Source: Sinohyriopsis cumingii (taxonomy: Eukaryota > Mollusca > Bivalvia > Unionida > Unionidae). From it: 64,000 nt of DNA. The notes beneath the pieces were generated by a model, which worked only from the letters and a program-made list of their open reading frames with translations, made no database searches and was not told the origin of the DNA. Of this stretch, positions 1-64,000 are shown piece by piece. Positions within the stretch are counted from its first letter, which is position 1; each line of letters opens with the position of its first letter. Position numbers and translations under genes: made by a program. The DNA lies in contig CM068825.1 in the NCBI GenBank assembly GCA_028554795.2, positions 151,316,053 through 151,380,052 of the forward strand, written 5' to 3'.

Positions 1-445
1 AGATCAGTTGGATTTCAAAAGTATTACTTCTTTTTTCTCTGGAAATATTTTGAGGAGTACTCACACAGAAATTTTAGAAAGACATTGCTTACAAATTTAA
101 TTTGGATTTCCAACACCGGAGCGTCATTATTTGTATTTCTACAAGGAAATATAGAACAATAACACAGTAAAGATTACAACATACGTCATCGTCTTCATCT
201 TGGACTCGATTCAAACTTGAAATTATTAGAACATTTATTACTAGGACTTTTGCAATTAATTCGTGGATTATTCATAGATTATGTCTGTATTTGATTCTTG
301 AAACCGTAAGGACTTCTCCTTTTTTTTCATTTTTACAGAATTTTTCCAGGGAAACAAACTATTTGTTAAATTTAAAAAAGCTTGTTGTTTTCACTCTTTT
401 TGTGTTACTGTTTATTAGAGCCTAAACACGTAATATATAAATTGG
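1..445 (+). repeat. LTR of a Gmr1-like retrotransposon (5' LTR, start probably outside window)
   Basis: The stretch around 180-440 matches, in reverse complement, the stretch around 4490-4760. Both share the AACATACGTCAT block, the GTGAAAACAACA-like block and GCCTAAAC. The same long non-coding sequence on the outer side of two gag-like regions is what an LTR looks like. The exact LTR ends cannot be fixed: the left end may lie before base 1, and the right end is placed just before the stretch that leads into gag. Confidence 0.65.
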
Positions 446-564
446 GCGCTTGTCCTTGGAATTTTTTATTTTGGCTAAAATATTTGAGAAAACATTGGGT
501 TTTCTAAAATTTTAATTCCCTATGTTTTTGAAATCTTTAGTGAGATTGACAAGCTTGTTCTAAA

Positions 565-1690
565 ATGTCATCAAAAGTGGAAATCTTACTTTAAAATCCT
601 ACCCAGGAACAATTGAATCTTTTCAAAAACGATGATTTGATTCAATTTGCCAAAAAATGCTACCTTTCTGAAGTAAAGGCTTCCTTAACGAAACAAGATA
701 TAAGACATATTTTGGTTCAGTATTTGGTAGAAAAGAATGTTTAGGATAAAAGTGCTTTGGTTTCAGTCAGTAAGTCTGTATCAGACACTGACACAAAAAT
801 GAAGGAATTAGAATTAAAATACAAGATGGAATAGGATAAAAAGAAGAACAAATGCAAATGTAGATGCAATTGAAAAAAGAAAAAGAACAAATTAAATTGG
901 ATAAAGAGAAAGAACAAATAAAATTAGAGAAAGAGAAAGAACAAATGAAATTGGAGAAAGAAAAAGAACAAATGCAATTACAAGCAGAAGAAGAAAAAAG
1001 AAAGACCAATGCAAGAAAAACAAATGCAATTACAATTTGAAAAAGGGGAGAAAGAGACAGGCAAGAGAGAAAGAAAATCAATTGCTGTTATATAAGGATG
1101 AAAGAGAGAAAGAAAGACAAATGCAGTTACAAAAAGAACAAATACAGTTGCAGAAAGAGCAAATACATTTACAGTTGGAGAAAGAGAAGCAAGAGAGGGA
1201 ATATCAATGTAGAATGAAAAGAAATGGAACTTGCAAGCACATCCATAATTCAAATCCAAGTTTAAGTTTTGATCTTGCAAGAATATTAGATTAGTGCCCC
1301 CTTTAATTCATAAAGTTCCTTTTGCACAAAAGACTTCTATTCAACAGTCTTTTGGCAGAAAACTATTTCAGCCTAATGCAAGCCCTTCTAAAACTCAAAC
1401 TGGCACAACTTCTAAAAACGAACCTCGGAGATGCTTGATTCAGAATCCTTACCCCTTTCTACGTGTATCTATTGAAAGAAAAAAGGACAAGTTATTTCTG
1501 GTTGCTACAAATTTAAAAATAGACATCAGAATCAAGACAGACCAATTCCAAATGCTCTTATTTCTAAGAGGTCAATGTCACGGCAATGTATTGAAATCAA
1601 TACATTCGTTGAGTCTAACAAACCCCAGTTTGATTTTATTATGGAGAATTATGAACTATATTCATATCGAAGGGTCCTATATCACTCTTG
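565..1690 (+). pseudogene. gag remnant, K/E/Q-rich coiled coil with decayed zinc knuckle
   Basis: A possible start ATG at 565 opens a frame with several stops. The middle (about 830-1260) is an extended Lys/Glu/Gln-rich repeat that would form a long coiled coil. Near 1450-1510 a reading frame keeps a C-x2-C-x4-H-x4-C-like zinc-knuckle pattern in which one Cys codon is now a stop and the His is changed. Position between the LTR and the protease supports Gag. It is non-functional: several frameshifts and nonsense codons. Confidence 0.6.
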
Positions 1691-2384
1691 GGTGATTCAG
1701 CCAATCCTATCCCTATTAAAATTGTAAGGGACACAGGAGCTTCTCGGAGTATTTTATTGTCAGGTACGTTACCTTTTTCGGATAAGTCTTCTTCTAATGA
1801 CAGTGTTCTTATTCAGGGAGAAGAGTGCGGCTTTGTTTTTGTTCCTCTTCATTGTGTAAATTTGTCATCAGAGTTAGTATCAGGTCCCGTGACAGTCAGA
1901 ACGGTCCTGTTTTACGCGTTGAGGGCATTCATTTATTACTAGGCAACGACCTAGCTGAAAGCCAAGGTTGTGGTTAATCCACGTGTCACTGACAAACCTT
2001 GCTTGGATCAGAAAGTAATTCCAATTGAAGAAGAATTCCCTGATGTATTTACAGCTTGTGCAGTTACCAGAGATATGGCAAAGAAAAGCTCTTGAGAATG
2101 ATGTTGATAAGGAAAGTATTCCTTTTTCTGACACATGGATTGGCCAGGCTTTTGATGAGGACACTTTCACTCCTTGTTTGGATCGATCAGAAGGTATTGA
2201 TCACAGTGATCCTCTTTTAACGACTCATACTCTTTATTCTGATCAGGGTGATAAACAACAATCACTTGTCATTGAACAGGAAAAAGATCATGAGATCTCC
2301 TGTTTGTTTCAGAAGGCCATTAGTGAAACTGAAACTACTGAAGTTCCTGTTCGTTATTTCATAAAAAAAATGGAATTCTTATGA
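1688..2384 (+). pseudogene. retroviral-type aspartic protease and linker (pol fragment)
   Basis: The frame at 1688-1942 contains the aspartic protease signature DTGAS (in VRDTGASRSILL). A later LLGNDLA-like stretch, read across a frameshift near 1910, is typical of the second half of the fold. After another frameshift, 2025-2384 continues with an acidic linker that reaches the integrase. The family cleaves Gag-Pol in the particle. This copy cannot make a full protein because the protease core and the linker are in different frames. Confidence 0.7.
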
Positions 2385-3633
2385 GAAAATGGAGACCTCC
2401 CGAGGTACCTGCTGATGACGAATGGTCGGTGAACTATCAGATTGTATTTCCGAAACCTTACAGACAGGAAATACTTAGTCTGGCCCATGAAACTCAATTG
2501 GCTGGTCATTTAGGGATCAGTAAAACTTATCACAGGATCTTAACTCACTTTTATTGGCCAAAAATCAAGAGTGATGTTGGTAAATACTTTATATCTTGTC
2601 ATACATGTCAAATAGTAGGAAAACCAAATCAGACAATTCCCAAGGCTCATCTACAACCTATTCCTGCCTTTGACGAACCATTCAGTAGAAATATGGTAGA
2701 CTGTGTTGGTCCCTTGCCTAAGACCAAGTCAGGTAACCAATACATGTTGACCATTATGTGTGCGTCAACAAGGTTTCCAGAGGCAATGCCCTTGAGGAAT
2801 ATAAAATCTAAAACAATAGTAACAGTTTTGATAAAGTTATTTACTCAATTTTACCTTCCCAAATCCGTACAGTCTGATCAAGGCTCAAATTTCATGTCTG
2901 GAATTTTCCAGCAAGTTATATACAAATTAGGTGTCCAACAATTAAAATATTCTGCCTATCACCCAGGGGCCAAGAGGCATTAGAAAGATTTCATCAGACT
3001 TTGAAACATATGATTAGATCTTATTGTGTTGATACGGTTAAAGATTGTGATGAAGGAATTCATTTACTATTGTTTGCTGTTAGGGAATCAGTTCAAGAAT
3101 CTTTATGCTTCAGTCCCTTTGAACTGGTTTTTGGACACACTGTGCGTAGACCATTGAAGTTATTGAGAGAGAAACTTCTTTTTAATGAAGATACTAAAAT
3201 TAATGTTCTTGATCATGTTTCTAATTTTAAATACAAGTTGTCACAGGCTGTTGAGGTCGCAAGAGCAAATCTGCACTCTACTCAATCCAAAATGACGTCA
3301 GGATATGATACAAAACCGAAGGGAATGAGCTTTCTGCTTGGTGATAGAGCCCTGGCTCTCTTGCCAATAAAACAAAATCCTCTTCAGGCCAAGTATTATG
3401 GTCCCTACACAGTTGACAGGAAAATAAATGATTTAAATTGCATCACTAATACTCATGGGAGACGTAAACAAAAACAACTCTGTCATATTAACATGCTAAA
3501 AGAGTATATTGAAAGAGATAGCCAGGTTAAACATGCAATTAATTTAGTTGTATCTGTCCCACTCAGTGAAGATTTAAGTGAAGGAATATCATTGATTTCA
3601 ACTGACATTGGAGTGACAAATCTTGGGAATTGA
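2381..3633 (+). pseudogene. Ty3/Gypsy-type integrase, upstream of RT
   Basis: The amino-terminal HHCC zinc finger is visible (HETQLAGH, then C-x2-C in SCHTC). The catalytic core follows with MVDCVGP (first Asp) and QSDQGSNF (second Asp). The region of the catalytic Glu falls at the break near 2983-3000, where the frame shifts. The second part (3001-3633) carries the carboxy-terminal DNA-binding module, including GDRALALLP, YYGPYTV and CHINMLK. Integrase inserts the cDNA into the genome. It lies before the reverse transcriptase, the reverse of the usual Gypsy order. Confidence 0.85.
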
Positions 3634-3636
3634 GAA

Positions 3637-4125
3637 ATTATGAAAGATTTCGACCAGAAACTTTCACATTTGCAACAGCAAGAAAGAAATGAACTTTAAC
3701 AGTTATTATTTGAATATGAGCACTTATTTTCATATGCTCCTACAAGGACAAACAAAATTTTCCATGACGTTGAAATTGTAAATTCTAAACCTGTGAAACA
3801 ACACCCATACAGGATGAACCCTCTCAAACAAGAATACTTGAAAAGGATATTCAGTATTTGCTGGAAAATGATTTTATAGAGCCCATAAAAGTGACTGGAG
3901 TTCACCATCCATACTTGTTCCAAAACCAGATAAAACTTTCCGTATGTGCACTGATTATAGGAAGATGAACAGTGTGACAAAAATAGATTCATTCCCATTA
4001 CCAAGAATCGATGACTGTATTGATAAGATTGGGAAAGCCAAGTATGTCACCAAATTTGACCTTCTGAAAGGATTTTAGCAAATTCCACTAACGGAAAGAG
4101 AAAAGGAAATTACTGCATCTGTTTT
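3637..4125 (+). pseudogene. reverse transcriptase amino-terminal fragment
   Basis: Reading across several frames gives the pre-RT region (PVKQHPYRMNPLK-like) and then RT blocks with VPKPDKTFRMCTDYRKMN and FPLPRIDDCID. An in-frame stop lies at about 4077. The homology stops near 4125, before the catalytic YxDD block, where the sequence switches to an inverted second copy of the same element. The frame is broken several times. Confidence 0.8.
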
Positions 4126-4885
4126 TCACTCTCCTCACTCTCTTTTGGAAACTCCATTTATCTTACCTCCATCTCTTTCTGAAACTGCATTCGTCTTGCT
4201 TCCATCTCTCTTTTCTTTTGTATCTTTTCGATCTGAAACTGAACCTGTTTTATCTCTAATTCCAACATTTTTAGCTGTACTTCCATTTTCAAAATTTTCA
4301 ACCACTTCTAAGTAAAATTCAAAAGAATTCTCTGCTTTATGATATTTTAGAAAAAGCTTGCCGATTTCACTAAACATTTCAAAGACATTGGGGAATTCAA
4401 ATTTCAAAAAACAAAGTTTTCTGAAATATTTTATTCAAAAATTAAAATTATCCTTAGCACGAGAGCCCAATTTCTTATGTCACTTGTTTAGGCTCGAATA
4501 AACAATAACACAGGAAAGAGTGAAAACAACATGCTTTGAAAAATACAACATTTTATTTCCCTGTAAAAATGAAAAAAATATGAACTGACGGTCTTATAGA
4601 ATCAAATCCAAAAATAATCCGAGAATTATCCAAGAATAAATGTTTTGAAGTTCTAATAACAAAATGTTCTACTGATTTCACGTTCGAATCCCGACGAAGA
4701 TTCCAAGATGGAAGACAATGACGTATGTTGCAATATGTAGTGTTGAAGCCTACAATTACTTGTAGAAACAATAATTATCACTCCGGTTTCTGATAGCTGA
4801 ATAATTCTTTTTAAAAACTGTCCTTGTTCCACAATATTACATGAGCACACGTTTTTTTCTCCTGAAAATAACATAATTAATCGTT
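4126..4885 (-). mobile_element. inverted, truncated second copy of the same LTR element (partial gag + LTR)
   Basis: On the minus strand this region repeats the LTR of the first copy (about 4440-4885) and then the gag start (about 4135-4440). The gag part includes a 90-residue open frame at 4135-4407 rich in Lys, Glu, Ser and Asp. The two copies face each other, so the RT of the left copy runs into the gag of the right copy. An inversion or a nested insertion followed by deletion would produce this. Confidence 0.65.
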
Positions 4886-6057
4886 TTGAATTTCAAGTAA
4901 TTTGAAATAACTCCAAACCAAGTAATTTGAAATAACTCCAAACAGCACAACATACAACTAACAGTTTAACAGCCCAGCTTCTACTGAGATTAATTCTCCA
5001 AAACATGGGTTATATGGTTTTTCTAAAACGTAAAAAAGGGTCACTTTATCATCTTCTGAAAGTTTATTGAAGCAAGTACTTGTTACAGATCACGTTTACC
5101 CAGTGCGACCCTGACGAAAACCAATCATTTTTACTCTAAGAAATAAAACATTAAAAAAATTGTTTATATCTTAAAGACAAAGTCCCACCATGACCTTGGA
5201 AAAAACCAATCATTTTAAAATAAAATAGAACCTGTTTACGAACGTTGCTACAAATTCTGAAACAAGGTCAGGATTTAGATCGACACCTGGTGTTTATAAA
5301 CTGACAGTCAAGGTCAAATTATTTTCTAAAAACGTATCATCTGTTAGTGAATAGATTTATCTTACAATATTATGTAATGAAAAATAATTACTGACAAAAA
5401 ATTAAATTGAAATAAATATATATTGAAACAGATAATTAAACCAAATATACATAACACTACAACATACCTGGTTGTTTATGGCTCTATTGTATTCTATGCG
5501 GTAGATTGTTGCTAGGACTGCGCCTGCAGCACTTTTCCCAACGGTGTATACGAAGTTAGTCTACATGTGACTGCACGTTTGCCTACACATCCGGCCCCTG
5601 GATTCTACTTCTAGATGCGCTCAGGGTCAGGAACCACAATGGGGAACATTTTGGTTCAAGAGTTTTTCATCACGTATTTTTATAACCGATTCACTTCATG
5701 TTTAGAATACAAGGTCGCACACTGACCCGATGGATTGTAATACTGTACTACTCCTACCTCCGGGTCATGTCCCTGGATGGGCCCAAAGGGTCGATTTGTA
5801 TGCACATTTGAGCTACAGAACTAATTTAGTCTCCAATGTTGTAATGATCTTACGTTTTCCTATTCACTGTGAATCTGGAAAATGGTTAGATCCCAAACTC
5901 TCCATGTCCCTTATAATGATGGTATTCCTTGGGTTGCGTCCCTTTTTCCTCAGAATGCAGTTGTCCCATGGGATGCTTCCCTGGATGGGACCATGAGGTC
6001 AAGAAGTATGACACCCTTCCTTTAATTGTTTGTTAGTTTTGAAATAACCTCTTACTC

Positions 6058-6303
6058 AGTTTTACCTTAATGATTGAAATGATATATGATCCTATATTTC
6101 CCTTTTTCTCGATACCACTGTTACCTTAATAGTTGCAATAATATAAGATCCCATATTTCCCTTTCTTCCTATACCACTGTTACCTTAATAGTTGCATTAA
6201 TATATGATCCCATATTTCCATTTCTTCCTATACAAATGTTCCTTTAATAGTTGCAATAATATATAATCCCATACTTCCCTTTTTCTCCTATACCACTGTT
6301 ACC
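6058..6303. repeat. ~61-bp tandem repeat, about 4 imperfect copies
   Basis: Each copy contains TTACCTTAATAGTTG, ATATGATCCCATATTTCCC and CTATACCACTG. Copies differ by scattered substitutions and small indels. No coding function is apparent. Confidence 0.85.
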
Positions 6304-7086
6304 GATACGAGTATGTTCCTAGATGGAGTCATGGTTCAAGAAGTGTGGCATTTGCGTTACTATAAATTATTGTTATCAATAAGAAAGAACAACATGTTAA
6401 AAGTATTCACTCGAAACTAGCTTGAACATAAAGCCTCCAAACAAATAAAACTCAGTGTTCTCGTTTGTATCACTCACAAACTTTGCGGACATACTAAATT
6501 TAATTGTGAGTATTGATTTGACAAAACAAAATTTATTCTTGCTTGGATATTCTGATATTCAGAATAATTTAATTTGTGTGATCTTGCTTTCATGGTTACA
6601 TCACAACTACAAATTTCCGCAGTCTCCGATGATGATTTTACATGGGACTGGATATTGTTTCAGAATAACGACTATTGTCAATACATCCGAAAATTATGCA
6701 TACATCATTGCAAAGAGCTAATTTGTCTGGAAACAAATCGGGAATGTAGAATGATCTCACAAGTGAGCCATCTGAATAGTAACCATGTTTAGTAATCATT
6801 TAAAGACATTAATGATGGAGATTTCATGTGCATGCCAGTATACCCTGTAAGCAAGTCCGGAATATCCAACAATTATGTAAGTATCTCTGAACCGGCTGAG
6901 ACATATCTGACACAGGATTTAGAAACGAGCATTTTGAGAAGTACACAAATATTAAATATGCTACTCGTCTATCAGAACATGGTAATGAAATAATGCAAGA
7001 CTAGAAACGAAGAGGTCATGTACTGTAAAACATAATACCTCTCTGATAAATGGAGCTGATCGGGCTTATAAGAAACAATCATGTCA

Positions 7087-7330
7087 TGTCAGTGAATGGG
7101 CATTATATAATACCATACAAAGTGTACAATGTCAATGGGCATTTTATAATACCATACAAAGCCTACAATGTAAATGGGCATTATATAATACCATACAAAG
7201 TGTACAATGTAAATGGGCATTATATAATACCATACAAAGCCTACAATGTAAATGGGCATTATATAATACCATACAAAGCCTACAATGTGAATGGGCATTA
7301 TATAATGCCATACAAAGCGTACAATGTGTA
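7087..7330. repeat. 39-bp minisatellite, 6 copies
   Basis: The unit GGGCATTATATAATACCATA plus an AAGYSTACAATGTAAAT-like remainder repeats six times with few changes. Because 39 is a multiple of three, both strands stay open and give a 13-residue repeat (VNGHYIIPYK...). The open frames are therefore a property of the repeat and are not taken as a gene. Confidence 0.9.
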
Positions 7331-7976
7331 GAGATATATACGCTGTTTCATTGTTATAAACGATATCTATAATATTCTTTGGCATAAATATTAACTTAGA
7401 ATATAAGTGAATTCAGACAAAGACAACTTGGATTATATTACGGTGATTAATTGGAAGACTACCAGTACATCACTACACTTCAGGCTACTGGTACATTAGT
7501 ACATTCAAGATTACAGTCATATAAACGCCTTCAGCGCTGGATCTTGCTTCGAAGACCATTGGAGTTTAATTAGAACTTAATTGATTAGGACTGTGACGTT
7601 TTGGGGTATTGGAGTGGGGTTCTTCCAATATAATTTAATTAAATTATGATGAAGGTTCCACCCTGGCTCGTTAGGTTAGAAAGTTAAATTAGTGATGATG
7701 TAGATTTATAGCTCTGAGCCCCCAGTCAGCAATGCCGACGATTAAATTATAGAGAACACGAAGATGAAATTCAATCAATAACAATTTAATAAATATGATA
7801 ATTTAAAACGATAACTTCCAATCACTCGTCTTTCCCTCGACCAAGTGACAGCCTAATTCATCCCGTGATTTACAGTGTGAGTTCGATTTTCCCCCTGTCC
7901 TTGCATCTACTCATCTATTTCTTCCCGGCTGATTCCTTCCTTCTTTCCGTTCCTCTAACTCCTCCTTTGTCTTCGT

Positions 7977-8103
7977 TTCCCTCTCTACTATCTCCTCCTC
8001 CAATTTCGCTCCCAGACTTCAACTTCTCCTTTCTTCTCCTTTCCCTCTCTATTATCTCCTCCTCCAATTTCGCTCCCAGACTTCAACTTCACCTTTTTCT
8101 CCT
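7977..8103. repeat. ~63-bp tandem duplication in a pyrimidine-rich tract
   Basis: The block with CTCCTCCTCCAATTTCGCTC and CCAGACTTCAACTTC occurs twice in a row. It lies in a long CT-rich stretch. Confidence 0.85.
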
Positions 8104-8758
8104 TTCCTCCGTCTCTCTATCTGAGACTACGGGACCAAACTATAACTGGTCTGTCCCTCAAAGCTTCCTTAATTGAAGCTTTCTACTTAGAATTTCCTGC
8201 TCTAAGATTTTTCCCGCCAATAACGAATGGCTATTCGGAGTTACGCTAACCTCTTCTCTGGGTAATTTCTCTCAGCGAACTAACTTTTTGGGGATTTAAT
8301 TCACAATACTGTAATATTTTTTAAATTTTCACTTTGTATTCAATGAAAATAAAGTATTTGTTGACTTTACAAAAACTGGACTTCACTCATTTCTATTACT
8401 TAGTTTAATACCACATAATTGTAATAGTGTATTGGTACAACGGTCCCCGTACAACACACGAATATTCAACACATCGTACTTCTGAAACATTAGATTTCTT
8501 TTATTGTATTTCCATCTTCCATACTGATGATTCGATTGCAGTTGGCCAAGTAACGAATAGATGTGTTTTTGTTTTATGTATTTTGTAAATGATTCGGAAT
8601 CTTTTAAACATGTAAGAATTGTGTATCATTGTCTTCAACATTTCTTGAAGATGAGACGACTTGAATTCCTTTTCGGAATTCGTTCTGCGAAGCTTAAGTA
8701 TGTCTTTATATGACATGATATTTGTAAATTGGCTTTCTTTCATCTGTCTCTCTGTCTG

Positions 8759-8763
<5 letters not shown>

Positions 8764-8829
<66 letters not shown>
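8764..8829. repeat. (TA)n microsatellite
   Basis: An uninterrupted run of about 33 TA units, preceded by a short TCTG-type repeat. Confidence 0.97.
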
Positions 8830-8833
<4 letters not shown>

Positions 8834-9285
8834 GAAAAGGAAGTATAAAACACCTTACATTCGTTACCGGTTGCCAAAGACAAAACATGTAGGAAAATTC
8901 AAAGAAGCTGCAAATGAACACGCTATCTAAACTTTAAACCTCATTGTACTGCAATAATTAAAATAATTTGAAAAGTAAAATCCATTTCTTTTAAATGTTT
9001 CTCAAGCAAAGAAAACAAATTGTTCGTCACGTCAGTATTTTTCTATGATTTTATGACCTAAACTGTTGAGTACTTCATTTTCAAAGGAAAATCACGAAGA
9101 CTGGATTTGCTTCATCGTAACATTTTATATTTTTTTAATTCAAACACAATAGTTTGAGGATGTCATGTATTGGTGTACACCAAATGGTATCTCATTTTTG
9201 TTTAAATTCATGTAAATACAGAATGACTTGTGTTGCCAGTTATGCGGCCAGTGTCCCAAATCCAACTGAAAGGAGTAGTATTTGC

Positions 9286-9402
9286 TTGTTTATTATTTAT
9301 TTATTTATTTATCTATATTTATTTATTCATTTATTCATCTATCTATTTATTTATTTACTTATTTATTTACTTATTTATTCATTTATTTATTTATTTATTT
9401 AC
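9286..9402. repeat. (TTTA)n tetranucleotide repeat
   Basis: A long imperfect TTTA/TTCA/TCTA run that produces a spurious LFIYLFIY-type open frame. Confidence 0.95.
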
Positions 9403-9603
9403 AGATGACTTAAATTAATGATGTTACAAAAACGTAGCTACAACAAAACCTACCATGTTTTGCAACTGAATTGTATCCGGTGACCCTATCTTTACTATTG
9501 TAACACTTACTGTCTCAATAATGCGTAACACAAAAATGTAGTCATACGGCAAACATCAGTTTCCAGTTGGCGTTATGGACCAGCAAACTCTGGGCCAAGA
9601 ACA

Positions 9604-9604
<1 letters not shown>

Positions 9605-9680
<76 letters not shown>

Positions 9681-9690
9681 GTCTGTCTAT
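9605..9690. repeat. (TA)n microsatellite followed by CTGT/CTAT repeat
   Basis: About 37 TA units followed by a short CTGTCTGTCTATCTAT tract. Confidence 0.97.
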
Positions 9691-10826
9691 CTATCGTTAT
9701 GAACATGAGAAAAAAAATTCAGATATGAGACGCCGCAATTAGTTGGAGAAATCCATGGAAAGCTATAGTCTGCAGAGCGTAGCCACTTTAAATAATAATT
9801 TCCCTGCGTAAACAGTGATTAATGTAAAAATAGAAATAAATTAAATTTACATTTTAAATCCTCACCCATGCTATACACCTCGGAAGGATACCATAGATTA
9901 TCTCATTAAGCCGATTAATATATTTATATTGTAAATATTTTAGTATTTTTTAACCTTAAAGAATATTTCAATGTCTCAAAGTTGTCCAATCCCGAACTAG
10001 CTTTGGAGGTTTAACTTATGCGATAAAAGCAAATCAACTGTGGAAGTGGTGAAACGAATAAAATAAACTAAAGAAAGTAGTGCAAAAACTGTATTATTGC
10101 CTGTTTGTATACAATAATATATGGGATATACAACGAATTTTAGACTTACGAAAAGACAAAGAATAGAAATTTCTCATCTGAACAAAATGGATGTTTTCAA
10201 TCCGATCTGAACTAACTGAAGAGACATAATCATGGATTTGTTATTGAAAGAAGTTGTCTAAAAGAGTTCATTTTTCACCTTATATTAATGAATTATTGAA
10301 ATATATCCTCCATAAAGCCACCCACTACTTGTAGGAAGTCCCGACTTCAAAATGTTGAAACATCTGTATTTTTGGTAGCTGGCATGTACAGTTGGTAAAG
10401 ACAAGTTCTTGCATGCAGTTATTAACGTCTTTCGATTTACCACAAGGGATTTAACTTTTATCGTGCATTCAGCACCGAACACTGGGCAGGTCAAATTTCG
10501 TTTTCAGGAAAATATGTTTGTTTTATAAGCATTTGGAATAAGATATGTTGCCAATGCGGTCATGTTTTGAGGAAATAAATATAGATACGCTATTCAAGTT
10601 TATTTTTTATCATCTAATAACTCTTCTTAGACACAGAATCCGTCAGAATAATATAATAAAGAAAACTGTGTGTGACTAATTTTTCAAATCATCAGTCTTT
10701 CTTTTATAATATACCGTCTCTCTTCTTCCTTTCCTTCCGTCTTGTCATTTAGAAAGCACTTACCAAAAGGTCGGGTAACAGAGATAGGACACACGACAAA
10801 TAAGTCATACTATTTTGCTAAATTAT

Positions 10827-10827
<1 letters not shown>

Positions 10828-10870
<43 letters not shown>

Positions 10871-10872
10871 GA

Positions 10873-10904
<32 letters not shown>

Positions 10905-10905
10905 T
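10828..10905. repeat. inverted (AAT)n / (ATT)n trinucleotide tract
   Basis: A run of AAT units is followed at once by a run of ATT units, so the tract is self-complementary and could form a long hairpin. Confidence 0.95.
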
Positions 10906-12831
10906 CGATTTTTCAAACTCACGCTCGGTTAATGCATTGTAGATATGACGCTTTTGGAGTTGGAAAAATGGGCAACTTTATAATGAGAGCACATTATATG
11001 GACTTAAAAAAATTGATAAAGCATTCCGAGACTGATGTTCTGCCATATTCTTTTGGATAATAGTAGCTTACTATTGGAACGTTCTAAATGAATAAGATCC
11101 AAAGGTACAGATTTAGAATGCTTACCTCAGTGTACCGGTGCCAGAGAACAATTCTATCAGGACAAGAAACAGTCAACTGGCACAATATCTTGTTTAATGA
11201 ATTATATAAAAATTCAGTGATTTAGTCCTTATATAGTTTCTTTCTTTGCTAAGAATTACATCTGGACATTATACATTCAGAATAGAAATGATCGTTTTCC
11301 CAAGACGTTGAGATGATTATTAGGACCACAGATCTGCAATTTCTTATTTCTAAACCTCTCAAGAGAATGGTCATTTATTACAGTCTGCCTGTCGCAGCTG
11401 AAGATAAGGAACACCACGAGAAGACCACGAAACATAATTGACTTTAATAAGTCTGTGTTTAGATAGCAGAACATCGTGCTTGTGATCAATACAGTCTGAG
11501 CAATAAATAAGCAGCATACGAAAGACAACAAAACACTGTGATAAAGATCAAGGATGTAAGCTCTCGTCTTTCGCCGAAGTTGGTTTAATTTTGTTTCATT
11601 TGTGGCTTTCAATGTTATATTTACGAGATCTAAATGCCACTTGAATTAATGTGTGATAAGACTGACTAATTGTGGAAATTGAGATCAATTGTGTTTCTTT
11701 TCATCGTTTATCTGTATATTACTATACCCACGTGGTCATGGTTATGCCTTTATTTTGCTTTCAGTTCCAAATCTGAGAACTTGAAGTTGTTGGGAAATCG
11801 TCATACACAAATGAATGAATGAGATTAAGTGTGAACACAGTTATACGTTATTCACAATCATCCGGTACTTTTATTACAATTTTTATTTCAGAGTTCAATA
11901 TTTTTGAATTAGTTACTGTAGTATGCATTATTTGTGTCTGCCTGGTCGGGGTCTCTAGCAGTCTGAAAATGCATTCTGCTTTATCTATTTTCATGTGGAC
12001 ATTCTAATAGATGTTTCCGAGAAAGTGAAACTATGAGTTTTTTAAGGTCTAATAATACGTCTACCATTTTATTGCACACAGAACTCGCCTAAAATAGCAT
12101 CCTTCGGACAGGGACTTTAATGCTTGCCAGACAGGACAAATGCATTGTCGTTTAAGTGGTTGTCTTGGGTAACATTCAGAGATATATTAATACTAATGGA
12201 ATAACCTGCACTATACTATAGCGAACAAAATCGATTGCCTTTGTAAAGAAAACCAAGCCCTTTTTACAGTATTTGAGGAAGTATAGTTGCTGATTCTTTA
12301 CTACTATGACTTGAAGAGTAGCTTGTATTGCTAAATATTATATTCAAATTATAGGGTGAAAAAAGTCCTATCGAGTGCATTTGATCCAGCAAGGCATCGA
12401 TGTATCAGGGATTGATACAGATAAATGCAATAAACTGACAACAAACAGTGCAAAATTATTTTCTACCAAGTCTACGTGCTTTCGACTCCCATTGAGTATT
12501 TGTCAAAGGCAAACACAAAACAGAGACAGGACAGACAATAAACACAAAAACTTGAAATTACAAAAGTTTACATGACTGTTTCTACTAGAAGAAAACCTTA
12601 AAAACGTTTGATGTTTCGACTTGTTGGCATCACCAGTCAAGTTCATAGTTGTTAACAGTTTTTTGCTAAAACATTCAGTGAATATTTCCTCCTTGATCGA
12701 TGTTTGTTTTTTCCTGCTCTATCGTCAAATCTATACTCGTGATTCCTTCCGTCGAATGAAAGAATCGGTATCTTTGTAAAATAGTATTTCATTCGGTCGA
12801 TAGGTCTTATAAGTCACTATCAACTGAGAAG

Positions 12832-12990
12832 ACTACTTCTCTTGGTGACTTGTGAACAGCTGTATCATAGAAGAAATGTAAAAAATTGATCTCTTGGTGA
12901 TTTGTGAACAGCTGTATCATAGACGAAATGTAAACAAAATGATCTCTTGGTGATTTGTGAACAGCTGTAGTATATAAGAAATGTGATACA
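12832..12990. repeat. ~53-bp tandem repeat, 3 copies
   Basis: The block TCTTGGTGATTTGTGAACAG followed by CTGTATCATAGA recurs at about 12837, 12890 and 12944 with small differences. Confidence 0.85.
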
Positions 12991-13743
12991 TTAATCTTCG
13001 TGGTACAGAATATAAAAGCAAGTTTCACATACATTTTTTAAAAAAAGCATTGATACTCATTGTATCTAAATAACACCGTTTTGTAAATAAGTGTGTTGGC
13101 ATGGACAACGTATGTTGCAGGCAAGATCGATAGAATCCTGCCATACAGTAGCGTCTAATGTCCTATATGGTATTGACTCAATATGGACGAAAGGTACGCA
13201 TCGGTATGTATATATTATCTCAGGATAAATTTAAAAAAGTTAAAAGTTATAATTTTGGTGATTTTAATATACGTATGTTGATTACTCTTCAGAGTTTTGT
13301 CGTGGGTTAATCACCATCCAGGTTAATTTTAAATATTTGATATGTACTCGTCTTTTATTTTATGTAGATAATCACGTTGAATTTGTGAAGACTTTTATGA
13401 CTATTTTTATACAAAGAAAGGTAGGAAAATAATGAATATGTTAACTATTGCATGTAAATTGAGTAGGCATTCAATATTTTTTTATTTTTTATAATACATT
13501 TAATGTCAAGAAAAATGAACGAGACCTGCTAGGCAGTTCCCGCTCATCATCAACCATGAAAACTGATAATGCAAATCTGTCTTTTGTACAAGCTATAGTC
13601 GGAAGCGGATTTTAAGGCCAATCTACAGTCCAATATTGATCTGAATGTACACTGTTTAATAATAGAACCGAGTCTAAAGTCTTAAGCAGAGGATTCGGGT
13701 TGTAGGTAAAATTTGAGGGAAACATCTCCGTCAGGAATAACAA

Positions 13744-13977
13744 ACAGCAGGGAGGGCGAACAACCTCTAATTGGTTCACCTGTATTTTCGCAAATTAAGA
13801 CTTTCTGTGGGGATCGCAAAAATCGTAATAAAAAATGCGATATTCAGCGTAAGACAACTTCGTCAATGACAAATTGGCTTACCTGTTATCGCTGATAGTT
13901 TTTTTTTCTTCGATATAACTTAAGGAAATACGCGATAGTGTCGGTGACGCGTTGAAAGCGTCGCCCTCCCTGCTGCT
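13744..13977 (+). repeat. left TIR of Polinton element 1
   Basis: The reverse complement of 32766-33001 with few differences. Shared blocks include GGTTCACCTGTATTTTCGCA, GTAAGACAACTTCGTCAATG and GATAGTGTCGGTGACGCGTT. Each TIR also begins and ends with inverted versions of CAGCAGGGAGGGCG. Confidence 0.95.
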
Positions 13978-13982
13978 CTCAA

Positions 13983-14647
13983 TTAAAAAATTTTATCAAG
14001 ACAAACTCGATACCGTGTTCGAGGATCATGTAAGTTTATTGTTATAAATCCGTGTGGGGTTATTTTAGCACGACTAAAGAAATTTTTAAATTTATTTATA
14101 TCCATATCACCGCTGCACCAAGTTTGAGGAATATTTCTCAGTGTATGAGTATCAACTCGGTTAAAGATAGTAAGAATATTACAGTTATCTCTGATCACTT
14201 TTGGTATTTGTGTATACCGCTGGGTTACATAAATGACATCTGTGTTTTTGTGCCTGCCTCGTGAAAATATCCTGGCAGGATTTGATTGCTTATCCAGCAT
14301 TACATTATCGTACACAACTAAATTGTTAATTGACCATTAATGGAATCAATACTTGGTGCTTCATTAATGTCAGTTATAAATTCAACAACATCATCTCCGC
14401 TCTCATTCAACAATTTTGCGCTTTCATTATAATCTTTTATTACATCATAACAACGCTGATCGTCTACAGATGGAGCTACCAAATACAACTTGTCCAATTT
14501 CATCCACTTCATTATTAAATTAAGTAACAACTGCGTCTTGCCAATTCCAGATGGACCTATAATAATCATACGAACAGAATTTGGTAGTGCTGAGTGATGC
14601 TTAACTGGTTCTCGTCGGTTTGTAGCAGAAAAGTCAGTGATTTCCAT
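13983..14647 (-). pseudogene. A32-like packaging ATPase (FtsK/HerA superfamily), one frameshift
   Basis: The amino-terminal half (14647-14318) has the Walker A motif GPSGIGKTQ at about residue 30 and an N-terminal VKHHSALPNS-like lead. The carboxy-terminal half (14315-13983) begins in the Walker B region (VYDNVM) and continues with VIYVTQRYTQIPKVIRDN, a usual sensor-region sequence in this family. A one-base frameshift near 14316-14320 separates the halves. The family pumps viral DNA into the preformed capsid. The gene ends 6 bp from the left TIR and is divergently paired with the zinc-ribbon/PLA2 gene. Identity is secure; function is lost in this copy. Confidence 0.9.
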
Positions 14648-14671
14648 TAGAAAATATATAAAAATAATATG
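14645..14671. promoter_or_regulatory. 21-bp divergent spacer with AT-rich TATA-like core
   Basis: Only 21 bp separate the start codons of the ATPase (minus) and the zinc-ribbon/PLA2 gene (plus). The spacer contains AAATATATAAAAATAATAT. It is too short for two separate promoters, so transcripts probably start inside neighbouring coding sequence or share one bidirectional core. This is inferred from layout only. Confidence 0.4.
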
Positions 14672-15254
14672 GATTTATATTGTGTGAAATGCAGGGCGCG
14701 CACGCCAACAAGTGACCTAACAACCATTACAACAAAAAATAATAGATCTGCGGTTACGGGCAGGTGTGAGCGATGCGGTACAAAGAAATTTAAATTTATC
14801 TCCACTGGCAAGTCAGGTGAAAAACCAAAACCAAAGTCAAAACCAAAGTCAAAACCAAAGTAAAGTCAAAGTCAAAATCAAGTATAAAAAAAAAACACCG
14901 GGTGATATTGCAGCAAAATTAACAAAACTACCTGGGACTCCGTGGGCTAAATACCCAGGAGAAAAACATCTTCCAGGATATAATTACTGCGGCCCTGGAA
15001 CCAGACTTGATATCAGACTTGATGACCAGGATCAACCAAAACCAGGTGAGTATCCGATAAACGCTGTTGATAAAGCGTGTCATGTTCATGATGTAGCTTA
15101 TAAAAGTAAAAATCTACAAGATATGCATCTCGCAGATGTGAAATTAATTCACGCGTTAAATTCCATCACTGATAAATCTCTCAAGGAAAAATTAGCTAGC
15201 TGGTTAATAAAATCCGCGATGAAAGGTAAATTAGCGCTAGGTGTTGGTATATAA
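14669..15254 (+). pseudogene. zinc-ribbon + phospholipase A2-like virion protein, one frameshift
   Basis: The first part (14669-14863) starts MDLYCVKCRART and has a second CxxC (CERCGTK), a small zinc ribbon seen at the start of adintovirus PLA2 proteins. A Lys/Pro/Ser-rich tail follows. After a frameshift near 14863 in the AAACCAAAGTC repeat, the frame to 15254 has YCGPGTRLD (calcium-loop-like Gly-rich segment) and DKACHVHDVAY (the C-x2-HD-x2-Y catalytic motif). Parvovirus VP1 and adintovirus PLA2 domains use the same arrangement to breach endosomal membranes. The role here is inferred from family. The AAAG-rich repeat is a likely slippage site. Confidence 0.8.
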
Positions 15255-15262
15255 TTATAATC

Positions 15263-16222
15263 GAGTCGATTTATTATTCCCCAAAAGAATATTGGAGGGG
15301 TAGCGCAGCAATTAGTAAACTCGCTGAAGCAGCAAAAGTTACGCGAGTTACTGCTAAAAATTGGTTATCCAAACAGGCAATATGGCAAATTTACCAACCA
15401 CCGCCTAAACAAATCCACTTTGCACATTTCAATGTCAGTGTGCCTAAATGAAGTTCACCAAACTGATATATTATATCTGCCACACGATACCATTAAAATC
15501 CGAAGACGTCAAAACACATATAAATACGCGTTAACTGTAGTTGATGTTGCAAGTAGATACAAAGATGCGGAACCGTTAACGACTAAAACAGCATCTGAAG
15601 TAGCCAATGCTTTTGAACGAATTTATCAAAGAGGTGGTCTACGATGGCCACAGCTGCTACAAGTTGATCCTGGCAAAGAATTTCAGGGCGCAGTATCATC
15701 GTTGATGAAACAACATAACGTCACCATCAGACGAGGGCATACTGAAATTCACCGTGATCAGGCAATTGTTGAACGATTTAATCGAAGTCTTGCTGAGCGG
15801 TTATTTGGATATCAATACGCGAAGGAATTCATTCAGGACAAGAGATCACGCGAATGGATCGCAAGATTACCAAGCGTGATAACTGCATTAAATAATGAAA
15901 TTACTCGAACAACCAATATGAAACCTATTAACGCAATTAACAAAAAACATATACCCGTACGACGTGATTCTTCAGCACAACCAATATTGTGTGATGTCAG
16001 TGTGAGATATTTATATGAACCAGGTGAACTTGAAGGTGATAAAAAAGAGCGACTGATCCTATTTGGAGTATTACCACACACAAGATATCTAACATAACTA
16101 GATCTACTGGTAGACCCGCAATCTACATGCTGTTTTCAACTGCTCCTCAACGTGGGTTTACACGTGAGCAATTACGAGTAATTCCCGAGGATACACAATT
16201 ACCACCCAAATCACTTAACTAG
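15263..16222 (+). pseudogene. Polinton integrase (retroviral-type, rve family), two frameshifts
   Basis: The amino-terminal helix-turn-helix-like segment (15263-15449) has AISKLAEAAKVTRVTAKNWL. After a frameshift near 15440 the core follows with VVDVASRYKDAEPL (first catalytic Asp), LQVDPGKEF (second Asp) and QAIVERFNRSL (Glu), a complete DDE set. After a second shift near 16060, the frame continues with PAIYMLFSTAPQRGF to a stop at 16220-16222, the usual chromodomain-like C-terminus. Integrase cuts and joins the TIR ends to target DNA. The gene meets the minus-strand HNH tail-to-tail with an 8-bp overlap. Catalytic residues remain, but the frame is broken. Confidence 0.9.
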
Positions 16223-16802
16223 CACTACACTCAAGACAGGTCAACATGGTCTTTTCGGGTGTATGACCAAGACGATTATCTTTTCTATCTACGGTGAATT
16301 GTCTTGAATGTTTATCCGAATACTGCCATAACATTATACAATTACAACTCGCACAGTGATTATTCTGCTGTTGTTTCAATGTCATGATAAATTCAACATT
16401 AAGGTCAAATTCTCGATTATTTTTTTTTGTCACTGTTTGTAACCGGCTAATTTTTTCTGATTATATCACCGTTGTTTTCATTATTAATTTCATAACTATT
16501 GACTCTTCCAAGACAATCCTTCGCAGTTGAGATATTCTTCTGACTCTGGACACAGCCAAGTAAACTAAGTTTGACCACTCGATACGATCATCAACGATCC
16601 AAACAACTATATCAGAGATAGTTAGTCCTTGAAATGAATGTATCGTCATTGCATATCCTATCGTCCATGGGGATTTATCGGCGCGCAGTGCATCTTCAAC
16701 AACATTGACATCAACTGTAGCAACATCATTTAATACTAAATTCTGTTTCTCGGTCTGTCCTGGTATATCAACGTCGATATCACTGGTCAACAGTGAAATC
16801 AT
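16215..16802 (-). pseudogene. C-terminal part of PolB-helicase-HNH polyprotein (helicase end + HNH nuclease)
   Basis: The frame at 16802-16461 has SF1 helicase late motifs: YAMTIHSFQGLTI (motif V-like) and NLVYLAVSRVRR (motif VI). A TAA stop at 16461-16463 is followed in the same frame by an HNH domain at 16433-16215, with CASCNC, QFTVDRKDN and CLECS. Invertebrate adintovirus-type replicases end in just such an HNH domain, so this is read as one polyprotein with a nonsense mutation. It is cut off from its amino-terminal part by the transposon at about 16.81-19.15 kb. Confidence 0.8.
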
Positions 16803-17040
16803 TACTGACTTGAAAAGGCCCTAATCTGTAGTATTTTGGTGTGCCGAACACGAATATAACCGTGAAAAATTTGTATTGGCTCTCGTTTTGAAGATATTCA
16901 TATACCTCATTTTCTATGTTTCACTGTGTAAATTTCTCCAGTAGGACTGCAGCAACATCCGGAATAATGATGTAACATTGCATAATACCATCATGCTCAC
17001 ATCATCCACAGTTGATTGCATCATTTTCTGATGCAATGCA

Positions 17041-17164
17041 ATACTAATGCCATGCGGCTGCTGAAGTAAGCTGACGTCAGCAGTGTACTATACATGTGTA
17101 GGCCTATTATACTAATGCCAGGTGGCTGCTGAAGCTGACGTAAGCAGTGTACTATATAAAGCCC
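17041..17164 (+). promoter_or_regulatory. duplicated upstream block and TATA box of the nested transposon
   Basis: A block with ACTAATGCCA, GGCTGCTGAAG, CTGACGT and GCAGTGTACTATA occurs twice (about 17041-17095 and 17108-17158). The second copy ends in TATATAAA at 17153-17160, about 115 bp before the start codon, a good TATA-box candidate. Confidence 0.6.
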
Positions 17165-17274
17165 AATCAGATAGGTTCAGCATTTAAAATATTTTAGACG
17201 TTGTGCGAGACAGTTCAAGCTACTGTTACATAAAACTTATTATTTTATCCATTTACGTGCAATAAAGAACAGTA

Positions 17275-18960
17275 ATGCCTCGAAAGTGTGTTAATACCGC
17301 GGACAATTTTTGCTATATTTGTGGGGAAGTGACATTTGCCAACCAGAAGAAAAGTATCAATTCTCAAGTGAAGAAGGCATATCATCTTTACTTCGGATGC
17401 AAGGTTGGTGACCAAGACAAGCCTTGGGCTCCACATATATGCTGTGCTACATGTACAACACAGCTTTCACAGTGGTTGAATTGCAAAAGGTCATCAATGC
17501 CGTTTGCAGTCCCAATGGTGTGGAGGGAGCCAAGCAACCACCTAAATGACTGTTACTTCTGCTTGGTTCCTCCTCTTTCCGGCGGAATAACGAAGCGAAA
17601 GAAGTCGAGAATAGTCTACCCAAACATTCCGTCTGCATTGAGACCAGTTCCACATGGTGAGGGACTTCCTATTCCAGAACCTCCAGCAGAATATTCTCTT
17701 GATTCATCTGACGAAGACAAAGGTGAGTCGACCTGTTCTTCTCCTGGTCCATCAGCATGCAGTGATCCAGATTTTCACTGTGGTGCATCATCAACCCCAC
17801 ACAGAATAACACAGGAAGAACTAAATGACCTGATTCGTGATTTGGACTTATCAAAGAACAAGGCAGAATTGCTAGGATCAAGACTCCAACAATGGAATCT
17901 TCTAGAAGATGTCACAATTACTGCATATCGAAAGCGCCACCAGCAATTGGAGCCTTTCTTCAGAAAGGAAAGTAATCTGATATTCTGTTCCGATATTGAG
18001 GGCCTCATGAATGCTTTAAAAATCACTCATGACCCACAAGAATGGAGACTATTTGTGGACTCTTCGAAACTGAGTCTCAAGGCTGTGCTTTTGCACAATG
18101 GAAACATTCTTCCATCTATTCCAGTAGCGTATGCTGTCCACATGAAAGAGACATACGATAACTTAAGGCAGCTACTGAATTCCATTGAGTATAACAAGTA
18201 CAGCTGGCACCTCTGTGGTGATTTGAAGGTAGTTGCCCTTTTAATGGGACTGCAGCAAGGATATACAAAATACATGTGTTTCTTATGCGAGTGGGATAGC
18301 CGAGCAAGGGAAATGCACTACATGAGGAAGGAATGGACTCACAGGCAGAATGTAGCCATTGGAGAGAAGAATATCCAACACCCAGCTCTGGTTGAGGCTC
18401 AGAAAATCTTGCTACCACCCCTTCACATCAAACTAGGTTTGATGAAGAACTTCGTGAAAGCCATTGACCGGACTTTGCCAGCATTCCGATACCTGCATGA
18501 AAAATTCCCTCGACTCAGCGAAGCAAAGATTAAAGAGGGAGTTTTTGTGGGTCCTCAGATTCGAGAGCTTTTCAAAGATGACCGGTTCAACAACTTGCTG
18601 GAAGGTGACGCGAAACAAGCATGGAATGCTTTTCGCCTAGTTTCTACAAACTTCCTCGGAAATGTTAGGGCAGAAAACTATAAGGAACTAGTAGAAGACA
18701 TGTTGATGAAGTATAAGAAACTTGGCTGCAATATGTCTCTAAAGATTCACTTCCTTCATTCCCATTTGGATTTCTTTCCTAGCAACTGTGGTATTGTTAG
18801 TGATGAACACGGCGAACGTTTTCATCAAGATATCGCAACAATGGAACAAAGATACCAGAGAAAACGGTCCACTACAATGCTGGCTGACTACTGCTGGACA
18901 CTCCTCAGAGATGCTCCCGAACAGCTGTACAAGAGACAGGCGAAGAAATATAAGATGTAG
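17275..18960 (+). CDS. putative DDE-type transposase, 561 aa, intact
   Basis: A single open frame of 561 codons. The amino-terminal third is Cys-rich with paired CxxC motifs (CYICGE, CCATC, CYFC), a zinc-binding DNA-binding region. A Ser/Glu-rich linker follows at about residues 150-190. The second half has acidic residues in a pattern that could be a DDE core: LFVDSSKLSL, WHLCGDLKVV, then C-x2-C in CFLCEW with a downstream His, and SDEHGERFH. The same kind of protein is present in many copies in insects, cnidarians and molluscs as an unnamed protein, as far as I recall. I cannot name its superfamily. Terminal inverted repeats around it support a transposase role. Confidence 0.7.
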   Translation: MPRKCVNTADNFCYICGEVTFANQKKSINSQVKKAYHLYFGCKVGDQDKPWAPHICCATCTTQLSQWLNCKRSSMPFAVPMVWREPSNHLNDCYFCLVPPLSGGITKRKKSRIVYPNIPSALRPVPHGEGLPIPEPPAEYSLDSSDEDKGESTCSSPGPSACSDPDFHCGASSTPHRITQEELNDLIRDLDLSKNKAELLGSRLQQWNLLEDVTITAYRKRHQQLEPFFRKESNLIFCSDIEGLMNALKITHDPQEWRLFVDSSKLSLKAVLLHNGNILPSIPVAYAVHMKETYDNLRQLLNSIEYNKYSWHLCGDLKVVALLMGLQQGYTKYMCFLCEWDSRAREMHYMRKEWTHRQNVAIGEKNIQHPALVEAQKILLPPLHIKLGLMKNFVKAIDRTLPAFRYLHEKFPRLSEAKIKEGVFVGPQIRELFKDDRFNNLLEGDAKQAWNAFRLVSTNFLGNVRAENYKELVEDMLMKYKKLGCNMSLKIHFLHSHLDFFPSNCGIVSDEHGERFHQDIATMEQRYQRKRSTTMLADYCWTLLRDAPEQLYKRQAKKYKM

Positions 18961-19139
18961 TCAATGACTTGATTTTTTATAGGTAGGCTATTACAGTTGA
19001 CCTTTTACTATTGGAATGCATTTCGTTATGTAAACATTAATTTCTTGCAGATTACAAAAAAACTAGAGCCAATTTTGCAATTTGACTGTCATATTCGTGT
19101 TCAGCACATAAAAATTGATAAGAATTGACTAATTTTATT

Positions 19140-19980
19140 TCAGTAACATGACTTTTGTAAAAATTTGTTGTCCAGTGTATTCTGTAACCGCGTATCAGCT
19201 GGTCTATAACACAATGGCACTGGCAGTGTTGGAAAGTTTTTCTTGTGTAATTGAAATAATTGCCGTTGATGTGTGTCTCTGACTATCTTTCTACTTGCCA
19301 CTATCAAATCGTTTGGTTTCCACGTTTTCCAAAAGTCGCTCAAGGAAGTTTCTGAAATTATTTCACGCATAATTTCACACTGAATTTTATTCGGTTGCAG
19401 TCTGATTAATTTCTTAAATTCCTTTAATTCTGCATCGAGAGATCTATGATCATCAGTCACTACTTCGTAATAATCAAAAAAATTCTTCAACCAATCGTGT
19501 GGAGATGGTCCAACAAACGGAGGTGGCTGGCCGTGATCGCCGCACATAACCACTGCAGTATTTTTCAATAACAACCAATCGAGAAATGTTTTTAATGTTT
19601 CTAACAGTACCGTACATATTTCATCCCAGATAATAACCTTTGGAATATATTTCTCCCCCATTCGATCTGAAGTCCACACATCACCGCTGTATTTGAAAAA
19701 GCTGTGATAAGTACTAGATTTGACTCCTCGTTGTTTCATCTCCCTGGCATGTCTGTGTGTTGGTGTTAGCACAATCATATCTGAAGATTTTCCACGAAAT
19801 AATTCAATCACTCGAGTTGTCTTACCAGAGTCTCCCGCCCCGTTCAAATAAACGGTTTTGTGTCTGGATACTGGATCGTACAAAGTTGGTGCACTCGACA
19901 TTTCTGATAATTCTGATTTACAATAACTATCTTTAACCGCAATATCAGCGGATTCACAATAACAATGTAACATTTCCTTT
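19140..19980 (-). pseudogene. SF1 helicase amino-terminal part of the PolB-helicase polyprotein
   Basis: Walker A appears as NGAGDSGKTTR, followed by VLTPTHRHAREMKQRG, TYHSFF, the Walker B motif VIIWDEIC and CGDHGQPPPF. These are SF1 helicase motifs I, Ia, II and III in order. The frame ends at 19140 because the transposon has replaced the rest with a stop; motifs V and VI are at 16461-16802. A frameshift in an A7 run near 19980 separates it from PolB. Fused PolB-helicase proteins of this kind occur in invertebrate adintoviruses and should unwind DNA during replication. Confidence 0.85.
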
Positions 19981-19981
19981 T

Positions 19982-22004
19982 TTATTCTCCACGAACTCCA
20001 TGATTCGTCATTGCTTGTGAAACGAGCCAGTAATTCTGAATATTTTTATCGATATAAAATGAATCCGTAGCAACTCTAACTGCAGTGTCAGGAAATCTAT
20101 TTATCATCGATAGTAAATCTATAGAAACATAAGCTAGCATTGAAGATCTTAAATGGGTGTACTGAGGTGATTCTCCTTCGATGTAACTAACAATTGTGCC
20201 CAACTTTGTTCCGTCAGACAAATAAGCATCTTCCCGATTACAAAGTATATCTCTCGCAGTGGCATCATTAATTATAAAATCTAATTCAGCATCATCCATA
20301 ATCAATCGTGAGTAAGGCCGTTTATGATCATATGCACCACCCTGAGTAAATTTACCGATTATTCTTCTACCGAGATCCTTTGCTGTTTTTTCACTGTTGT
20401 TGAGTTTAATCTTAAGAATATTAACAATGACATCCGTGGACAGGTCTGGATATTCTCGTGCACATACTTCTAGACTGATACACTCCGGTGTTGGTAACCA
20501 AACCGAAGTTTGTTTTCGGTACGACGTAATTGCTTCCCCGACATCAATATTTTACTGTCAAGCATATATCGTAATAACACTAAAAATGTCTGTCAAACCA
20601 AACATAACAAATCGGATGAAGATTCATAGTGAATTCAAACGACGTTACACGAGCAAATCCTGTCAGATCAAAATCAGGTAATGGACCATTAATTGATACT
20701 CTTACCATCTCATGACAAGGATGACCAAATCTCGCAAAACATCCGGCACACTCGCCCATCCCAAGAAAACTTCCAGGATAACACGCGGTCATGTCAACGG
20801 AAATCATCTCGCTGATATTATACTTGGTGTTCCACAAACCACCGTGTCCGTAATCGATACAACTATTCTGAACATCTTCAAGGAACTCAGCGTGTGTTGG
20901 TCTCCATGAATTTCTTTCTCTCGCGGCATGGGCAGCAATTGACGGGACTGTAAAACAATTGGTTAAAAACTGCTCAGTATTTCCTGAATATTTCTGTGCA
21001 AGTTTTCTCATTTCTTCGTGGAGAGATTCTTCACGATATAATTCACCGTTAGGTCTTACAAATTGATCATACTCGCCTTCTTCAGAACTTTTAAACAATC
21101 ATACTGACACAGGGTCGTTTTTGCTTATTCGGCTGATAGCATCAAATATTCCATTCCAAAAGCTTTTTCACGAGTAATATCTCACAACACGATTTCGTGG
21201 AAATATTGTTACTGCGGTGGTCCAAGCGTGAGAGTTATGGTCAATAATTTCAATTGGTGCTCCTTTTCCTTTATTCACTGATTCATATAAAACCTCTCCC
21301 GTTAACGTTTTTACTATCATTGGAAATTTTAATTTACTCGATAACTCAGCAACATCGTCTATTGACGCTCCTGTATCCTTAACCGATTCAGCCCATTTGT
21401 TTATTTTTTCACGTCGCAGATCAGTTAAACTGTTTCCACGCTTCGCATTTGTAAAATGTTCTATTACTCGCTCGGCTACACAATTTAACTTTGAAAATCT
21501 CATCGGAACAAGATCATTTATGTTAGGTTTTTTTATCGGATAAATTCCATAAATGACCGCTGTTACAGGATACGCTCGAGCGTAATATGGTTTGTCAATT
21601 CCAGTCAGTATTCCTGGTTTGGAATCTTTACTTAACACAGCGGTTTTTCCACCAGCAAGGACAGGGTCACGTTTGTCACGAATAATCCAAGTATCATCAT
21701 CCGAGCGCACAATAAACTTTATTCTGAAATGATATTTCTGATTGAGGTAATCGATAATTGTTTTTGCTCGTGCATCGTTCGTTGTAGCGTCCTTGACTTC
21801 GTCGACATTGATTTCGTCAATGTTGGGTATAATTTTGAGATGCTCCATCATTACGAAATTCTTTTTTGGCATCCCTGATAACATCAAATAGATCAGTCAG
21901 GGCTCGCCTTCGCGAATCAGGGGTTAATCTGTCGAGATCAAATCTAGAAGCTTTCCCGGTGCCGATAGCACTGGGTTTGATTGCAGATAATCAAACTCCT
22001 CCAT
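19982..22004 (-). pseudogene. protein-primed family B DNA polymerase (Polinton PolB), multiple frameshifts
   Basis: A start at 22004 opens a short MEEFDYLQ frame, then the gene shifts frame near 21940, 21130, 20580 and 20310. The N-terminal block (21887-21168) carries the conserved region ending in HAWTTA. The block 21098-20580 carries polymerase motif A (ISVDMTACYPGS). The block 20305-19982 carries motif C (RVATDSFYI; the usual first Asp of DTDS is Ala here). PolB copies the element's DNA. The gene continues into the helicase. Loss of the motif C Asp is either decay or a family variant; I cannot tell which. Confidence 0.85.
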
Positions 22005-22031
22005 ATTATATTTAAGGCAAACATTTAAATA

Positions 22032-22457
<426 letters not shown>

Positions 22458-22985
22458 ATGACCCAGGAATTTGTCCGACACCCCATCATCAAGAATTACG
22501 AAGCGAATCATAATGGAATAATTAGATATTACAGGTTGAAAAACCCAGTTGGTTTTGTTAGTAATGCTGGTTATCTTAGATTTAGTGTTGGGAAGAAAAG
22601 ATATCACTGTCATCGCTTTGTGTTTGAGGTATTTAATGGAGTGATCGAAGATGGTTTTGTGATTGATCACATAGATAATAATAAACTTAATAATAAATTA
22701 TCCAATCTGAGAATCATCACGCAGAGCGAGAATTGTAAATTTGGAAACACTGGCTGTACTGATAAAAACGCCAAGGCAGTTGTATCTATAAATCTAAAGA
22801 CAAAAGAAGAAAGAATATTTCATTCGATGTATGCAGCTAGCAAGTATTTTGATATTCGCCAGGTATCGGTCAAACGTGTTGCAGAAAATATAATCAAATC
22901 AACGTTTTCATATAAATTTAATAGCTGGATTTCATTTCGTTATGCAGATGCAGATAACGGAGATAACTCTGCAGCGGCTGTGTAA
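22458..22985 (+). CDS. free-standing HNH homing endonuclease-like protein, 175 aa
   Basis: Intact. The N-terminus IIKNYEANHNGIIRYY resembles the NUMOD4-type lead of phage homing endonucleases. The HNH core follows: YHCHRFVFEVFNG, VIDHIDNNKLNNKLSNLR and ENCKFGN. The C-terminal third (MYAASKYFDIRQVSVKR) resembles the NUMOD1 helix-turn-helix that binds DNA. Length is typical for the family. Such proteins cut a specific site and spread by repair. Within the element the likely target is an allele lacking the gene. It is one of few open genes here, which suggests recent arrival or selection. The acidic DADADNGD tail is unusual. Confidence 0.85.
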   Translation: MTQEFVRHPIIKNYEANHNGIIRYYRLKNPVGFVSNAGYLRFSVGKKRYHCHRFVFEVFNGVIEDGFVIDHIDNNKLNNKLSNLRIITQSENCKFGNTGCTDKNAKAVVSINLKTKEERIFHSMYAASKYFDIRQVSVKRVAENIIKSTFSYKFNSWISFRYADADNGDNSAAAV

Positions 22986-24025
22986 AAGTCAATGATGCAG
23001 TTATCCCCTTGACGAGTCAAGGTCATTACCTGTAAATATATTACCCAGCGAGCAGAACTATATATAGTTTGTTTTTTTTACACAGCCAATTGTAGCAGCA
23101 GTCTATTTTCACCTTGCGTTTGTCAATCCAGGTAAATGTTTCAGCAAGGAGATTGCACAACACCTGTAAAGGTGTATTATCCAGCGGCGGGCAGATCTGT
23201 ATACAGTTTTTCACAGCCAATTGTAACCGTCTTATTGTACATACACACTAGCAGCAGTCTATTTTCGCATTAATACTTCCGCGTTTGATAAAATCAACCA
23301 TTTTCAGTGCAGGTAAATGTTATTTTCACAAAATCAAAACTTAAAATCTAGTTCAGAACCTAAAATCTAGTTCAGAACAGATTTCAGCTGCCAAGCCCTG
23401 TCAATAGTTACCTATATGATGTTTTCTAAATCTTATATTGTCAGATGCGATCGTGGTGCAGTGCTATGGCGGCCGACTCTCATCCCTGACTTATCGCTGG
23501 CCTTCAGATCGAATCTCGTCACGGACATATGTCGACGGTGCCGATATTATGGCCTTTTTTATAAGTTGGGGGGCCCAGCAAAGGCCCTTCATGTACATAT
23601 CCTCCTACACGTTAAATCGTGGGGTGACGTTTTATCACCCCGGGATTTAATTCCGGGGGGGGGGTATGTACATAAAAACACAGACAGCCTTCTGAATACT
23701 CTAACATTTCGCCTCGGTTTCGTTCAGAGAATTCGCTGGAGGTATGTTTGTGAATACGCCCCCACCCAAAAAAAATAAATAAACAGTTGCCTTGGATGCA
23801 GAAAGCTCTACGTCACATGGGTCCCACAAAAACAAAACATTCAGAAAGAAACGGTCACGAAGAGATGCGACAAGAAAGGATCTGTAAGACAAAAGTCTCC
23901 AAGGACTTAAAGTCTGAAAGGACCTTCATGCAGACACACAGGCCAGTGCAAGACCCATGATTGATAACCGCTCATCAAGACAACTGTTTATTTTTTTTCT
24001 TTTAAATTTATAATTATATAAATAT
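22986..24025. other. non-coding block with a ~130-bp imperfect duplication
   Basis: The sequence CACAGCCAATTGTA, AGCAGCAGTCTATTTTC and AGGTAAATGTT near 23083-23143 recurs, with an insertion, at about 23212-23320. An ATCTAGTTCAGAAC repeat pair lies at 23345-23378. A tract with ATTTAATTCCGG followed by ten G residues lies at about 23640-23665. No gene is evident. A tRNA-like stretch is listed separately. Confidence 0.5.
23449..23525 (+). other. tRNA-like stretch with A- and B-box (possible SINE head relic)
   Basis: TGGTGCAGTGC at 23454-23464 resembles an RNA polymerase III A box. AGATCGAATCT at 23506-23516 resembles a B box (8 of 10 defined positions), 42 bp apart, which is a normal spacing. 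No complete cloverleaf could be folded by eye, so it is not called a tRNA gene. Confidence 0.35.
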
Positions 24026-24032
24026 GAACTAG

Positions 24033-24401
24033 GAAAATATCAATCAAGTAATTGTTGCTATTAAAAAATTACAAGAAAATAAAATTAATATATCTGATGA
24101 ATTAAATCCTAAAGCACTATATGAGGCTAAATTGGAAGGTTGGTATATTTTACCTGCTCAGTATAAATTTATAAAGAGAATCCAAACAGCGTTGTATAAA
24201 TCACTGGCTACAATACAAGAACAGCAACTAGATGAATTTGTCTCTCTGTGCCGTGCAATCAAAAAAATCAGGTTAGCGCTGTCCGAAGAATATGAAGCCA
24301 GGAAGGTAATTAGTACGCGTGTAAGACAGTTGAGAAAAAATATGTCAGATCGTGAGTTAGATCCCCTTGATGAAATCAAGGATGAAATTTCTGGGAAATG
24401 A
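24033..24401 (+). pseudogene. small helical protein of unknown function, early stop
   Basis: The frame from 24033 to 24401 is open for 122 codons, but the only nearby ATG (24024) is separated from it by a TAG at 24030-24032. The product would be charged and helical (AIKKLQENKINISDELN near the start, SEEYEARKVISTRVRQLRKN near the end). I do not recognise it. Either the start is broken or a non-ATG start is used. Confidence 0.45.
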
Positions 24402-24503
24402 AGTCAAGTACGTGGAAATAAAATCGAAAGTAGAAGTCTCGTACTGACAGAAAAAAAAATATTTTTGCCACATTTTCTTTTACCCATGTCAATCTGACCT
24501 GCA

Positions 24504-24832
24504 TCAATCCGATAAGTTATTTTCACTTATATCATCTTCATCTTCATCTGCATCTGCATCTGGATCCGCAGGGTTAAATAATATTTCCTTAAGTTGACTA
24601 AGTGTAATGCAAGAGTGCGCGTAATTTAAGATCTGATCTCTATCACATGTGATCACGCAAATACGTTTTTGCTGCAGTTCATCTACTGTCCCTGCGTTAA
24701 TAAAAAGTCTTCATTGCCGAATACATCAATAACCAAATTAACTGTACTGACCGAGGACTGCATAAACACCTCCTTGATGTATTTTTCAAGTGCTTGCTTG
24801 TCGTGAATAAAAACTTTCACATGCTGATACAT
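24504..24832 (-). pseudogene. small unknown protein with acidic tail, one frameshift
   Basis: It starts MYQHVKVFIHDKQALEKYIK at 24832 and stays open to about 24690. After a shift of frame it continues with VITCDRDQILNYAHS and an Asp-rich end (DADADEDEDD) to a stop at 24504. Not recognised. Position between the spacer and the capsid block suggests an accessory gene. Confidence 0.4.
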
Positions 24833-24989
24833 ATATGATACTCGTTTGATTAATTAGAAATCAAAGTCTGTCAGGAATAAAATTCTTCACAGGTATTTTT
24901 TTTATACTGAATTTAAGCAGCGGATGATTTTTATGATTCTGAAAGCATATTAACCCTGCAGAATTAAGAAATTTGAGTTTTTCAGTAAA

Positions 24990-25615
24990 AAAAATCCCTG
25001 TCAGATAAAAAATATTTTTGTTATTAATGGATTTTATTGTGCATGGAAAATGCTGATTTTTCGCTGATTTTTCGGGTATATTACCCGCTTTTTGGAATAA
25101 AATCGGACGATTTTTATTGATTTTGGGAGGGTAAAGTACCCTCTTTTTGTAATAAAATCGAACAATTTTCATTGAATCAGGCAAAATCAACAAAAAAATC
25201 CCTGTCAGATAAAAAATATTTTTGTTATTAATGGATTTTATTGTGCATGGAAAATGTTGATTTTTCGTTGATTTTTCGGGTATATTACCCGCTTTTTGCA
25301 ACGAAATCGGACAATTTTCGTTGATTTCAGGAGGGTAAAGAACCCTCTTTTTGTAATAAAATCGCACAATTTTCATTGTTAATCCTGCAAATCAGGCAAA
25401 ATCATCAAAAATTCCCTGTCTGATAAAAAATATTATTGTTATTAATGAGATTTTAATTGCTGGGAAAATGCTGATTTTTAATTGATTTTTTGGGTATATT
25501 ACCCGCTTTTTGCAACGAAATCGGACAATTTTCGTTGTTTTCAGGAGGGTAAAGTACCCTCTTTTTTTAAGAAAATCGAACAATTTTCATGATTCTGTCA
25601 GGGTAATTACCCTGC
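24990..25615. repeat. three tandem ~205-210-bp repeats with internal palindromes
   Basis: Units begin near 24995, 25197 and 25409 with AATCCCTGTCAGATAAAAAA. Each unit holds two small palindromes, GGGTATATTACCC and AGGGTAAAGTACCCT, each followed by a T-rich CTTTTTG. The minus strand stays open across part of this array, giving a repeated frame, but the repeat rather than a gene explains it. It lies just downstream (3') of the penton gene. Confidence 0.85.
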
Positions 25616-25745
25616 AGAATTGAGAAATTTGACAGTTTTTCAGTAAAAAATAAATTTCTTATAATTCTGAGCACCCCGACTGTCACGATTTTTTTTTTTT
25701 TGAAGATTGGAAATCTTTAGGATGGAAATCTTTAGGATGAAAGTC

Positions 25746-27107
25746 TTAAGACTTTACAAGTAGATTAATATGTAGAGTTTCATGTCTTAAATCAAGAAGG
25801 TGGTTAGATTGGTCTGTTAGTTTGAAATTTATTCTTGATAATAGTGGATTATAACACTGCAGATAAACCTGATTGACCGGCTCTTGTACAATCAGATATC
25901 CAGGTGGTTCTTTCGGGGTGAATGAATAAAGAACAAATCCTTGCTGGGCTTGATTTGATACTGTTGTGTCTGTGCTGTAGCTGCCATCGATGACATCACA
26001 CACATGATTGACCGCGACCACTTCGGTTATATTTACGATGCCCGGAGATACATGCCGGCCTGTCCCTTCCGAGTCATTGTTGTGCCTGAGGATAGTTGCT
26101 GGTGGTAGTGTTTTTCTCCACGCAGCGAGTATGTCATCAAAGAACTCATCAATGATATCACTGACTGATTTTCTTAACTCGGCTGCATTATACCCGGGAA
26201 ATTTAAAATCCGGCAGCGTAGCTTCTGTCAGCGAGTATGCAGCTAAAAATTGTCGTTTACTGATATTATCCTTGTCAGCAGCAATTATATGATTGACGAT
26301 TTGCTGGTTAATATATTCCATGTCGGATACAAGCTGATTTAATACCGCAAATCGCGTGATAATTTCGCCGCGTGAAGTTATATCAGAAAGATGCTCATGA
26401 AAACTCTGGCGGAGTTGTTGTAGTTGTATTTTATGTTCTTGATTAATGATTTTAATATACTCAATGATTTGATTTAACGTAATGACTCCCTTTTCTTCAG
26501 AAAAGGGAGTTGGCTTAGAAACAAACCTCCAATTCATATTATTTTTGTCAAAGAATAAAAACCTATCCATCCACTTAGAATTTTTTATATCAAGTAAATG
26601 TTGTTTGTACGATGGTTCAACTTCGTGGTATGAAGTGTTATTCGTGACATAATCAGACTTTTTCGGTTCTGGTGGTATCGGTGGTGCTTCGGGTGGGATT
26701 TCAGGCCATCCTAACACTGCTCTGATCGAACTCTGATATATATCCACAGCGTAGTCTGGGGTGCTTATTTCAATCGCAGAAGACAGGGTTGGTTCATGAA
26801 CAGTTATTTTTATCTTGGATTCTTTTCCTGTGATATTTTTTATTCGACGTTGTAATTCCTCATCGATTTCTTCGATTTGATAAGACCCCGTTTGTAACCC
26901 AATGACGTTCCAGTCGGGTGTACCATCTGGTCGGTTTTTATGTACAAACACAAACGAATTATTCGCTGGCAATCCACGAAACGATTTTGAGCTGATATTG
27001 GGCCAAATGTGATATACTCGTAATTGTGCTAGTGCGATTTCTTTCACGGGAATTGCAGTTGGGAAATTAATACGAAATTCAGGGTTAGTCGAACTTACTG
27101 TTATCAT
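25746..27107 (-). CDS. minor capsid (penton-like) protein, 453 aa, open
   Basis: Starts MITVSSTNPEFRINFPTAI and contains VKEIALAQLRVYHIWPNIS, the typical opening of Polinton/adintovirus penton proteins. The C-terminus EPVNQVYLQCYNPLLSRINF is the last strand block of the jelly roll. A long helical insertion of about 200 residues (roughly 165-350), with a Pro-rich stretch (PPEAPPIPPEP), divides the fold and makes the protein longer than many relatives. The single-jelly-roll penton sits at capsid vertices. No break is seen. Confidence 0.75.
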   Translation of the reverse strand: MITVSSTNPEFRINFPTAIPVKEIALAQLRVYHIWPNISSKSFRGLPANNSFVFVHKNRPDGTPDWNVIGLQTGSYQIEEIDEELQRRIKNITGKESKIKITVHEPTLSSAIEISTPDYAVDIYQSSIRAVLGWPEIPPEAPPIPPEPKKSDYVTNNTSYHEVEPSYKQHLLDIKNSKWMDRFLFFDKNNMNWRFVSKPTPFSEEKGVITLNQIIEYIKIINQEHKIQLQQLRQSFHEHLSDITSRGEIITRFAVLNQLVSDMEYINQQIVNHIIAADKDNISKRQFLAAYSLTEATLPDFKFPGYNAAELRKSVSDIIDEFFDDILAAWRKTLPPATILRHNNDSEGTGRHVSPGIVNITEVVAVNHVCDVIDGSYSTDTTVSNQAQQGFVLYSFTPKEPPGYLIVQEPVNQVYLQCYNPLLSRINFKLTDQSNHLLDLRHETLHINLLVKS

Positions 27108-27604
27108 CGAAATTCTTCTCCGGGTTGTATTTTCGATTATGTCGAGCAGAGCTCGATGAAGTAATTCTGTAATTATTTATCTTTGTTGTTTTTAAATGGT
27201 GGGTGCAGCCTTCGTATATCTTAACCATTAACGCGAATTCGGAATCTGATATTGTTGTGTCATCAATGCTTGATGTTATCAGCGACGATAATTTTGAGTA
27301 TGCGGTTGTGGCTGTGTTTAGTTGCATGACATAATTGTGCAATTTTGTGCTCGTGCACGAGGATATTTTTTGCGATTATATTAAAAACCCCTGCGATGGC
27401 AGTTGATGAAGAGACGATTGTTACTACGATTGTTACTGGTGTTAACGCTGATAATACTACTCCGGTGGATGCAACTAAGGCGGATACCGAGTATACTAGC
27501 GCATCCAGGATGACCGCTCGTCGTTTGTATTTTTTACTTTTAGGTTGTATTTGTTGATGAGGGTTTTTAACTCGGATTGCCATTCGTGTACTTGATCGTA
27601 TCAA
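27085..27604 (-). pseudogene. two-transmembrane protein, SLATT-like, one frameshift
   Basis: A first part (27604-27263) has a basic lead and two hydrophobic segments, one starting ALVYSVSALVAS and one TIVVTIVSSSTAIAG. After a frameshift in 27263-27342 the second part continues with helical TATTAYSKLSSLI to a stop at 27085, overlapping the penton start by 23 bp. Two membrane helices followed by a soluble helical tail resemble the SLATT layout, but this is only a shape match. The role in the element is unknown; a membrane or entry/egress function is a guess. Confidence 0.5.
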
Positions 27605-27686
27605 TATTGCTGCGCATCCAATGTTGTCGTTGATGCTGTTGTCGTTGACTTCGTCGTTGACTTCGCGAAGAGAGTCATTTATTATC

Positions 27687-28744
27687 TTACACAGTAACCA
27701 ATTCAGGTGTTTCAGCTACGAATTCCAAACACCACCAGTAAGATGTTGCGGTTAATTTCTTATCGGCTGCTTCCAGTAGAAATTCCTCTTCGGTTCCCTT
27801 GTTTAATATTACAGTCACAACCTGGAAAACTTATCGGTAGAATGTCGTCAGGGATACTTTGTAAATATCTCAAATTTTGCAGCACTGAACACAGAAAACT
27901 TGTGCACACCAGTAACTGCTGCGATATATTTGATAGTATTATTTTGTTTAGACCATGTTGCGAACCCAGATGATACCGTGTACACTATGTTGGTGATATG
28001 CCCGGGGGTAACTCCGGGTGGGATTTTAATCAAACTGGTTTTGTTAACGATATCAGGAATCCCACTTATGATATCCTGCTGTGTTTTTTCGATCGTGTCA
28101 ATGTTGGTTTTGATACCTTGCTGTGTTTGCTTGATTGTGTCAATGTTGGTATTGATATCAGAAAGTTTTATGTCAACGGTGTACCGATCGCCGAAGAATT
28201 CTTCTGCGACTTTTTGATGGTTTCTGCGAAATCTTGCAAACGCGCCCACGTGAACGTCATACTCGGTCCGCAGCGTGGATATTTCACGGTCAATGGTGCC
28301 GTAGTTAATGTCTACGTATCTTTTTGTCACTGCATCTTCGTCGAATGTTGGATCCACTAATGCTGTTATCTCGTTCCTGTTCATGTTGAGTTCACCTGTC
28401 ATTCTGTCGCCGGTATTTTTTAAGCGGTTAGTCACACTTTTTTGCAATTTCATCTCTGATGGTTGTAAATGATACACGTGAGTCTCTGATTTTTCCGCTG
28501 TCAGTAAACACAGGAATGTTATCCGGGGTAGCTCCAAGAATCCTGCGAACTATTCATTCCATTTGATATTACTGGTTTTTAGTTTTCCGTATCGGTCCTG
28601 AAAAATAACAACCTCATCTGGGTCTATCCCGGTTAAAGTTAAAAAATTGTCGATTTCATCTTTGGTCGCGTATTTTGATAAATCTACCTCACCGCGTTTT
28701 TTTATCTTCGCTTCGATGAGAGATCTTCCGTAAATATCTACCAT
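27687..28744 (-). pseudogene. fibre-like protein with phage tail-fibre motif, frameshifted
   Basis: The first block (28744-28550) starts MVDIYGRSLIEAK. After a break at 28545 the next block (28537-27848) has GDRMTGELNMNRNEITAL and DEDAVTKRYVD, the repeat signature found in trimeric phage and virophage tail or fibre proteins. Coiled-coil heptads (SDINTNIDTIKQTQQGIK) follow, then a jelly-roll-like head (GVHKFSVF). The final 50 codons to the stop at 27687 are in another frame (TATSYWWCLEFV). Such fibres bind the host surface. It sits between the protease and the membrane protein, in the morphogenesis cluster. Confidence 0.75.
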
Positions 28745-28773
28745 TATTCTCTTAAGGATTGTTTAAATCGACC

Positions 28774-29173
28774 CTAGGTATACTCGTGCACGATTTTGTG
28801 AGGCGGTTTGGTTGATTTTGATATCGCGGTGAGAACATTTAATACTTCACGGCCACATATTGGTGGATCGGTTAGCGTTTGTGTTGGTAGTGTTGAATAC
28901 CATATTGGAGTGCTTTGCACTCTTGGAGTACTTTGCACATATTTTGAGAAATTCAACTGGCGGTGCTAACCCATACGAATCGAAATAGATAATTCCACGT
29001 GGATCGATCGCGTAAGCAACCCAGTGAGTTGCTGGACTATCACTGTTATCGAGATTAATAATTCCAGTTTCTGGATTATTCGGTTGTTGTGGTAATTGAT
29101 CTCGCATAAAGACGCCTTTGAAATTTGTTATATTTAGTTGTTTATCAGCATCGAGCAAATCAGAATTTGACAT
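28774..29173 (-). pseudogene. adenain-like cysteine protease (C5/Ulp1 type), frameshifted
   Basis: Starts MSNSDLLDADKQLNITNFKG at 29173, a typical opening for this family, preferred over the longer in-frame start at 29215. The catalytic His is in ATHWVAYAID, the acidic residue in IYFDSYG, and the Cys in ICGREVLNVL, which lies in another frame after a break near 28930. The adenovirus homologue cleaves capsid precursor proteins during maturation. The start overlaps the end of the pVI-like gene. Confidence 0.85.
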
Positions 29174-29637
29174 CGGTAGAAAATCAGCGGTTTTCTGAAC
29201 CGTTTTGGGTACCATGAAGGCGGAGTTCCTGGAAGTCTTAGACCCCGTCCTTTTTTTTGGTATCCTTTTCCAGTTGCCTTCTTTAATGCCATCTCAGCAG
29301 CTGTTCCAACAGCTCCCAACGCGGCTGCTTTAGCGACAACTGGGGCAGGAGCAGCTATCAGTGCTGGTATTGCTGCGAGAAGTGGAAATATACCACCGGT
29401 TTAAACCATATCCTTGATAGCTTTTGGAGGGAAATCAAGTTGAACTCCGGTTTTTGCTTGTTTTGTTTTATTGAAACATTTTAGTTGGGTTTTAGTCAGC
29501 GATAACTTGTTTGGGCCGCCGCTAGCGATTTGATCATTTTTTAGTGTTATCGCCGCCCCACATACTTTTGCGTTTTTCGATTGTAATTTCTTTATCTGAC
29601 CAGAAGTCAAAGTGATATTAACGTGACTATATGACAT
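29134..29637 (-). pseudogene. pVI/pX-like minor capsid protein, one in-frame stop
   Basis: The first part (29637-29404) has ITLTSGQIKKLQS and LSLTKTQLKCFNK, a duplicated SAP-like helix seen in adintovirus minor capsid proteins. A TAA at 29401-29403 interrupts, and the same frame continues with a hydrophobic Ala/Gly-rich stretch (LLAAIPALIAAPAPVVAKAA) and KATGKGYQKKGRG. In adenovirus the comparable protein links hexon to the core and disrupts membranes. The two parts share one frame, so a point mutation rather than an indel broke the gene. Confidence 0.75.
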
Positions 29638-29666
29638 TTTATAATAAACGCAATTGATCTAATTGT

Positions 29667-31106
29667 CTACATGTTTTCCACTGGTGCATCAACGAGTCTC
29701 ATTCGGCCGCCAGCACCTTCTAGTAACATTGCCTTGTTACTGAGTATGACCGCGATTGCTCTGTAACCAGGGTCGAGACCAGCAGCCGGCGGGTTATTAA
29801 TATGAGCTCGGAAGTGTATATCAGCGACAGATTGCTTGGATAAATCAAGATGCTCCAGCGGAAAGTAATAAATCGGATACAGATTTGTAAAATCAAACTG
29901 TGATATTTGCGTCCCAGTATCATTCGTGTTACGCGCCAACAACGTCAACCAGCGATTATATGCGCGCGACACATGAGTATTGTCGAAATTTAATGATATA
30001 TCTTCGGATGGTTCTTGTTGTCCGTTTATTCTCAACGAAACCTCGGTAACGCCATATTTGTCAAATATCATATGGGATTGTGTCTGGTTATTAAATCGGG
30101 TTTTATCTTGAAGCACAATAAAAATATGTCGTGGCGCAGAAACACCTTGCTGTGATGCTATATGCCAAGTAAATAAACCTTTGATGGAACTTTGGATGGA
30201 GTCTGTAGTCACTGTTAACCACGATAGCAATGATTTGCCACCTTGATTCATAAAAGAGAGTAATCGTGGTTCTTCCGTGATCAACGGAGTTAATACCGGC
30301 ATCCACAATGAAAGTTTTGTTATATCTACTCTGCCAGCATTAAGATTATCATCAACACCAGCTCCTCGCCAGATCGCATCATTATCACTTTCTTTTCTGT
30401 TAAGCACATCTGTGTGTCTAACTCCAAAGATGACTCTTCTAAAATCTCTACAAAATCCGAAGATATGAGTTAGTGGAATCGCACACGAAAAAGTCCTGCT
30501 GAGTCCTGACAACATTGCTCGGCGTGTTAAAAATCCCGAGTTGTAAGTCCCGGAAATGCTTTCTATAATATCAAATATGCCAGCTGGTCTAACTTCATAC
30601 TCAGGACCATCAGCAACTGGCTGTGGGTCATATGCAGTACCTTGTGGTGTTCGCAACTTTATATATTGAATATTATCGGCGTGGTTGGTAGTAACCTTAG
30701 CAAACATCATTGATGGACTAGCTGATCTTGTAAAATCGTCAGAGTATCTTGCTAGACCAATTATTGTTGTAGCAATATCAACATCACTTTGAATCGAATC
30801 GATATTTTTTTCATCAATCATGTAAGTGGCGCTATTAAATAATGCCATGATCCCGTTGTTGACAAAACCAACTCGGTCATTAACACCGTAGTTAGTACCA
30901 TCCGTTTTCACAAGTCTACCTTCTACTTCAATAAAAGCCTCATGAGGTAGAAAATATCTACTTGTATCATGAACTTGAAGTTCGATACGCCCCCGTTGAT
31001 CTGGTTTAACTGCGTCATAGGAATAAAATTGATAATCACGCACTGAGTAATCTTGCTCGACCGGCTCATCCATGTTAAATGCTGTGTCGGATATGCGTTT
31101 GAACAT
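29667..31106 (-). CDS. major capsid protein (double jelly-roll, hexon-like), 479 aa, intact
   Basis: Open from MFKRISDTAFNMDEPVEQDY to the stop at 29667. Internal blocks match the adintovirus/Polinton hexon layout: LQVHDTSRYFLPHEAFIEVE in the first strand set, NNGIMALFNSATYMID, a long variable region, and CRDFRRVIFGVRH, followed by the second jelly roll ending with RAIAVILSNKAM. Length is normal for the family. It forms the trimeric capsomers. It is quite unlike the capsid protein of element 2, so the two elements belong to different lineages. It is the best-preserved structural gene of element 1. Confidence 0.85.
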   Translation of the reverse strand: MFKRISDTAFNMDEPVEQDYSVRDYQFYSYDAVKPDQRGRIELQVHDTSRYFLPHEAFIEVEGRLVKTDGTNYGVNDRVGFVNNGIMALFNSATYMIDEKNIDSIQSDVDIATTIIGLARYSDDFTRSASPSMMFAKVTTNHADNIQYIKLRTPQGTAYDPQPVADGPEYEVRPAGIFDIIESISGTYNSGFLTRRAMLSGLSRTFSCAIPLTHIFGFCRDFRRVIFGVRHTDVLNRKESDNDAIWRGAGVDDNLNAGRVDITKLSLWMPVLTPLITEEPRLLSFMNQGGKSLLSWLTVTTDSIQSSIKGLFTWHIASQQGVSAPRHIFIVLQDKTRFNNQTQSHMIFDKYGVTEVSLRINGQQEPSEDISLNFDNTHVSRAYNRWLTLLARNTNDTGTQISQFDFTNLYPIYYFPLEHLDLSKQSVADIHFRAHINNPPAAGLDPGYRAIAVILSNKAMLLEGAGGRMRLVDAPVENM

Positions 31107-31138
31107 TTTATACTATTGCGTGTATTTCCAAATGGTGA

Positions 31139-31417
31139 TTATCTTCGTCGAACACGAATTCCACTTCCTGCTATCAAATTCGCTGTTATATTTTTTTGTG
31201 CGTCAGTTTCCTGATTCATTAACGCTGCTAGTTTTTGATTTGCAGCTTGATTTATTACCTTACTGACATCCGCGGAGATAATTTCCGTACTCGGTAATTT
31301 CACCGGTGCTGATTTTCGTCTTATTAACCGTGCTAGTCTTTCTTTAATTGCCGAGAGCGCCTTACCAGCAGCGCTAACAATTGCACCAGGAGCTTTTTCA
31401 CTAACCATGTTTTGCAA
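31139..31417 (-). CDS. small basic Ala/Lys/Arg-rich virion-like protein, 92 aa
   Basis: An open frame with a helical amino-terminal half (SAAGKALSAIKERLARLIRR) and a basic end (GIRVRRR). It lies directly upstream of the major capsid gene on the same strand, where adintoviruses often place small virion proteins. Not recognised further. A 19-codon frame (MDAGIYRELVDEL...) lies just upstream at 31523-31582 and may be a separate microprotein or a broken piece. Confidence 0.5.
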   Translation of the reverse strand: MQNMVSEKAPGAIVSAAGKALSAIKERLARLIRRKSAPVKLPSTEIISADVSKVINQAANQKLAALMNQETDAQKNITANLIAGSGIRVRRR

Positions 31418-31594
31418 GAGGACCCAATTTTTGTGCTAACCCTGCATATAATCTTTGAGTTACATCACCAAGTCCGCACAGGTGTATGTCTGTTATATAT
31501 GACCATTTATGCTATTTACTATTGTTTAATCGCTGTAATCATCAGCGAGTTCGTCAACGAGTTCTCGGTAAATACCAGCATCCATGACACCACC

Positions 31595-32738
31595 TTAAAA
31601 CAATCGCCGACAGATATCAGCTGCTTCATTAATTATTTCTGGTGAGTTGTTTCCAGCTCGTTTTCCTCCTATGAGAACTTCTAACCGCGAAACGTCATTG
31701 AAAATATTATCAGGGCAGGGAATACTTCCCAATCCACTGCCAATAGTACTGGGTGGTTTTGGAGGAGATCGTTGTAATGTTTTGACCCTTTCCATAAAAT
31801 CCAAGTAACCGGAATCATTTAGGTCAACAGGTAAGTTTTTAGCGGTAAAATATACTACAGCAGGCCACTGCTCAGGTGTTACTCCTTCACGATACTCAGG
31901 TTTTAAATGAGAATTACGATTATCATATCTCAGACCAAACCAGACTAAAGCAAGGTCTGAATGTTTTCGAATTTTTTTGATAGAACGTTCTTCAAACATC
32001 TCTGCGAGATTCTCTGGTAATTCGGGCCAGAATCGTTGTTGTTCTGTATGCTGCGGAGACGAAGAAGATAGATATAAAGGAGGATCATCTTGGTCTTATT
32101 CTTCTTCTTCAGGTGGAAGAGGCTCACTATCCAGAATATCAGCACGAAACTGTCTTTTTTTCCCCTTCCTTTCTTTTCTCCTTTGTACTTGTGCTTCTTG
32201 TTTTTCTTGTCTTTTTCTCTGTTGTTCTAGTCTTTTCTCTCCTTCTTGTCGTTTTTCTTTTGTTCCGGCATCATTCTATCATAGTCATTCAATCCTGATA
32301 AATATGTCTGATAAGACAAATTTTTGGTGTCTAATCGATCATCACCTTTGTTTACCTTAAACACCCAATCATTCCACCTATTACGACCTATATTTTTAGC
32401 ATGTTCGGGTTTTAAAATTTTTTTTAAATTATAACTAGCAGCAGCAAACATACCAAACTCGATTAGTTCATCACGACTTTTAATTGTTTTTTTTATTGTT
32501 GCTATACCCTCCTCAGTAAATTTCTCCTTAAAATCAACTCCCTTTTTTCCTTTTTTTGGTTCTTTATCAACACCTTCAGGTTGAGGCTGTTCCGTTTCCG
32601 CTGCGTATTCAACTTGTGCTTCCTGTCGCGATTGCACGTTTTTTTTTTTTTGAAATCCTCTTTTACAGGGATATATTTTTTAAGTGCTTCTTCTCGCTCT
32701 CTAGCTAGTCTAGCTGTGTAGGATTCCGAGTGTACCAT
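31595..32738 (-). pseudogene. unknown charged coiled-coil protein (~380 codons), broken
   Basis: Three blocks join as one gene: 32738-32640 (MVHSESYTARLARERE), 32637-32227 (helical, FMGMFAAASYNLKK-like with WNDWVFKVNKGDD), then 32200-31595 (AVVYFTAKNLPVDLND, RLEVLIGGKRAG, INEAADICRRLF). A frameshift lies in a 13-T run near 32640, another near 32230, and a TAA at about 32099-32101 is in frame with what follows. The middle is rich in Lys, Glu and Arg. Not recognised. It is the last gene before the right TIR. Confidence 0.5.
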
Positions 32739-32765
32739 TATTTGTTACAGAAATTTTTAATTCAT

Positions 32766-33001
32766 AGCAGCAGGGAGGGCGACGCTCTCAACGCGTCACC
32801 GACACTATCGCGTATTTCCTTAAGTTACATCGAAGAAGAAAAAAAACTACCAGCGATAACAGGTAAGTCAATTTGTCATTGACGAAGTTGTCTTACGCTG
32901 AACATCGCATTGTTTTTAACGATTTTTGCGATCCCCCAGGAAGTTTTAATTTGCGAAAATACAGGTGAACCAATTAGATGATGTTCGCCCTCCCTGCTGC
33001 T
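32766..33001 (-). repeat. right TIR of Polinton element 1
   Basis: The inverted counterpart of 13744-13977. The outer end CGCCCTCCCTGCTGCT abuts TAACAC, which matches TAACAA before the left end at 5 of 6 positions. Confidence 0.95.
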
Positions 33002-33890
33002 TAACACGTTTAAATTGAGAGCTGTGTATCGGTCTGATTCCTGTATTAGCATGCATCTTAAAATAGGTCATAGTGCAAGGTTAGAATGACTGACACATGA
33101 CTATGACCATCGTATATAAATGCCAGTTTATGTTTTATACATGATGCAAAATACCAGTTGGCTGGAACATTACTGTTCATTTTAGCACAATATGCATACT
33201 CGAAAACGTGTAATCATCTGTTTAAAACTTGGAATCATGTGATCAAAAGTTGGAACCGGGCGATCTCAATTTGGAATCATGTGATCAAAATTTGTAATCC
33301 TATATTGTAGACTTGTAATAATGTTTGCAACTAGCAGTCGTGTGATAAGAACTTCTAATCGTACGTGCAGACTTTTTAATCATATCTTTAAAATATTCCA
33401 TCTTGCGTTCAGAAGTAAATCTGTGTTGTACCGCTAATTTTGTTCACAATAAACAGTACATTATTCTCATAATCTAACATATTCAATTTTTGCGAGTTTA
33501 TTGCCACCATGTTCGTATCATTTGGCAACAACTAAAGCAATGGATATATATTTAAGTGTGAAAACTTGAATACCATCAGAGTGGTAGACCTCTTTTCCTC
33601 CCTTTTCAGTTCATCTCCCTCCCATGTTCAAAATTCGTGTTCGATTTACTGATTATAGGACAAGAGGTAGATAACTATCTTACGTGCAATTATTAGCAGT
33701 AGATTAAATATCTTCAAGATTTGTTAAGTATGTGAAACATTTTTTCGTGTCATAATCTCGAAATGGTGTGTGCTATCTGTGGACCTTTTTCTATACAAGA
33801 TGTTTGTAAAATGATATGTCAAATATTAATTATTTCCTTTTTAAAAAAATTTAATTTAGTACTTTGACAGTAAAAAAGAAATTCGTCGCA
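33002..33890. other. short host spacer between the two Polintons with degenerate ~30-bp repeats
   Basis: The stretch 33193-33400 repeats GGAATCATGTGATCAAAA and AACTTGTAATC-like units with heavy divergence. The rest is AT-rich with no gene visible. Only 889 bp separate the two elements. Confidence 0.6.
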
Positions 33891-34154
33891 AGTAGTGAAT
33901 GGGGACACCCTAGGGACTAGGGGACTTCCATGTTAAAAAGGGTATATCCACTCTAGGGACTATGTAAAATTTAACATAGGAGAAAAAAATATCCACTCTG
34001 GGGACTATGTAATTTCACATGGGAGAAAAAAATATCCATTCTAGGGACAAGGGGAATTTAACATGGGAATAGAGAGTGGGTCTATCTAGGGACAAGGGGA
34101 AATGGAACAGGGGAGGGACCCTATTTTAATACGGTCCCGACCTAATGGGTCTAT
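33891..34154 (+). repeat. left TIR of element 2, built of ~50-bp subrepeats
   Basis: Near-identical to the reverse complement of 49225-49488. Inside, units such as CTAGGGACTATGTAAAATTT and AACATAGGAGAAAAAAATATCC recur about four times. Related units form an array at 58.0-58.9 kb. Confidence 0.97.
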
Positions 34155-34586
34155 TGGTCTTCTTCTTGTCCTTAGGCTGTGTCTCACTGTAGGACCGTAA
34201 ATCAGGACTCTTTTGAGGCATCCTTGTCTTTCTACGCAGATCCTACGTATCCACAGACTGGTGTCTGTCCTATGGACAACTGTCCAGTTGGATCGGACAT
34301 AAATGGGTATGTCCGTCCGGAACATCATCGTTGACACAAGGGTGGAAGAGGGTACGTCGATCCACATGTTGAGGCGCCGAGAACAGGTGAATCAATGCAG
34401 TGAACTGCGCTTATTTATAGGTAGAGGTAGGATTGAAAAGGAATGAGTTTGTTGACCAATTCAAACACGCATTACAAAATTCAGTCAGCCCGCATCCAAT
34501 CCGAAGAGAGCAGTCTGTGACGTCACGTGGTCTATATAGATTCGCTAGCGCCTGTGTGCAGTCAATCTATCCGACAGTTATTCAAC
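34155..34586 (+). promoter_or_regulatory. upstream region and TATA box of the first element-2 gene
   Basis: About 430 bp without a gene. CTATATAGA (34532-34540) lies about 50 bp before the ATG at 34587 and is the likely TATA box. The palindromic TGACGTCA (CRE/ATF type) and CACGTGG just upstream (34518-34530) are common activator sites. Confidence 0.6.
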
Positions 34587-35156
34587 ATGACGGAAACTCA
34601 GAAAACGATCCATTGGGGTGCACCAGCAGTGGAGACCACCCAAGGGAACCCGGACTTACTTTCAGAAGAGGTGAATTGGGATTTTGTGGATTTTCTTACC
34701 TTGCAAGAATTTGTTCCGGAACCTTCGTCTCCTTCATTACCGCACATGGAGAATTTTAGACAGAGACAGAAAGAAGAATTGCAGAAATTTATACAACAGC
34801 AAAAGGAAGCGGAACAAGCTTTTCTCCTACAGCAACAACAGCAAGAAGAAGAGGTAAGAAAAAAACAACAACAAGAAGCAGCAGCAAAAAAACAAGGGTG
34901 TGAAAATCAAACGGTCACGGTATTGTTAGACATTTTAGTGGAGTTAAGAAGTCTGAAACAAATGTCTCAGACTTCTTTATTACGACCGAAGAGAACACGA
35001 CCTTCCCGAGCTAAACACTCCAACCCTGTGACTAAGCCTACCGTGCCACCCTTAGTGATTTCAACCAAATCATCATCATCATCATCAACAGTACGCAGTC
35101 CAGAAGTAGGCATTGGCCGTGGCAAAGGCTTAAGGCAGTTAAAGTTGATTGCTTAA
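34587..35156 (+). CDS. Gln-rich coiled-coil protein with histone-type mRNA 3' end, 189 aa
   Basis: The ATG at 34587 (MTETQKTIHW) is preferred over earlier in-frame codons because it lies about 50 bp after the TATA box. Residues about 55-110 form a Gln/Glu-rich helix (RQRQKEELQKFIQQQKEAE), then a short hydrophobic helix (VTVLLDILVELRSLK), a basic patch (RPKRTRPSRAK), a Ser run and a Gly/Arg/Lys tail (GIGRGKGLRQLK). Not recognised. It could be a nucleic-acid-binding or virion-core protein. It is the first gene after the left TIR and ends 22 bp before a histone-like stem-loop, the same 3' end as three genes near the right TIR. Confidence 0.65.
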   Translation: MTETQKTIHWGAPAVETTQGNPDLLSEEVNWDFVDFLTLQEFVPEPSSPSLPHMENFRQRQKEELQKFIQQQKEAEQAFLLQQQQQEEEVRKKQQQEAAAKKQGCENQTVTVLLDILVELRSLKQMSQTSLLRPKRTRPSRAKHSNPVTKPTVPPLVISTKSSSSSSTVRSPEVGIGRGKGLRQLKLIA

Positions 35157-35178
35157 ACTCACCCCTACACCGAAAAAA

Positions 35179-35218
35179 GGCCCTTTTCAGGGCCACCCAC
35201 ATTTCTCGAAAAGAGATA
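35179..35218 (+). terminator. histone-type 3' stem-loop and purine-rich downstream element, copy 1
   Basis: GGCCCTTTTCAGGGCC (35179-35194) forms a perfect 6-bp stem with a UUUC loop. It is preceded by AAAA and followed by ACCCAC, then CTCGAAAAGAGATAG after 11 bases. This is the layout of replication-dependent histone mRNA 3' ends (stem-loop, ACCCA, histone downstream element). It starts 22 bases after the stop codon. Known role: binding by SLBP and cleavage directed by U7 snRNP, giving an mRNA without poly(A). Use by this gene is inferred. Confidence 0.8.
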
Positions 35219-35425
35219 GACTTTCAATTGCCAATAACTCAAAAAAAAAATTCCCCTATAGTACGTGTTTATGAGTGTGTGAGTGTACGTTCTTATTTTA
35301 AAATCAAAACCCTAAGACACTTACCTTTTTATACCTAATTTATTCTTTTATAAATATTTACAATCCAATTCACAATTCACAACATAGCACTTTAAAAAGT
35401 TCATAGACTTCTTCTGTCTTATTGT

Positions 35426-35870
35426 TTAGTCTCTCTGCTTTTTAAATTTCTTCACCGTCACATTCTTTTCCTCCTCTTCCTCCTCACTTTCTTCCCTTCT
35501 TCTTTTCTTCTCCTGTTTCTTTTTCTTTACCTGGCTGCTTTCTTCCTCTGAAGAATCCCTCTCTTCTTCTGAAGAATCCCTATTTTCTTCTGACTCTCTT
35601 GTTTCTTTTTTGGGCAATCTGGAGACCAGTGTCCTTTTTCTTGACAATAATAACAGGTGTCTTGACTTCTGTCTTTTCTAGCCCCTTTTTTCCTTTTTGA
35701 CGGTCTGGACACTCTGAAGACCAATGCCCTTTCTTCTGACAGATATAGCAAGTATCTTCACTTTTATCTCGAAAAGAAGGAGAGTAGTCCGAAGGCTGGT
35801 CTGAAGAAAATTTTCTAATGACCCCTCGCAAAGCTCTGATGAAACGTTCGATCTGGGTAGTCTCTTCCAT
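35426..35870 (-). pseudogene. double CCHC zinc-knuckle protein, two frameshifts
   Basis: Starts MEETTQIERFIRALRGVIRK at 35870. The first knuckle CYICQKKGHWSSEC and the second CYYCQEKGHWSPDC both fit C-x2-C-x4-H-x4-C, the nucleocapsid-type knuckle. They lie in different frames, with a shift near 35700, and a second shift near 35610 leads into an acidic/basic tail (SSEEERDSSEEESSQ, then KKKKQEKKRRR) to the stop at 35426. Such knuckles bind single-stranded nucleic acid. AATAAA on the minus strand near 35340 could be its poly(A) signal. Nearly identical second knuckles suggest an internal duplication. Confidence 0.75.
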
Positions 35871-36004
35871 CGTTCTACTCGGTTTGAGAGTGAAATGAAT
35901 AGTGAAAGGACAAGACACACACCCTTTTATATACGCTGGTCTGCCATGACTATAAATTAGTCTATGGTGTTTAAACTTTAGTCATTTGACGTTTTGCACT
36001 CAAG
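35871..36004. promoter_or_regulatory. divergent promoter between zinc-knuckle gene and PolB
   Basis: On the minus strand, CGTATATAAAAGGG (about 35922-35935) lies about 55 bp before the zinc-knuckle ATG. On the plus strand, CTATAAATTA (35950-35959) lies about 46 bp before the PolB ATG. Both are good TATA boxes, so two back-to-back promoters occupy 134 bp. Confidence 0.7.
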
Positions 36005-39000
36005 ATGAAACGATCCAATTCATTTGAGAAGAAAGAAGAAGAAAGTAAGAGGCAGAAACGTGATCTATCGCCTCGTACCAGGGCTGAAGTCTTGGCACAA
36101 ATTCATGCCAGTGATTTTGAAGAAGACATGAGTGAACCAGAATCCAAACCCTCTAAACAAAGTTCACCACCCTTAGTCAACCCTGAAAAGTACTATTCCA
36201 TTCGAGAGACGGAAAAGCGCTCCTCTAGAAAATTTAGAACCACGGCTTACAAATACACGGTGAAGTTTAAAGATTTCCAGGCTGAAGTACCGTTAGAGAA
36301 AGCAGAAGGGTTAATCACTGGGGTGTGGGATTCCTTGCTTACCACACTCAAGCGACAATGTCAACCCAAAGAAGACGATCGCTTGAGACTTTCCATACAA
36401 CACGACGGTTTGAAATCCCCTGTTTGGATCGAGTTTAGCAGCCCTGCAGAATTGACCGCTTCCAAAGTCATGGACAAGATTCAACACATACAACAATCCA
36501 ATGACCAGTTTGATATCACCGATGGAAAAGCCACACTGGACATGACCCACGTCTCTCCTCCTCAAGGGACTGGCCGCAAAAAGGTCTTATTGTTGGACGG
36601 CCTTCGTAACACCAAAACAAGCCTCGTCCGAATTAACAACCCTCAAGACCAGATGTGTTTAGCCAGGGCTATCGTGGTGGGACGAACCCATGCCAACAAG
36701 AACGACACGGTAGAATGGAAAAGAGAATGGGAGAACATCCGAAAATCGAACCGAGCCAAACAACGAAACGAAGAAGAACTTCTGTTACAACAAACAGGCT
36801 TGTCCAAAGATTCACCCTGTGGCATTCCTGAGATGCAAAAATTGCAAGATACCCTAGCTCCACGATACACCTTGAAAGTGCACCCTCAAGGAGTGCGTGG
36901 GCCTCTGTTGTTTCGAGGCCAAGATTTTAAGGACGGAAAATACATTCACCTTTATCATCACGATGAACATTTCGATACAATTACCAGTATCACTGGATTC
37001 CTGGGATACAAATATTACTGTGAGAAATGTGACCGTGGTTATAATAATCGAGAACAGCACAAACATTGTGGATCGAAATGCTTAGGATGTTTGGCCTCTC
37101 AACCCTGTTTGAGCGAAGGGTAAGAACCAATGCATTGTCCTGCTTGTCTGCGCACGTTTGTCAGCCCTGCCTGTTACCAACAACATCTGAAGACGCAAGG
37201 TTAACATAAGAAATGCGCTTGTCAACTGCTGAGATTGTGCCTCACGTGTGGACAAGGCATACGTACCAATAGTGCCAAGGCACACGTATGTCGAGGAAAG
37301 AAAAAATGTCACATTTGTCATCACATCGTGGACTTGGAACACCAATGATACGTACAAAAATACCAACCCCAACCAGAGAATGAGGACGGTCACAAGAAGA
37401 AAGACAATTTCATCTTTTTCGATTTCGAATGCATGCAAGAGACCGGCATTCACATTCCTAATTTCTGCGTGACTCATCGAGCGTGCGAGAAGTGTATTCA
37501 AGAACCTATCTTCAGTCATTGCCCTCACTGCAGCAAAATTCCTGGAGGGCGTGAAAAAATCTTTCGAGGACCAAAGACGCTAGATGATTTTGCCAAATGG
37601 GTCTATGACCCCATCGACAAGACGTGGAGCAAAGAGGACATCGAACGTTACGGAGATTGTCATCGTCATGCCACGGTGATGGCTCACAATTTCTCCGGAT
37701 ACGATGGACAGTTTCTTCTCAGATACTATACGGAACAAGGCACCGAGCGTCCTAAAGTGACTTTGAACGGAGCCAAAATCATTTTCATGCAAGTGGGACA
37801 AGTACAGTTTAAAGATTCGATGAGCTACAGGGCCATGCCTTTGAGCCGAATGCCTAAAACATTTGGAATGACAGAAATGGCTAAAGGGTATTTTCCACAC
37901 TTTTTCAATACCGAAGCCGATCAACACGCCGTTCCACCCCATTTACCTGAGGTTCACTATTACGACCCCGACAACATGCGTACCGAACAACGAGAAGCTT
38001 TCTACGCTTGGTACCAGTCTAACGCCTCCGACCCTTTCGACTTTCAGGAAGAAATGGTAAAGTATTGTCGTTCCGACGTGGACATTTTACGGCGTTGCTG
38101 TGGAAAATTTCGAGAACTGTTCATGGAACACGGAGGGGTCGATCCTTTGAAAGAAGCTTGCACCATTGCCAAATCGTGTTCCTTAGTGTACCGCCAACGA
38201 TTCATGCCTGAAAACACTGTGGCTGTCATAAGTCCTCAAACGACCAACTATGTCAAACGTCAATACTCGGTCAAAGCCCTACGCTGGTTACATTACTTGT
38301 GCGACAAGGAAGACAAGTGGATTCGGCATGCCCGCAACGGAGGTGGCGAAAAGACCATCGGAACGCATTCGGTCGATGGCTGGGACTTAGAAAACCCCAA
38401 GATCGTGTACGAGTTTAACGGTTGCTTATTTCACGCATGCTCCGTCTGTTACCCTGATTGTAGCACTAGAAATCAGTTTTTACAACGGACCATCGAAGAC
38501 TTGTACCAGGACACTTGTCAGCGACGCCTAAAGTTAGAACAGGAAGGATACCAAGTGGTGGATATGTGGGAACACGAATACGATCACCTTTTGAAAATCG
38601 ATCCCGAGTTTAAACGCCTCGTGGAAAGCTACCAGTTCATGGACCCCCTGAACCCAAGGGATAGTTTGTACGGAGGAAGGACCAATGCCACCTGTTTGCT
38701 GTACGAAGCCGACGAAGAGAAAGGAGAAGAAATCAAATACTTGGACGTGTGTTCGCTGTATCCCTACGTGTGCAAATATTGTCGCTTTCCTGCAGGACAC
38801 CCGCAATTGTTCACCGAACACATCGACCTGAAAAACATTCGACAATACGAAGGCTTGATCAAGTACAAAGTTTTGCCTCCCACGAACCTATACCATCCCG
38901 TTTTACCTCACCATTGCCAAGGCAAACTGATGTTTCCTTTGTGTCGTACTTGTGCTGAAACGTGCAACCAAGATCAACCTTGTCAGCACACCCAGGAAGA

Positions 39001-40046
39001 ACGGGCCTTGACAGGGACGTGGGTCAGTGTAGAATTGTTCAAAGCTCTGGACATGGGATACCAACTGTTAGAAGTGTACGAAATTTGCCACTTTCCCAAG
39101 ACACAACAATACCACAAGGGTGACCCCACTCAGAAAGGCTTTTTCGCAGACTACGTGGATGCCTTTTGGAAACTGAAGCAAGAAGCCAGTGGCTATCCTT
39201 CCTGGTGTCACACTCCCGAAGACCAAAAGACATTCAAAGAGAAATACTGTGAACAAGAAGGCATCACTTTAGATCACATCGAGAAAAACGAAGGCAGGCG
39301 ATCGTTTGCCAAAGTGATGTTAAATTGCTTGTGGGGTAAAATGGCACAACGACCGTGTTTACCCAAGACGGAATATTTGACAGAACCTTCCCGCTACTTC
39401 CAGATGATTCACGACAAAACCAAATGCATGAAACACGTGGACGTCGTTCGCGAGGATTTGATCTTGGTCAATTACGAAGAAGATCTGGACTTTGTACAAG
39501 ACGACCCCTTTGGAAATGTCATCATTGCGGCTTACGTGACAGCTCATGCTCGCTAAAAATTGTACGAAGCTTTAGAACTGTTAGGGGAACGTGTCCTGTA
39601 CTTTGACACGGACAGTTGCATTTACATCCATCACCCGAGTCAACAGCACCCTGACATTGAAGGAGACCGTTTAGGAGCCTGGACAGACGAGCACCCCGAC
39701 GATAATATTCTAAGTTTCGCCAGTGGTGGTCCTAACAATAACGGTTACGAATACCGAGACAAACAAGAAGTGCACACGACGTATAAAGTGAAAGGATTGA
39801 CTCTGAATTATCGTACCAGTTGAGTGGTGAACTTTGGCGTATTGAAAGAAGCTTTGCAGTCTAGAGTAGATGAACACTTTAAAGTGACAACCGAATCAAC
39901 ACAACAAGATTGTACGTTTACCCACTCACCACATCGTCAGTCGACCCTTGGAAAAAGTCTATCAAATCGTGTACCAGAAGCGAGTGCGACTTCCCATTCA
40001 TTTTACCTTACCGTATGGACACGTCGGTATTGGTCTGTATATATAA
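36005..40046 (+). pseudogene. family B DNA polymerase (Polinton pPolB), five in-frame stops
   Basis: The frame starts MKRSNSFEKKEEESKRQKRD and runs about 1,300 codons in one frame, broken only by stops at 37121, 37202, 37346, 39554 and 39821, then a frameshift near 39920 before the end. A Cys/His-rich block (CEKCDRGYNNREQH and later CxxC pairs) at about residues 335-440 is zinc-binding. Exonuclease motifs follow (FFDFECMQ near 37417, NFSGYDGQFLL near 37690). Polymerase motifs A (LDVCSLYPYV, ~38742), B (KVMLNCLWGKM, ~39310) and C (YFDTDSCIY, ~39600) are all intact. The enzyme would replicate the element by protein priming. The last codons overlap the TATA box of the BIR gene. Confidence 0.92.
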
Positions 40047-40052
40047 AGGAAC
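40035..40052 (+). promoter_or_regulatory. TATA box of the BIR gene, overlapping the PolB stop
   Basis: CTGTATATATAAAGGAACC lies about 55 bp upstream of the ATG at 40103. The PolB stop TAA (40044-40046) is inside it. Confidence 0.75.
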
Positions 40053-40102
40053 CCTAGGCAAGATCGATAGTTCATAGTGACTACCAAGACCAAGCGAACA
40101 AG

Positions 40103-40739
40103 ATGAATACTTTCAGAGAAACACAAAACAAGTTCAGAAAGGCACAATTCAAGTTTGGGGCTTCTGAAGTGGAATGCGATTGTGAGACTTGCGATGGGAA
40201 CGATGCTGTATGCTGTGACCTTAGCGATGCCGTAAAGCATCATGGGAACTTTGTTCTCACTGCCCCTATCATGGAAAGTGATGCTGTGCGTGTCAAACCT
40301 GAGGGATTTCGAAAGCGATGCCGCTCGTCCTCTTGGACACTTTACTGGGTTTCGTTTTAAAGGTGAATGTCCACCTTCACGTCTACCTCCCTACGGATGT
40401 CATCCAGCCCTGAGCAAACTCCTGTCCATGTCACCCAACGCTCATCGAAACGAACCTGTGAAAGACGAATATTCGTTCCCTGTGCGTTTGTCGGAATACT
40501 GCGACTTTGAAAATCGTCTTCAATCGTTCAAAGGAAAATGGCCTAAGTATCTGGGAGGACCGACCCCCGAAGAATTAGCCAGAGCCGGATTTTTCTACTT
40601 GGGCGAAGGGGATAAAGTCAAGTGCTTCATTTGCGGTGTGCCACTTCACCACTGGGAACCACAAGATTCGGCCTACCTAGAACATGCTCGATGGTCACCG
40701 TATTGTCATTACTTACCCTTAGTGGGACCGAGACATTGA
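40103..40739 (+). pseudogene. BIR-domain (IAP-like) protein, one frameshift
   Basis: The first frame (40103 to about 40300) opens MNTFRETQNKFRKAQF and has a Cys-rich stretch (CDCETCDGNDAVCC). After one shift near 40290 the second frame continues to 40739. Its last 75 residues form one BIR domain: FENRLQSFKGKWP, ELARAGFFYLGEGDKVKCF, then the zinc ligands in the exact C-x2-C-x16-H-x6-C spacing. No RING finger follows. BIR proteins of cells and of several insect dsDNA viruses block apoptosis. That function here is inferred, and the frameshift means this copy cannot act as read. It has its own TATA box. Confidence 0.85.
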
Positions 40740-40750
40740 AGTAACTTACC

Positions 40751-41146
40751 ATGTCGTTGACGAAGAAGAAGAAAGCAGATTGGTTAGGAGTGAAATGATG
40801 GACATCACCGAGACCAGAATTTAAACTTCATTTCAAAAACGATATTGAATCATTACCTAAAGAACTGCAAGAGAAGATTTACAAGGAAGTTTGGCAGGGG
40901 TTTGCTAGAGTGAAATCTCAATGGGTGACTGTAGAACGTTTGTGCCGAGAAATTCACAAGAGAAAAGTGAAAAAAGTCAACCAGTGTGTTAGATTTCTCT
41001 GGGTCAGGTGTGCATTCGTCCTATTATATTACTCTAGACAGTTTACATCAAAAGAGTTTAATGAGATTCTTGGACGTTACCCTGAATGGCAGTGGCCAGA
41101 AATTACTCACTATGTGGATTACTTTTGCTCTAGGAGAGGATTGTGA
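40751..41146 (+). pseudogene. F-box-like protein 1, one in-frame stop
   Basis: Starts MSLTKKKKADWLGVK at 40751 and meets TGA at 40796-40798; the same frame then stays open to 41146. The segment ESLPKELQEKIYKEVWQ resembles the first helix of an F-box (LP-x-EL...I). The remaining part (VQCVRFLWVRCAF-like, WQWPEITHYVDYF) is unassigned. F-box proteins recruit substrates to SCF ubiquitin ligases, so a role in host manipulation is possible but only inferred. It is a tandem neighbour of a similar gene. Confidence 0.5.
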
Positions 41147-41167
41147 ATTGTACGGACTGACCTATTC

Positions 41168-41659
41168 ATGGATACTTTACAAGAGAACATTCGTGCTTTG
41201 CCTGTGGAGTTGAGAGAACGCATTTACCGAGAGCTGGTCAAAATACAAGTCAAACGTAAAGAACAATTGCATCCGTTACGTCACCAGATCTTTAACCACT
41301 GGTACCTGAATGGTATAAGAGGACTGATTCGTCAGAAATTGTTTCAGTGGTCAGACCTTGTTCATCACTTTCAGTTAGTGAATGAACTAAATGTTCGTAA
41401 TTTTGGTTACTTCGAGATTCACCTAGAGCAACGTATTGAGGAAGACGAATTAAAGGATTACCAACATATTTTACATGGAATCTTCGTAGCGGAAGACGAA
41501 ACATCTAGACAAACTCTGAAGTGTAGGTTACAGTATGCAAGATTTAGATTCCCTACTGGAGAACGAAGATGTCTAGTTAGAAATTACCTTTATTGCTTCC
41601 GAAATAAAGAGACTATAAAATCAGGAATTCATGCCACGGCTTATGTCACAAGTGATTGA
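41168..41659 (+). CDS. F-box-like protein 2, 163 aa
   Basis: An open frame starting MDTLQENIRALPVELRERIY. The ALPVELRERIYRELVKIQ helix matches the equivalent part of the gene just upstream, so the two are probably tandem paralogues. The rest is helical with many aromatic residues (NHWYLNGIRGLI, NFGYFEIHLEQRI). The F-box assignment rests on about 20 residues only. Its end overlaps the start of the next gene by 29 bp. Confidence 0.5.
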   Translation: MDTLQENIRALPVELRERIYRELVKIQVKRKEQLHPLRHQIFNHWYLNGIRGLIRQKLFQWSDLVHHFQLVNELNVRNFGYFEIHLEQRIEEDELKDYQHILHGIFVAEDETSRQTLKCRLQYARFRFPTGERRCLVRNYLYCFRNKETIKSGIHATAYVTSD

Positions 41660-42239
41660 ACAGATTCCGTGGAAGGAACTCAACGACCATATTCAAACCG
41701 TGGATCATTACCATCAATTATTACAAGAACTGTACCATTCAATTTGGGTCGACAAGTGGTGTGTCTTAGTGACTTGTTTTCTGGGATTTCGTTTACCAGC
41801 CGATTCCTTGTGGACTCTTTACGAACAGTACTTACCACCCCAATGGCCTTAAATGGTCACGAAAGACTCCTTTTGCTCAAAGCCATGCGTTTTCATCTGG
41901 ATACTTCTCAACCTCAACAGGAAAAAAAGATTCGTCAACTTTTAGCTACCGAAGACGTGTATGACGATGTGTGTGTAGCTTGTGACTTACACTCCCATTG
42001 GACAGATGTGCGTGACTGGAAAAAAGGGGGTTTTGAGGCTTGGACCCAAGAAGTGGCACAGTATGCACGAGAGTTGTTCAAGGAAAAAAGTTACTTTTCA
42101 ACCTGTGTTAGTGACAGTGCCAGAAGAACCCGTCACCCAGGACAGGACTCTCGTGGACATGCCTGAAAGACCCTGTCGGGAGGACACTTGTGCGACCTTA
42201 CCCCCTATAGAACTGGTCAGAACATTACCCAAAACATGA
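41631..42239 (+). pseudogene. unknown protein, two frameshifts
   Basis: Three frame segments follow one another: 41631-41852 (MPRLMSQVIEQIPWKELNDH, ending YLPPQWP), about 41850-42098 (LLLLKAMRFHLDTSQPQQEK), and about 42098-42239 (VPEEPVTQDRTLVDMPERP, ending LPPIELVRTLPKT). I do not recognise it. It lies between the F-box-like pair and the capsid cluster. Confidence 0.45.
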
Positions 42240-42284
42240 CAAGATTTACAGAAACAACCCTTGTGGGTGTGATGTGGAGAACGT

Positions 42285-42593
42285 ATGCCTAAAACGCAAA
42301 TCGTCTTTTTCTGCCAAATCTTCGTGGTGTATTGTGTCATCGGTGCAGCCATTGCCAATTTGAGTTTCCAACAAGGAGACAAACAATTGTGGACCATTTT
42401 ATTGAGCAGTTGCATCGGTTACCTGCTTCCCAATCCCTCCCTGAAATTCTCTTCCAACGGGAACAACGGGAACCTTGTGTCCAGTGCCAGTGTCTGTCAC
42501 CACTCCAATAACAACAACAACCCTATTTTGGGCGGAGACACGGCCCTGACGTCCAGTAACCCCTCGGACAGCCACAGAACTCTGGAATTATGA
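42285..42593 (+). CDS. small membrane protein, 102 aa
   Basis: Two hydrophobic helices: IVFFCQIFVVYCVIGAAIAN (a signal-anchor-like first helix) and LWTILLSSCIGYLLPNPSLK. The C-terminal half is Asn/Ser-rich and polar. The KQLWTILLSS...GYLLPNP block is, from memory, recurrent in small proteins beside Polinton capsid genes. The stop overlaps the penton start codon in ATGA. A role in the virion membrane or in egress is a guess. Confidence 0.65.
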   Translation: MPKTQIVFFCQIFVVYCVIGAAIANLSFQQGDKQLWTILLSSCIGYLLPNPSLKFSSNGNNGNLVSSASVCHHSNNNNNPILGGDTALTSSNPSDSHRTLEL

Positions 42594-43521
42594 GTCACCA
42601 AAACCAATTTTACTTAACCTTACCCAGTGACAGTTCCATGGAGGTGTTTCCCAAGAACACCTTGTGCTGTTACACGGCCAAATTACCTCAGACCATCCCA
42701 TTAGATCACGAAGCCCATTGGGAAGTGGCTTTAGTAGAAATCATTCACCCAACCCAAGTCCTCAATGTCCTTCCGAATCAAAATAAATTTGATGTGGAAG
42801 TTCATGACGAACAATTGCAACAGTACTTGGATACGTATGGCAAATATGACAAGAAAACCCCTGGCACAAAAAATCAAAAGTACACCACCTATCACTTGTT
42901 CATTCCTCCAGGCTATTATTTTAATGGTCAACATTTGGTGAGCACCATAACCTCGAGGTTTAATGTCGTGTTTCTGAAAGCTTTGGAAAGTGTCAAAAAA
43001 GTGTCACCATGGAATACCACAAAGCAGCTCGTCCCTTCTTGATGAAATTTGACGGGAGTAAAATCGTGTCCATTTTATTTTGTCCTGAATTGTTTGGCAT
43101 GTTGGGCGGAGACATGGACATGAGAATGGCCATGCTCAAGAAAAACGAATTACCAATCATTTACGACAACGAGTCTTTTAGCAAGTTATTTCGTGCCCCG
43201 GTAGAACTGAACCAAGGACTGAATCTGATGTTTGTGTACTCCGATGTGGTGGAGTATAACGTGGTGGGACACACCTCCGTACCGTTACTGCGTGTCATTC
43301 CTTTCAAAGTGGATTCTGCCACTAACGCTGACGAGGAAAGTGGAAACACTTACCACGTTCACCGCGAATTTGTACATCCTCACTATTTGCCTGTCAGCAA
43401 GTCGTATTTGGACACGGTCAACATTGCTATAAAATGAGATCTGGGACAAAATATTCCATTCAGCAAAGGAAAAGTCACGGTGAAACTCCATTTTCGAAAA
43501 CGGTTCTCTCACGACTCGTAA
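42590..43521 (+). pseudogene. minor capsid (penton-like) protein, frameshift plus in-frame stop
   Basis: The first part (42590-43015) starts MSHQNQFYLTLPSDSSMEVF, with HWEVALVEIIHPTQVLNV, the standard opening of Polinton pentons. After a frameshift near 43015 it continues with VSILFCPELFGMLGG and LMFVYSDVVEYNVVGHT. A TGA at 43435-43437 interrupts, then the same frame runs on with KGKVTVKLHFRKRF to the true end at 43521. The final LHFR-like strand is a family hallmark, so the TGA is read as nonsense. It would form the capsid vertices with the neighbouring major capsid protein. Confidence 0.8.
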
Positions 43522-43524
43522 GTC

Positions 43525-43950
43525 ATGTATCCAGTGTACCGAGGGGTTGCTCGACAGCGAGGACACGGTTTAGGAGATATGTTAAAATCGGCCTTTCGTT
43601 CGGTGGCTCCGGTGTTGAAACCGATGGTGACACGCGGATTGCACGCCTTGAAAGATGCGGCACTGACGCAAGGCAAAGAATTTCTCCAAAATGTCATCAT
43701 CGACAAACAAAATCCTAAAGAAGCCTTCATGAGGGCAGGCAAAAATGTCTTGCTGCAAACGTACAAAGACCTTTTGGGCCGACGGGAAACACCTATAAAT
43801 GCCCTGCACGCTGCCGAGTCAAGCATTCAGCAAGGACAAGGCAGAAAGAGACGACGAAGAAAACACCCTTTCACCAGACTTCACACTTCTAAAGCTAGAA
43901 AGGCAAAGAAAAGAAGAACCGTTCGAGACTTAGAAGTTTTCGATTATTGA
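43525..43950 (+). CDS. basic minor virion/core-like protein, 141 aa
   Basis: Starts MYPVYRGVARQRGHGLGDML only 3 bp after the penton stop. A Gly-rich lead and an amphipathic helix (LKSAFRSVAPVLKPMVTRGL) are followed by an Arg/Lys-rich tail (GRKRRRRKHPF, KARKAKKRRTV), as in adenovirus core or pVI/pX-type proteins. The family links DNA to the capsid. It is intact and packed between penton and major capsid genes. Confidence 0.7.
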   Translation: MYPVYRGVARQRGHGLGDMLKSAFRSVAPVLKPMVTRGLHALKDAALTQGKEFLQNVIIDKQNPKEAFMRAGKNVLLQTYKDLLGRRETPINALHAAESSIQQGQGRKRRRRKHPFTRLHTSKARKAKKRRTVRDLEVFDY

Positions 43951-43963
43951 GAAAGAGAAAAAA

Positions 43964-45289
43964 ATGATGCACCGAGAGTCTTGCGCCTGTTCCAAGTCGG
44001 AACTGGATCTGTTTGCCATGCCCCCCACCATGATGACCATGCAAGAATCCCAGTGGGTGGAATTTCATCCCGTTTCCTCTATGACGGATTCCGCTCCCAT
44101 CGAGTTTGAAATCAAAGGACAACCCGAAGATTACATCGATCTGAATTGCAGTTACCTGTATTTCAAAGTGAAACTGATCAAAACGGACAACACCAATCCA
44201 GGAGGCGATGCTAGAGTTCCTCCTGTCAACAATTTCATGCATTCCTTGTTGAGCGAAGTGGACTTGTACTTGAATAACAAACTGGTCAGCAGCAGCATGG
44301 ATACTTACCCATATCGTGCCTACCTGGAAAATCTCTTGACGTACGGAAAAGAAGCCAAGAATACTATTCTGGATGCTTGCGTGGTATGGAAACCTGACAC
44401 GGCAGGTGTAGGCACGTTTAGCGACACAGTCCTGACAGAAGATGACAATCCTCACAATGTGGGGTTTAACGACCGTCGAAAGAAAATTCTGCAAGGGCGA
44501 AGTTTAGAACTGATGGATCGTTTGCATTTGGACATGTGGTTACAAGAAAAGTATTTGCTGAACGGGGTGGATATCCGTCTGAGACTGAATCGTAGCAGTG
44601 CCGCTTTCCATTTGGTGGCCCATGCCAATGAATATAAAACTATCATTCAAGAAGCCCGACTTTACGTGCGTCGTGTGGAAGTGTTACCTAAAGTGGGAAA
44701 CGACGTCAGTCAGACGTTGAGCAGAACGACTGCCAAGTATCCGATACGACGCGTAGAAGTGAAAACGTTCACCATTCCCGCTGGACTGCGATCTATGATC
44801 GAAGGTCATCTGTTCCAAGGACAGTTACCCAAACGTTTGATTGTTGGTATCGTCAGGAATTCAGCCTTTATCGGAACCCACGATCAAAATCATTTTGAGT
44901 TTCAACATTACAATGTGTCCAAGATCGAAGTCAGTCGCGACAGCAAGACCTTGTGTACCCGACCCTTTGAGCCCAACTTTGGTGTCGCGAAGAATTATTT
45001 GAGATCGTATTTGTCCCTGTACGAAGCCACGGGACAGTTAGGAACCAACACCAGTCACGGTATTTCGTACGACGATTATGCAGGAGGCTATGCTTTGTGG
45101 GGTTTTGATTTCACTCCAGACCAAGGCAGCGACGAGGGACATTTCCACCCTATAAAATCGGGTCAGATTCGTGTGGAACTTCAGTTTGCAAATCCACCTC
45201 CAGATCACACAGTGAACGTCCTCCTGTATGCAGAATTTGACAATACCATAGAAATCAACAGTTTGAGAGAAGTCATTCTAGACTATTAG
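43964..45289 (+). CDS. Polinton major capsid protein (F54H12.2-type double jelly-roll), 441 aa, intact
   Basis: Open throughout, starting MMHRESCACSKSELDLFAMP. Typical blocks include SAPIEFEIKGQPEDYIDLNC, LSEVDLYLNNKLVSSSMDTY followed by PYRAYLENLL, QGRSLELMDRLHLDM, QGQLPKRLIVGI and HGISYDDYAGGYALWGFDFT. These are the hallmark strands of the Polinton hexon group that databases label 'uncharacterized protein F54H12.2-like'. Two vertical jelly rolls per subunit form trimers that tile the capsid. Length is normal. The intact frame contrasts with the broken PolB and penton genes. Confidence 0.9.
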   Translation: MMHRESCACSKSELDLFAMPPTMMTMQESQWVEFHPVSSMTDSAPIEFEIKGQPEDYIDLNCSYLYFKVKLIKTDNTNPGGDARVPPVNNFMHSLLSEVDLYLNNKLVSSSMDTYPYRAYLENLLTYGKEAKNTILDACVVWKPDTAGVGTFSDTVLTEDDNPHNVGFNDRRKKILQGRSLELMDRLHLDMWLQEKYLLNGVDIRLRLNRSSAAFHLVAHANEYKTIIQEARLYVRRVEVLPKVGNDVSQTLSRTTAKYPIRRVEVKTFTIPAGLRSMIEGHLFQGQLPKRLIVGIVRNSAFIGTHDQNHFEFQHYNVSKIEVSRDSKTLCTRPFEPNFGVAKNYLRSYLSLYEATGQLGTNTSHGISYDDYAGGYALWGFDFTPDQGSDEGHFHPIKSGQIRVELQFANPPPDHTVNVLLYAEFDNTIEINSLREVILDY

Positions 45290-45294
45290 AAGCC

Positions 45295-45840
45295 ATGGAA
45301 GACTGTTATCTCTCTTTTCCTAGTGGAGAAACTTTGGAGATGGAATGTGAGGAGACCGGGGAAGAAGAAGAATCCCAAGACGAAGAAGTTATCATGATGA
45401 AGTCAAGATGGCCAGAACAAGAAGCCCATTTAGTCTCCTGTTTTGCCAAACACTTGGTCGAAAAAATGACCGAATTGATCAAGAAATAGTGCTATGGATG
45501 TCTAAACGATCATCCCAGTCAAATTCAACACGATAAATGCCTGATGCTGAGTCAAGAAGAAAAATTGAACGAGTATCTGGACGAAGCTTGGAGTCTCATC
45601 TCGGACGAAATCGTGTTGCATCAGTGGTATAAAGACTTGCGTGAACATTCTTGTCCACCATTAACCACCATTAACCACTCAAGAGATCCATCGTATCGAA
45701 TCTCTTCTGAATCAGAGTGGGGAGACGAAGCTAAACGCCTTTTACTTGTCAGACATTTTCAGGCAAAAAGTCAGGATCGAACTGATCACTTATCATTACC
45801 TGTGAAGAAGAAGAAGACTTGCGTGAACATTCTTGTCCAC
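45295..45840 (+). pseudogene. conserved Polinton Cys/His protein, in-frame stop and internal duplication
   Basis: Starts MEDCYLSFPSGETLEMECEE 5 bp after the capsid stop. An acidic lead is followed by a helix (FAKHLVEKMTELIKK), then a TAG at 45487-45489. The same frame continues with CYGCLNDHPSQIQHDKCLM, a C-x2-C...H...C pattern that I recall as recurrent in Polinton proteins, and KLNEYLDEAWSLI. The end is scrambled by a 182-bp tandem duplication. The function of the family is unknown to me. Confidence 0.6.
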
Positions 45841-46001
45841 CATTAACCACCATTAACCACTCAAGAGATCCATCGTATCGAATCTCTTCTGAATCAGAGT
45901 GGGGAGACGAAGCTAAACGCCTTTTACTTGTCAGACATTTTCAGGCAAAAAGTCAGGATCGAACTGATCACTTATCATTACCTGTGAAGAAGAAGAAGAA
46001 G
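45632..46001. repeat. 182-bp tandem duplication
   Basis: The sequence from AAGACTTGCGTGAACATTC to GAAGAAGAAGAAG is repeated almost perfectly: first copy about 45632-45813, second about 45814-45995. The two copies are nearly identical, so the duplication is recent. It changes the reading frame at the end of the gene at 45295-45840. Confidence 0.93.
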
Positions 46002-46020
46002 AAAAGAAACCACACAAAAC

Positions 46021-46296
46021 ATGGATACCTGGGAACTTTATTACCTTTTGAACCACAGCTCGTACACGGCTTCTTGGAATCCTGTCGTCTGTGCTAAAGA
46101 TGAACTCCCTCATCGCAAACCTCAAGACCATCTAGCTTATGTCATCAACGATGTGAAAGTAGATCGATGGTTTTTTGACCATTATGCTTATCTTTTGTCT
46201 CAAGCCAGGAAACGTAGTGTCCATCAATGGCCTAATGACTTCCAACAGTGGAAATCACAATTTCATTCACAACGTTGTCAGCCCTGTCCAAAATAA
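46021..46296 (+). CDS. small unknown protein, 91 aa
   Basis: An open frame MDTWELYYLLNHSSYTASWN with a WFFDHYAYLLSQARKR helix and a basic/polar end. It could be the displaced end of the preceding gene after the duplication, or a separate gene. Not recognised. AATAAA at 46405-46410 about 110 bp downstream is a fair poly(A) signal, unlike the stem-loop ends of the next genes. Confidence 0.45.
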   Translation: MDTWELYYLLNHSSYTASWNPVVCAKDELPHRKPQDHLAYVINDVKVDRWFFDHYAYLLSQARKRSVHQWPNDFQQWKSQFHSQRCQPCPK

Positions 46297-46404
46297 TGTG
46301 TGAGTTCCAAAAAAAATGTTTGTCATTTGAAAAAATATTTGATGTTATATTGTTGGATTATTGTTAAAAATGTTAGAGTTGTTTGTTAGTGTTAAGTGAT
46401 TTTG

Positions 46405-46410
46405 AATAAA
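46405..46410 (+). terminator. candidate poly(A) signal AATAAA
   Basis: AATAAA in TTTTGAATAAAAAAAACG, following T/G-rich sequence. It would end the transcripts of the capsid cluster. Confidence 0.5.
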
Positions 46411-46540
46411 AAAAACGTTGTGTTTTGAAAAAAATGCCTTTGGTTTTTGTTTGGCTATAGGAATTTTGATTCATGCTCTTTGACTTCTTACTATCCCTCT
46501 CATGACACGCATTGAACGGTCCGACTCGAAAACCGTGGAG

Positions 46541-46575
46541 GGATGTTTTCCTTCACGTCCGCGCATTGACTTTAA
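46541..46575 (+). promoter_or_regulatory. shared promoter module, copy 1
   Basis: GGATGTTTTCCTTCACGTCC plus GCGC is followed by TTTAAGAACC. It lies about 65 bp before the ATG at 46631. The same core precedes the next two genes. Confidence 0.75.
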
Positions 46576-46630
46576 GAACCGGGGAAGTTTCCAGTCTAAC
46601 CATCCATTGTCGACTCATCCTCCTACGAAG

Positions 46631-46989
46631 ATGTGCTCCAAACTAGCTAAGCTAAACGAAGCCTACGTGAATTTGCATAGGGTCAGACACAGTCTGATAC
46701 CGAAGCCAGAAGAGAGAATGTGAGAATGTTAAAGGTCACTGAAGACCTGATAGAAGAGCTCTTCAGAGAAGAAGTGAACAGGGAAAAAGAAGAATGGACA
46801 GAGAAGTACAGATTTCAGAAACAGCAGAGAGAGCAGCAACAGCAGCAACAACAGCAGCAGGAACCTGAACCTGACAGAGGCTTTGTCGATTGTCGTATCG
46901 ACACCAAAGAGTTCTTCTTCTCTTTCCGAAGAAGCAGACCTATCGTCAGAAAGTCTATCCTCAGAGGACGTCGCATTCTTAGAAACTAA
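46631..46989 (+). pseudogene. array gene B: small charged coiled-coil protein, one frameshift
   Basis: Starts MCSKLAKLNEAYVNLHRVRH, similar to the start of array gene C. After a frameshift near 46715 the second frame has KVTEDLIEELFREEVNRE, a Gln run and an Arg-rich end (RSRPIVRKSILRGRRILRN). The DLIEELFREEVNRE segment resembles the MIEGLIEEEVKR segment of array gene D. Not recognised. It has the shared promoter module upstream and a histone-like stem-loop downstream. Confidence 0.6.
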
Positions 46990-47014
46990 AAGATTGCCAT
47001 AGCAAACAAAAAAT

Positions 47015-47056
47015 AGCACTTTTCAGGGCTACCCAATACTCTAGAAAAGAAATAAC
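47015..47056 (+). terminator. histone-type 3' stem-loop, copy 2 (one mismatch)
   Basis: AGCACTTTTCAGGGCT (47015-47030) forms the same stem and UUUC loop with one A-G mismatch. It is followed by ACCCA and the purine-rich TAGAAAAGAAATAAC. It starts 25 bases after the stop codon of array gene B. Confidence 0.65.
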
Positions 47057-47289
47057 AATTGATTTGCCAATGTATGTATGTAGAGTAGTGTGAATATAAA
47101 CACTGACTCTTTTGTGATGTGAGTGTATGTGTTGGTGTGGATAGTAGATAATGATAGTGGGGTTTTTTTTGCTGTTTGAGGTGTGTGGAGAGTAGATTTG
47201 GGGTTTGATTGGATTGCTTTGCGTATGTGGACAGTATATTGAAGTGATTAATGAAAATTTTAAAATTAGTAATGGATAGTAAAAAAGTG
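47057..47289. repeat. conserved spacer of the gene array, copy 1
   Basis: The sequence from ATTTGCCAATGTATGTATGT through GTGTGAATATAAACACTGAC and the following GT-rich stretch recurs at about 48090-48330 after the next stem-loop. Confidence 0.8.
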
Positions 47290-47340
47290 AGTGTTTCTTT
47301 TAGGTCCGCGCGTTGTTTGGTCGTGATCTAGGTAAGATCA
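47290..47340 (+). promoter_or_regulatory. degenerate promoter module, copy 2, split from copy 3 by an insertion
   Basis: GTTTCTTTTAGGTCCGCGCG followed by GTGATCTAGGTAAGATCAAT. The same pair of blocks, with GTGATAATCTAGGTAATATC between two modules, is found uninterrupted at 48340-48427. Confidence 0.6.
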
Positions 47341-47351
47341 ATATTGTTTTA

Positions 47352-47601
47352 ACACGAGTGTGTGGTGTGACTATTCCCACTTATGTTTATTAGCCTTTCA
47401 GTCAGGTTGTTAAGGACTAGTTAGTCCTACACCTGAGTGGCTAAATTAAAAAGTACTCTTTGAGTACATAAAAGCCTGGGGGATGAGGCTCCTTTTCCTT
47501 CCCTCCCCCAGGAGTAATTAAAAATCACGCAGTGCGTGAATAAACAAGTGGTACATGTTCAAAAGAACGAAAACCACTATAATTCAACTAACTAACTAAC
47601 T
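47352..47601. mobile_element. 250-bp retroposon-like insertion with exact 12-bp target duplication
   Basis: AATATTGTTTTA occurs at 47340-47351 and again at 47602-47613, flanking a 250-bp insert that ends in an (AACT)n tail (AACTAACTAACTAACT). A hairpin GCCTGGGGGA...TCCCCCAGG-type pair lies in the middle. The uninterrupted relative at 48380-48405 lacks the insert. Duplication length and short-repeat tail fit a SINE-like element. No clear tRNA boxes were seen. Confidence 0.85.
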
Positions 47602-47616
47602 AATATTGTTTTAGGT

Positions 47617-47660
47617 GGGACGTTTTCCTTCACGTCCGCGCTTTTAGTATAAATTGAAAA
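47617..47660 (+). promoter_or_regulatory. shared promoter module, copy 3
   Basis: GGGACGTTTTCCTTCACGTC plus CGCGC is followed by TTTTAGTATAAATTG, a TATA-like box about 50 bp before the ATG at 47702. Confidence 0.8.
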
Positions 47661-47701
47661 TCGCTCGGCAGTCTAGCTACCTTTGTTGATTGATCAAGAA
47701 A

Positions 47702-48019
47702 ATGAACACCAGACTAGCAAAACTGCTGGAACTTCATGTACACCTGGAATATGCCAGGCGTATAGTGAATGAGCTGGCTGCAGAGGCCATAGTAGAAGAG
47801 GGAAGAATGAAAGAGGAGGAGAGAAGAAACAAAGAAGAGGAGGAGAGAAGAAAGAGAGAAGAGGAAGAAAAGGAGAGAGGAAATTTCAGAATCCCAGAGA
47901 CAGAAGATTGGGATTCTGAAGCCACTTATCCCGCCTCTGCTCTCCCCCCAAAAAGAGTGAAAGGAGACTGGGGAAGAAGATTTGTGTGTGGTGCCAGGCC
48001 TGGAAGGTGCCATCATTGA
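47702..48019 (+). CDS. array gene C: small charged coiled-coil protein, 105 aa
   Basis: Intact. Starts MNTRLAKLLELHVHLEYARR, then a long Glu/Arg/Lys helix (KEEEERRKREEEEKERG) and a basic end (RRFVCGARPGRCHH). The ATG at 47702 is chosen because it lies a suitable distance after the TATA-like box; an in-frame earlier codon at 47690 is less likely. Shares its amino-terminal LAKL-x-E-x2-V-x-L pattern with array gene B. Function unknown. It is the cleanest member of the array: promoter module, ORF and perfect stem-loop. Confidence 0.65.
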   Translation: MNTRLAKLLELHVHLEYARRIVNELAAEAIVEEGRMKEEERRNKEEEERRKREEEEKERGNFRIPETEDWDSEATYPASALPPKRVKGDWGRRFVCGARPGRCHH

Positions 48020-48049
48020 CCAGGTGTCACTGGAGTTCAAAAAACAAAC

Positions 48050-48090
48050 AGCCCTTTTCAGGGCTACCCAATACTCTAGAAAAGAAATAG
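48050..48090 (+). terminator. histone-type 3' stem-loop, copy 3 (perfect)
   Basis: AGCCCTTTTCAGGGCT (48050-48065) forms a perfect 6-bp stem with a UUUC loop, preceded by an AAAACAAAC flank and followed by ACCCA and CTAGAAAAGAAATAG. It starts 30 bases after the stop codon of array gene C. Confidence 0.8.
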
Positions 48091-48151
48091 TAATCGATTT
48101 GCCAATGTGTGTATGTAGATTAGTGTGAATATAAACACTGACTCTTTTTTC

Positions 48152-48190
<39 letters not shown>

Positions 48191-48330
48191 TTTATTTGTA
48201 AGCGCTCATGTACGTTTGTGTGGATAGTAGATTATTGGGTTTCATTATAATGCTTTGCGTGTGTGGATAGTAGATTTGGGGTTTGTTTATTGCTGTTTCA
48301 CTTATGTGGATAGCATATTATATGAAATGA
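48091..48330. repeat. conserved spacer of the gene array, copy 2, with (TG)n run
   Basis: A second copy of the ATTTGCCAATGTGTGTATGT...AATATAAACACTGAC spacer. It contains an expanded (TG)n run at about 48155-48189. Confidence 0.85.
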
Positions 48331-48339
48331 GAAAAGTAG

Positions 48340-48445
48340 GGAATGTTTTCCTTCACGTCCGCGCGTTTTAAGTGATAATCTAGGTAATATCAATTTTGTT
48401 TTGGGGGATGTTTTCCTTCACGTCCGCACTTTAACTATAAGAACC
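48340..48445 (+). promoter_or_regulatory. tandem promoter modules, copies 4 and 5
   Basis: AATGTTTTCCTTCACGTCCG (48341-48360, continuing CGC) and GGATGTTTTCCTTCACGTCC (48406-48425, continuing GC) are 65 bp apart, with GATAATCTAGGTAATATCAA between them. The second leads into TTTAACTATAAGAACC, a TATA-like box about 50 bp before the ATG at 48491. Confidence 0.85.
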
Positions 48446-48490
48446 CACAGTGTTCGTCGATCGCACCATTCTACGGAATAAAAAAAGAAG

Positions 48491-49071
48491 ATGGAAGTGT
48501 CCCAACTGTTTAATGATTTAAGACATGTTTATTTTTGGATGGTGGATGGTGAATATGGAGTTGAAAGGATTGAAAGAGATTGGAGGTTAAGAACAAGTGT
48601 GCACTACGTGAACGAACTAAAATTAGCCAGGGAGATGATAGAGGGATTAATTGAAGAAGAAGTGAAGAGATTGAGAGGGCTAATAAATCCCCCTTATGTC
48701 AGAGTGGGAACATTAAAAGAGGCAATGGAGAAGGTAGAAGAAATAAGAAGGTTTTTGGAAGAGATAGAATAAAGGTCAGAGTGGCCCTTTATCAAAAGGA
48801 GTGTTGAAAGATTGAAAAAAGGGGAAGAAAAGATGAGAAAGGTAATAGATGAAGAAGTGGAGAAAATAAAGGATAGGTGGGCAAAAGATAGAAAAGAAGA
48901 AGAAAATAGAAAGAAAAAGGAAGAACTAGAGAAACAAATGTTATCTGGATGAAAATCCAACAGAAGTTCCGAGCCATGGGTCACCCGGACTGGATACCGG
49001 AAAATGAAAAGAAGAAGAAGAAAGGAATGATGGAAAAAATAAGGGGATGGATAAAGAAGTTGAGGAGTTAG
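48491..49071 (+). pseudogene. array gene D: charged helical protein, stop and frameshift
   Basis: Starts MEVSQLFNDLRHVYFWMVDG and is open to TAA at 48770-48772. The same frame then continues (RSVERLKKGEEKMRKVIDEE, KKKEELEKQMLSG) to 48953. A further frame carries a short basic end (MGHPDWIPENEKKK) to the TAG at 49069-49071, 18 bases before the stem-loop. The segment ELKLAREMIEGLIEEEVKR resembles part of array gene B. Not recognised. Confidence 0.55.
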
Positions 49072-49089
49072 AAGAAGAAGAAACCCAAA

Positions 49090-49130
49090 GGCCCTTTTTA
49101 GGGCCACTCCAATCTCTCGAAAAGAGATAG
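49090..49130 (+). terminator. histone-type 3' stem-loop, copy 4
   Basis: GGCCCTTTTTAGGGCC (49090-49105) forms a perfect 6-bp stem with a UUUU loop, preceded by CCCAAA and followed by ACTCCA and CTCGAAAAGAGATAG. The downstream element is identical to that of copy 1 at the other end of the element. Confidence 0.78.
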
Positions 49131-49224
49131 ACTTTCAATTGCCTACCCCATTTTTTTATTTTTTTTGATTTTTTAAAAAAAATAGAGACCCCTCCCTGTT
49201 TCAGTTTTCACCTGTTCCCTTTCC

Positions 49225-49488
49225 ATAGACCCATTAGGTCGGGACCGTATTAAAATAGGGTCTCGACCCTGTTCCATTTCCCCTTGTCCCTAGATAGACC
49301 CACACTCTATTCCCATGTTATATTCCCCTTGTCCCTAGAATGGGTATTTTTTTCTCCCATGTTAAATTACATAGTCCCCAGAGTGGATATTTTTTTCTCC
49401 TATGTTAAATTTTACATTGTCCCCAGAGTGGATATACCCTTTTTAACATGGAAGTCCCCTAGTCCCTAGGGTGTCCCCATTCACTACT
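49225..49488 (-). repeat. right TIR of element 2
   Basis: Inverted copy of 33891-34154, ending ATTCACTACT, followed at once by the target duplication GTCGCA. Confidence 0.97.
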
Positions 49489-50324
49489 GTCGCAATTAAA
49501 ACAAAAATTCAATTGTTATTTTCTGTGAGAATCATCATGTCTTATTGGCACGTGCAGTTTGTATAAAATCATTATTACCAAATTTGCAGAGGTATTTCGT
49601 CGCATCAAAGTTTGACGCATACTGTTTGCATTAAAATTGTTTGTATAACAATAATAAAACAAATTATTATTTCAAAAACATATTACTTCCTCCGTTCAGA
49701 GGATTAGTTCATGTTGCCGTTCGTTGATTAAAGCAAATATTTGACGCGTATTTGCTTTGCATACGAGTTGTTCTCATGGAAGCACGTAATATGATTTCCA
49801 TCTCGCAACAGTGAATCATAACAGCCTATGTCAGAGTTTGTTACGTGACAGAGCATTGCTTTCCTGGATATTATATATCATATCATTACTGAAGCTCAGG
49901 TCGCCAAGTTATAACTAGTATTTATCTTCAGGTATATTATTTTAGCGAGATGTTGTCTTGTCATGAGTCAGCTAATCTTTTTTATGTATATCCAATAGAT
50001 CTGAGAGATTCAGTGTAGCAGCTATACTTTGGGTCTGTGCTTCCAGAATTCTTTCTTACCTGAGCATTATACTTAGTTTATGATAGGAGATATGCATAAT
50101 ACAGTTTGGACCAGATAAATTATTTCATTTTTAAGAATCAAAATAAGTATATTTTATTCCCTCTCAGTGGCGTCAATGGGATCGTGTGTGTGGACCGTAC
50201 CGGGTGACAACATCAGAGGTGGGACACCAGAATGGCCGTCTATATAAAAACAAATTGTGCAGGAAGGAGGTCCATTAGGGTAACACCGTGAATTACAACA
50301 GTGGGTGACACCAACCCTAGCGAC

Positions 50325-50362
<38 letters not shown>

Positions 50363-52085
50363 CTTTCCTGCTCACGTGCCTGTGTTTGTAGAATATAAGC
50401 AGACAGAGATATAGAGAATCTTGACTGCTAGTAACAAAAATTTATACACCGGTGAGAGAATAGGGGAATTCGAAGCGAGTAGCTCGATAATGGGGATCCA
50501 CATGGGGATATGGGGATACATAACTGATAATATCTAATACATCAAGCTGCAATATCTCCCACATCCCCATAACACGTAACAATGAAGACTAATGCTCTGG
50601 CGCATGTCTTTTTGGATAGAGGCAAAATTAATCAACCATCCGCCGTGATAGTGGAATACTTGGACAAAAAAAAGAATTTCAAATCCATATTTACTGAGTC
50701 TGCACGCATTCTAATGTTGGTAGTGTGTGCTGTATTTGATAATATTACATGGAAGTTACATTTATGGACACAATTTGGAAAACATATAACTTCTTGCCAT
50801 ATATTACAAAAAGTGTGCGTTGGGAAAACATAAGACGAATATATATATGTGTGTGTGTGTGTATGTGTGTGTGAGAGAGAGAGAGAGACAGAGAGAGAGG
50901 AAAATAGTTATGAAGATAAACAACTGGATCACATGACCGTCGTAATACTTACGACCATCCGTTTCTAAAAAAATGCTCAGGGTCAAATACTCAGACCTAT
51001 TTTCAATCTGTAAATAATGTGGTATTGAAATATGCCTATTTTGTCTGATATAGAATGCGAAAAGTTGAAACGTTATTTCTATGTATAATGGGCGCTTTAG
51101 ATTAGGTCGTCCAATAGTATGATTAATGCGAGACTGAAAGACTAACATTTCTAATGCACACGATTATTATTCTGTTAAGCGATTAGTAATCAAAATCACA
51201 AGTGGTCAGAATTTTTTAAAACAGTGACGACCGACCTATCTTGACATTTCTGTACTGAGTGGAAATTCAATGATTTGTGAACATTGCTTTACGCACTATA
51301 TATGCTATCTTCTGGCGGTTATAAAAGGATGTGTTCCGATCCCATTTGTAAGATGGCATGCGGTTTGTGCTTTGTCTAGTTGTAATCGTTCGAAACGTAT
51401 GAATCTTCGACTGTTATTATTTAGCGGCACTATTTGTATGACAAATGTTTTCTTTCTGAATGTTCTGGAAAAGCTCTCTAAGGCGTGAGAGGCCTATATT
51501 ACTGTATCCATGGTGATGAGAAAATAAATCCGTAGTGCTAAGATAATTCATTCTTAGTGATACAATAATTAATCCAATGTAATGAGATAATTAACTCATC
51601 GATGTGAGGTAATTAAAATGATGTGATAGAGATAATTTTTCTGGTTTTAATAGTTATGAGATAATTAATCAATATTTATGAGATAGGTTATCTATAGTGA
51701 ACAACAAATCCTTAGTGATGAGATAAGCAATCCATAGCTACAAGATAATTTGTCCATAGTGACAAGATACTTAATCCATAGCGATGAAATGATTTATCCA
51801 AGGAGATGAAATACTTACTCCATAGTGATGAGATTAAGTCCGTAGTGATGAGATAATGTATCGATAGTGATGACATAATTAATCCGCAATGATAAAATAA
51901 TTACATTCCTTCTCCTATTTCAGGTTGTGGTTTAAAATAGTCACTGTATAGCCATATTTTTAATCGTGTCCAGCGAATAGTGCAATAGAAAATGGTACAT
52001 GGTCGTGGCCTGCTTCACAATTACAAATAAGCAACTGCTTGCTAAATTATTATTTGTCTATAATAAAACTTTGATGCTGATTGTG
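49489..52085. other. non-coding host DNA
   Basis: AT-rich with short simple repeats: (TC)n at about 50333-50360, and (TG)n with (AG)n at about 50843-50900. No gene or exon can be supported. The stretch 51490-51905 is a degenerate repeat, listed separately. Confidence 0.6.
51500..51905. repeat. degenerate ~30-bp tandem repeat
   Basis: Units like AGTGATGAGATAATTAATCC recur more than ten times with much variation in length and sequence. Confidence 0.8.
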
Positions 52086-52358
52086 ACAATATGAAAGTCG
52101 GGGCCACGAGTGGCCGAGTGGTCTAAAGCGCTCTCCATTACGGATCACTGCCATCTCACCTCTGTCTGCATAGGTTCGAGTCTCGGATTCGGCCAATGTG
52201 GATATGTGAGAAAGCTTGCCAGTAGCTTCTCGAGGGTCGGTGGTTCTTTGCGGGGATTTCCCGGGTTCTTCCTCCACCATTAATACTGGCCGCCAGTATA
52301 GCCCATCGTGTGCTGAAAAATGGCGTTAAACCCTACCCTACCCTACAATGTGAAAGTC
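52086..52358 (+). mobile_element. tRNA-derived SINE with target-site duplication
   Basis: The body (52100-52344) starts with a tRNA-like head having an A box (TGGCCGAGTGG, about 52111) and a B box (GGTTCGAGTCT, 52173-52183). A 3' domain follows with TCCTCCACCATTAATACTGG and GGCGTTAAACC, and a CCCTA short-repeat tail. ACAATATGAAAGTC at 52086-52099 and ACAATGTGAAAGTC at 52345-52358 are the target duplication (13 of 14 identical). The 3' domain resembles one I recall from bivalve and other invertebrate SINEs, which points to a mollusc. Confidence 0.9.
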
Positions 52359-55300
52359 ACTTGAGATATCAGTGACGACCAGTATTGTTAGAAATAATGA
52401 TCTGTAATCCTATTTTAACCATTAAAGGAATCAGCTTGTTCTTTCTTAACGACGTTTTTATCATTATTATATATTGTATGATATTACTGGGTACATGCTA
52501 CGTTGTGGAGAACTTTGGAGCGTGCGTAGTTTATACACTGGGACTAGAAGGACAATTCAATTACTGAATATGTTGTTGAATGCAGACTGTAAAATTAAGT
52601 CCATGAAAAGCGAGTCCTGAAAGAAATCTACCCCTGAGAGTTAAATTCCCTCTCGGGTTATGAAAGATGTTAAAATAACAAGATATAAATCATGTATATA
52701 TATCATAGTTGGCAAGTGGAAAGTTGTAGAAAGCCGCAGTACAAATAACTGATTTTGCCGTCAGTGCAGACATATCTAGATGGGGTCGGTCATAATTGTT
52801 TTCCAAGATTTCCAAGATTGTGTGTACTAGCAATTATTTTTATTATTAATCATTTTACTGAATAATGCCAGAGTGCATTGGAAATGTCAGTCTTTCGATC
52901 ACGCAATACATATCATTCTTTCATATCAAATGGCTTACTCTTCAGTATAAAAATTTCAACGAGTCGAATTCGTAAGCGTCACATTTGCCTGGTTTCACTA
53001 GTTACATTAGTGTCGGAGAACTAATCTTCTGAATTGAAATCATACACAAGCGTTTTGTCACATCCCTAGATATGTGTTCAATTCTTGAATATTCTCTAAG
53101 GAACTAGACAAACTGACAATAGCAAAGACGTTACTAGGAAAACGGCAATGAATATTCTTAATTGTTGTCAGAGATAGATAATGGATTTTAATAATGGAAA
53201 ACGTATCTCAATAAAGAAAGGAGATCCATCTCTTCCTCCATAACTACTTTCTCAGTTGATTTTTGTTTGCATTGCCTGTTTTAAAATCCTCACTTGCGAT
53301 AAAGTAATATAAGATAAGAAGTCAAATGTTCTACAGCATATATAGAAAAATATCGCTAAATATAACATATGAGCTGGCAAAAAGAAGCATTTTTAAGACA
53401 TGTCATGGAAAGCAAGATTGAATATTGACGGGATGCCAGACAGAAGATCAATGTGTCGTCTGATAAATAGAGAAGGGAAGAATGGTATCACAGTAATGAT
53501 TGCGGGGCTGTTCAAAAGTACGTGCTCGTTACATTTTTAAATCATAGTTTTGCCGTTATGCATCAAATTAGTGTTTCTGGCTGTACGAACTCCGGAAGAG
53601 ATCGGATTTGATTTATATTAATGTGACTTGTATCTCTCACTGCATAACAAAATTATGCAAACATGTTTATACACATTGAGTTATAGAATCGCATCATTGC
53701 AAAAGAGAAGGAAAATGTCAACATCCCTTGGGCAATCATTCGATTTATGTTATATCACAGATCTGATTCTGCAGACTACTGTTTCAGAATTTCTGCATGA
53801 TTTCAATAAATTCACGACAGCCCTAATGTTCTTTCGACAACGTTTATCGACGTATTCGATGCGAAGAATCTGTGAATTTCAACGATAGTTGTACTGATGT
53901 TTGGTGATAAGAGTGCCGTTAACTACGTTTTTCAATGTAAAGACCGTATTTCCAATAAAAGTTTAATTTAGCCTAGAGCACATCAACCTGTACTTTGTTT
54001 CGTGTTTATAGAATATTTGTAACCTTTAATTATGAAATATTTTCCTTTGCCAGATTGTAATATATGCGGACATTATACCGGCTGCCATCCTTAAGATGCC
54101 AGTAGGAGTGTCTATAATAAAACTTCAAAATCAAAATGATAATTGGAATTGCAATTTCTTTCAAACGTTTCCTTTTTTATTGGCCAACAGCAACAAATGC
54201 GATCGTCATGGTATAAAGCATTTATACAACCTTTATTTACAAGTAAATGGGATATAGCTATTTGTTGCTTGGCTCTTTAAAGACTTTAAGAACTTTGCCC
54301 TTAACGGAACAATGAAGACTTAACTTGATTATCTACTGATTTTTTGGTCCCTCCAATAAAATGGTAACATTTGCTTCTTTAGAAGTTATGCTTTTTCAAA
54401 CAGTAACTATATAGTAACACGTGTTTAAGATATATTGGAATCAGATATATGTTGTTAAGTATGTGCGTACAACATTAAAACGTGTATTTCTTGCCGAAAG
54501 GACAACAAAGAATTAATCACGAGTTTTATTGAGAAATAGTTCCTTGTTGATTCTGAGTATTAATTGTCTAATATTATATTGAAATATTTCTGAATTCTCT
54601 CACCTGAATAGACTACTGTGTCCTACCATCCAGCAACATGTTTGAAATATCTTTATTTTAAAGAGAAGCCTTTATTCACGCACAATTTATAACTGTGTGC
54701 AATGCCATGATATTCTGATATATTTGATTCCTTCGCATTCCCATTTGCAATAAGATACGTACATTTTGTGTGTTATGAGATTTGAATATCTGAAAATGGT
54801 TTTTGGAGTCTAAACTTTGCTTCCAGCCAGAAATTTGCCTTTCACTTTACTGAAAAAAATCTTCAAAAACATTGAAACAACAGAGACACAAGACTCGTGG
54901 GCAAGAATTTTATGTCTGCAAAAAAGAAAACCCAGATGATTTGATTTGTAGCATTTAATACACTTCACTGTTGACTGGTAACAGTTCGGAGCAAAGAGAC
55001 GTTATACTTAGCTTTTATTTCAACGGTTGAATTTCATCGGTAACTTTGATATACATTTAAGTATTATTGTTATGTATTTGTAACTTATTTTGTGTGTTTG
55101 ACCTTTATCCGTGATTGAGGGTAGAGAAGTAATTTCGTGCATGACTTGTGTCATTTATTTTTAAAAGCTGTTTGCCGATATTTGATTTCAAGGATAGCCG
55201 TTTTATCCTTTTCTTCAAATATGAAGGAGGATAATTCCTTGATCTAGGGTTTTTAAATTTTACTCGATTACATGGGGCATTTTGTATCCACCAATTAAAT

Positions 55301-58027
55301 CATCCCCATACTGATTGCTGAGAGCCCAGCAGGTATGGTTTAAACCTTAATAGCATATTACTAATCCTGATTTCCAACGGGGGGGGGGGCAGGCACGACG
55401 CGTAAATAAACGGATAATTGCTTATTATAATCAGACCTCTGCCAATTGACTGTATTGGGTTCAAATTTCAAGGAACTGAATTAAAAGCCAAGGCGAGGTT
55501 GCTAATATTGTGAACTAGAGCCCCTAAGGGTACTGAGTAGCCCCATGTTTAACCGCTAGACAGATTTGATGTACATCTCAACGAAATTAATGTGATGTAG
55601 AAAATCGTATATGTGCTTGACATAAAATACATGTAGCAACAAAGAAACAGCACTGTATTAGTGTAACACATATGCATCTGAAATGATTTTTTTTATAAAA
55701 AAAAAAAAAAACATAATGAGATGAAATTAGGTAAAAATTATTGTTTGTGGAAAAGATACATTTCCTGGAAACAGGATTGGACTCCTGTGCAACCACCAGA
55801 AAGGTATACACGTATGCTGTAACTAGATGCTACTGTAATTACACATACATTGTACACACACCCACTAACTCCATATGAACACACTGGCATGCATGTACAA
55901 CCTACCGTATGCACACTTATAAAACAAAGAAACTCAAACAACAGGACCGATGACGGGGATGGCTTGTAACAAGAAAGGAATGCTGTCCATGCAGCCTCAA
56001 CATGCTACTGTCCACCAGGCACATTTAAAAGATCTCTAGACAAAATATGGAGACTAGATTGATTAAACTAAGTTATAACATCTATGTACTTGTCTTCCTC
56101 AGGACCCGTACAAATAAACAAAACTCTTATTGCTCCTTTGACAATGCGAAGAACTCATTACTCGAAAATGGCAATGGATGTGTCTTTTCTTTCACGATTG
56201 CTATCAGTAATGATGTTTAGAACCTTCGTTGTTTGTACAATGAAAAGCTGATTGTTAAGGTGAAATTGATATGACCCTTGGGACTCAGAATAATCTCTTC
56301 CTTTGAATGATCCTGCCACTTGCTAACTTCACCAAGAATCTGTATCACTCACGTCGATGACATTATTTACTGGAAAAGCGGAGTTTTGGTCCTTCATGCC
56401 TTAACACTTAGACGGTATAAACATGAGGTGGCCATGCACTTATATTAATATATAACTATTTCTATCTTATTTCGACCTTAGAAACATTTTATAAATAAAA
56501 TTTTCGAATTCCCGGGGCAATGAATATAATACACAAGATTCGATGAATGATTTCAATTATCCCCCAAACGGAGTCAGTGAAATATCTATTTGATAAAGTA
56601 TCTGTTGTTTAAATATATGGTGGTAGTGGTAGTGAGTCAATCCTCTACTTGTAATTTACTGTCAGCGACGAGTCCTCCAAATGTCTCCTAGCTTCAGTTG
56701 AGTTTCTTTTTCTTTTCTTCTCCCACAAAGATATATTGGCTGAATCTGCTTTCCTGTTATTTAGAATTATCTTTTCTAATTGTCAAAGAGGGCACATTCA
56801 TTTAGTAAAATGCACCATTTTCATATTATTTGAAGTCAAAACCAATTAAAGCAAACGTTCTCAGGCTGGCTTAAATAAATAACACATAACATATGTCGTT
56901 AATATAAGTCGAAAGAAAACCTGTGAAGACTTCGTATTTTTTTTAGCAAACATTGGATAAAGCAAACATCATGTATCATATACAATTTGCTCTATGCAAG
57001 TGTTTATTGGAGTTCTTTTTTCTGAGGATGTGTCAAGTAAAGTGCTTTGACAAAGGACACGCCACAGTAGAAGATTTTATGGTGGGAAATGAACTATTGG
57101 CTACGAGTTTAACTCCGTAACCAGTGAACCACCACGGCTCTTGAGCCCGATGATTCAAAGTTTCCCAATAGTTCTTGTTTGCAAATAGCACAACTTGCAT
57201 GATCATTATTTCATAATTATTTACAAGATGAAATAATGATTTGAGATAACTACATAATGAGTTTTATAAAAACTACATATTGAATCTCCGCGTGCGATTC
57301 TGATGTATGCATTACATCTGACATCTCAAAATTGCACACTTCAAACCAAATGAAACTTGCCTAATGATACAAATGAGCTGTAGACAACCAATTTCCTAAT
57401 GATTAGCGTATCTTTTCTACAACTTTGAAAATTTTAAAAAGTAATTAACATACATTAATTAATAGCTTTAGAGACGAAAAACACTGATTATAAGTACATT
57501 CGAACATCTGCATTAAATCACCCTTTATACTTTTATCCTATGGACACACCATAAAAAGTTGAAGCAGTGTCGAAGTAAGGATAAGTATTATGGAAAAAAA
57601 TTATATTTTGTTTTTGTTGGATTTAACTGCACATTTAGCACGTTGTTAGCTGCATCATGCAAAGAAAATGGGATCTAAATAACGTTCCCGATGACTGAGG
57701 CAATTAAGATGATGGAAGATAAAGAAAACAAGTTCAAAGAAAACCGAAACGCCATAAAGGCAGATGTCACGAAATAATATAACAGATTTTATAATTAATT
57801 ATAATCGAAAACAGAGTGAGATCCAATCTAAATTTCAAACTGTCAATTTATGTCTCATCTTGTGCATCAAATTTTGCCAGTTTGCGGATAATTATAGTTT
57901 TTATTTTGTACTTTAAGTTAAGAAAACTCTAATCCGAAGGGATTTATTTTGTCTATACAGATTGATAATCATTCATCATGTGTTTAAATTGATTGGTTCA
58001 ATGGTTGGTTGGTATTTAACACACATT
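52359..58027. other. non-coding AT-rich host DNA
   Basis: No open frame with a recognisable domain. A run of ten G residues lies at about 55379-55388. Several short open frames are without coding character. No tRNA, rRNA or repeat array was recognised. Confidence 0.6.
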
Positions 58028-58880
58028 AGTAGTTAAAAGGGATACTTTAGACCCAAAGGGATTATAGAAGGAAAACACCCCTGGGACAGTTTAGACCCAA
58101 ACGGGAATTTAACATGGGTTTGAGACTTGCTAGAGAATAGACATAGAGACTATGGGTGGGCCAGTATAGGGACAATGGGAATTTAACATAGGGAATGTAT
58201 AATGACAATGTATTGGGCCTGTCTACGGACAAGGGGAAATTAACATGGGTGGGATTGTCTAGGGACAAGGGAAAATTAAGATAGCGACAAGGGATTGGGA
58301 CTGTATAGCGACAAGGGAATTTTATCATAGTGACAAGGGATTAGGACTATCTAGGGAATGTGAATTTAACATGGTGGGACTATCTGGTGCACTAGATAGG
58401 AATTGAACATGAATGGGACTGTGTAGGGACAAAAGGGAATTGGATAGGGTGACATCACGGTACATATAACTGGGGAAACAATGGCCACACTGTTGCAACT
58501 GGCTGACCTCAATCGAGTGGAGCAGATAGAAACAGTGTTTGAAAGTGGCTGACCTGAATATGCGCTACGCTAGGGACAAGGGACAAGTAGAGACATAGAC
58601 ATAGAGACGGGGTTAGATACATGGACATATGTATATGTATATACATAGATTTATCGACACAAATCTATCACACATACATACTATACGGACAAGGGAAAAT
58701 TTAACATGGGTGGGCTACTATACGAGCAAGGGGAAATGTAACATGGGTGGGACTGTCTAGGGACAATGGGAATTGAATATGGGATTATGTAGGGCAAGGG
58801 ACCTTGAACATGGATGTGCTTGTCTAGGGACAATGGAGAAATTGTATAGGGCCTGACTAGGGACAAGGGTGGTAGAGGGC
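58028..58880 (+). repeat. terminal repeat array related to the TIR of element 2
   Basis: Units of roughly 40-45 bp such as CTAGGGACAAGGGGAAATTA followed by ACATGGGTGGGACTGT recur across 58060-58440 and 58681-58880. They match GGGACAAGGGGAATTTAACA in the TIR of element 2. The block with AACAATGGCCACACTGTTGC between the two groups is repeated in altered form at about 59265-59310. Confidence 0.8.
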
Positions 58881-59099
58881 CAAACACAACAGAGACAGAG
58901 ATAGGCATATTCCAATACAAGCCCGAGATTTGAATATAAAGCATTACCTAGACCTGAAAGAAGGTTTATAAATTTGCATAATTGTAATGATGCTATAAAC
59001 AGATATAATCAAGGAAAAGACCAAAGCCAATATGGATGTGACTAAAAGTAACGCTACAATTACAAAATTGTACCACAGTTTAACGCAGATTAAACATAT

Positions 59100-60534
59100 C
59101 CCTGAACATTAGGTTACATTGGTTTAGACTAAAATGGATAAACCTAGTATTTATTTATAGTTACAACCTGTGGAAATTCCTATGGAAAAACCCAAGTCTA
59201 TATTTACAGCTTTAAGCTTTAAAATGTCTATCTTCAATGACGTCAGTGCACTGGACACTAGGGGAAAATTGGCAACAGTGTTGCAAGTGGCGCACCTGAA
59301 TATCCGCTAATGTAGGTAGGTGAAAAAAAATTATAGGGACAAACAAAGACCAAAAACACAAACTTGGCCTCACCCCAAGCGTTATGTGTTAGCTTAGAAT
59401 TTCACAAAATAGACCATATCTTACACCACAAAAATACTATCCTTCACACTAACTATACCATTTAACACCCCCTAAATACACTATCCCAAAAGTCTAGTGT
59501 TTTAGCTCAGAATCTAAACGAAGAAGATGAAATCTCACAAAAAACTATCCTTTACAAAACAAAAACATTATCCATCACGTCACTATGCTATCCAACACAT
59601 CATACTCCCTATCAAAAATGTCATGTGTTCGCTCAGAATGTAAACGAAGAAGATGAAATCTCAGAAAATAAACTATCCCTTACACACAAAAACTATCCAT
59701 CACACCACTATATCATCCAATATTCCTATTCTATTCAACATCACATACACACACTATCACAAAAGGCCATGTTTAGCTTAAAGTTTAAGAGAAGAAGATG
59801 AAATCCCACAAAAATACTCTCACATACCTTATACACCATCCATCAAGCCATTCTGAAATCTATCCTAAAAGCCATTTGTTAGCTTAGAATGTAAGATAAG
59901 GAGAAGGAATCTCGCAAACAAAATATCCAAAACATCATTTGTACCATCCCTCATCCCTTACACACACAACACCTTGTGTTAGCTTCGTAAAAGAGCAGAT
60001 GAAAGCAAACAAAACATACAAACCTTATATACCATCCAACATTCCATAAAATAATATCCATTACACCATCTACACCATCTATCACACATCACATCATTCA
60101 ATAAAGTCCTGTGTCAGCTTAGAGTGTCAGAGAAGGCCATGAAATCTCACAAAAAGACCATCCCTTACACCACAAAAATATTATCCATCACTTCACTATG
60201 GGATCCAGCATATTCTACTCACTATCCAACATGTTGTGTTCCCTTAGAACATAAGAAAAGGAGATGAAACCTCACAAAAATACTATTCATTATACCGACT
60301 TTACCATCCATTATATCATACTCACTATCCAAACGCCCTCTTTTAGCTTAAAATGTAAGAGAAGAAGATAAAATGTTAAAAATTATGCTATCCCTTATAT
60401 TACAAAAAATATTATCCATCTGACCCATTATGCCATTCAACTATATCACACTAACTATCCTAAAAACGTCATGTGTTCGCTATTAATATAGGAGAAGGAA
60501 ATTAAATACCACAAAACATACTCTCACATACCCT
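59100..60534 (+). repeat. left inner arm: inverted-repeat arm with ~125-150-bp subrepeats
   Basis: From about 59340, units containing GAAGAAGATGAAATCTCACA, CCATCACACCACTAT and TTAGCTTAGAATGTAAG repeat about nine times with drift. The whole arm is the reverse complement of 62640-64000 in general layout. Confidence 0.85.
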
Positions 60535-62422
60535 GAAAGTCGAAGGGTCTGAGTCGTGAGTTTGGTAATAAGTGTATAAACTTCTCGTTGCTCGGTGCTC
60601 ATGTTGTCGGGGTCGTAGTAGTGAGCATCAGGCAAATGTAGTGGAAGGGCGTGTTGATTGGCTTCGGTATTGAAAAAACCTTAGCCATTTCTGTCATTCC
60701 TAATGTTTTAGGCATTCGAACAATGTTCAAAGTGGCTGTATGACGTTCGGTGCTTTGTTCCGTGAAAGTATTTCAGAAGAAATTGTCCATACAGAGACAC
60801 TGGGAGCCATGACCGTGGCAAATCGATGAAAATCTCCGTAACGTTCGATGACCTCTTGACTCCACGTTTCGTCGATAGGATTTAAAATCAATTGCTTAAA
60901 ATCGGCCAGCGTATTCGGTTCTCGAAAGATTTTTTTCACGTTTTCCAGGAATCTTGATACAGAGATCGAAATGACAAAAGATTGGTTCTTGAATACATTT
61001 CTCGCACGCTCGAAGAGCCACACAGAAGTTAGGTATGTGAATGCCGGTCTCTTGCATGAATTCGAAATCGAAAAAGTTAAATAGCCTTTCGTTTTGTGGC
61101 CATATTCCTCCTCCTCCTCCTGTTGGGGCTTGCATTTTTAAATGTAGGATTCGTGTTCAAAGGCCACGAATTGGAGACAAATGGGACACCCTTTCTTTTC
61201 TGGACAAACGTGCGCCTTGGCACTATTGGTACGTATAACTTGTCCACAAGTAGTGAGCCATTTCAGTAGTTGGCAAGCACTTTTCTGCTGTGAACCTTGC
61301 GTCTTCTGATGTTGTTTGTAACGGGTAGGGCTGACAATCTGAGCAATGCAGTCGTTTTTGCCCTTCGTCAAGACAGGGTTTAGAGACCAAACATCCTGAA
61401 CATTTCGATCCGCAATGCTTGTGTTGCTCACTAATGTTATACCCATAGTCACATTTCTCACAATAATGACAATATCCCAGGAATCCGATGATAGTGGTAA
61501 TGACATTGAAATGTTCATCGTGATGATAGACGTGAGTGTATTTTCCGTCTTCGAAATCTTTGCCTCGAATCAACAGAGTTCCACGCATTTCTTGATGGTG
61601 TGTTTGCAATGTCTGTCGTGGAGCCAAAACGTCTTGCAATTTGTACATTTCAGGAATGCCACAGGTAGTGTCTTTGGATAGCCCCGCTTACTGTAACAGG
61701 AGTTCTGCTTCTTTTTGTTGTTTGCGTCAGTCCGATCTTCGAATTCTTTTCCAATCTCTTTTCCATTCTGTCGTGTCTTTCTTCTCGTTATACATCTTGT
61801 CTTGAGTGTTGTTAATTTGGACGAAGCTCTTTTTGGTGCTGCGAAGGTCGTCCACAAATAACATCTCTTTTCGCCCGGTGATGTGAAACTTGTCTTTGGA
61901 CTGCTGAACGTGTTGAATCTTGTCGATGACTTTGGAAGGTGTTAATTCTGCTGACCTACCACATTCGATCCAAACAGGTAGCTTTCATACTGTCGTGATA
62001 AATGGAGAGAGTCAAGCGATCGTCGTCTTTGGCTTCATATTGTCGTTTCAGCGTTGTTGACAAAGAATCCCTCAAATCAGTGATGAACCCTTCTGTTTTT
62101 TCAGCGGTACTTCTGTCTTGAAATCTTTAAATTTCACCATGTACGTGTAGGCTGTGGTTCAAAATTTTCTAGAGGAGCGATTATCCGTCTCTCAAATGTG
62201 ACATTATTTTCAGGATGATACTGGTTGACTTTGACTTGGCCAAATCTCTTTCGGTCTGGTCTCAGTCTTAGAAGCTATGAATTCAGTCTCACTCGTGTCG
62301 TCTTCAAAATCACTGGCATGGATTTAAGCCAAAAATTCTGCTCGTGTGCGAGGCGATATATCACGTTTCTGCCTCTTACTTTCTTTATCTTCTTTCTCCA
62401 TGAAATCGTGCGCTCGTTTCAT
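60535..62422 (-). pseudogene. PolB amino-terminal relic, paralogue of element 2 PolB
   Basis: Starts MKRAHDFMEKE at 62422, closely parallel to the start of the PolB at 36005, with the shared SPRTRAEFLA-like segment and then an early stop. Later blocks match in order: FRGKDFEDGKYTHVYHH-like, GFLGYCHYCEKCDYGYN, GSKCSGCLVSKPC, AKAHVC, then FFDFEFMQETGIHIPNF (exonuclease motif I) and RMPKTLGMTEMAK-like. The similarity ends near the equivalent of 38045 in element 2, before the polymerase motifs. Many frameshifts. It shows that related elements were once active in this genome. Confidence 0.88.
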
Positions 62423-62459
62423 AATGATTGCAAGTTTGCAAATTTCTAAATGTTAGACG

Positions 62460-62665
62460 CAACGGAGTCCCCATACATAAGGTTTGTGTTTTTAGGCTAT
62501 AAATATACTTGGGTTTTCCATAGGAATTTCCACAAGTCGTAGCTATAAATAGGTACTTGGTTTTCGCATAAGAATTTCCTACAAGTTGTGACTATAAATA
62601 TATACTAGATTTCTCTATAGTCTTTCCTAAACGTTGTGAGTATAAATCGATACTAGCTTGTTTCT
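62460..62665. repeat. ~60-bp repeats each carrying a TATA-like CTATAAATA
   Basis: Units with GGCTATAAATATACTTGGGT or GACTATAAATATATACTAGA and AGGAATTTCC recur about four times. Similar units are found at about 59150-59200 (inverted) and 63855-63975. They lie just upstream of the PolB relic start on the minus strand side and may derive from its promoter. Confidence 0.7.
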
Positions 62666-64000
62666 ATACAGCATATTTGGAGGTGTAAGAGATAGTCCAT
62701 AGTGTGAGATTTTATCTCATTCTCTTACATTTTTAGCTACCACAGGGCGTTTGGATAGTGAGTAAAACATAATGGATGGTAAAGTGGATGTAATGGATAG
62801 TATTTTTGTGGTGTAAGGGATAAATATTTTGTGAGATTTCATCTCCTTTTTACATTATAAGCGGACACAAGGAATTTTGGATAATGAGTATGATATGCTG
62901 GATAGTGTAGCTGGTGTAATGGAAAGTATTTTTGTGGTTTAAGGGATAGTATATTTTGTGAGTTGTCATGGCCTTCTCTGACACTCTAACCCAGCATATG
63001 ACATTTTTTGAATGATGTGTTCGGTGATAGATGGTGTAATGGATAGTTTGTATGGGATGTTGGATGGTATATTAGGTGTGTATATTTTGTTTGCGTTCAT
63101 CTCCTTCTATTTTACTCTAAGCTAAAACAAGGCGTTCTGTGTGTGTTATGGGTAAGGGATGGTATAGGTGATATTTTGGATATTATATTTATGAGATTTC
63201 TTCCCCTTCTCTTAAATTCTAAGTGAACACATGGCGTTTTGGACAGTGAGTATGATATGCTGGATAGTTTAGTGGTGTGATGGCTAATATTTTTGTGGTG
63301 TAAGGGATAGTCTTTTTTGTAAGATTTCATATTCTTGGTTTAGATTATAAACTATAACACAAGACGTTTGGGATAGTCTATTTTGTGAAATTCATCTTCT
63401 TCGTTTTCATTCTGAGCGAGCACATGGCGTTTTGGATAGTGAGTATGATATGTTGGATAGCATAGTGGTGTGATGGATAATATTTTTATGGTATAAGGGA
63501 TGGTCTTTTTGTGAGATTTCATTTTTCTCGTTTAGATTCTGAGCTAAAACACAAGACTTTTGGGATATGTATTTAGGGGATGTTAAATGGCATAGTCAAT
63601 GTGATGGATAGTAATTTGTGGTGTAAGGATAGTCCATTTTGTGAAATTTTATCTTCTTTGTTTACATTCTAAGCTAATACATAAAGTTTGGAGTGTGTGT
63701 ATGTGTGTATGTGTGGATATTGGTATTTTCATGTTTTATAAAACTCCCTTTGTCCCTATCAAATTCATTTCACCTACCTACCTACAGTAGCGCGTATTCA
63801 GGTCAGCACCCTAGTGACCAGTACAGTGACGTCATTGAAGCTAGACATTTGGAGGCTATAACTATAGACTTGGGTTTTTCCATAGGAATTTCCACCGGTT
63901 ATAGCTATAAATAGATACTAGGGTTTCTAAACAGACTCGTCACAAAACTGAGTCTATAAATGTATACTATGTTTATCCATTTTAGTCTAAACCAATGTGA
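62666..64000 (-). repeat. right inner arm (inverted copy of 59.1-60.5 kb), truncated by window end
   Basis: Units with TTGTGAGATTTCATCTCCTT, GGTGTAATGGATAGTATTTT and GCGTTTTGGATAGTGAGTAT repeat about nine times in the opposite orientation to the left arm. The last 230 bases (GCGTATTCAGGTCAGCAC..., TTTAGTCTAAACCAATGTGA) mirror about 59110-59310. Confidence 0.85.

Follow-up and report, generated by a model that had tools for sequence, protein, structure and literature searches.

The closest counterparts of the genes described here are the replication-dependent histone genes of animals (RF00032, SLBP/U7 processing), in which, as at our locus, a stem-loop lies soon past the stop codon, a GAAAAG element follows it and related promoter boxes lie upstream. 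The genes of our locus differ in sitting within a mobile element, in that the g1, g3 and g4 reading frames are without a Pfam histone domain, and in that the g3 stem opens with A-U and the flank is mostly ACC as against the ACA, AUA or ACU of the host. Histone-type 3' ends are, to our knowledge, generally regarded as all but exclusive to replication-dependent histone genes; the histone genes of animals are also able to yield poly(A)+ RNA. The element itself is like the Polintons (Mavericks) and adintoviruses of animals in its terminal inverted repeats, 6-bp target duplication, type B polymerase and Polinton-type capsid cluster, but it has histone-type 3' ends and promoter boxes, whereas the four relatives examined are without a Histone3 match. 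A viral parallel is the hairpin rule of Mimivirus, where mRNAs end at a hairpin past the gene (PMC4402537); there, however, a viral enzyme polyadenylates at the hairpin in the cytoplasm, whereas the Polinton transcripts are predicted to be processed by nuclear machinery of the host and to carry no poly(A). We propose that the small genes near both ends of this Polinton (g0, g1, genes 2 and 3, and g4) are very probably built like the replication-dependent histone genes of the host and would thereby borrow an expression programme in which transcription falls in S phase and the mRNAs are cleaved by SLBP/U7 and left without poly(A). Searches of an open-access library turned up no report of such an arrangement.

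The Polinton and its small genes

The window, a stretch of 64,000 nucleotides from the Sinohyriopsis cumingii assembly, contains an element with all the above traits of Polinton identity (Table 1). Searching inside it by tblastn with the ORFs of four relatives gave no match for an integrase or ATPase, the copy being partly decayed. The g1 product is predicted to form one long helix, with the rest of the fold at low confidence (mean pLDDT 65.9), and in Pfam searches a histone domain was seen neither in g1 (E <= 1) nor in the g3 and g4 ORFs (E <= 0.1). Genes 2 and 3 also have in common a longer repeat (137 nt, 88%). Within the window, no histone-type 3' structure terminates the genes recognised as polymerase, BIR and capsid.

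Table 1. Features of the Polinton and of its small genes, in window coordinates
Feature	Position	Strand	Remarks
Target duplication GTCGCA (6 bp) flanking the Polinton	33885-33890 and 49489-49494		Read from sequence
Polinton	33891-49488	.	Terminal inverted repeats and target duplication
Terminal inverted repeats	33891-34154 and 49225-49488		264-nt arms, 97% complementary
g0	34086-34367	-	ORF, translation; stem-loop absent in window copy, present in other copies
Gene 1 (g1)	34587-35156	+	189 aa, conserved; 20 homologs, alignment of 17
3' block of g1	35176-35232, stem 35179-35194	+	RF00032 41.8 bits, E 6e-9
Type B DNA polymerase ORF	37433-39556	+	PF03175, E 7.5e-41; without histone-type end
Major capsid protein	43964-45289	+	1401 homologs at E <= 0.001; without histone-type end
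Promoter box of gene 2	46545-46564	+	Match to host histone box
Gene 2	46726-46989	+	Open frame adjoining stem-loop; gene region interrupted in window copy
3' block of gene 2	47012-47068, stem 47015-47030	+	RF00032 19.2 bits; one stem mismatch
21-base stretch	47294-47314	+	Identical to sequence about 70 nt upstream of host H4
Promoter box of gene 3	47622-47641	+	Match to host histone box; TATAA downstream
Gene 3 (g3)	47702-48019	+	105 aa ORF; median dN/dS 0.24 among intact copies
3' block of gene 3	48047-48103, stem 48050-48065	+	RF00032 33.5 bits, E 7.1e-6; first stem pair A-U
Two promoter boxes of gene 4	48345-48364 and 48410-48429 (region 48345-48429)	+	Match to host histone box
Gene 4 region (g4)	48491-49071	+	Reading frame interrupted in window copy
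3' block of gene 4	49087-49143, stem 49090-49105	+	RF00032 34.8 bits, E 2.4e-6

Histone-type 3' ends in the window and in the host genome

Four stem-loops lie on the + strand at the positions given in the original prediction, each of them, as it had claimed, 18-30 nt past a stop codon on the coding strand (22, 25, 30 and 18 nt for copies 1 to 4). They belong to a single repeat family, of which the stretch 30000-52000 holds four 57-nt copies, the other three showing identities of 72, 74 and 91% to copy 1; copies 1 and 4 have the block, and visibly not the flanks, in common. The common 6-bp stem described earlier is intact in three of the copies, that at 47015 having an A.G mismatch and five of six pairs, and the ACCCA-like flank reads ACCCA in three and ACTCC in the remaining one. 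The downstream elements of copies 1 to 4 are GAAAAGAGATAG, GAAAAGAAATAA, GAAAAGAAATAG and GAAAAGAGATAG; those of copies 1 and 4 contain AAAGAG, the core to which CUCUUU in mammalian U7 base-pairs (PMC7026596).

When scored with the Rfam Histone3 model (RF00032, gathering score 34), two of the four window copies (41.8 and 34.8 bits) reach the gathering score, one (33.5) is just under it and one (19.2) under it, the last match having appeared only in an isolated search of 301 bases in which a family unrelated to Histone3 had the better score, on the opposite strand. There are no further Histone3 matches in the 64 kb at E <= 0.5. The E-values of the three stronger copies set the covariance scores far above chance. 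In the 2.9-Gb host assembly, we scored the best 75 of 589,472 Histone3 candidates, a selection that favours good stem-loops: all 75 reach the gathering score and all 75 fall within copies of the window's Polinton family, each behind a small gene on the sense strand, so that their placement relative to ORFs is non-random. The stem is preceded by a stop codon 0-60 nt ahead in 63 of these best 75. A control for the genome search gave a match in one of 14 genomes, under the cut-off. Chance hairpins are ruled out by the E-values together with the placement of the genome matches. The covariance, the genome placement and a downstream element resembling that of the host histone genes thus support the reading of these structures as histone-type mRNA ends; for the 'late' expression switch that had also been suggested, we found nothing in support. 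The proposed contrast with an AATAAA-bearing capsid cluster proved weak: a + strand hexamer does follow the capsid-side ORFs, at 46405, but the hexamer is frequent in the window (153 seen vs 109 expected, both strands).

Conservation and selection

Because picking the best 75 of 589,472 candidates favours good stem-loops, conservation was measured on stem-loops of the scored loci other than those used for picking the loci. In these unselected copies, the six pairs are intact in 20 of 26 g1 rows, 17 of 21 g3 rows (L046 being counted twice among the 21) and 16 of 17 g0 rows (the L064 row being a T/A run and not the L064 stem-loop, which carries a mismatch). With 4 of the 26 g1 rows removed as near-identical, and 20 g3 and 17 g0 rows retained, the identity of the unselected stem-loops plus ACC is 0.944-0.951 (about 95%) vs 0.732-0.838 for the spacer; that of the downstream element is 0.821-0.907. 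Over 58 distinct rows, 96.3% of the stem cells are paired, the first pair being GC in 31 and AU in 21, and pairing is maintained through class-specific exchange; of five covariation measures, two give values no higher than those of shuffled controls. The U-rich loop, the AC flank and the purine core are retained at near-constant spacing. The stem-loop-bearing small genes are themselves under purifying selection, with median dN/dS between copies of 0.14-0.39 (intact ORFs only, pairs with dS of 0.05-1.2) and a median dS among intact copies of 0.69 for g3 and 0.75 for g0.

Host histone genes and the promoter boxes

One host histone unit comprises H3, H4, H2B, H2A and H1, and its genes end with a nearly identical stem-loop and a GAAAAG downstream element. 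The stem-loop lies 27-38 nt past the stop codon in this unit vs 18-30 nt in the Polinton, and the bases after the host stems are ACA, ACA, AUA, ACA and ACU, those in the Polinton being mostly ACC. On the 5' side, genes 2-4 have a 20-base promoter box with one difference from the host H2B box and two from the H1 box; it was not found upstream of host H3 and H2A, and at g0 and g1 it occurs in only one of 52 loci drawn from the best 75 of 589,472. This promoter likeness of genes 2-4 was absent from the original prediction and unexpected. A search for the host U7 snRNA gave no match, but it is uninformative, as the same search gave none in any control genome either.

Alternative explanations

The stem-loops and boxes closely resemble those of the host, and genes 2 and 3 have the 137-nt, 88% repeat in common; one may ask whether a host histone region was captured and then duplicated inside the element, for which it has no function. 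We consider this highly improbable, as the stem-loops are about 95% identical although the intact g3 and g0 copies have diverged to the median dS values given above, their pairing survives class-specific exchange, the preceding genes are under purifying selection, and copies 1 and 4 are alike in the block and visibly not in the flanks. Also highly improbable is that the palindrome works as DNA, as a replication or protein-binding site, or as a terminator hairpin of a different type. Its location close to each end of a linear element would suit such a role, as would the hairpin-directed mRNA ends of giant viruses (PMC4402537), but the traits retained are strand-specific, namely a loop rich in U, the AC flank and the purine core, set apart by near-constant distances, and they lie on the coding strand, as in the host histone genes.

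Mixed ends, with the stem-loop binding SLBP to regulate stability or translation and most transcripts receiving poly(A) after cleavage at a signal further downstream, appear unlikely. Among the best 75 of 589,472 candidates, AATAAA or ATTAAA occurs within 150 nt 3' of the stem in 23 loci and within 30 nt 5' of it in 10, leaving room for poly(A) ends of the kind that animal histone genes can also produce; however, 52 of the same 75 have neither hexamer within 150 nt past the stem, and the downstream element is conserved too.

Proposed mechanism and implications

We favour the histone-like expression programme as the most likely reading, with the following course. Transcripts of g0-g4 would carry an SLBP-type stem-loop and then a U7-type downstream element, so that the host SLBP and U7 snRNP should cut them past the stem-loop, yielding mRNAs without poly(A). 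Genes 2-4 have boxes like those upstream of host H2B, H1 and H4, and their transcription should thus follow the histone programme in S phase, perhaps with the involvement of the histone locus body. For g0-g4 as a whole, SLBP/U7 processing, absence of poly(A) and S-phase timing are what the sequence would predict, and the Polinton would presumably benefit in that its accessory proteins are produced at a time when the nucleus is prepared for DNA replication.

With less assurance, we lean towards a broader proposition: that this Polinton family has appropriated the host programme for histone genes both at the promoter box and at the 3' end, putting it to use for genes of its own that encode no histones. 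Histone locus body factors might then be recruited to the Polinton DNA, and its numerous copies might compete for SLBP and U7 with genuine histone mRNAs. We know of no other mobile element or virus that times its own genes by posing as histone genes. If true, the histone 3'-end pathway would be open to hijack by a virus-like mobile element with matching promoter boxes, which would suggest a route by which a Polinton couples the expression of its genes to replication of the host DNA; poly(A)-selected RNA-seq would also miss g0-g4. The many copies constitute natural variants from which the base needs of SLBP, U7 and histone promoter factors might be learned in a non-model animal.

Relatives of the element

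The major capsid protein led to the Polinton relatives L002-L005. These four distant relatives, which lie in bacterial MAG contigs, gave no Histone3 match at E <= 2, a weak negative in that they are also without a gene 1 match. In IMG/VR, no relative could be confirmed by searching with the capsid protein, the capsid alignment, the gene 1 alignment or PolB, and the capsid protein had no match in phage records. The stem-loop pattern matched a single IMG/VR contig, which is without Histone3 at the gathering score and was judged to be phage from its ORFs by eye. A protein search for further read-through tails returned only the relative P0129, whose read-through tail matches all four blocks of the window.

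Histone-type 3' ends in a Polinton

The Polinton under study carries four copies of a 57-nt block, each made up of a stem-loop, an AC-type flank and GAAAAGARATAR, and each lying 18–30 nt past a stop codon, in the orientation of the gene it follows (g1, gene 2, g3 and g4 for copies 1–4; g0, g1, g3, g4 and g4b denote gene classes of the Polinton family, g0 being the minus-strand gene at the left end). Against Histone3, the Rfam model (RF00032) of the histone 3' UTR stem-loop, three copies scored 41.8, 34.8 and 33.5 bits and the one with a stem mismatch 19.2 bits; nothing beyond these copies was detected within the 64 kb at E <= 0.5. These scores, and the placement after stop codons on the coding strand, bear out the original prediction of four real histone-type 3' ends, except that the 6-bp stem claimed for all of them fails in the mismatched copy. 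Copies 1 and 4 contain AAAGAG, and copies 2 and 3 AAAGAA.

Both terminal repeats of the element start with AGTAGTGAATGGGG, and GTCGCA, a 6-bp duplication, flanks both ends. At E <= 0.001 its capsid protein finds 1401 homologs, and the names given within the top 120 belong to bivalves (Mercenaria, Ostrea, Saccostrea, Crassostrea), together with a sea cucumber and a bacterial MAG, which makes a bivalve the probable host. The window's copy is partly decayed, with the gene 2 and gene 4 regions interrupted, and neither an integrase nor an ATPase was located within it by tblastn with the ORFs of four relatives.

Features of the Polinton and of neighbouring sequence in the window
Feature	Position	Strand	Remarks
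Retroelement-type integrase	2381-3633		H2C2, rve and p58 C-terminal domains
Second virus-like region	14000-32000
Integrase-core ORF	15432-16097		second virus-like region
AAA-domain ORF	19140-19973	minus	second virus-like region
HNH ORF	22458-22985		second virus-like region
Adenovirus-protease match	28847-29215	minus	weak; second virus-like region
Double jelly-roll capsid protein	29667-31106	minus	second virus-like region
Terminal inverted repeats	33891-34154 and 49225-49488		264 nt, 97%
BIR (inhibitor of apoptosis) domain ORF	40242-40739		inside Polinton
Type B polymerase ORF			inside Polinton; E 7.5e-41
Tandem duplication, 182 nt	45632-45995		perfect; inside Polinton
TTTCTTTTAGGTCCGCGCGTT	47294-47314
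Imperfect repeats, 22-nt period	51498-51903		just outside Polinton

Genome-wide distribution and conservation

The window's own 2.90-Gb assembly was searched with the RF00032 profile, scoring being limited to the best 75 of 589,472 first-look candidates; all 75 came out above the cut-off (34.5–45.6 bits). Compared, flanks included, with the Polinton, every locus aligned to the window's copy over a summed 1,454 nt or more. Each also had a family gene matched by tblastn on the strand of the stem-loop (g0 in 29, g1 in 23, g4 in 12 and g4b in 11), the match ending between 500 nt upstream and 30 nt downstream of the stem start; four histone motifs were absent from all 75 loci. The loci are spread over 24 contigs, with three pairs less than 50 kb apart. 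A stop codon lies 0–60 nt upstream of the stem in 63 (g0 28/29, g1 22/23, g4b 8/11, g4 5/12), and we read the other 12, with no stop codon in that range, as broken frames or partial matches. In these 75 best-scoring hits, the stem-loops follow sense-strand genes and are not scattered at random relative to ORFs. The g0 stem-loop, missing in the window's copy, is present in others; hence, the family has at least four stem-loop gene classes besides gene 2.

Because the 75 loci had been chosen by stem-loop score, conservation was measured on other stem-loops of the same loci (see the table below); the six g1 rows short of six pairs retain four or five. Identity of flanking DNA is also high in places (g3 at 60–99, 0.907; g1 at 100–150, 0.887), which means that constraint is not confined to the block. 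Among intact ORFs, dN/dS was below 1 in every pair used.

Conservation by gene class; identities are mean pairwise values, and dN/dS and dS are medians over intact ORFs
Measure	g1	g3	g0	g4b
Rows with six pairs intact	20/26	17/21 (locus L046 twice)	16/17 (L064 row a T/A run)
Identity, last codons	0.789	0.805	0.835
Identity, spacer 5' of stem-loop	0.838	0.732	0.827
Identity, stem-loop + ACC	0.951	0.947	0.944
Identity, gap 3' of stem-loop	0.852	0.721	0.886
Identity, downstream element	0.907	0.899	0.821
Intact ORFs among loci	29 of 51	12 of 20	46 of 52	7 of 12
dN/dS	0.39	0.24	0.14	0.33
dS	0.10	0.69	0.75	0.18

In a set of 67 stem-loops, 58 of them distinct and the window's four among them, pairing held in 96.3% of stem cells, falling to 42.2% or 65.2% with partners shifted one column. 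The percentage paired, the cells changed on both sides and the covariation score were above all 500 shuffles; the count of pairs with changes on both sides, like that of further pair types, was not. The first stem pair is GC in 31, AU in 21, GU in 1 and unpaired in 5; as AU is the usual form in g3, it counts as one exchange held by gene class and not as 21 events. Histone-type ends are widespread in the host genome and conserved.

Likeness to the host's histone genes

In a Pfam histone search of the host genome, the 150 scored of 662 candidates revealed histone genes in tandem arrays with a period of ~8.3 kb; such units occur in the fetched unit L081, on assembly contigs C14, C310, C531 and C561 and on others, many of them small. 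L081 comprises H3, H4, H2B, H2A and H1; a Histone3 stem-loop (35.0–39.4 bits) lies 27–38 nt past the stop of every one, with GAAAAG downstream of it, and in four of the five the stem, GGCCCU/AGGGCC, is that of Polinton copies 1 and 4. A stem-loop near the stop codon is described for Lucina pectinata histone mRNAs (PMC6210712).

The resemblance extends to the 5' side. The box GTTTTCCTTCACGTCCGCGC upstream of Polinton genes 2–4 recurs in the host before H2B at 1 mismatch and before H1 at 2, on the coding strand only, with zero matches at <= 3 mismatches in the window outside the Polinton (96,804 positions); the same searches did not find it before H3 or H2A in L081. Further, TTTCTTTTAGGTCCGCGCGTT is identical to host sequence ~70 nt 5' of the H4 ATG. 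The box core is found upstream of the gene in 22 of 23 g4/g4b loci, in no case antisense, and in only 1 of 52 g0/g1 loci. The g1 promoter words, including TGTGACGTCA and CTATATAGAT, recur in 42–45 of 48 upstream regions, and CCAAT in 11 of the 12 listed. Both the 5' and the 3' features of the Polinton genes have counterparts in host histone genes.

A related protein with a read-through tail

Gene 1 has 20 matching proteins in the protein database, 16 of which, aligned with it, are 66–88% identical. One relative, P0129, extends past the usual protein end, and its segment WPISGPPTSLEKRYYVNCQFQ, compared with the translated window, scores highest at precisely the four stem-loop blocks (57, 36, 33 and 30; next 24, over about 127,800 positions). 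With the 34-residue tail, copies 1 and 4 take the top two ranks, and the third-ranked place is unrelated. Its codons permit one perfect stem, GGCCCA with UGGGCC (96 of 4608 codon choices), a comparable hairpin being possible in 2 of 3000 random peptides. P0129 may derive from this host species too.

Proposed mechanism

In mammals (PMC7026596), SLBP holds the stem-loop, U7 pairs through CUCUUU with AAAGAG of the downstream element, and CPSF73 cuts between the two. We propose that the Polinton blocks would be working histone-type ends, used by host factors in the nucleus; this predicted RNA-level function is strongly suggested. As the promoter boxes are shared and the regulation of SLBP is known, S-phase timing of the Polinton genes is also predicted. 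AATAAA or ATTAAA occurs within 150 nt 3' of the stem in 23 of the 75 loci, and therefore a poly(A) fallback is possible. In the open-access literature, outside which most subscription papers lie, no paper combined 'histone stem-loop' and 'transposable element'. Judged by title and abstract, none on histone-type ends in Polintons emerged for 'polinton', 'stem-loop' and 'histone', for viruses with SLBP or U7, or for Polinton expression; this also covers PMC11071296, and PMC6713331, which has just a reference.

Neighbouring elements and distant contigs

In the second virus-like region, the capsid protein of which differs from the Polinton's, Histone3 was not found at E <= 0.5. The contig L003 has a twister-P1 ribozyme match at 11734-11798 that is below threshold (28.9 bits versus a cut-off of 67.2). 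Polinton-type capsid genes are present in this contig and in L002, L004 and L005, all filed as bacterial MAGs (symbionts and others); these contigs are probably animal DNA carried along.
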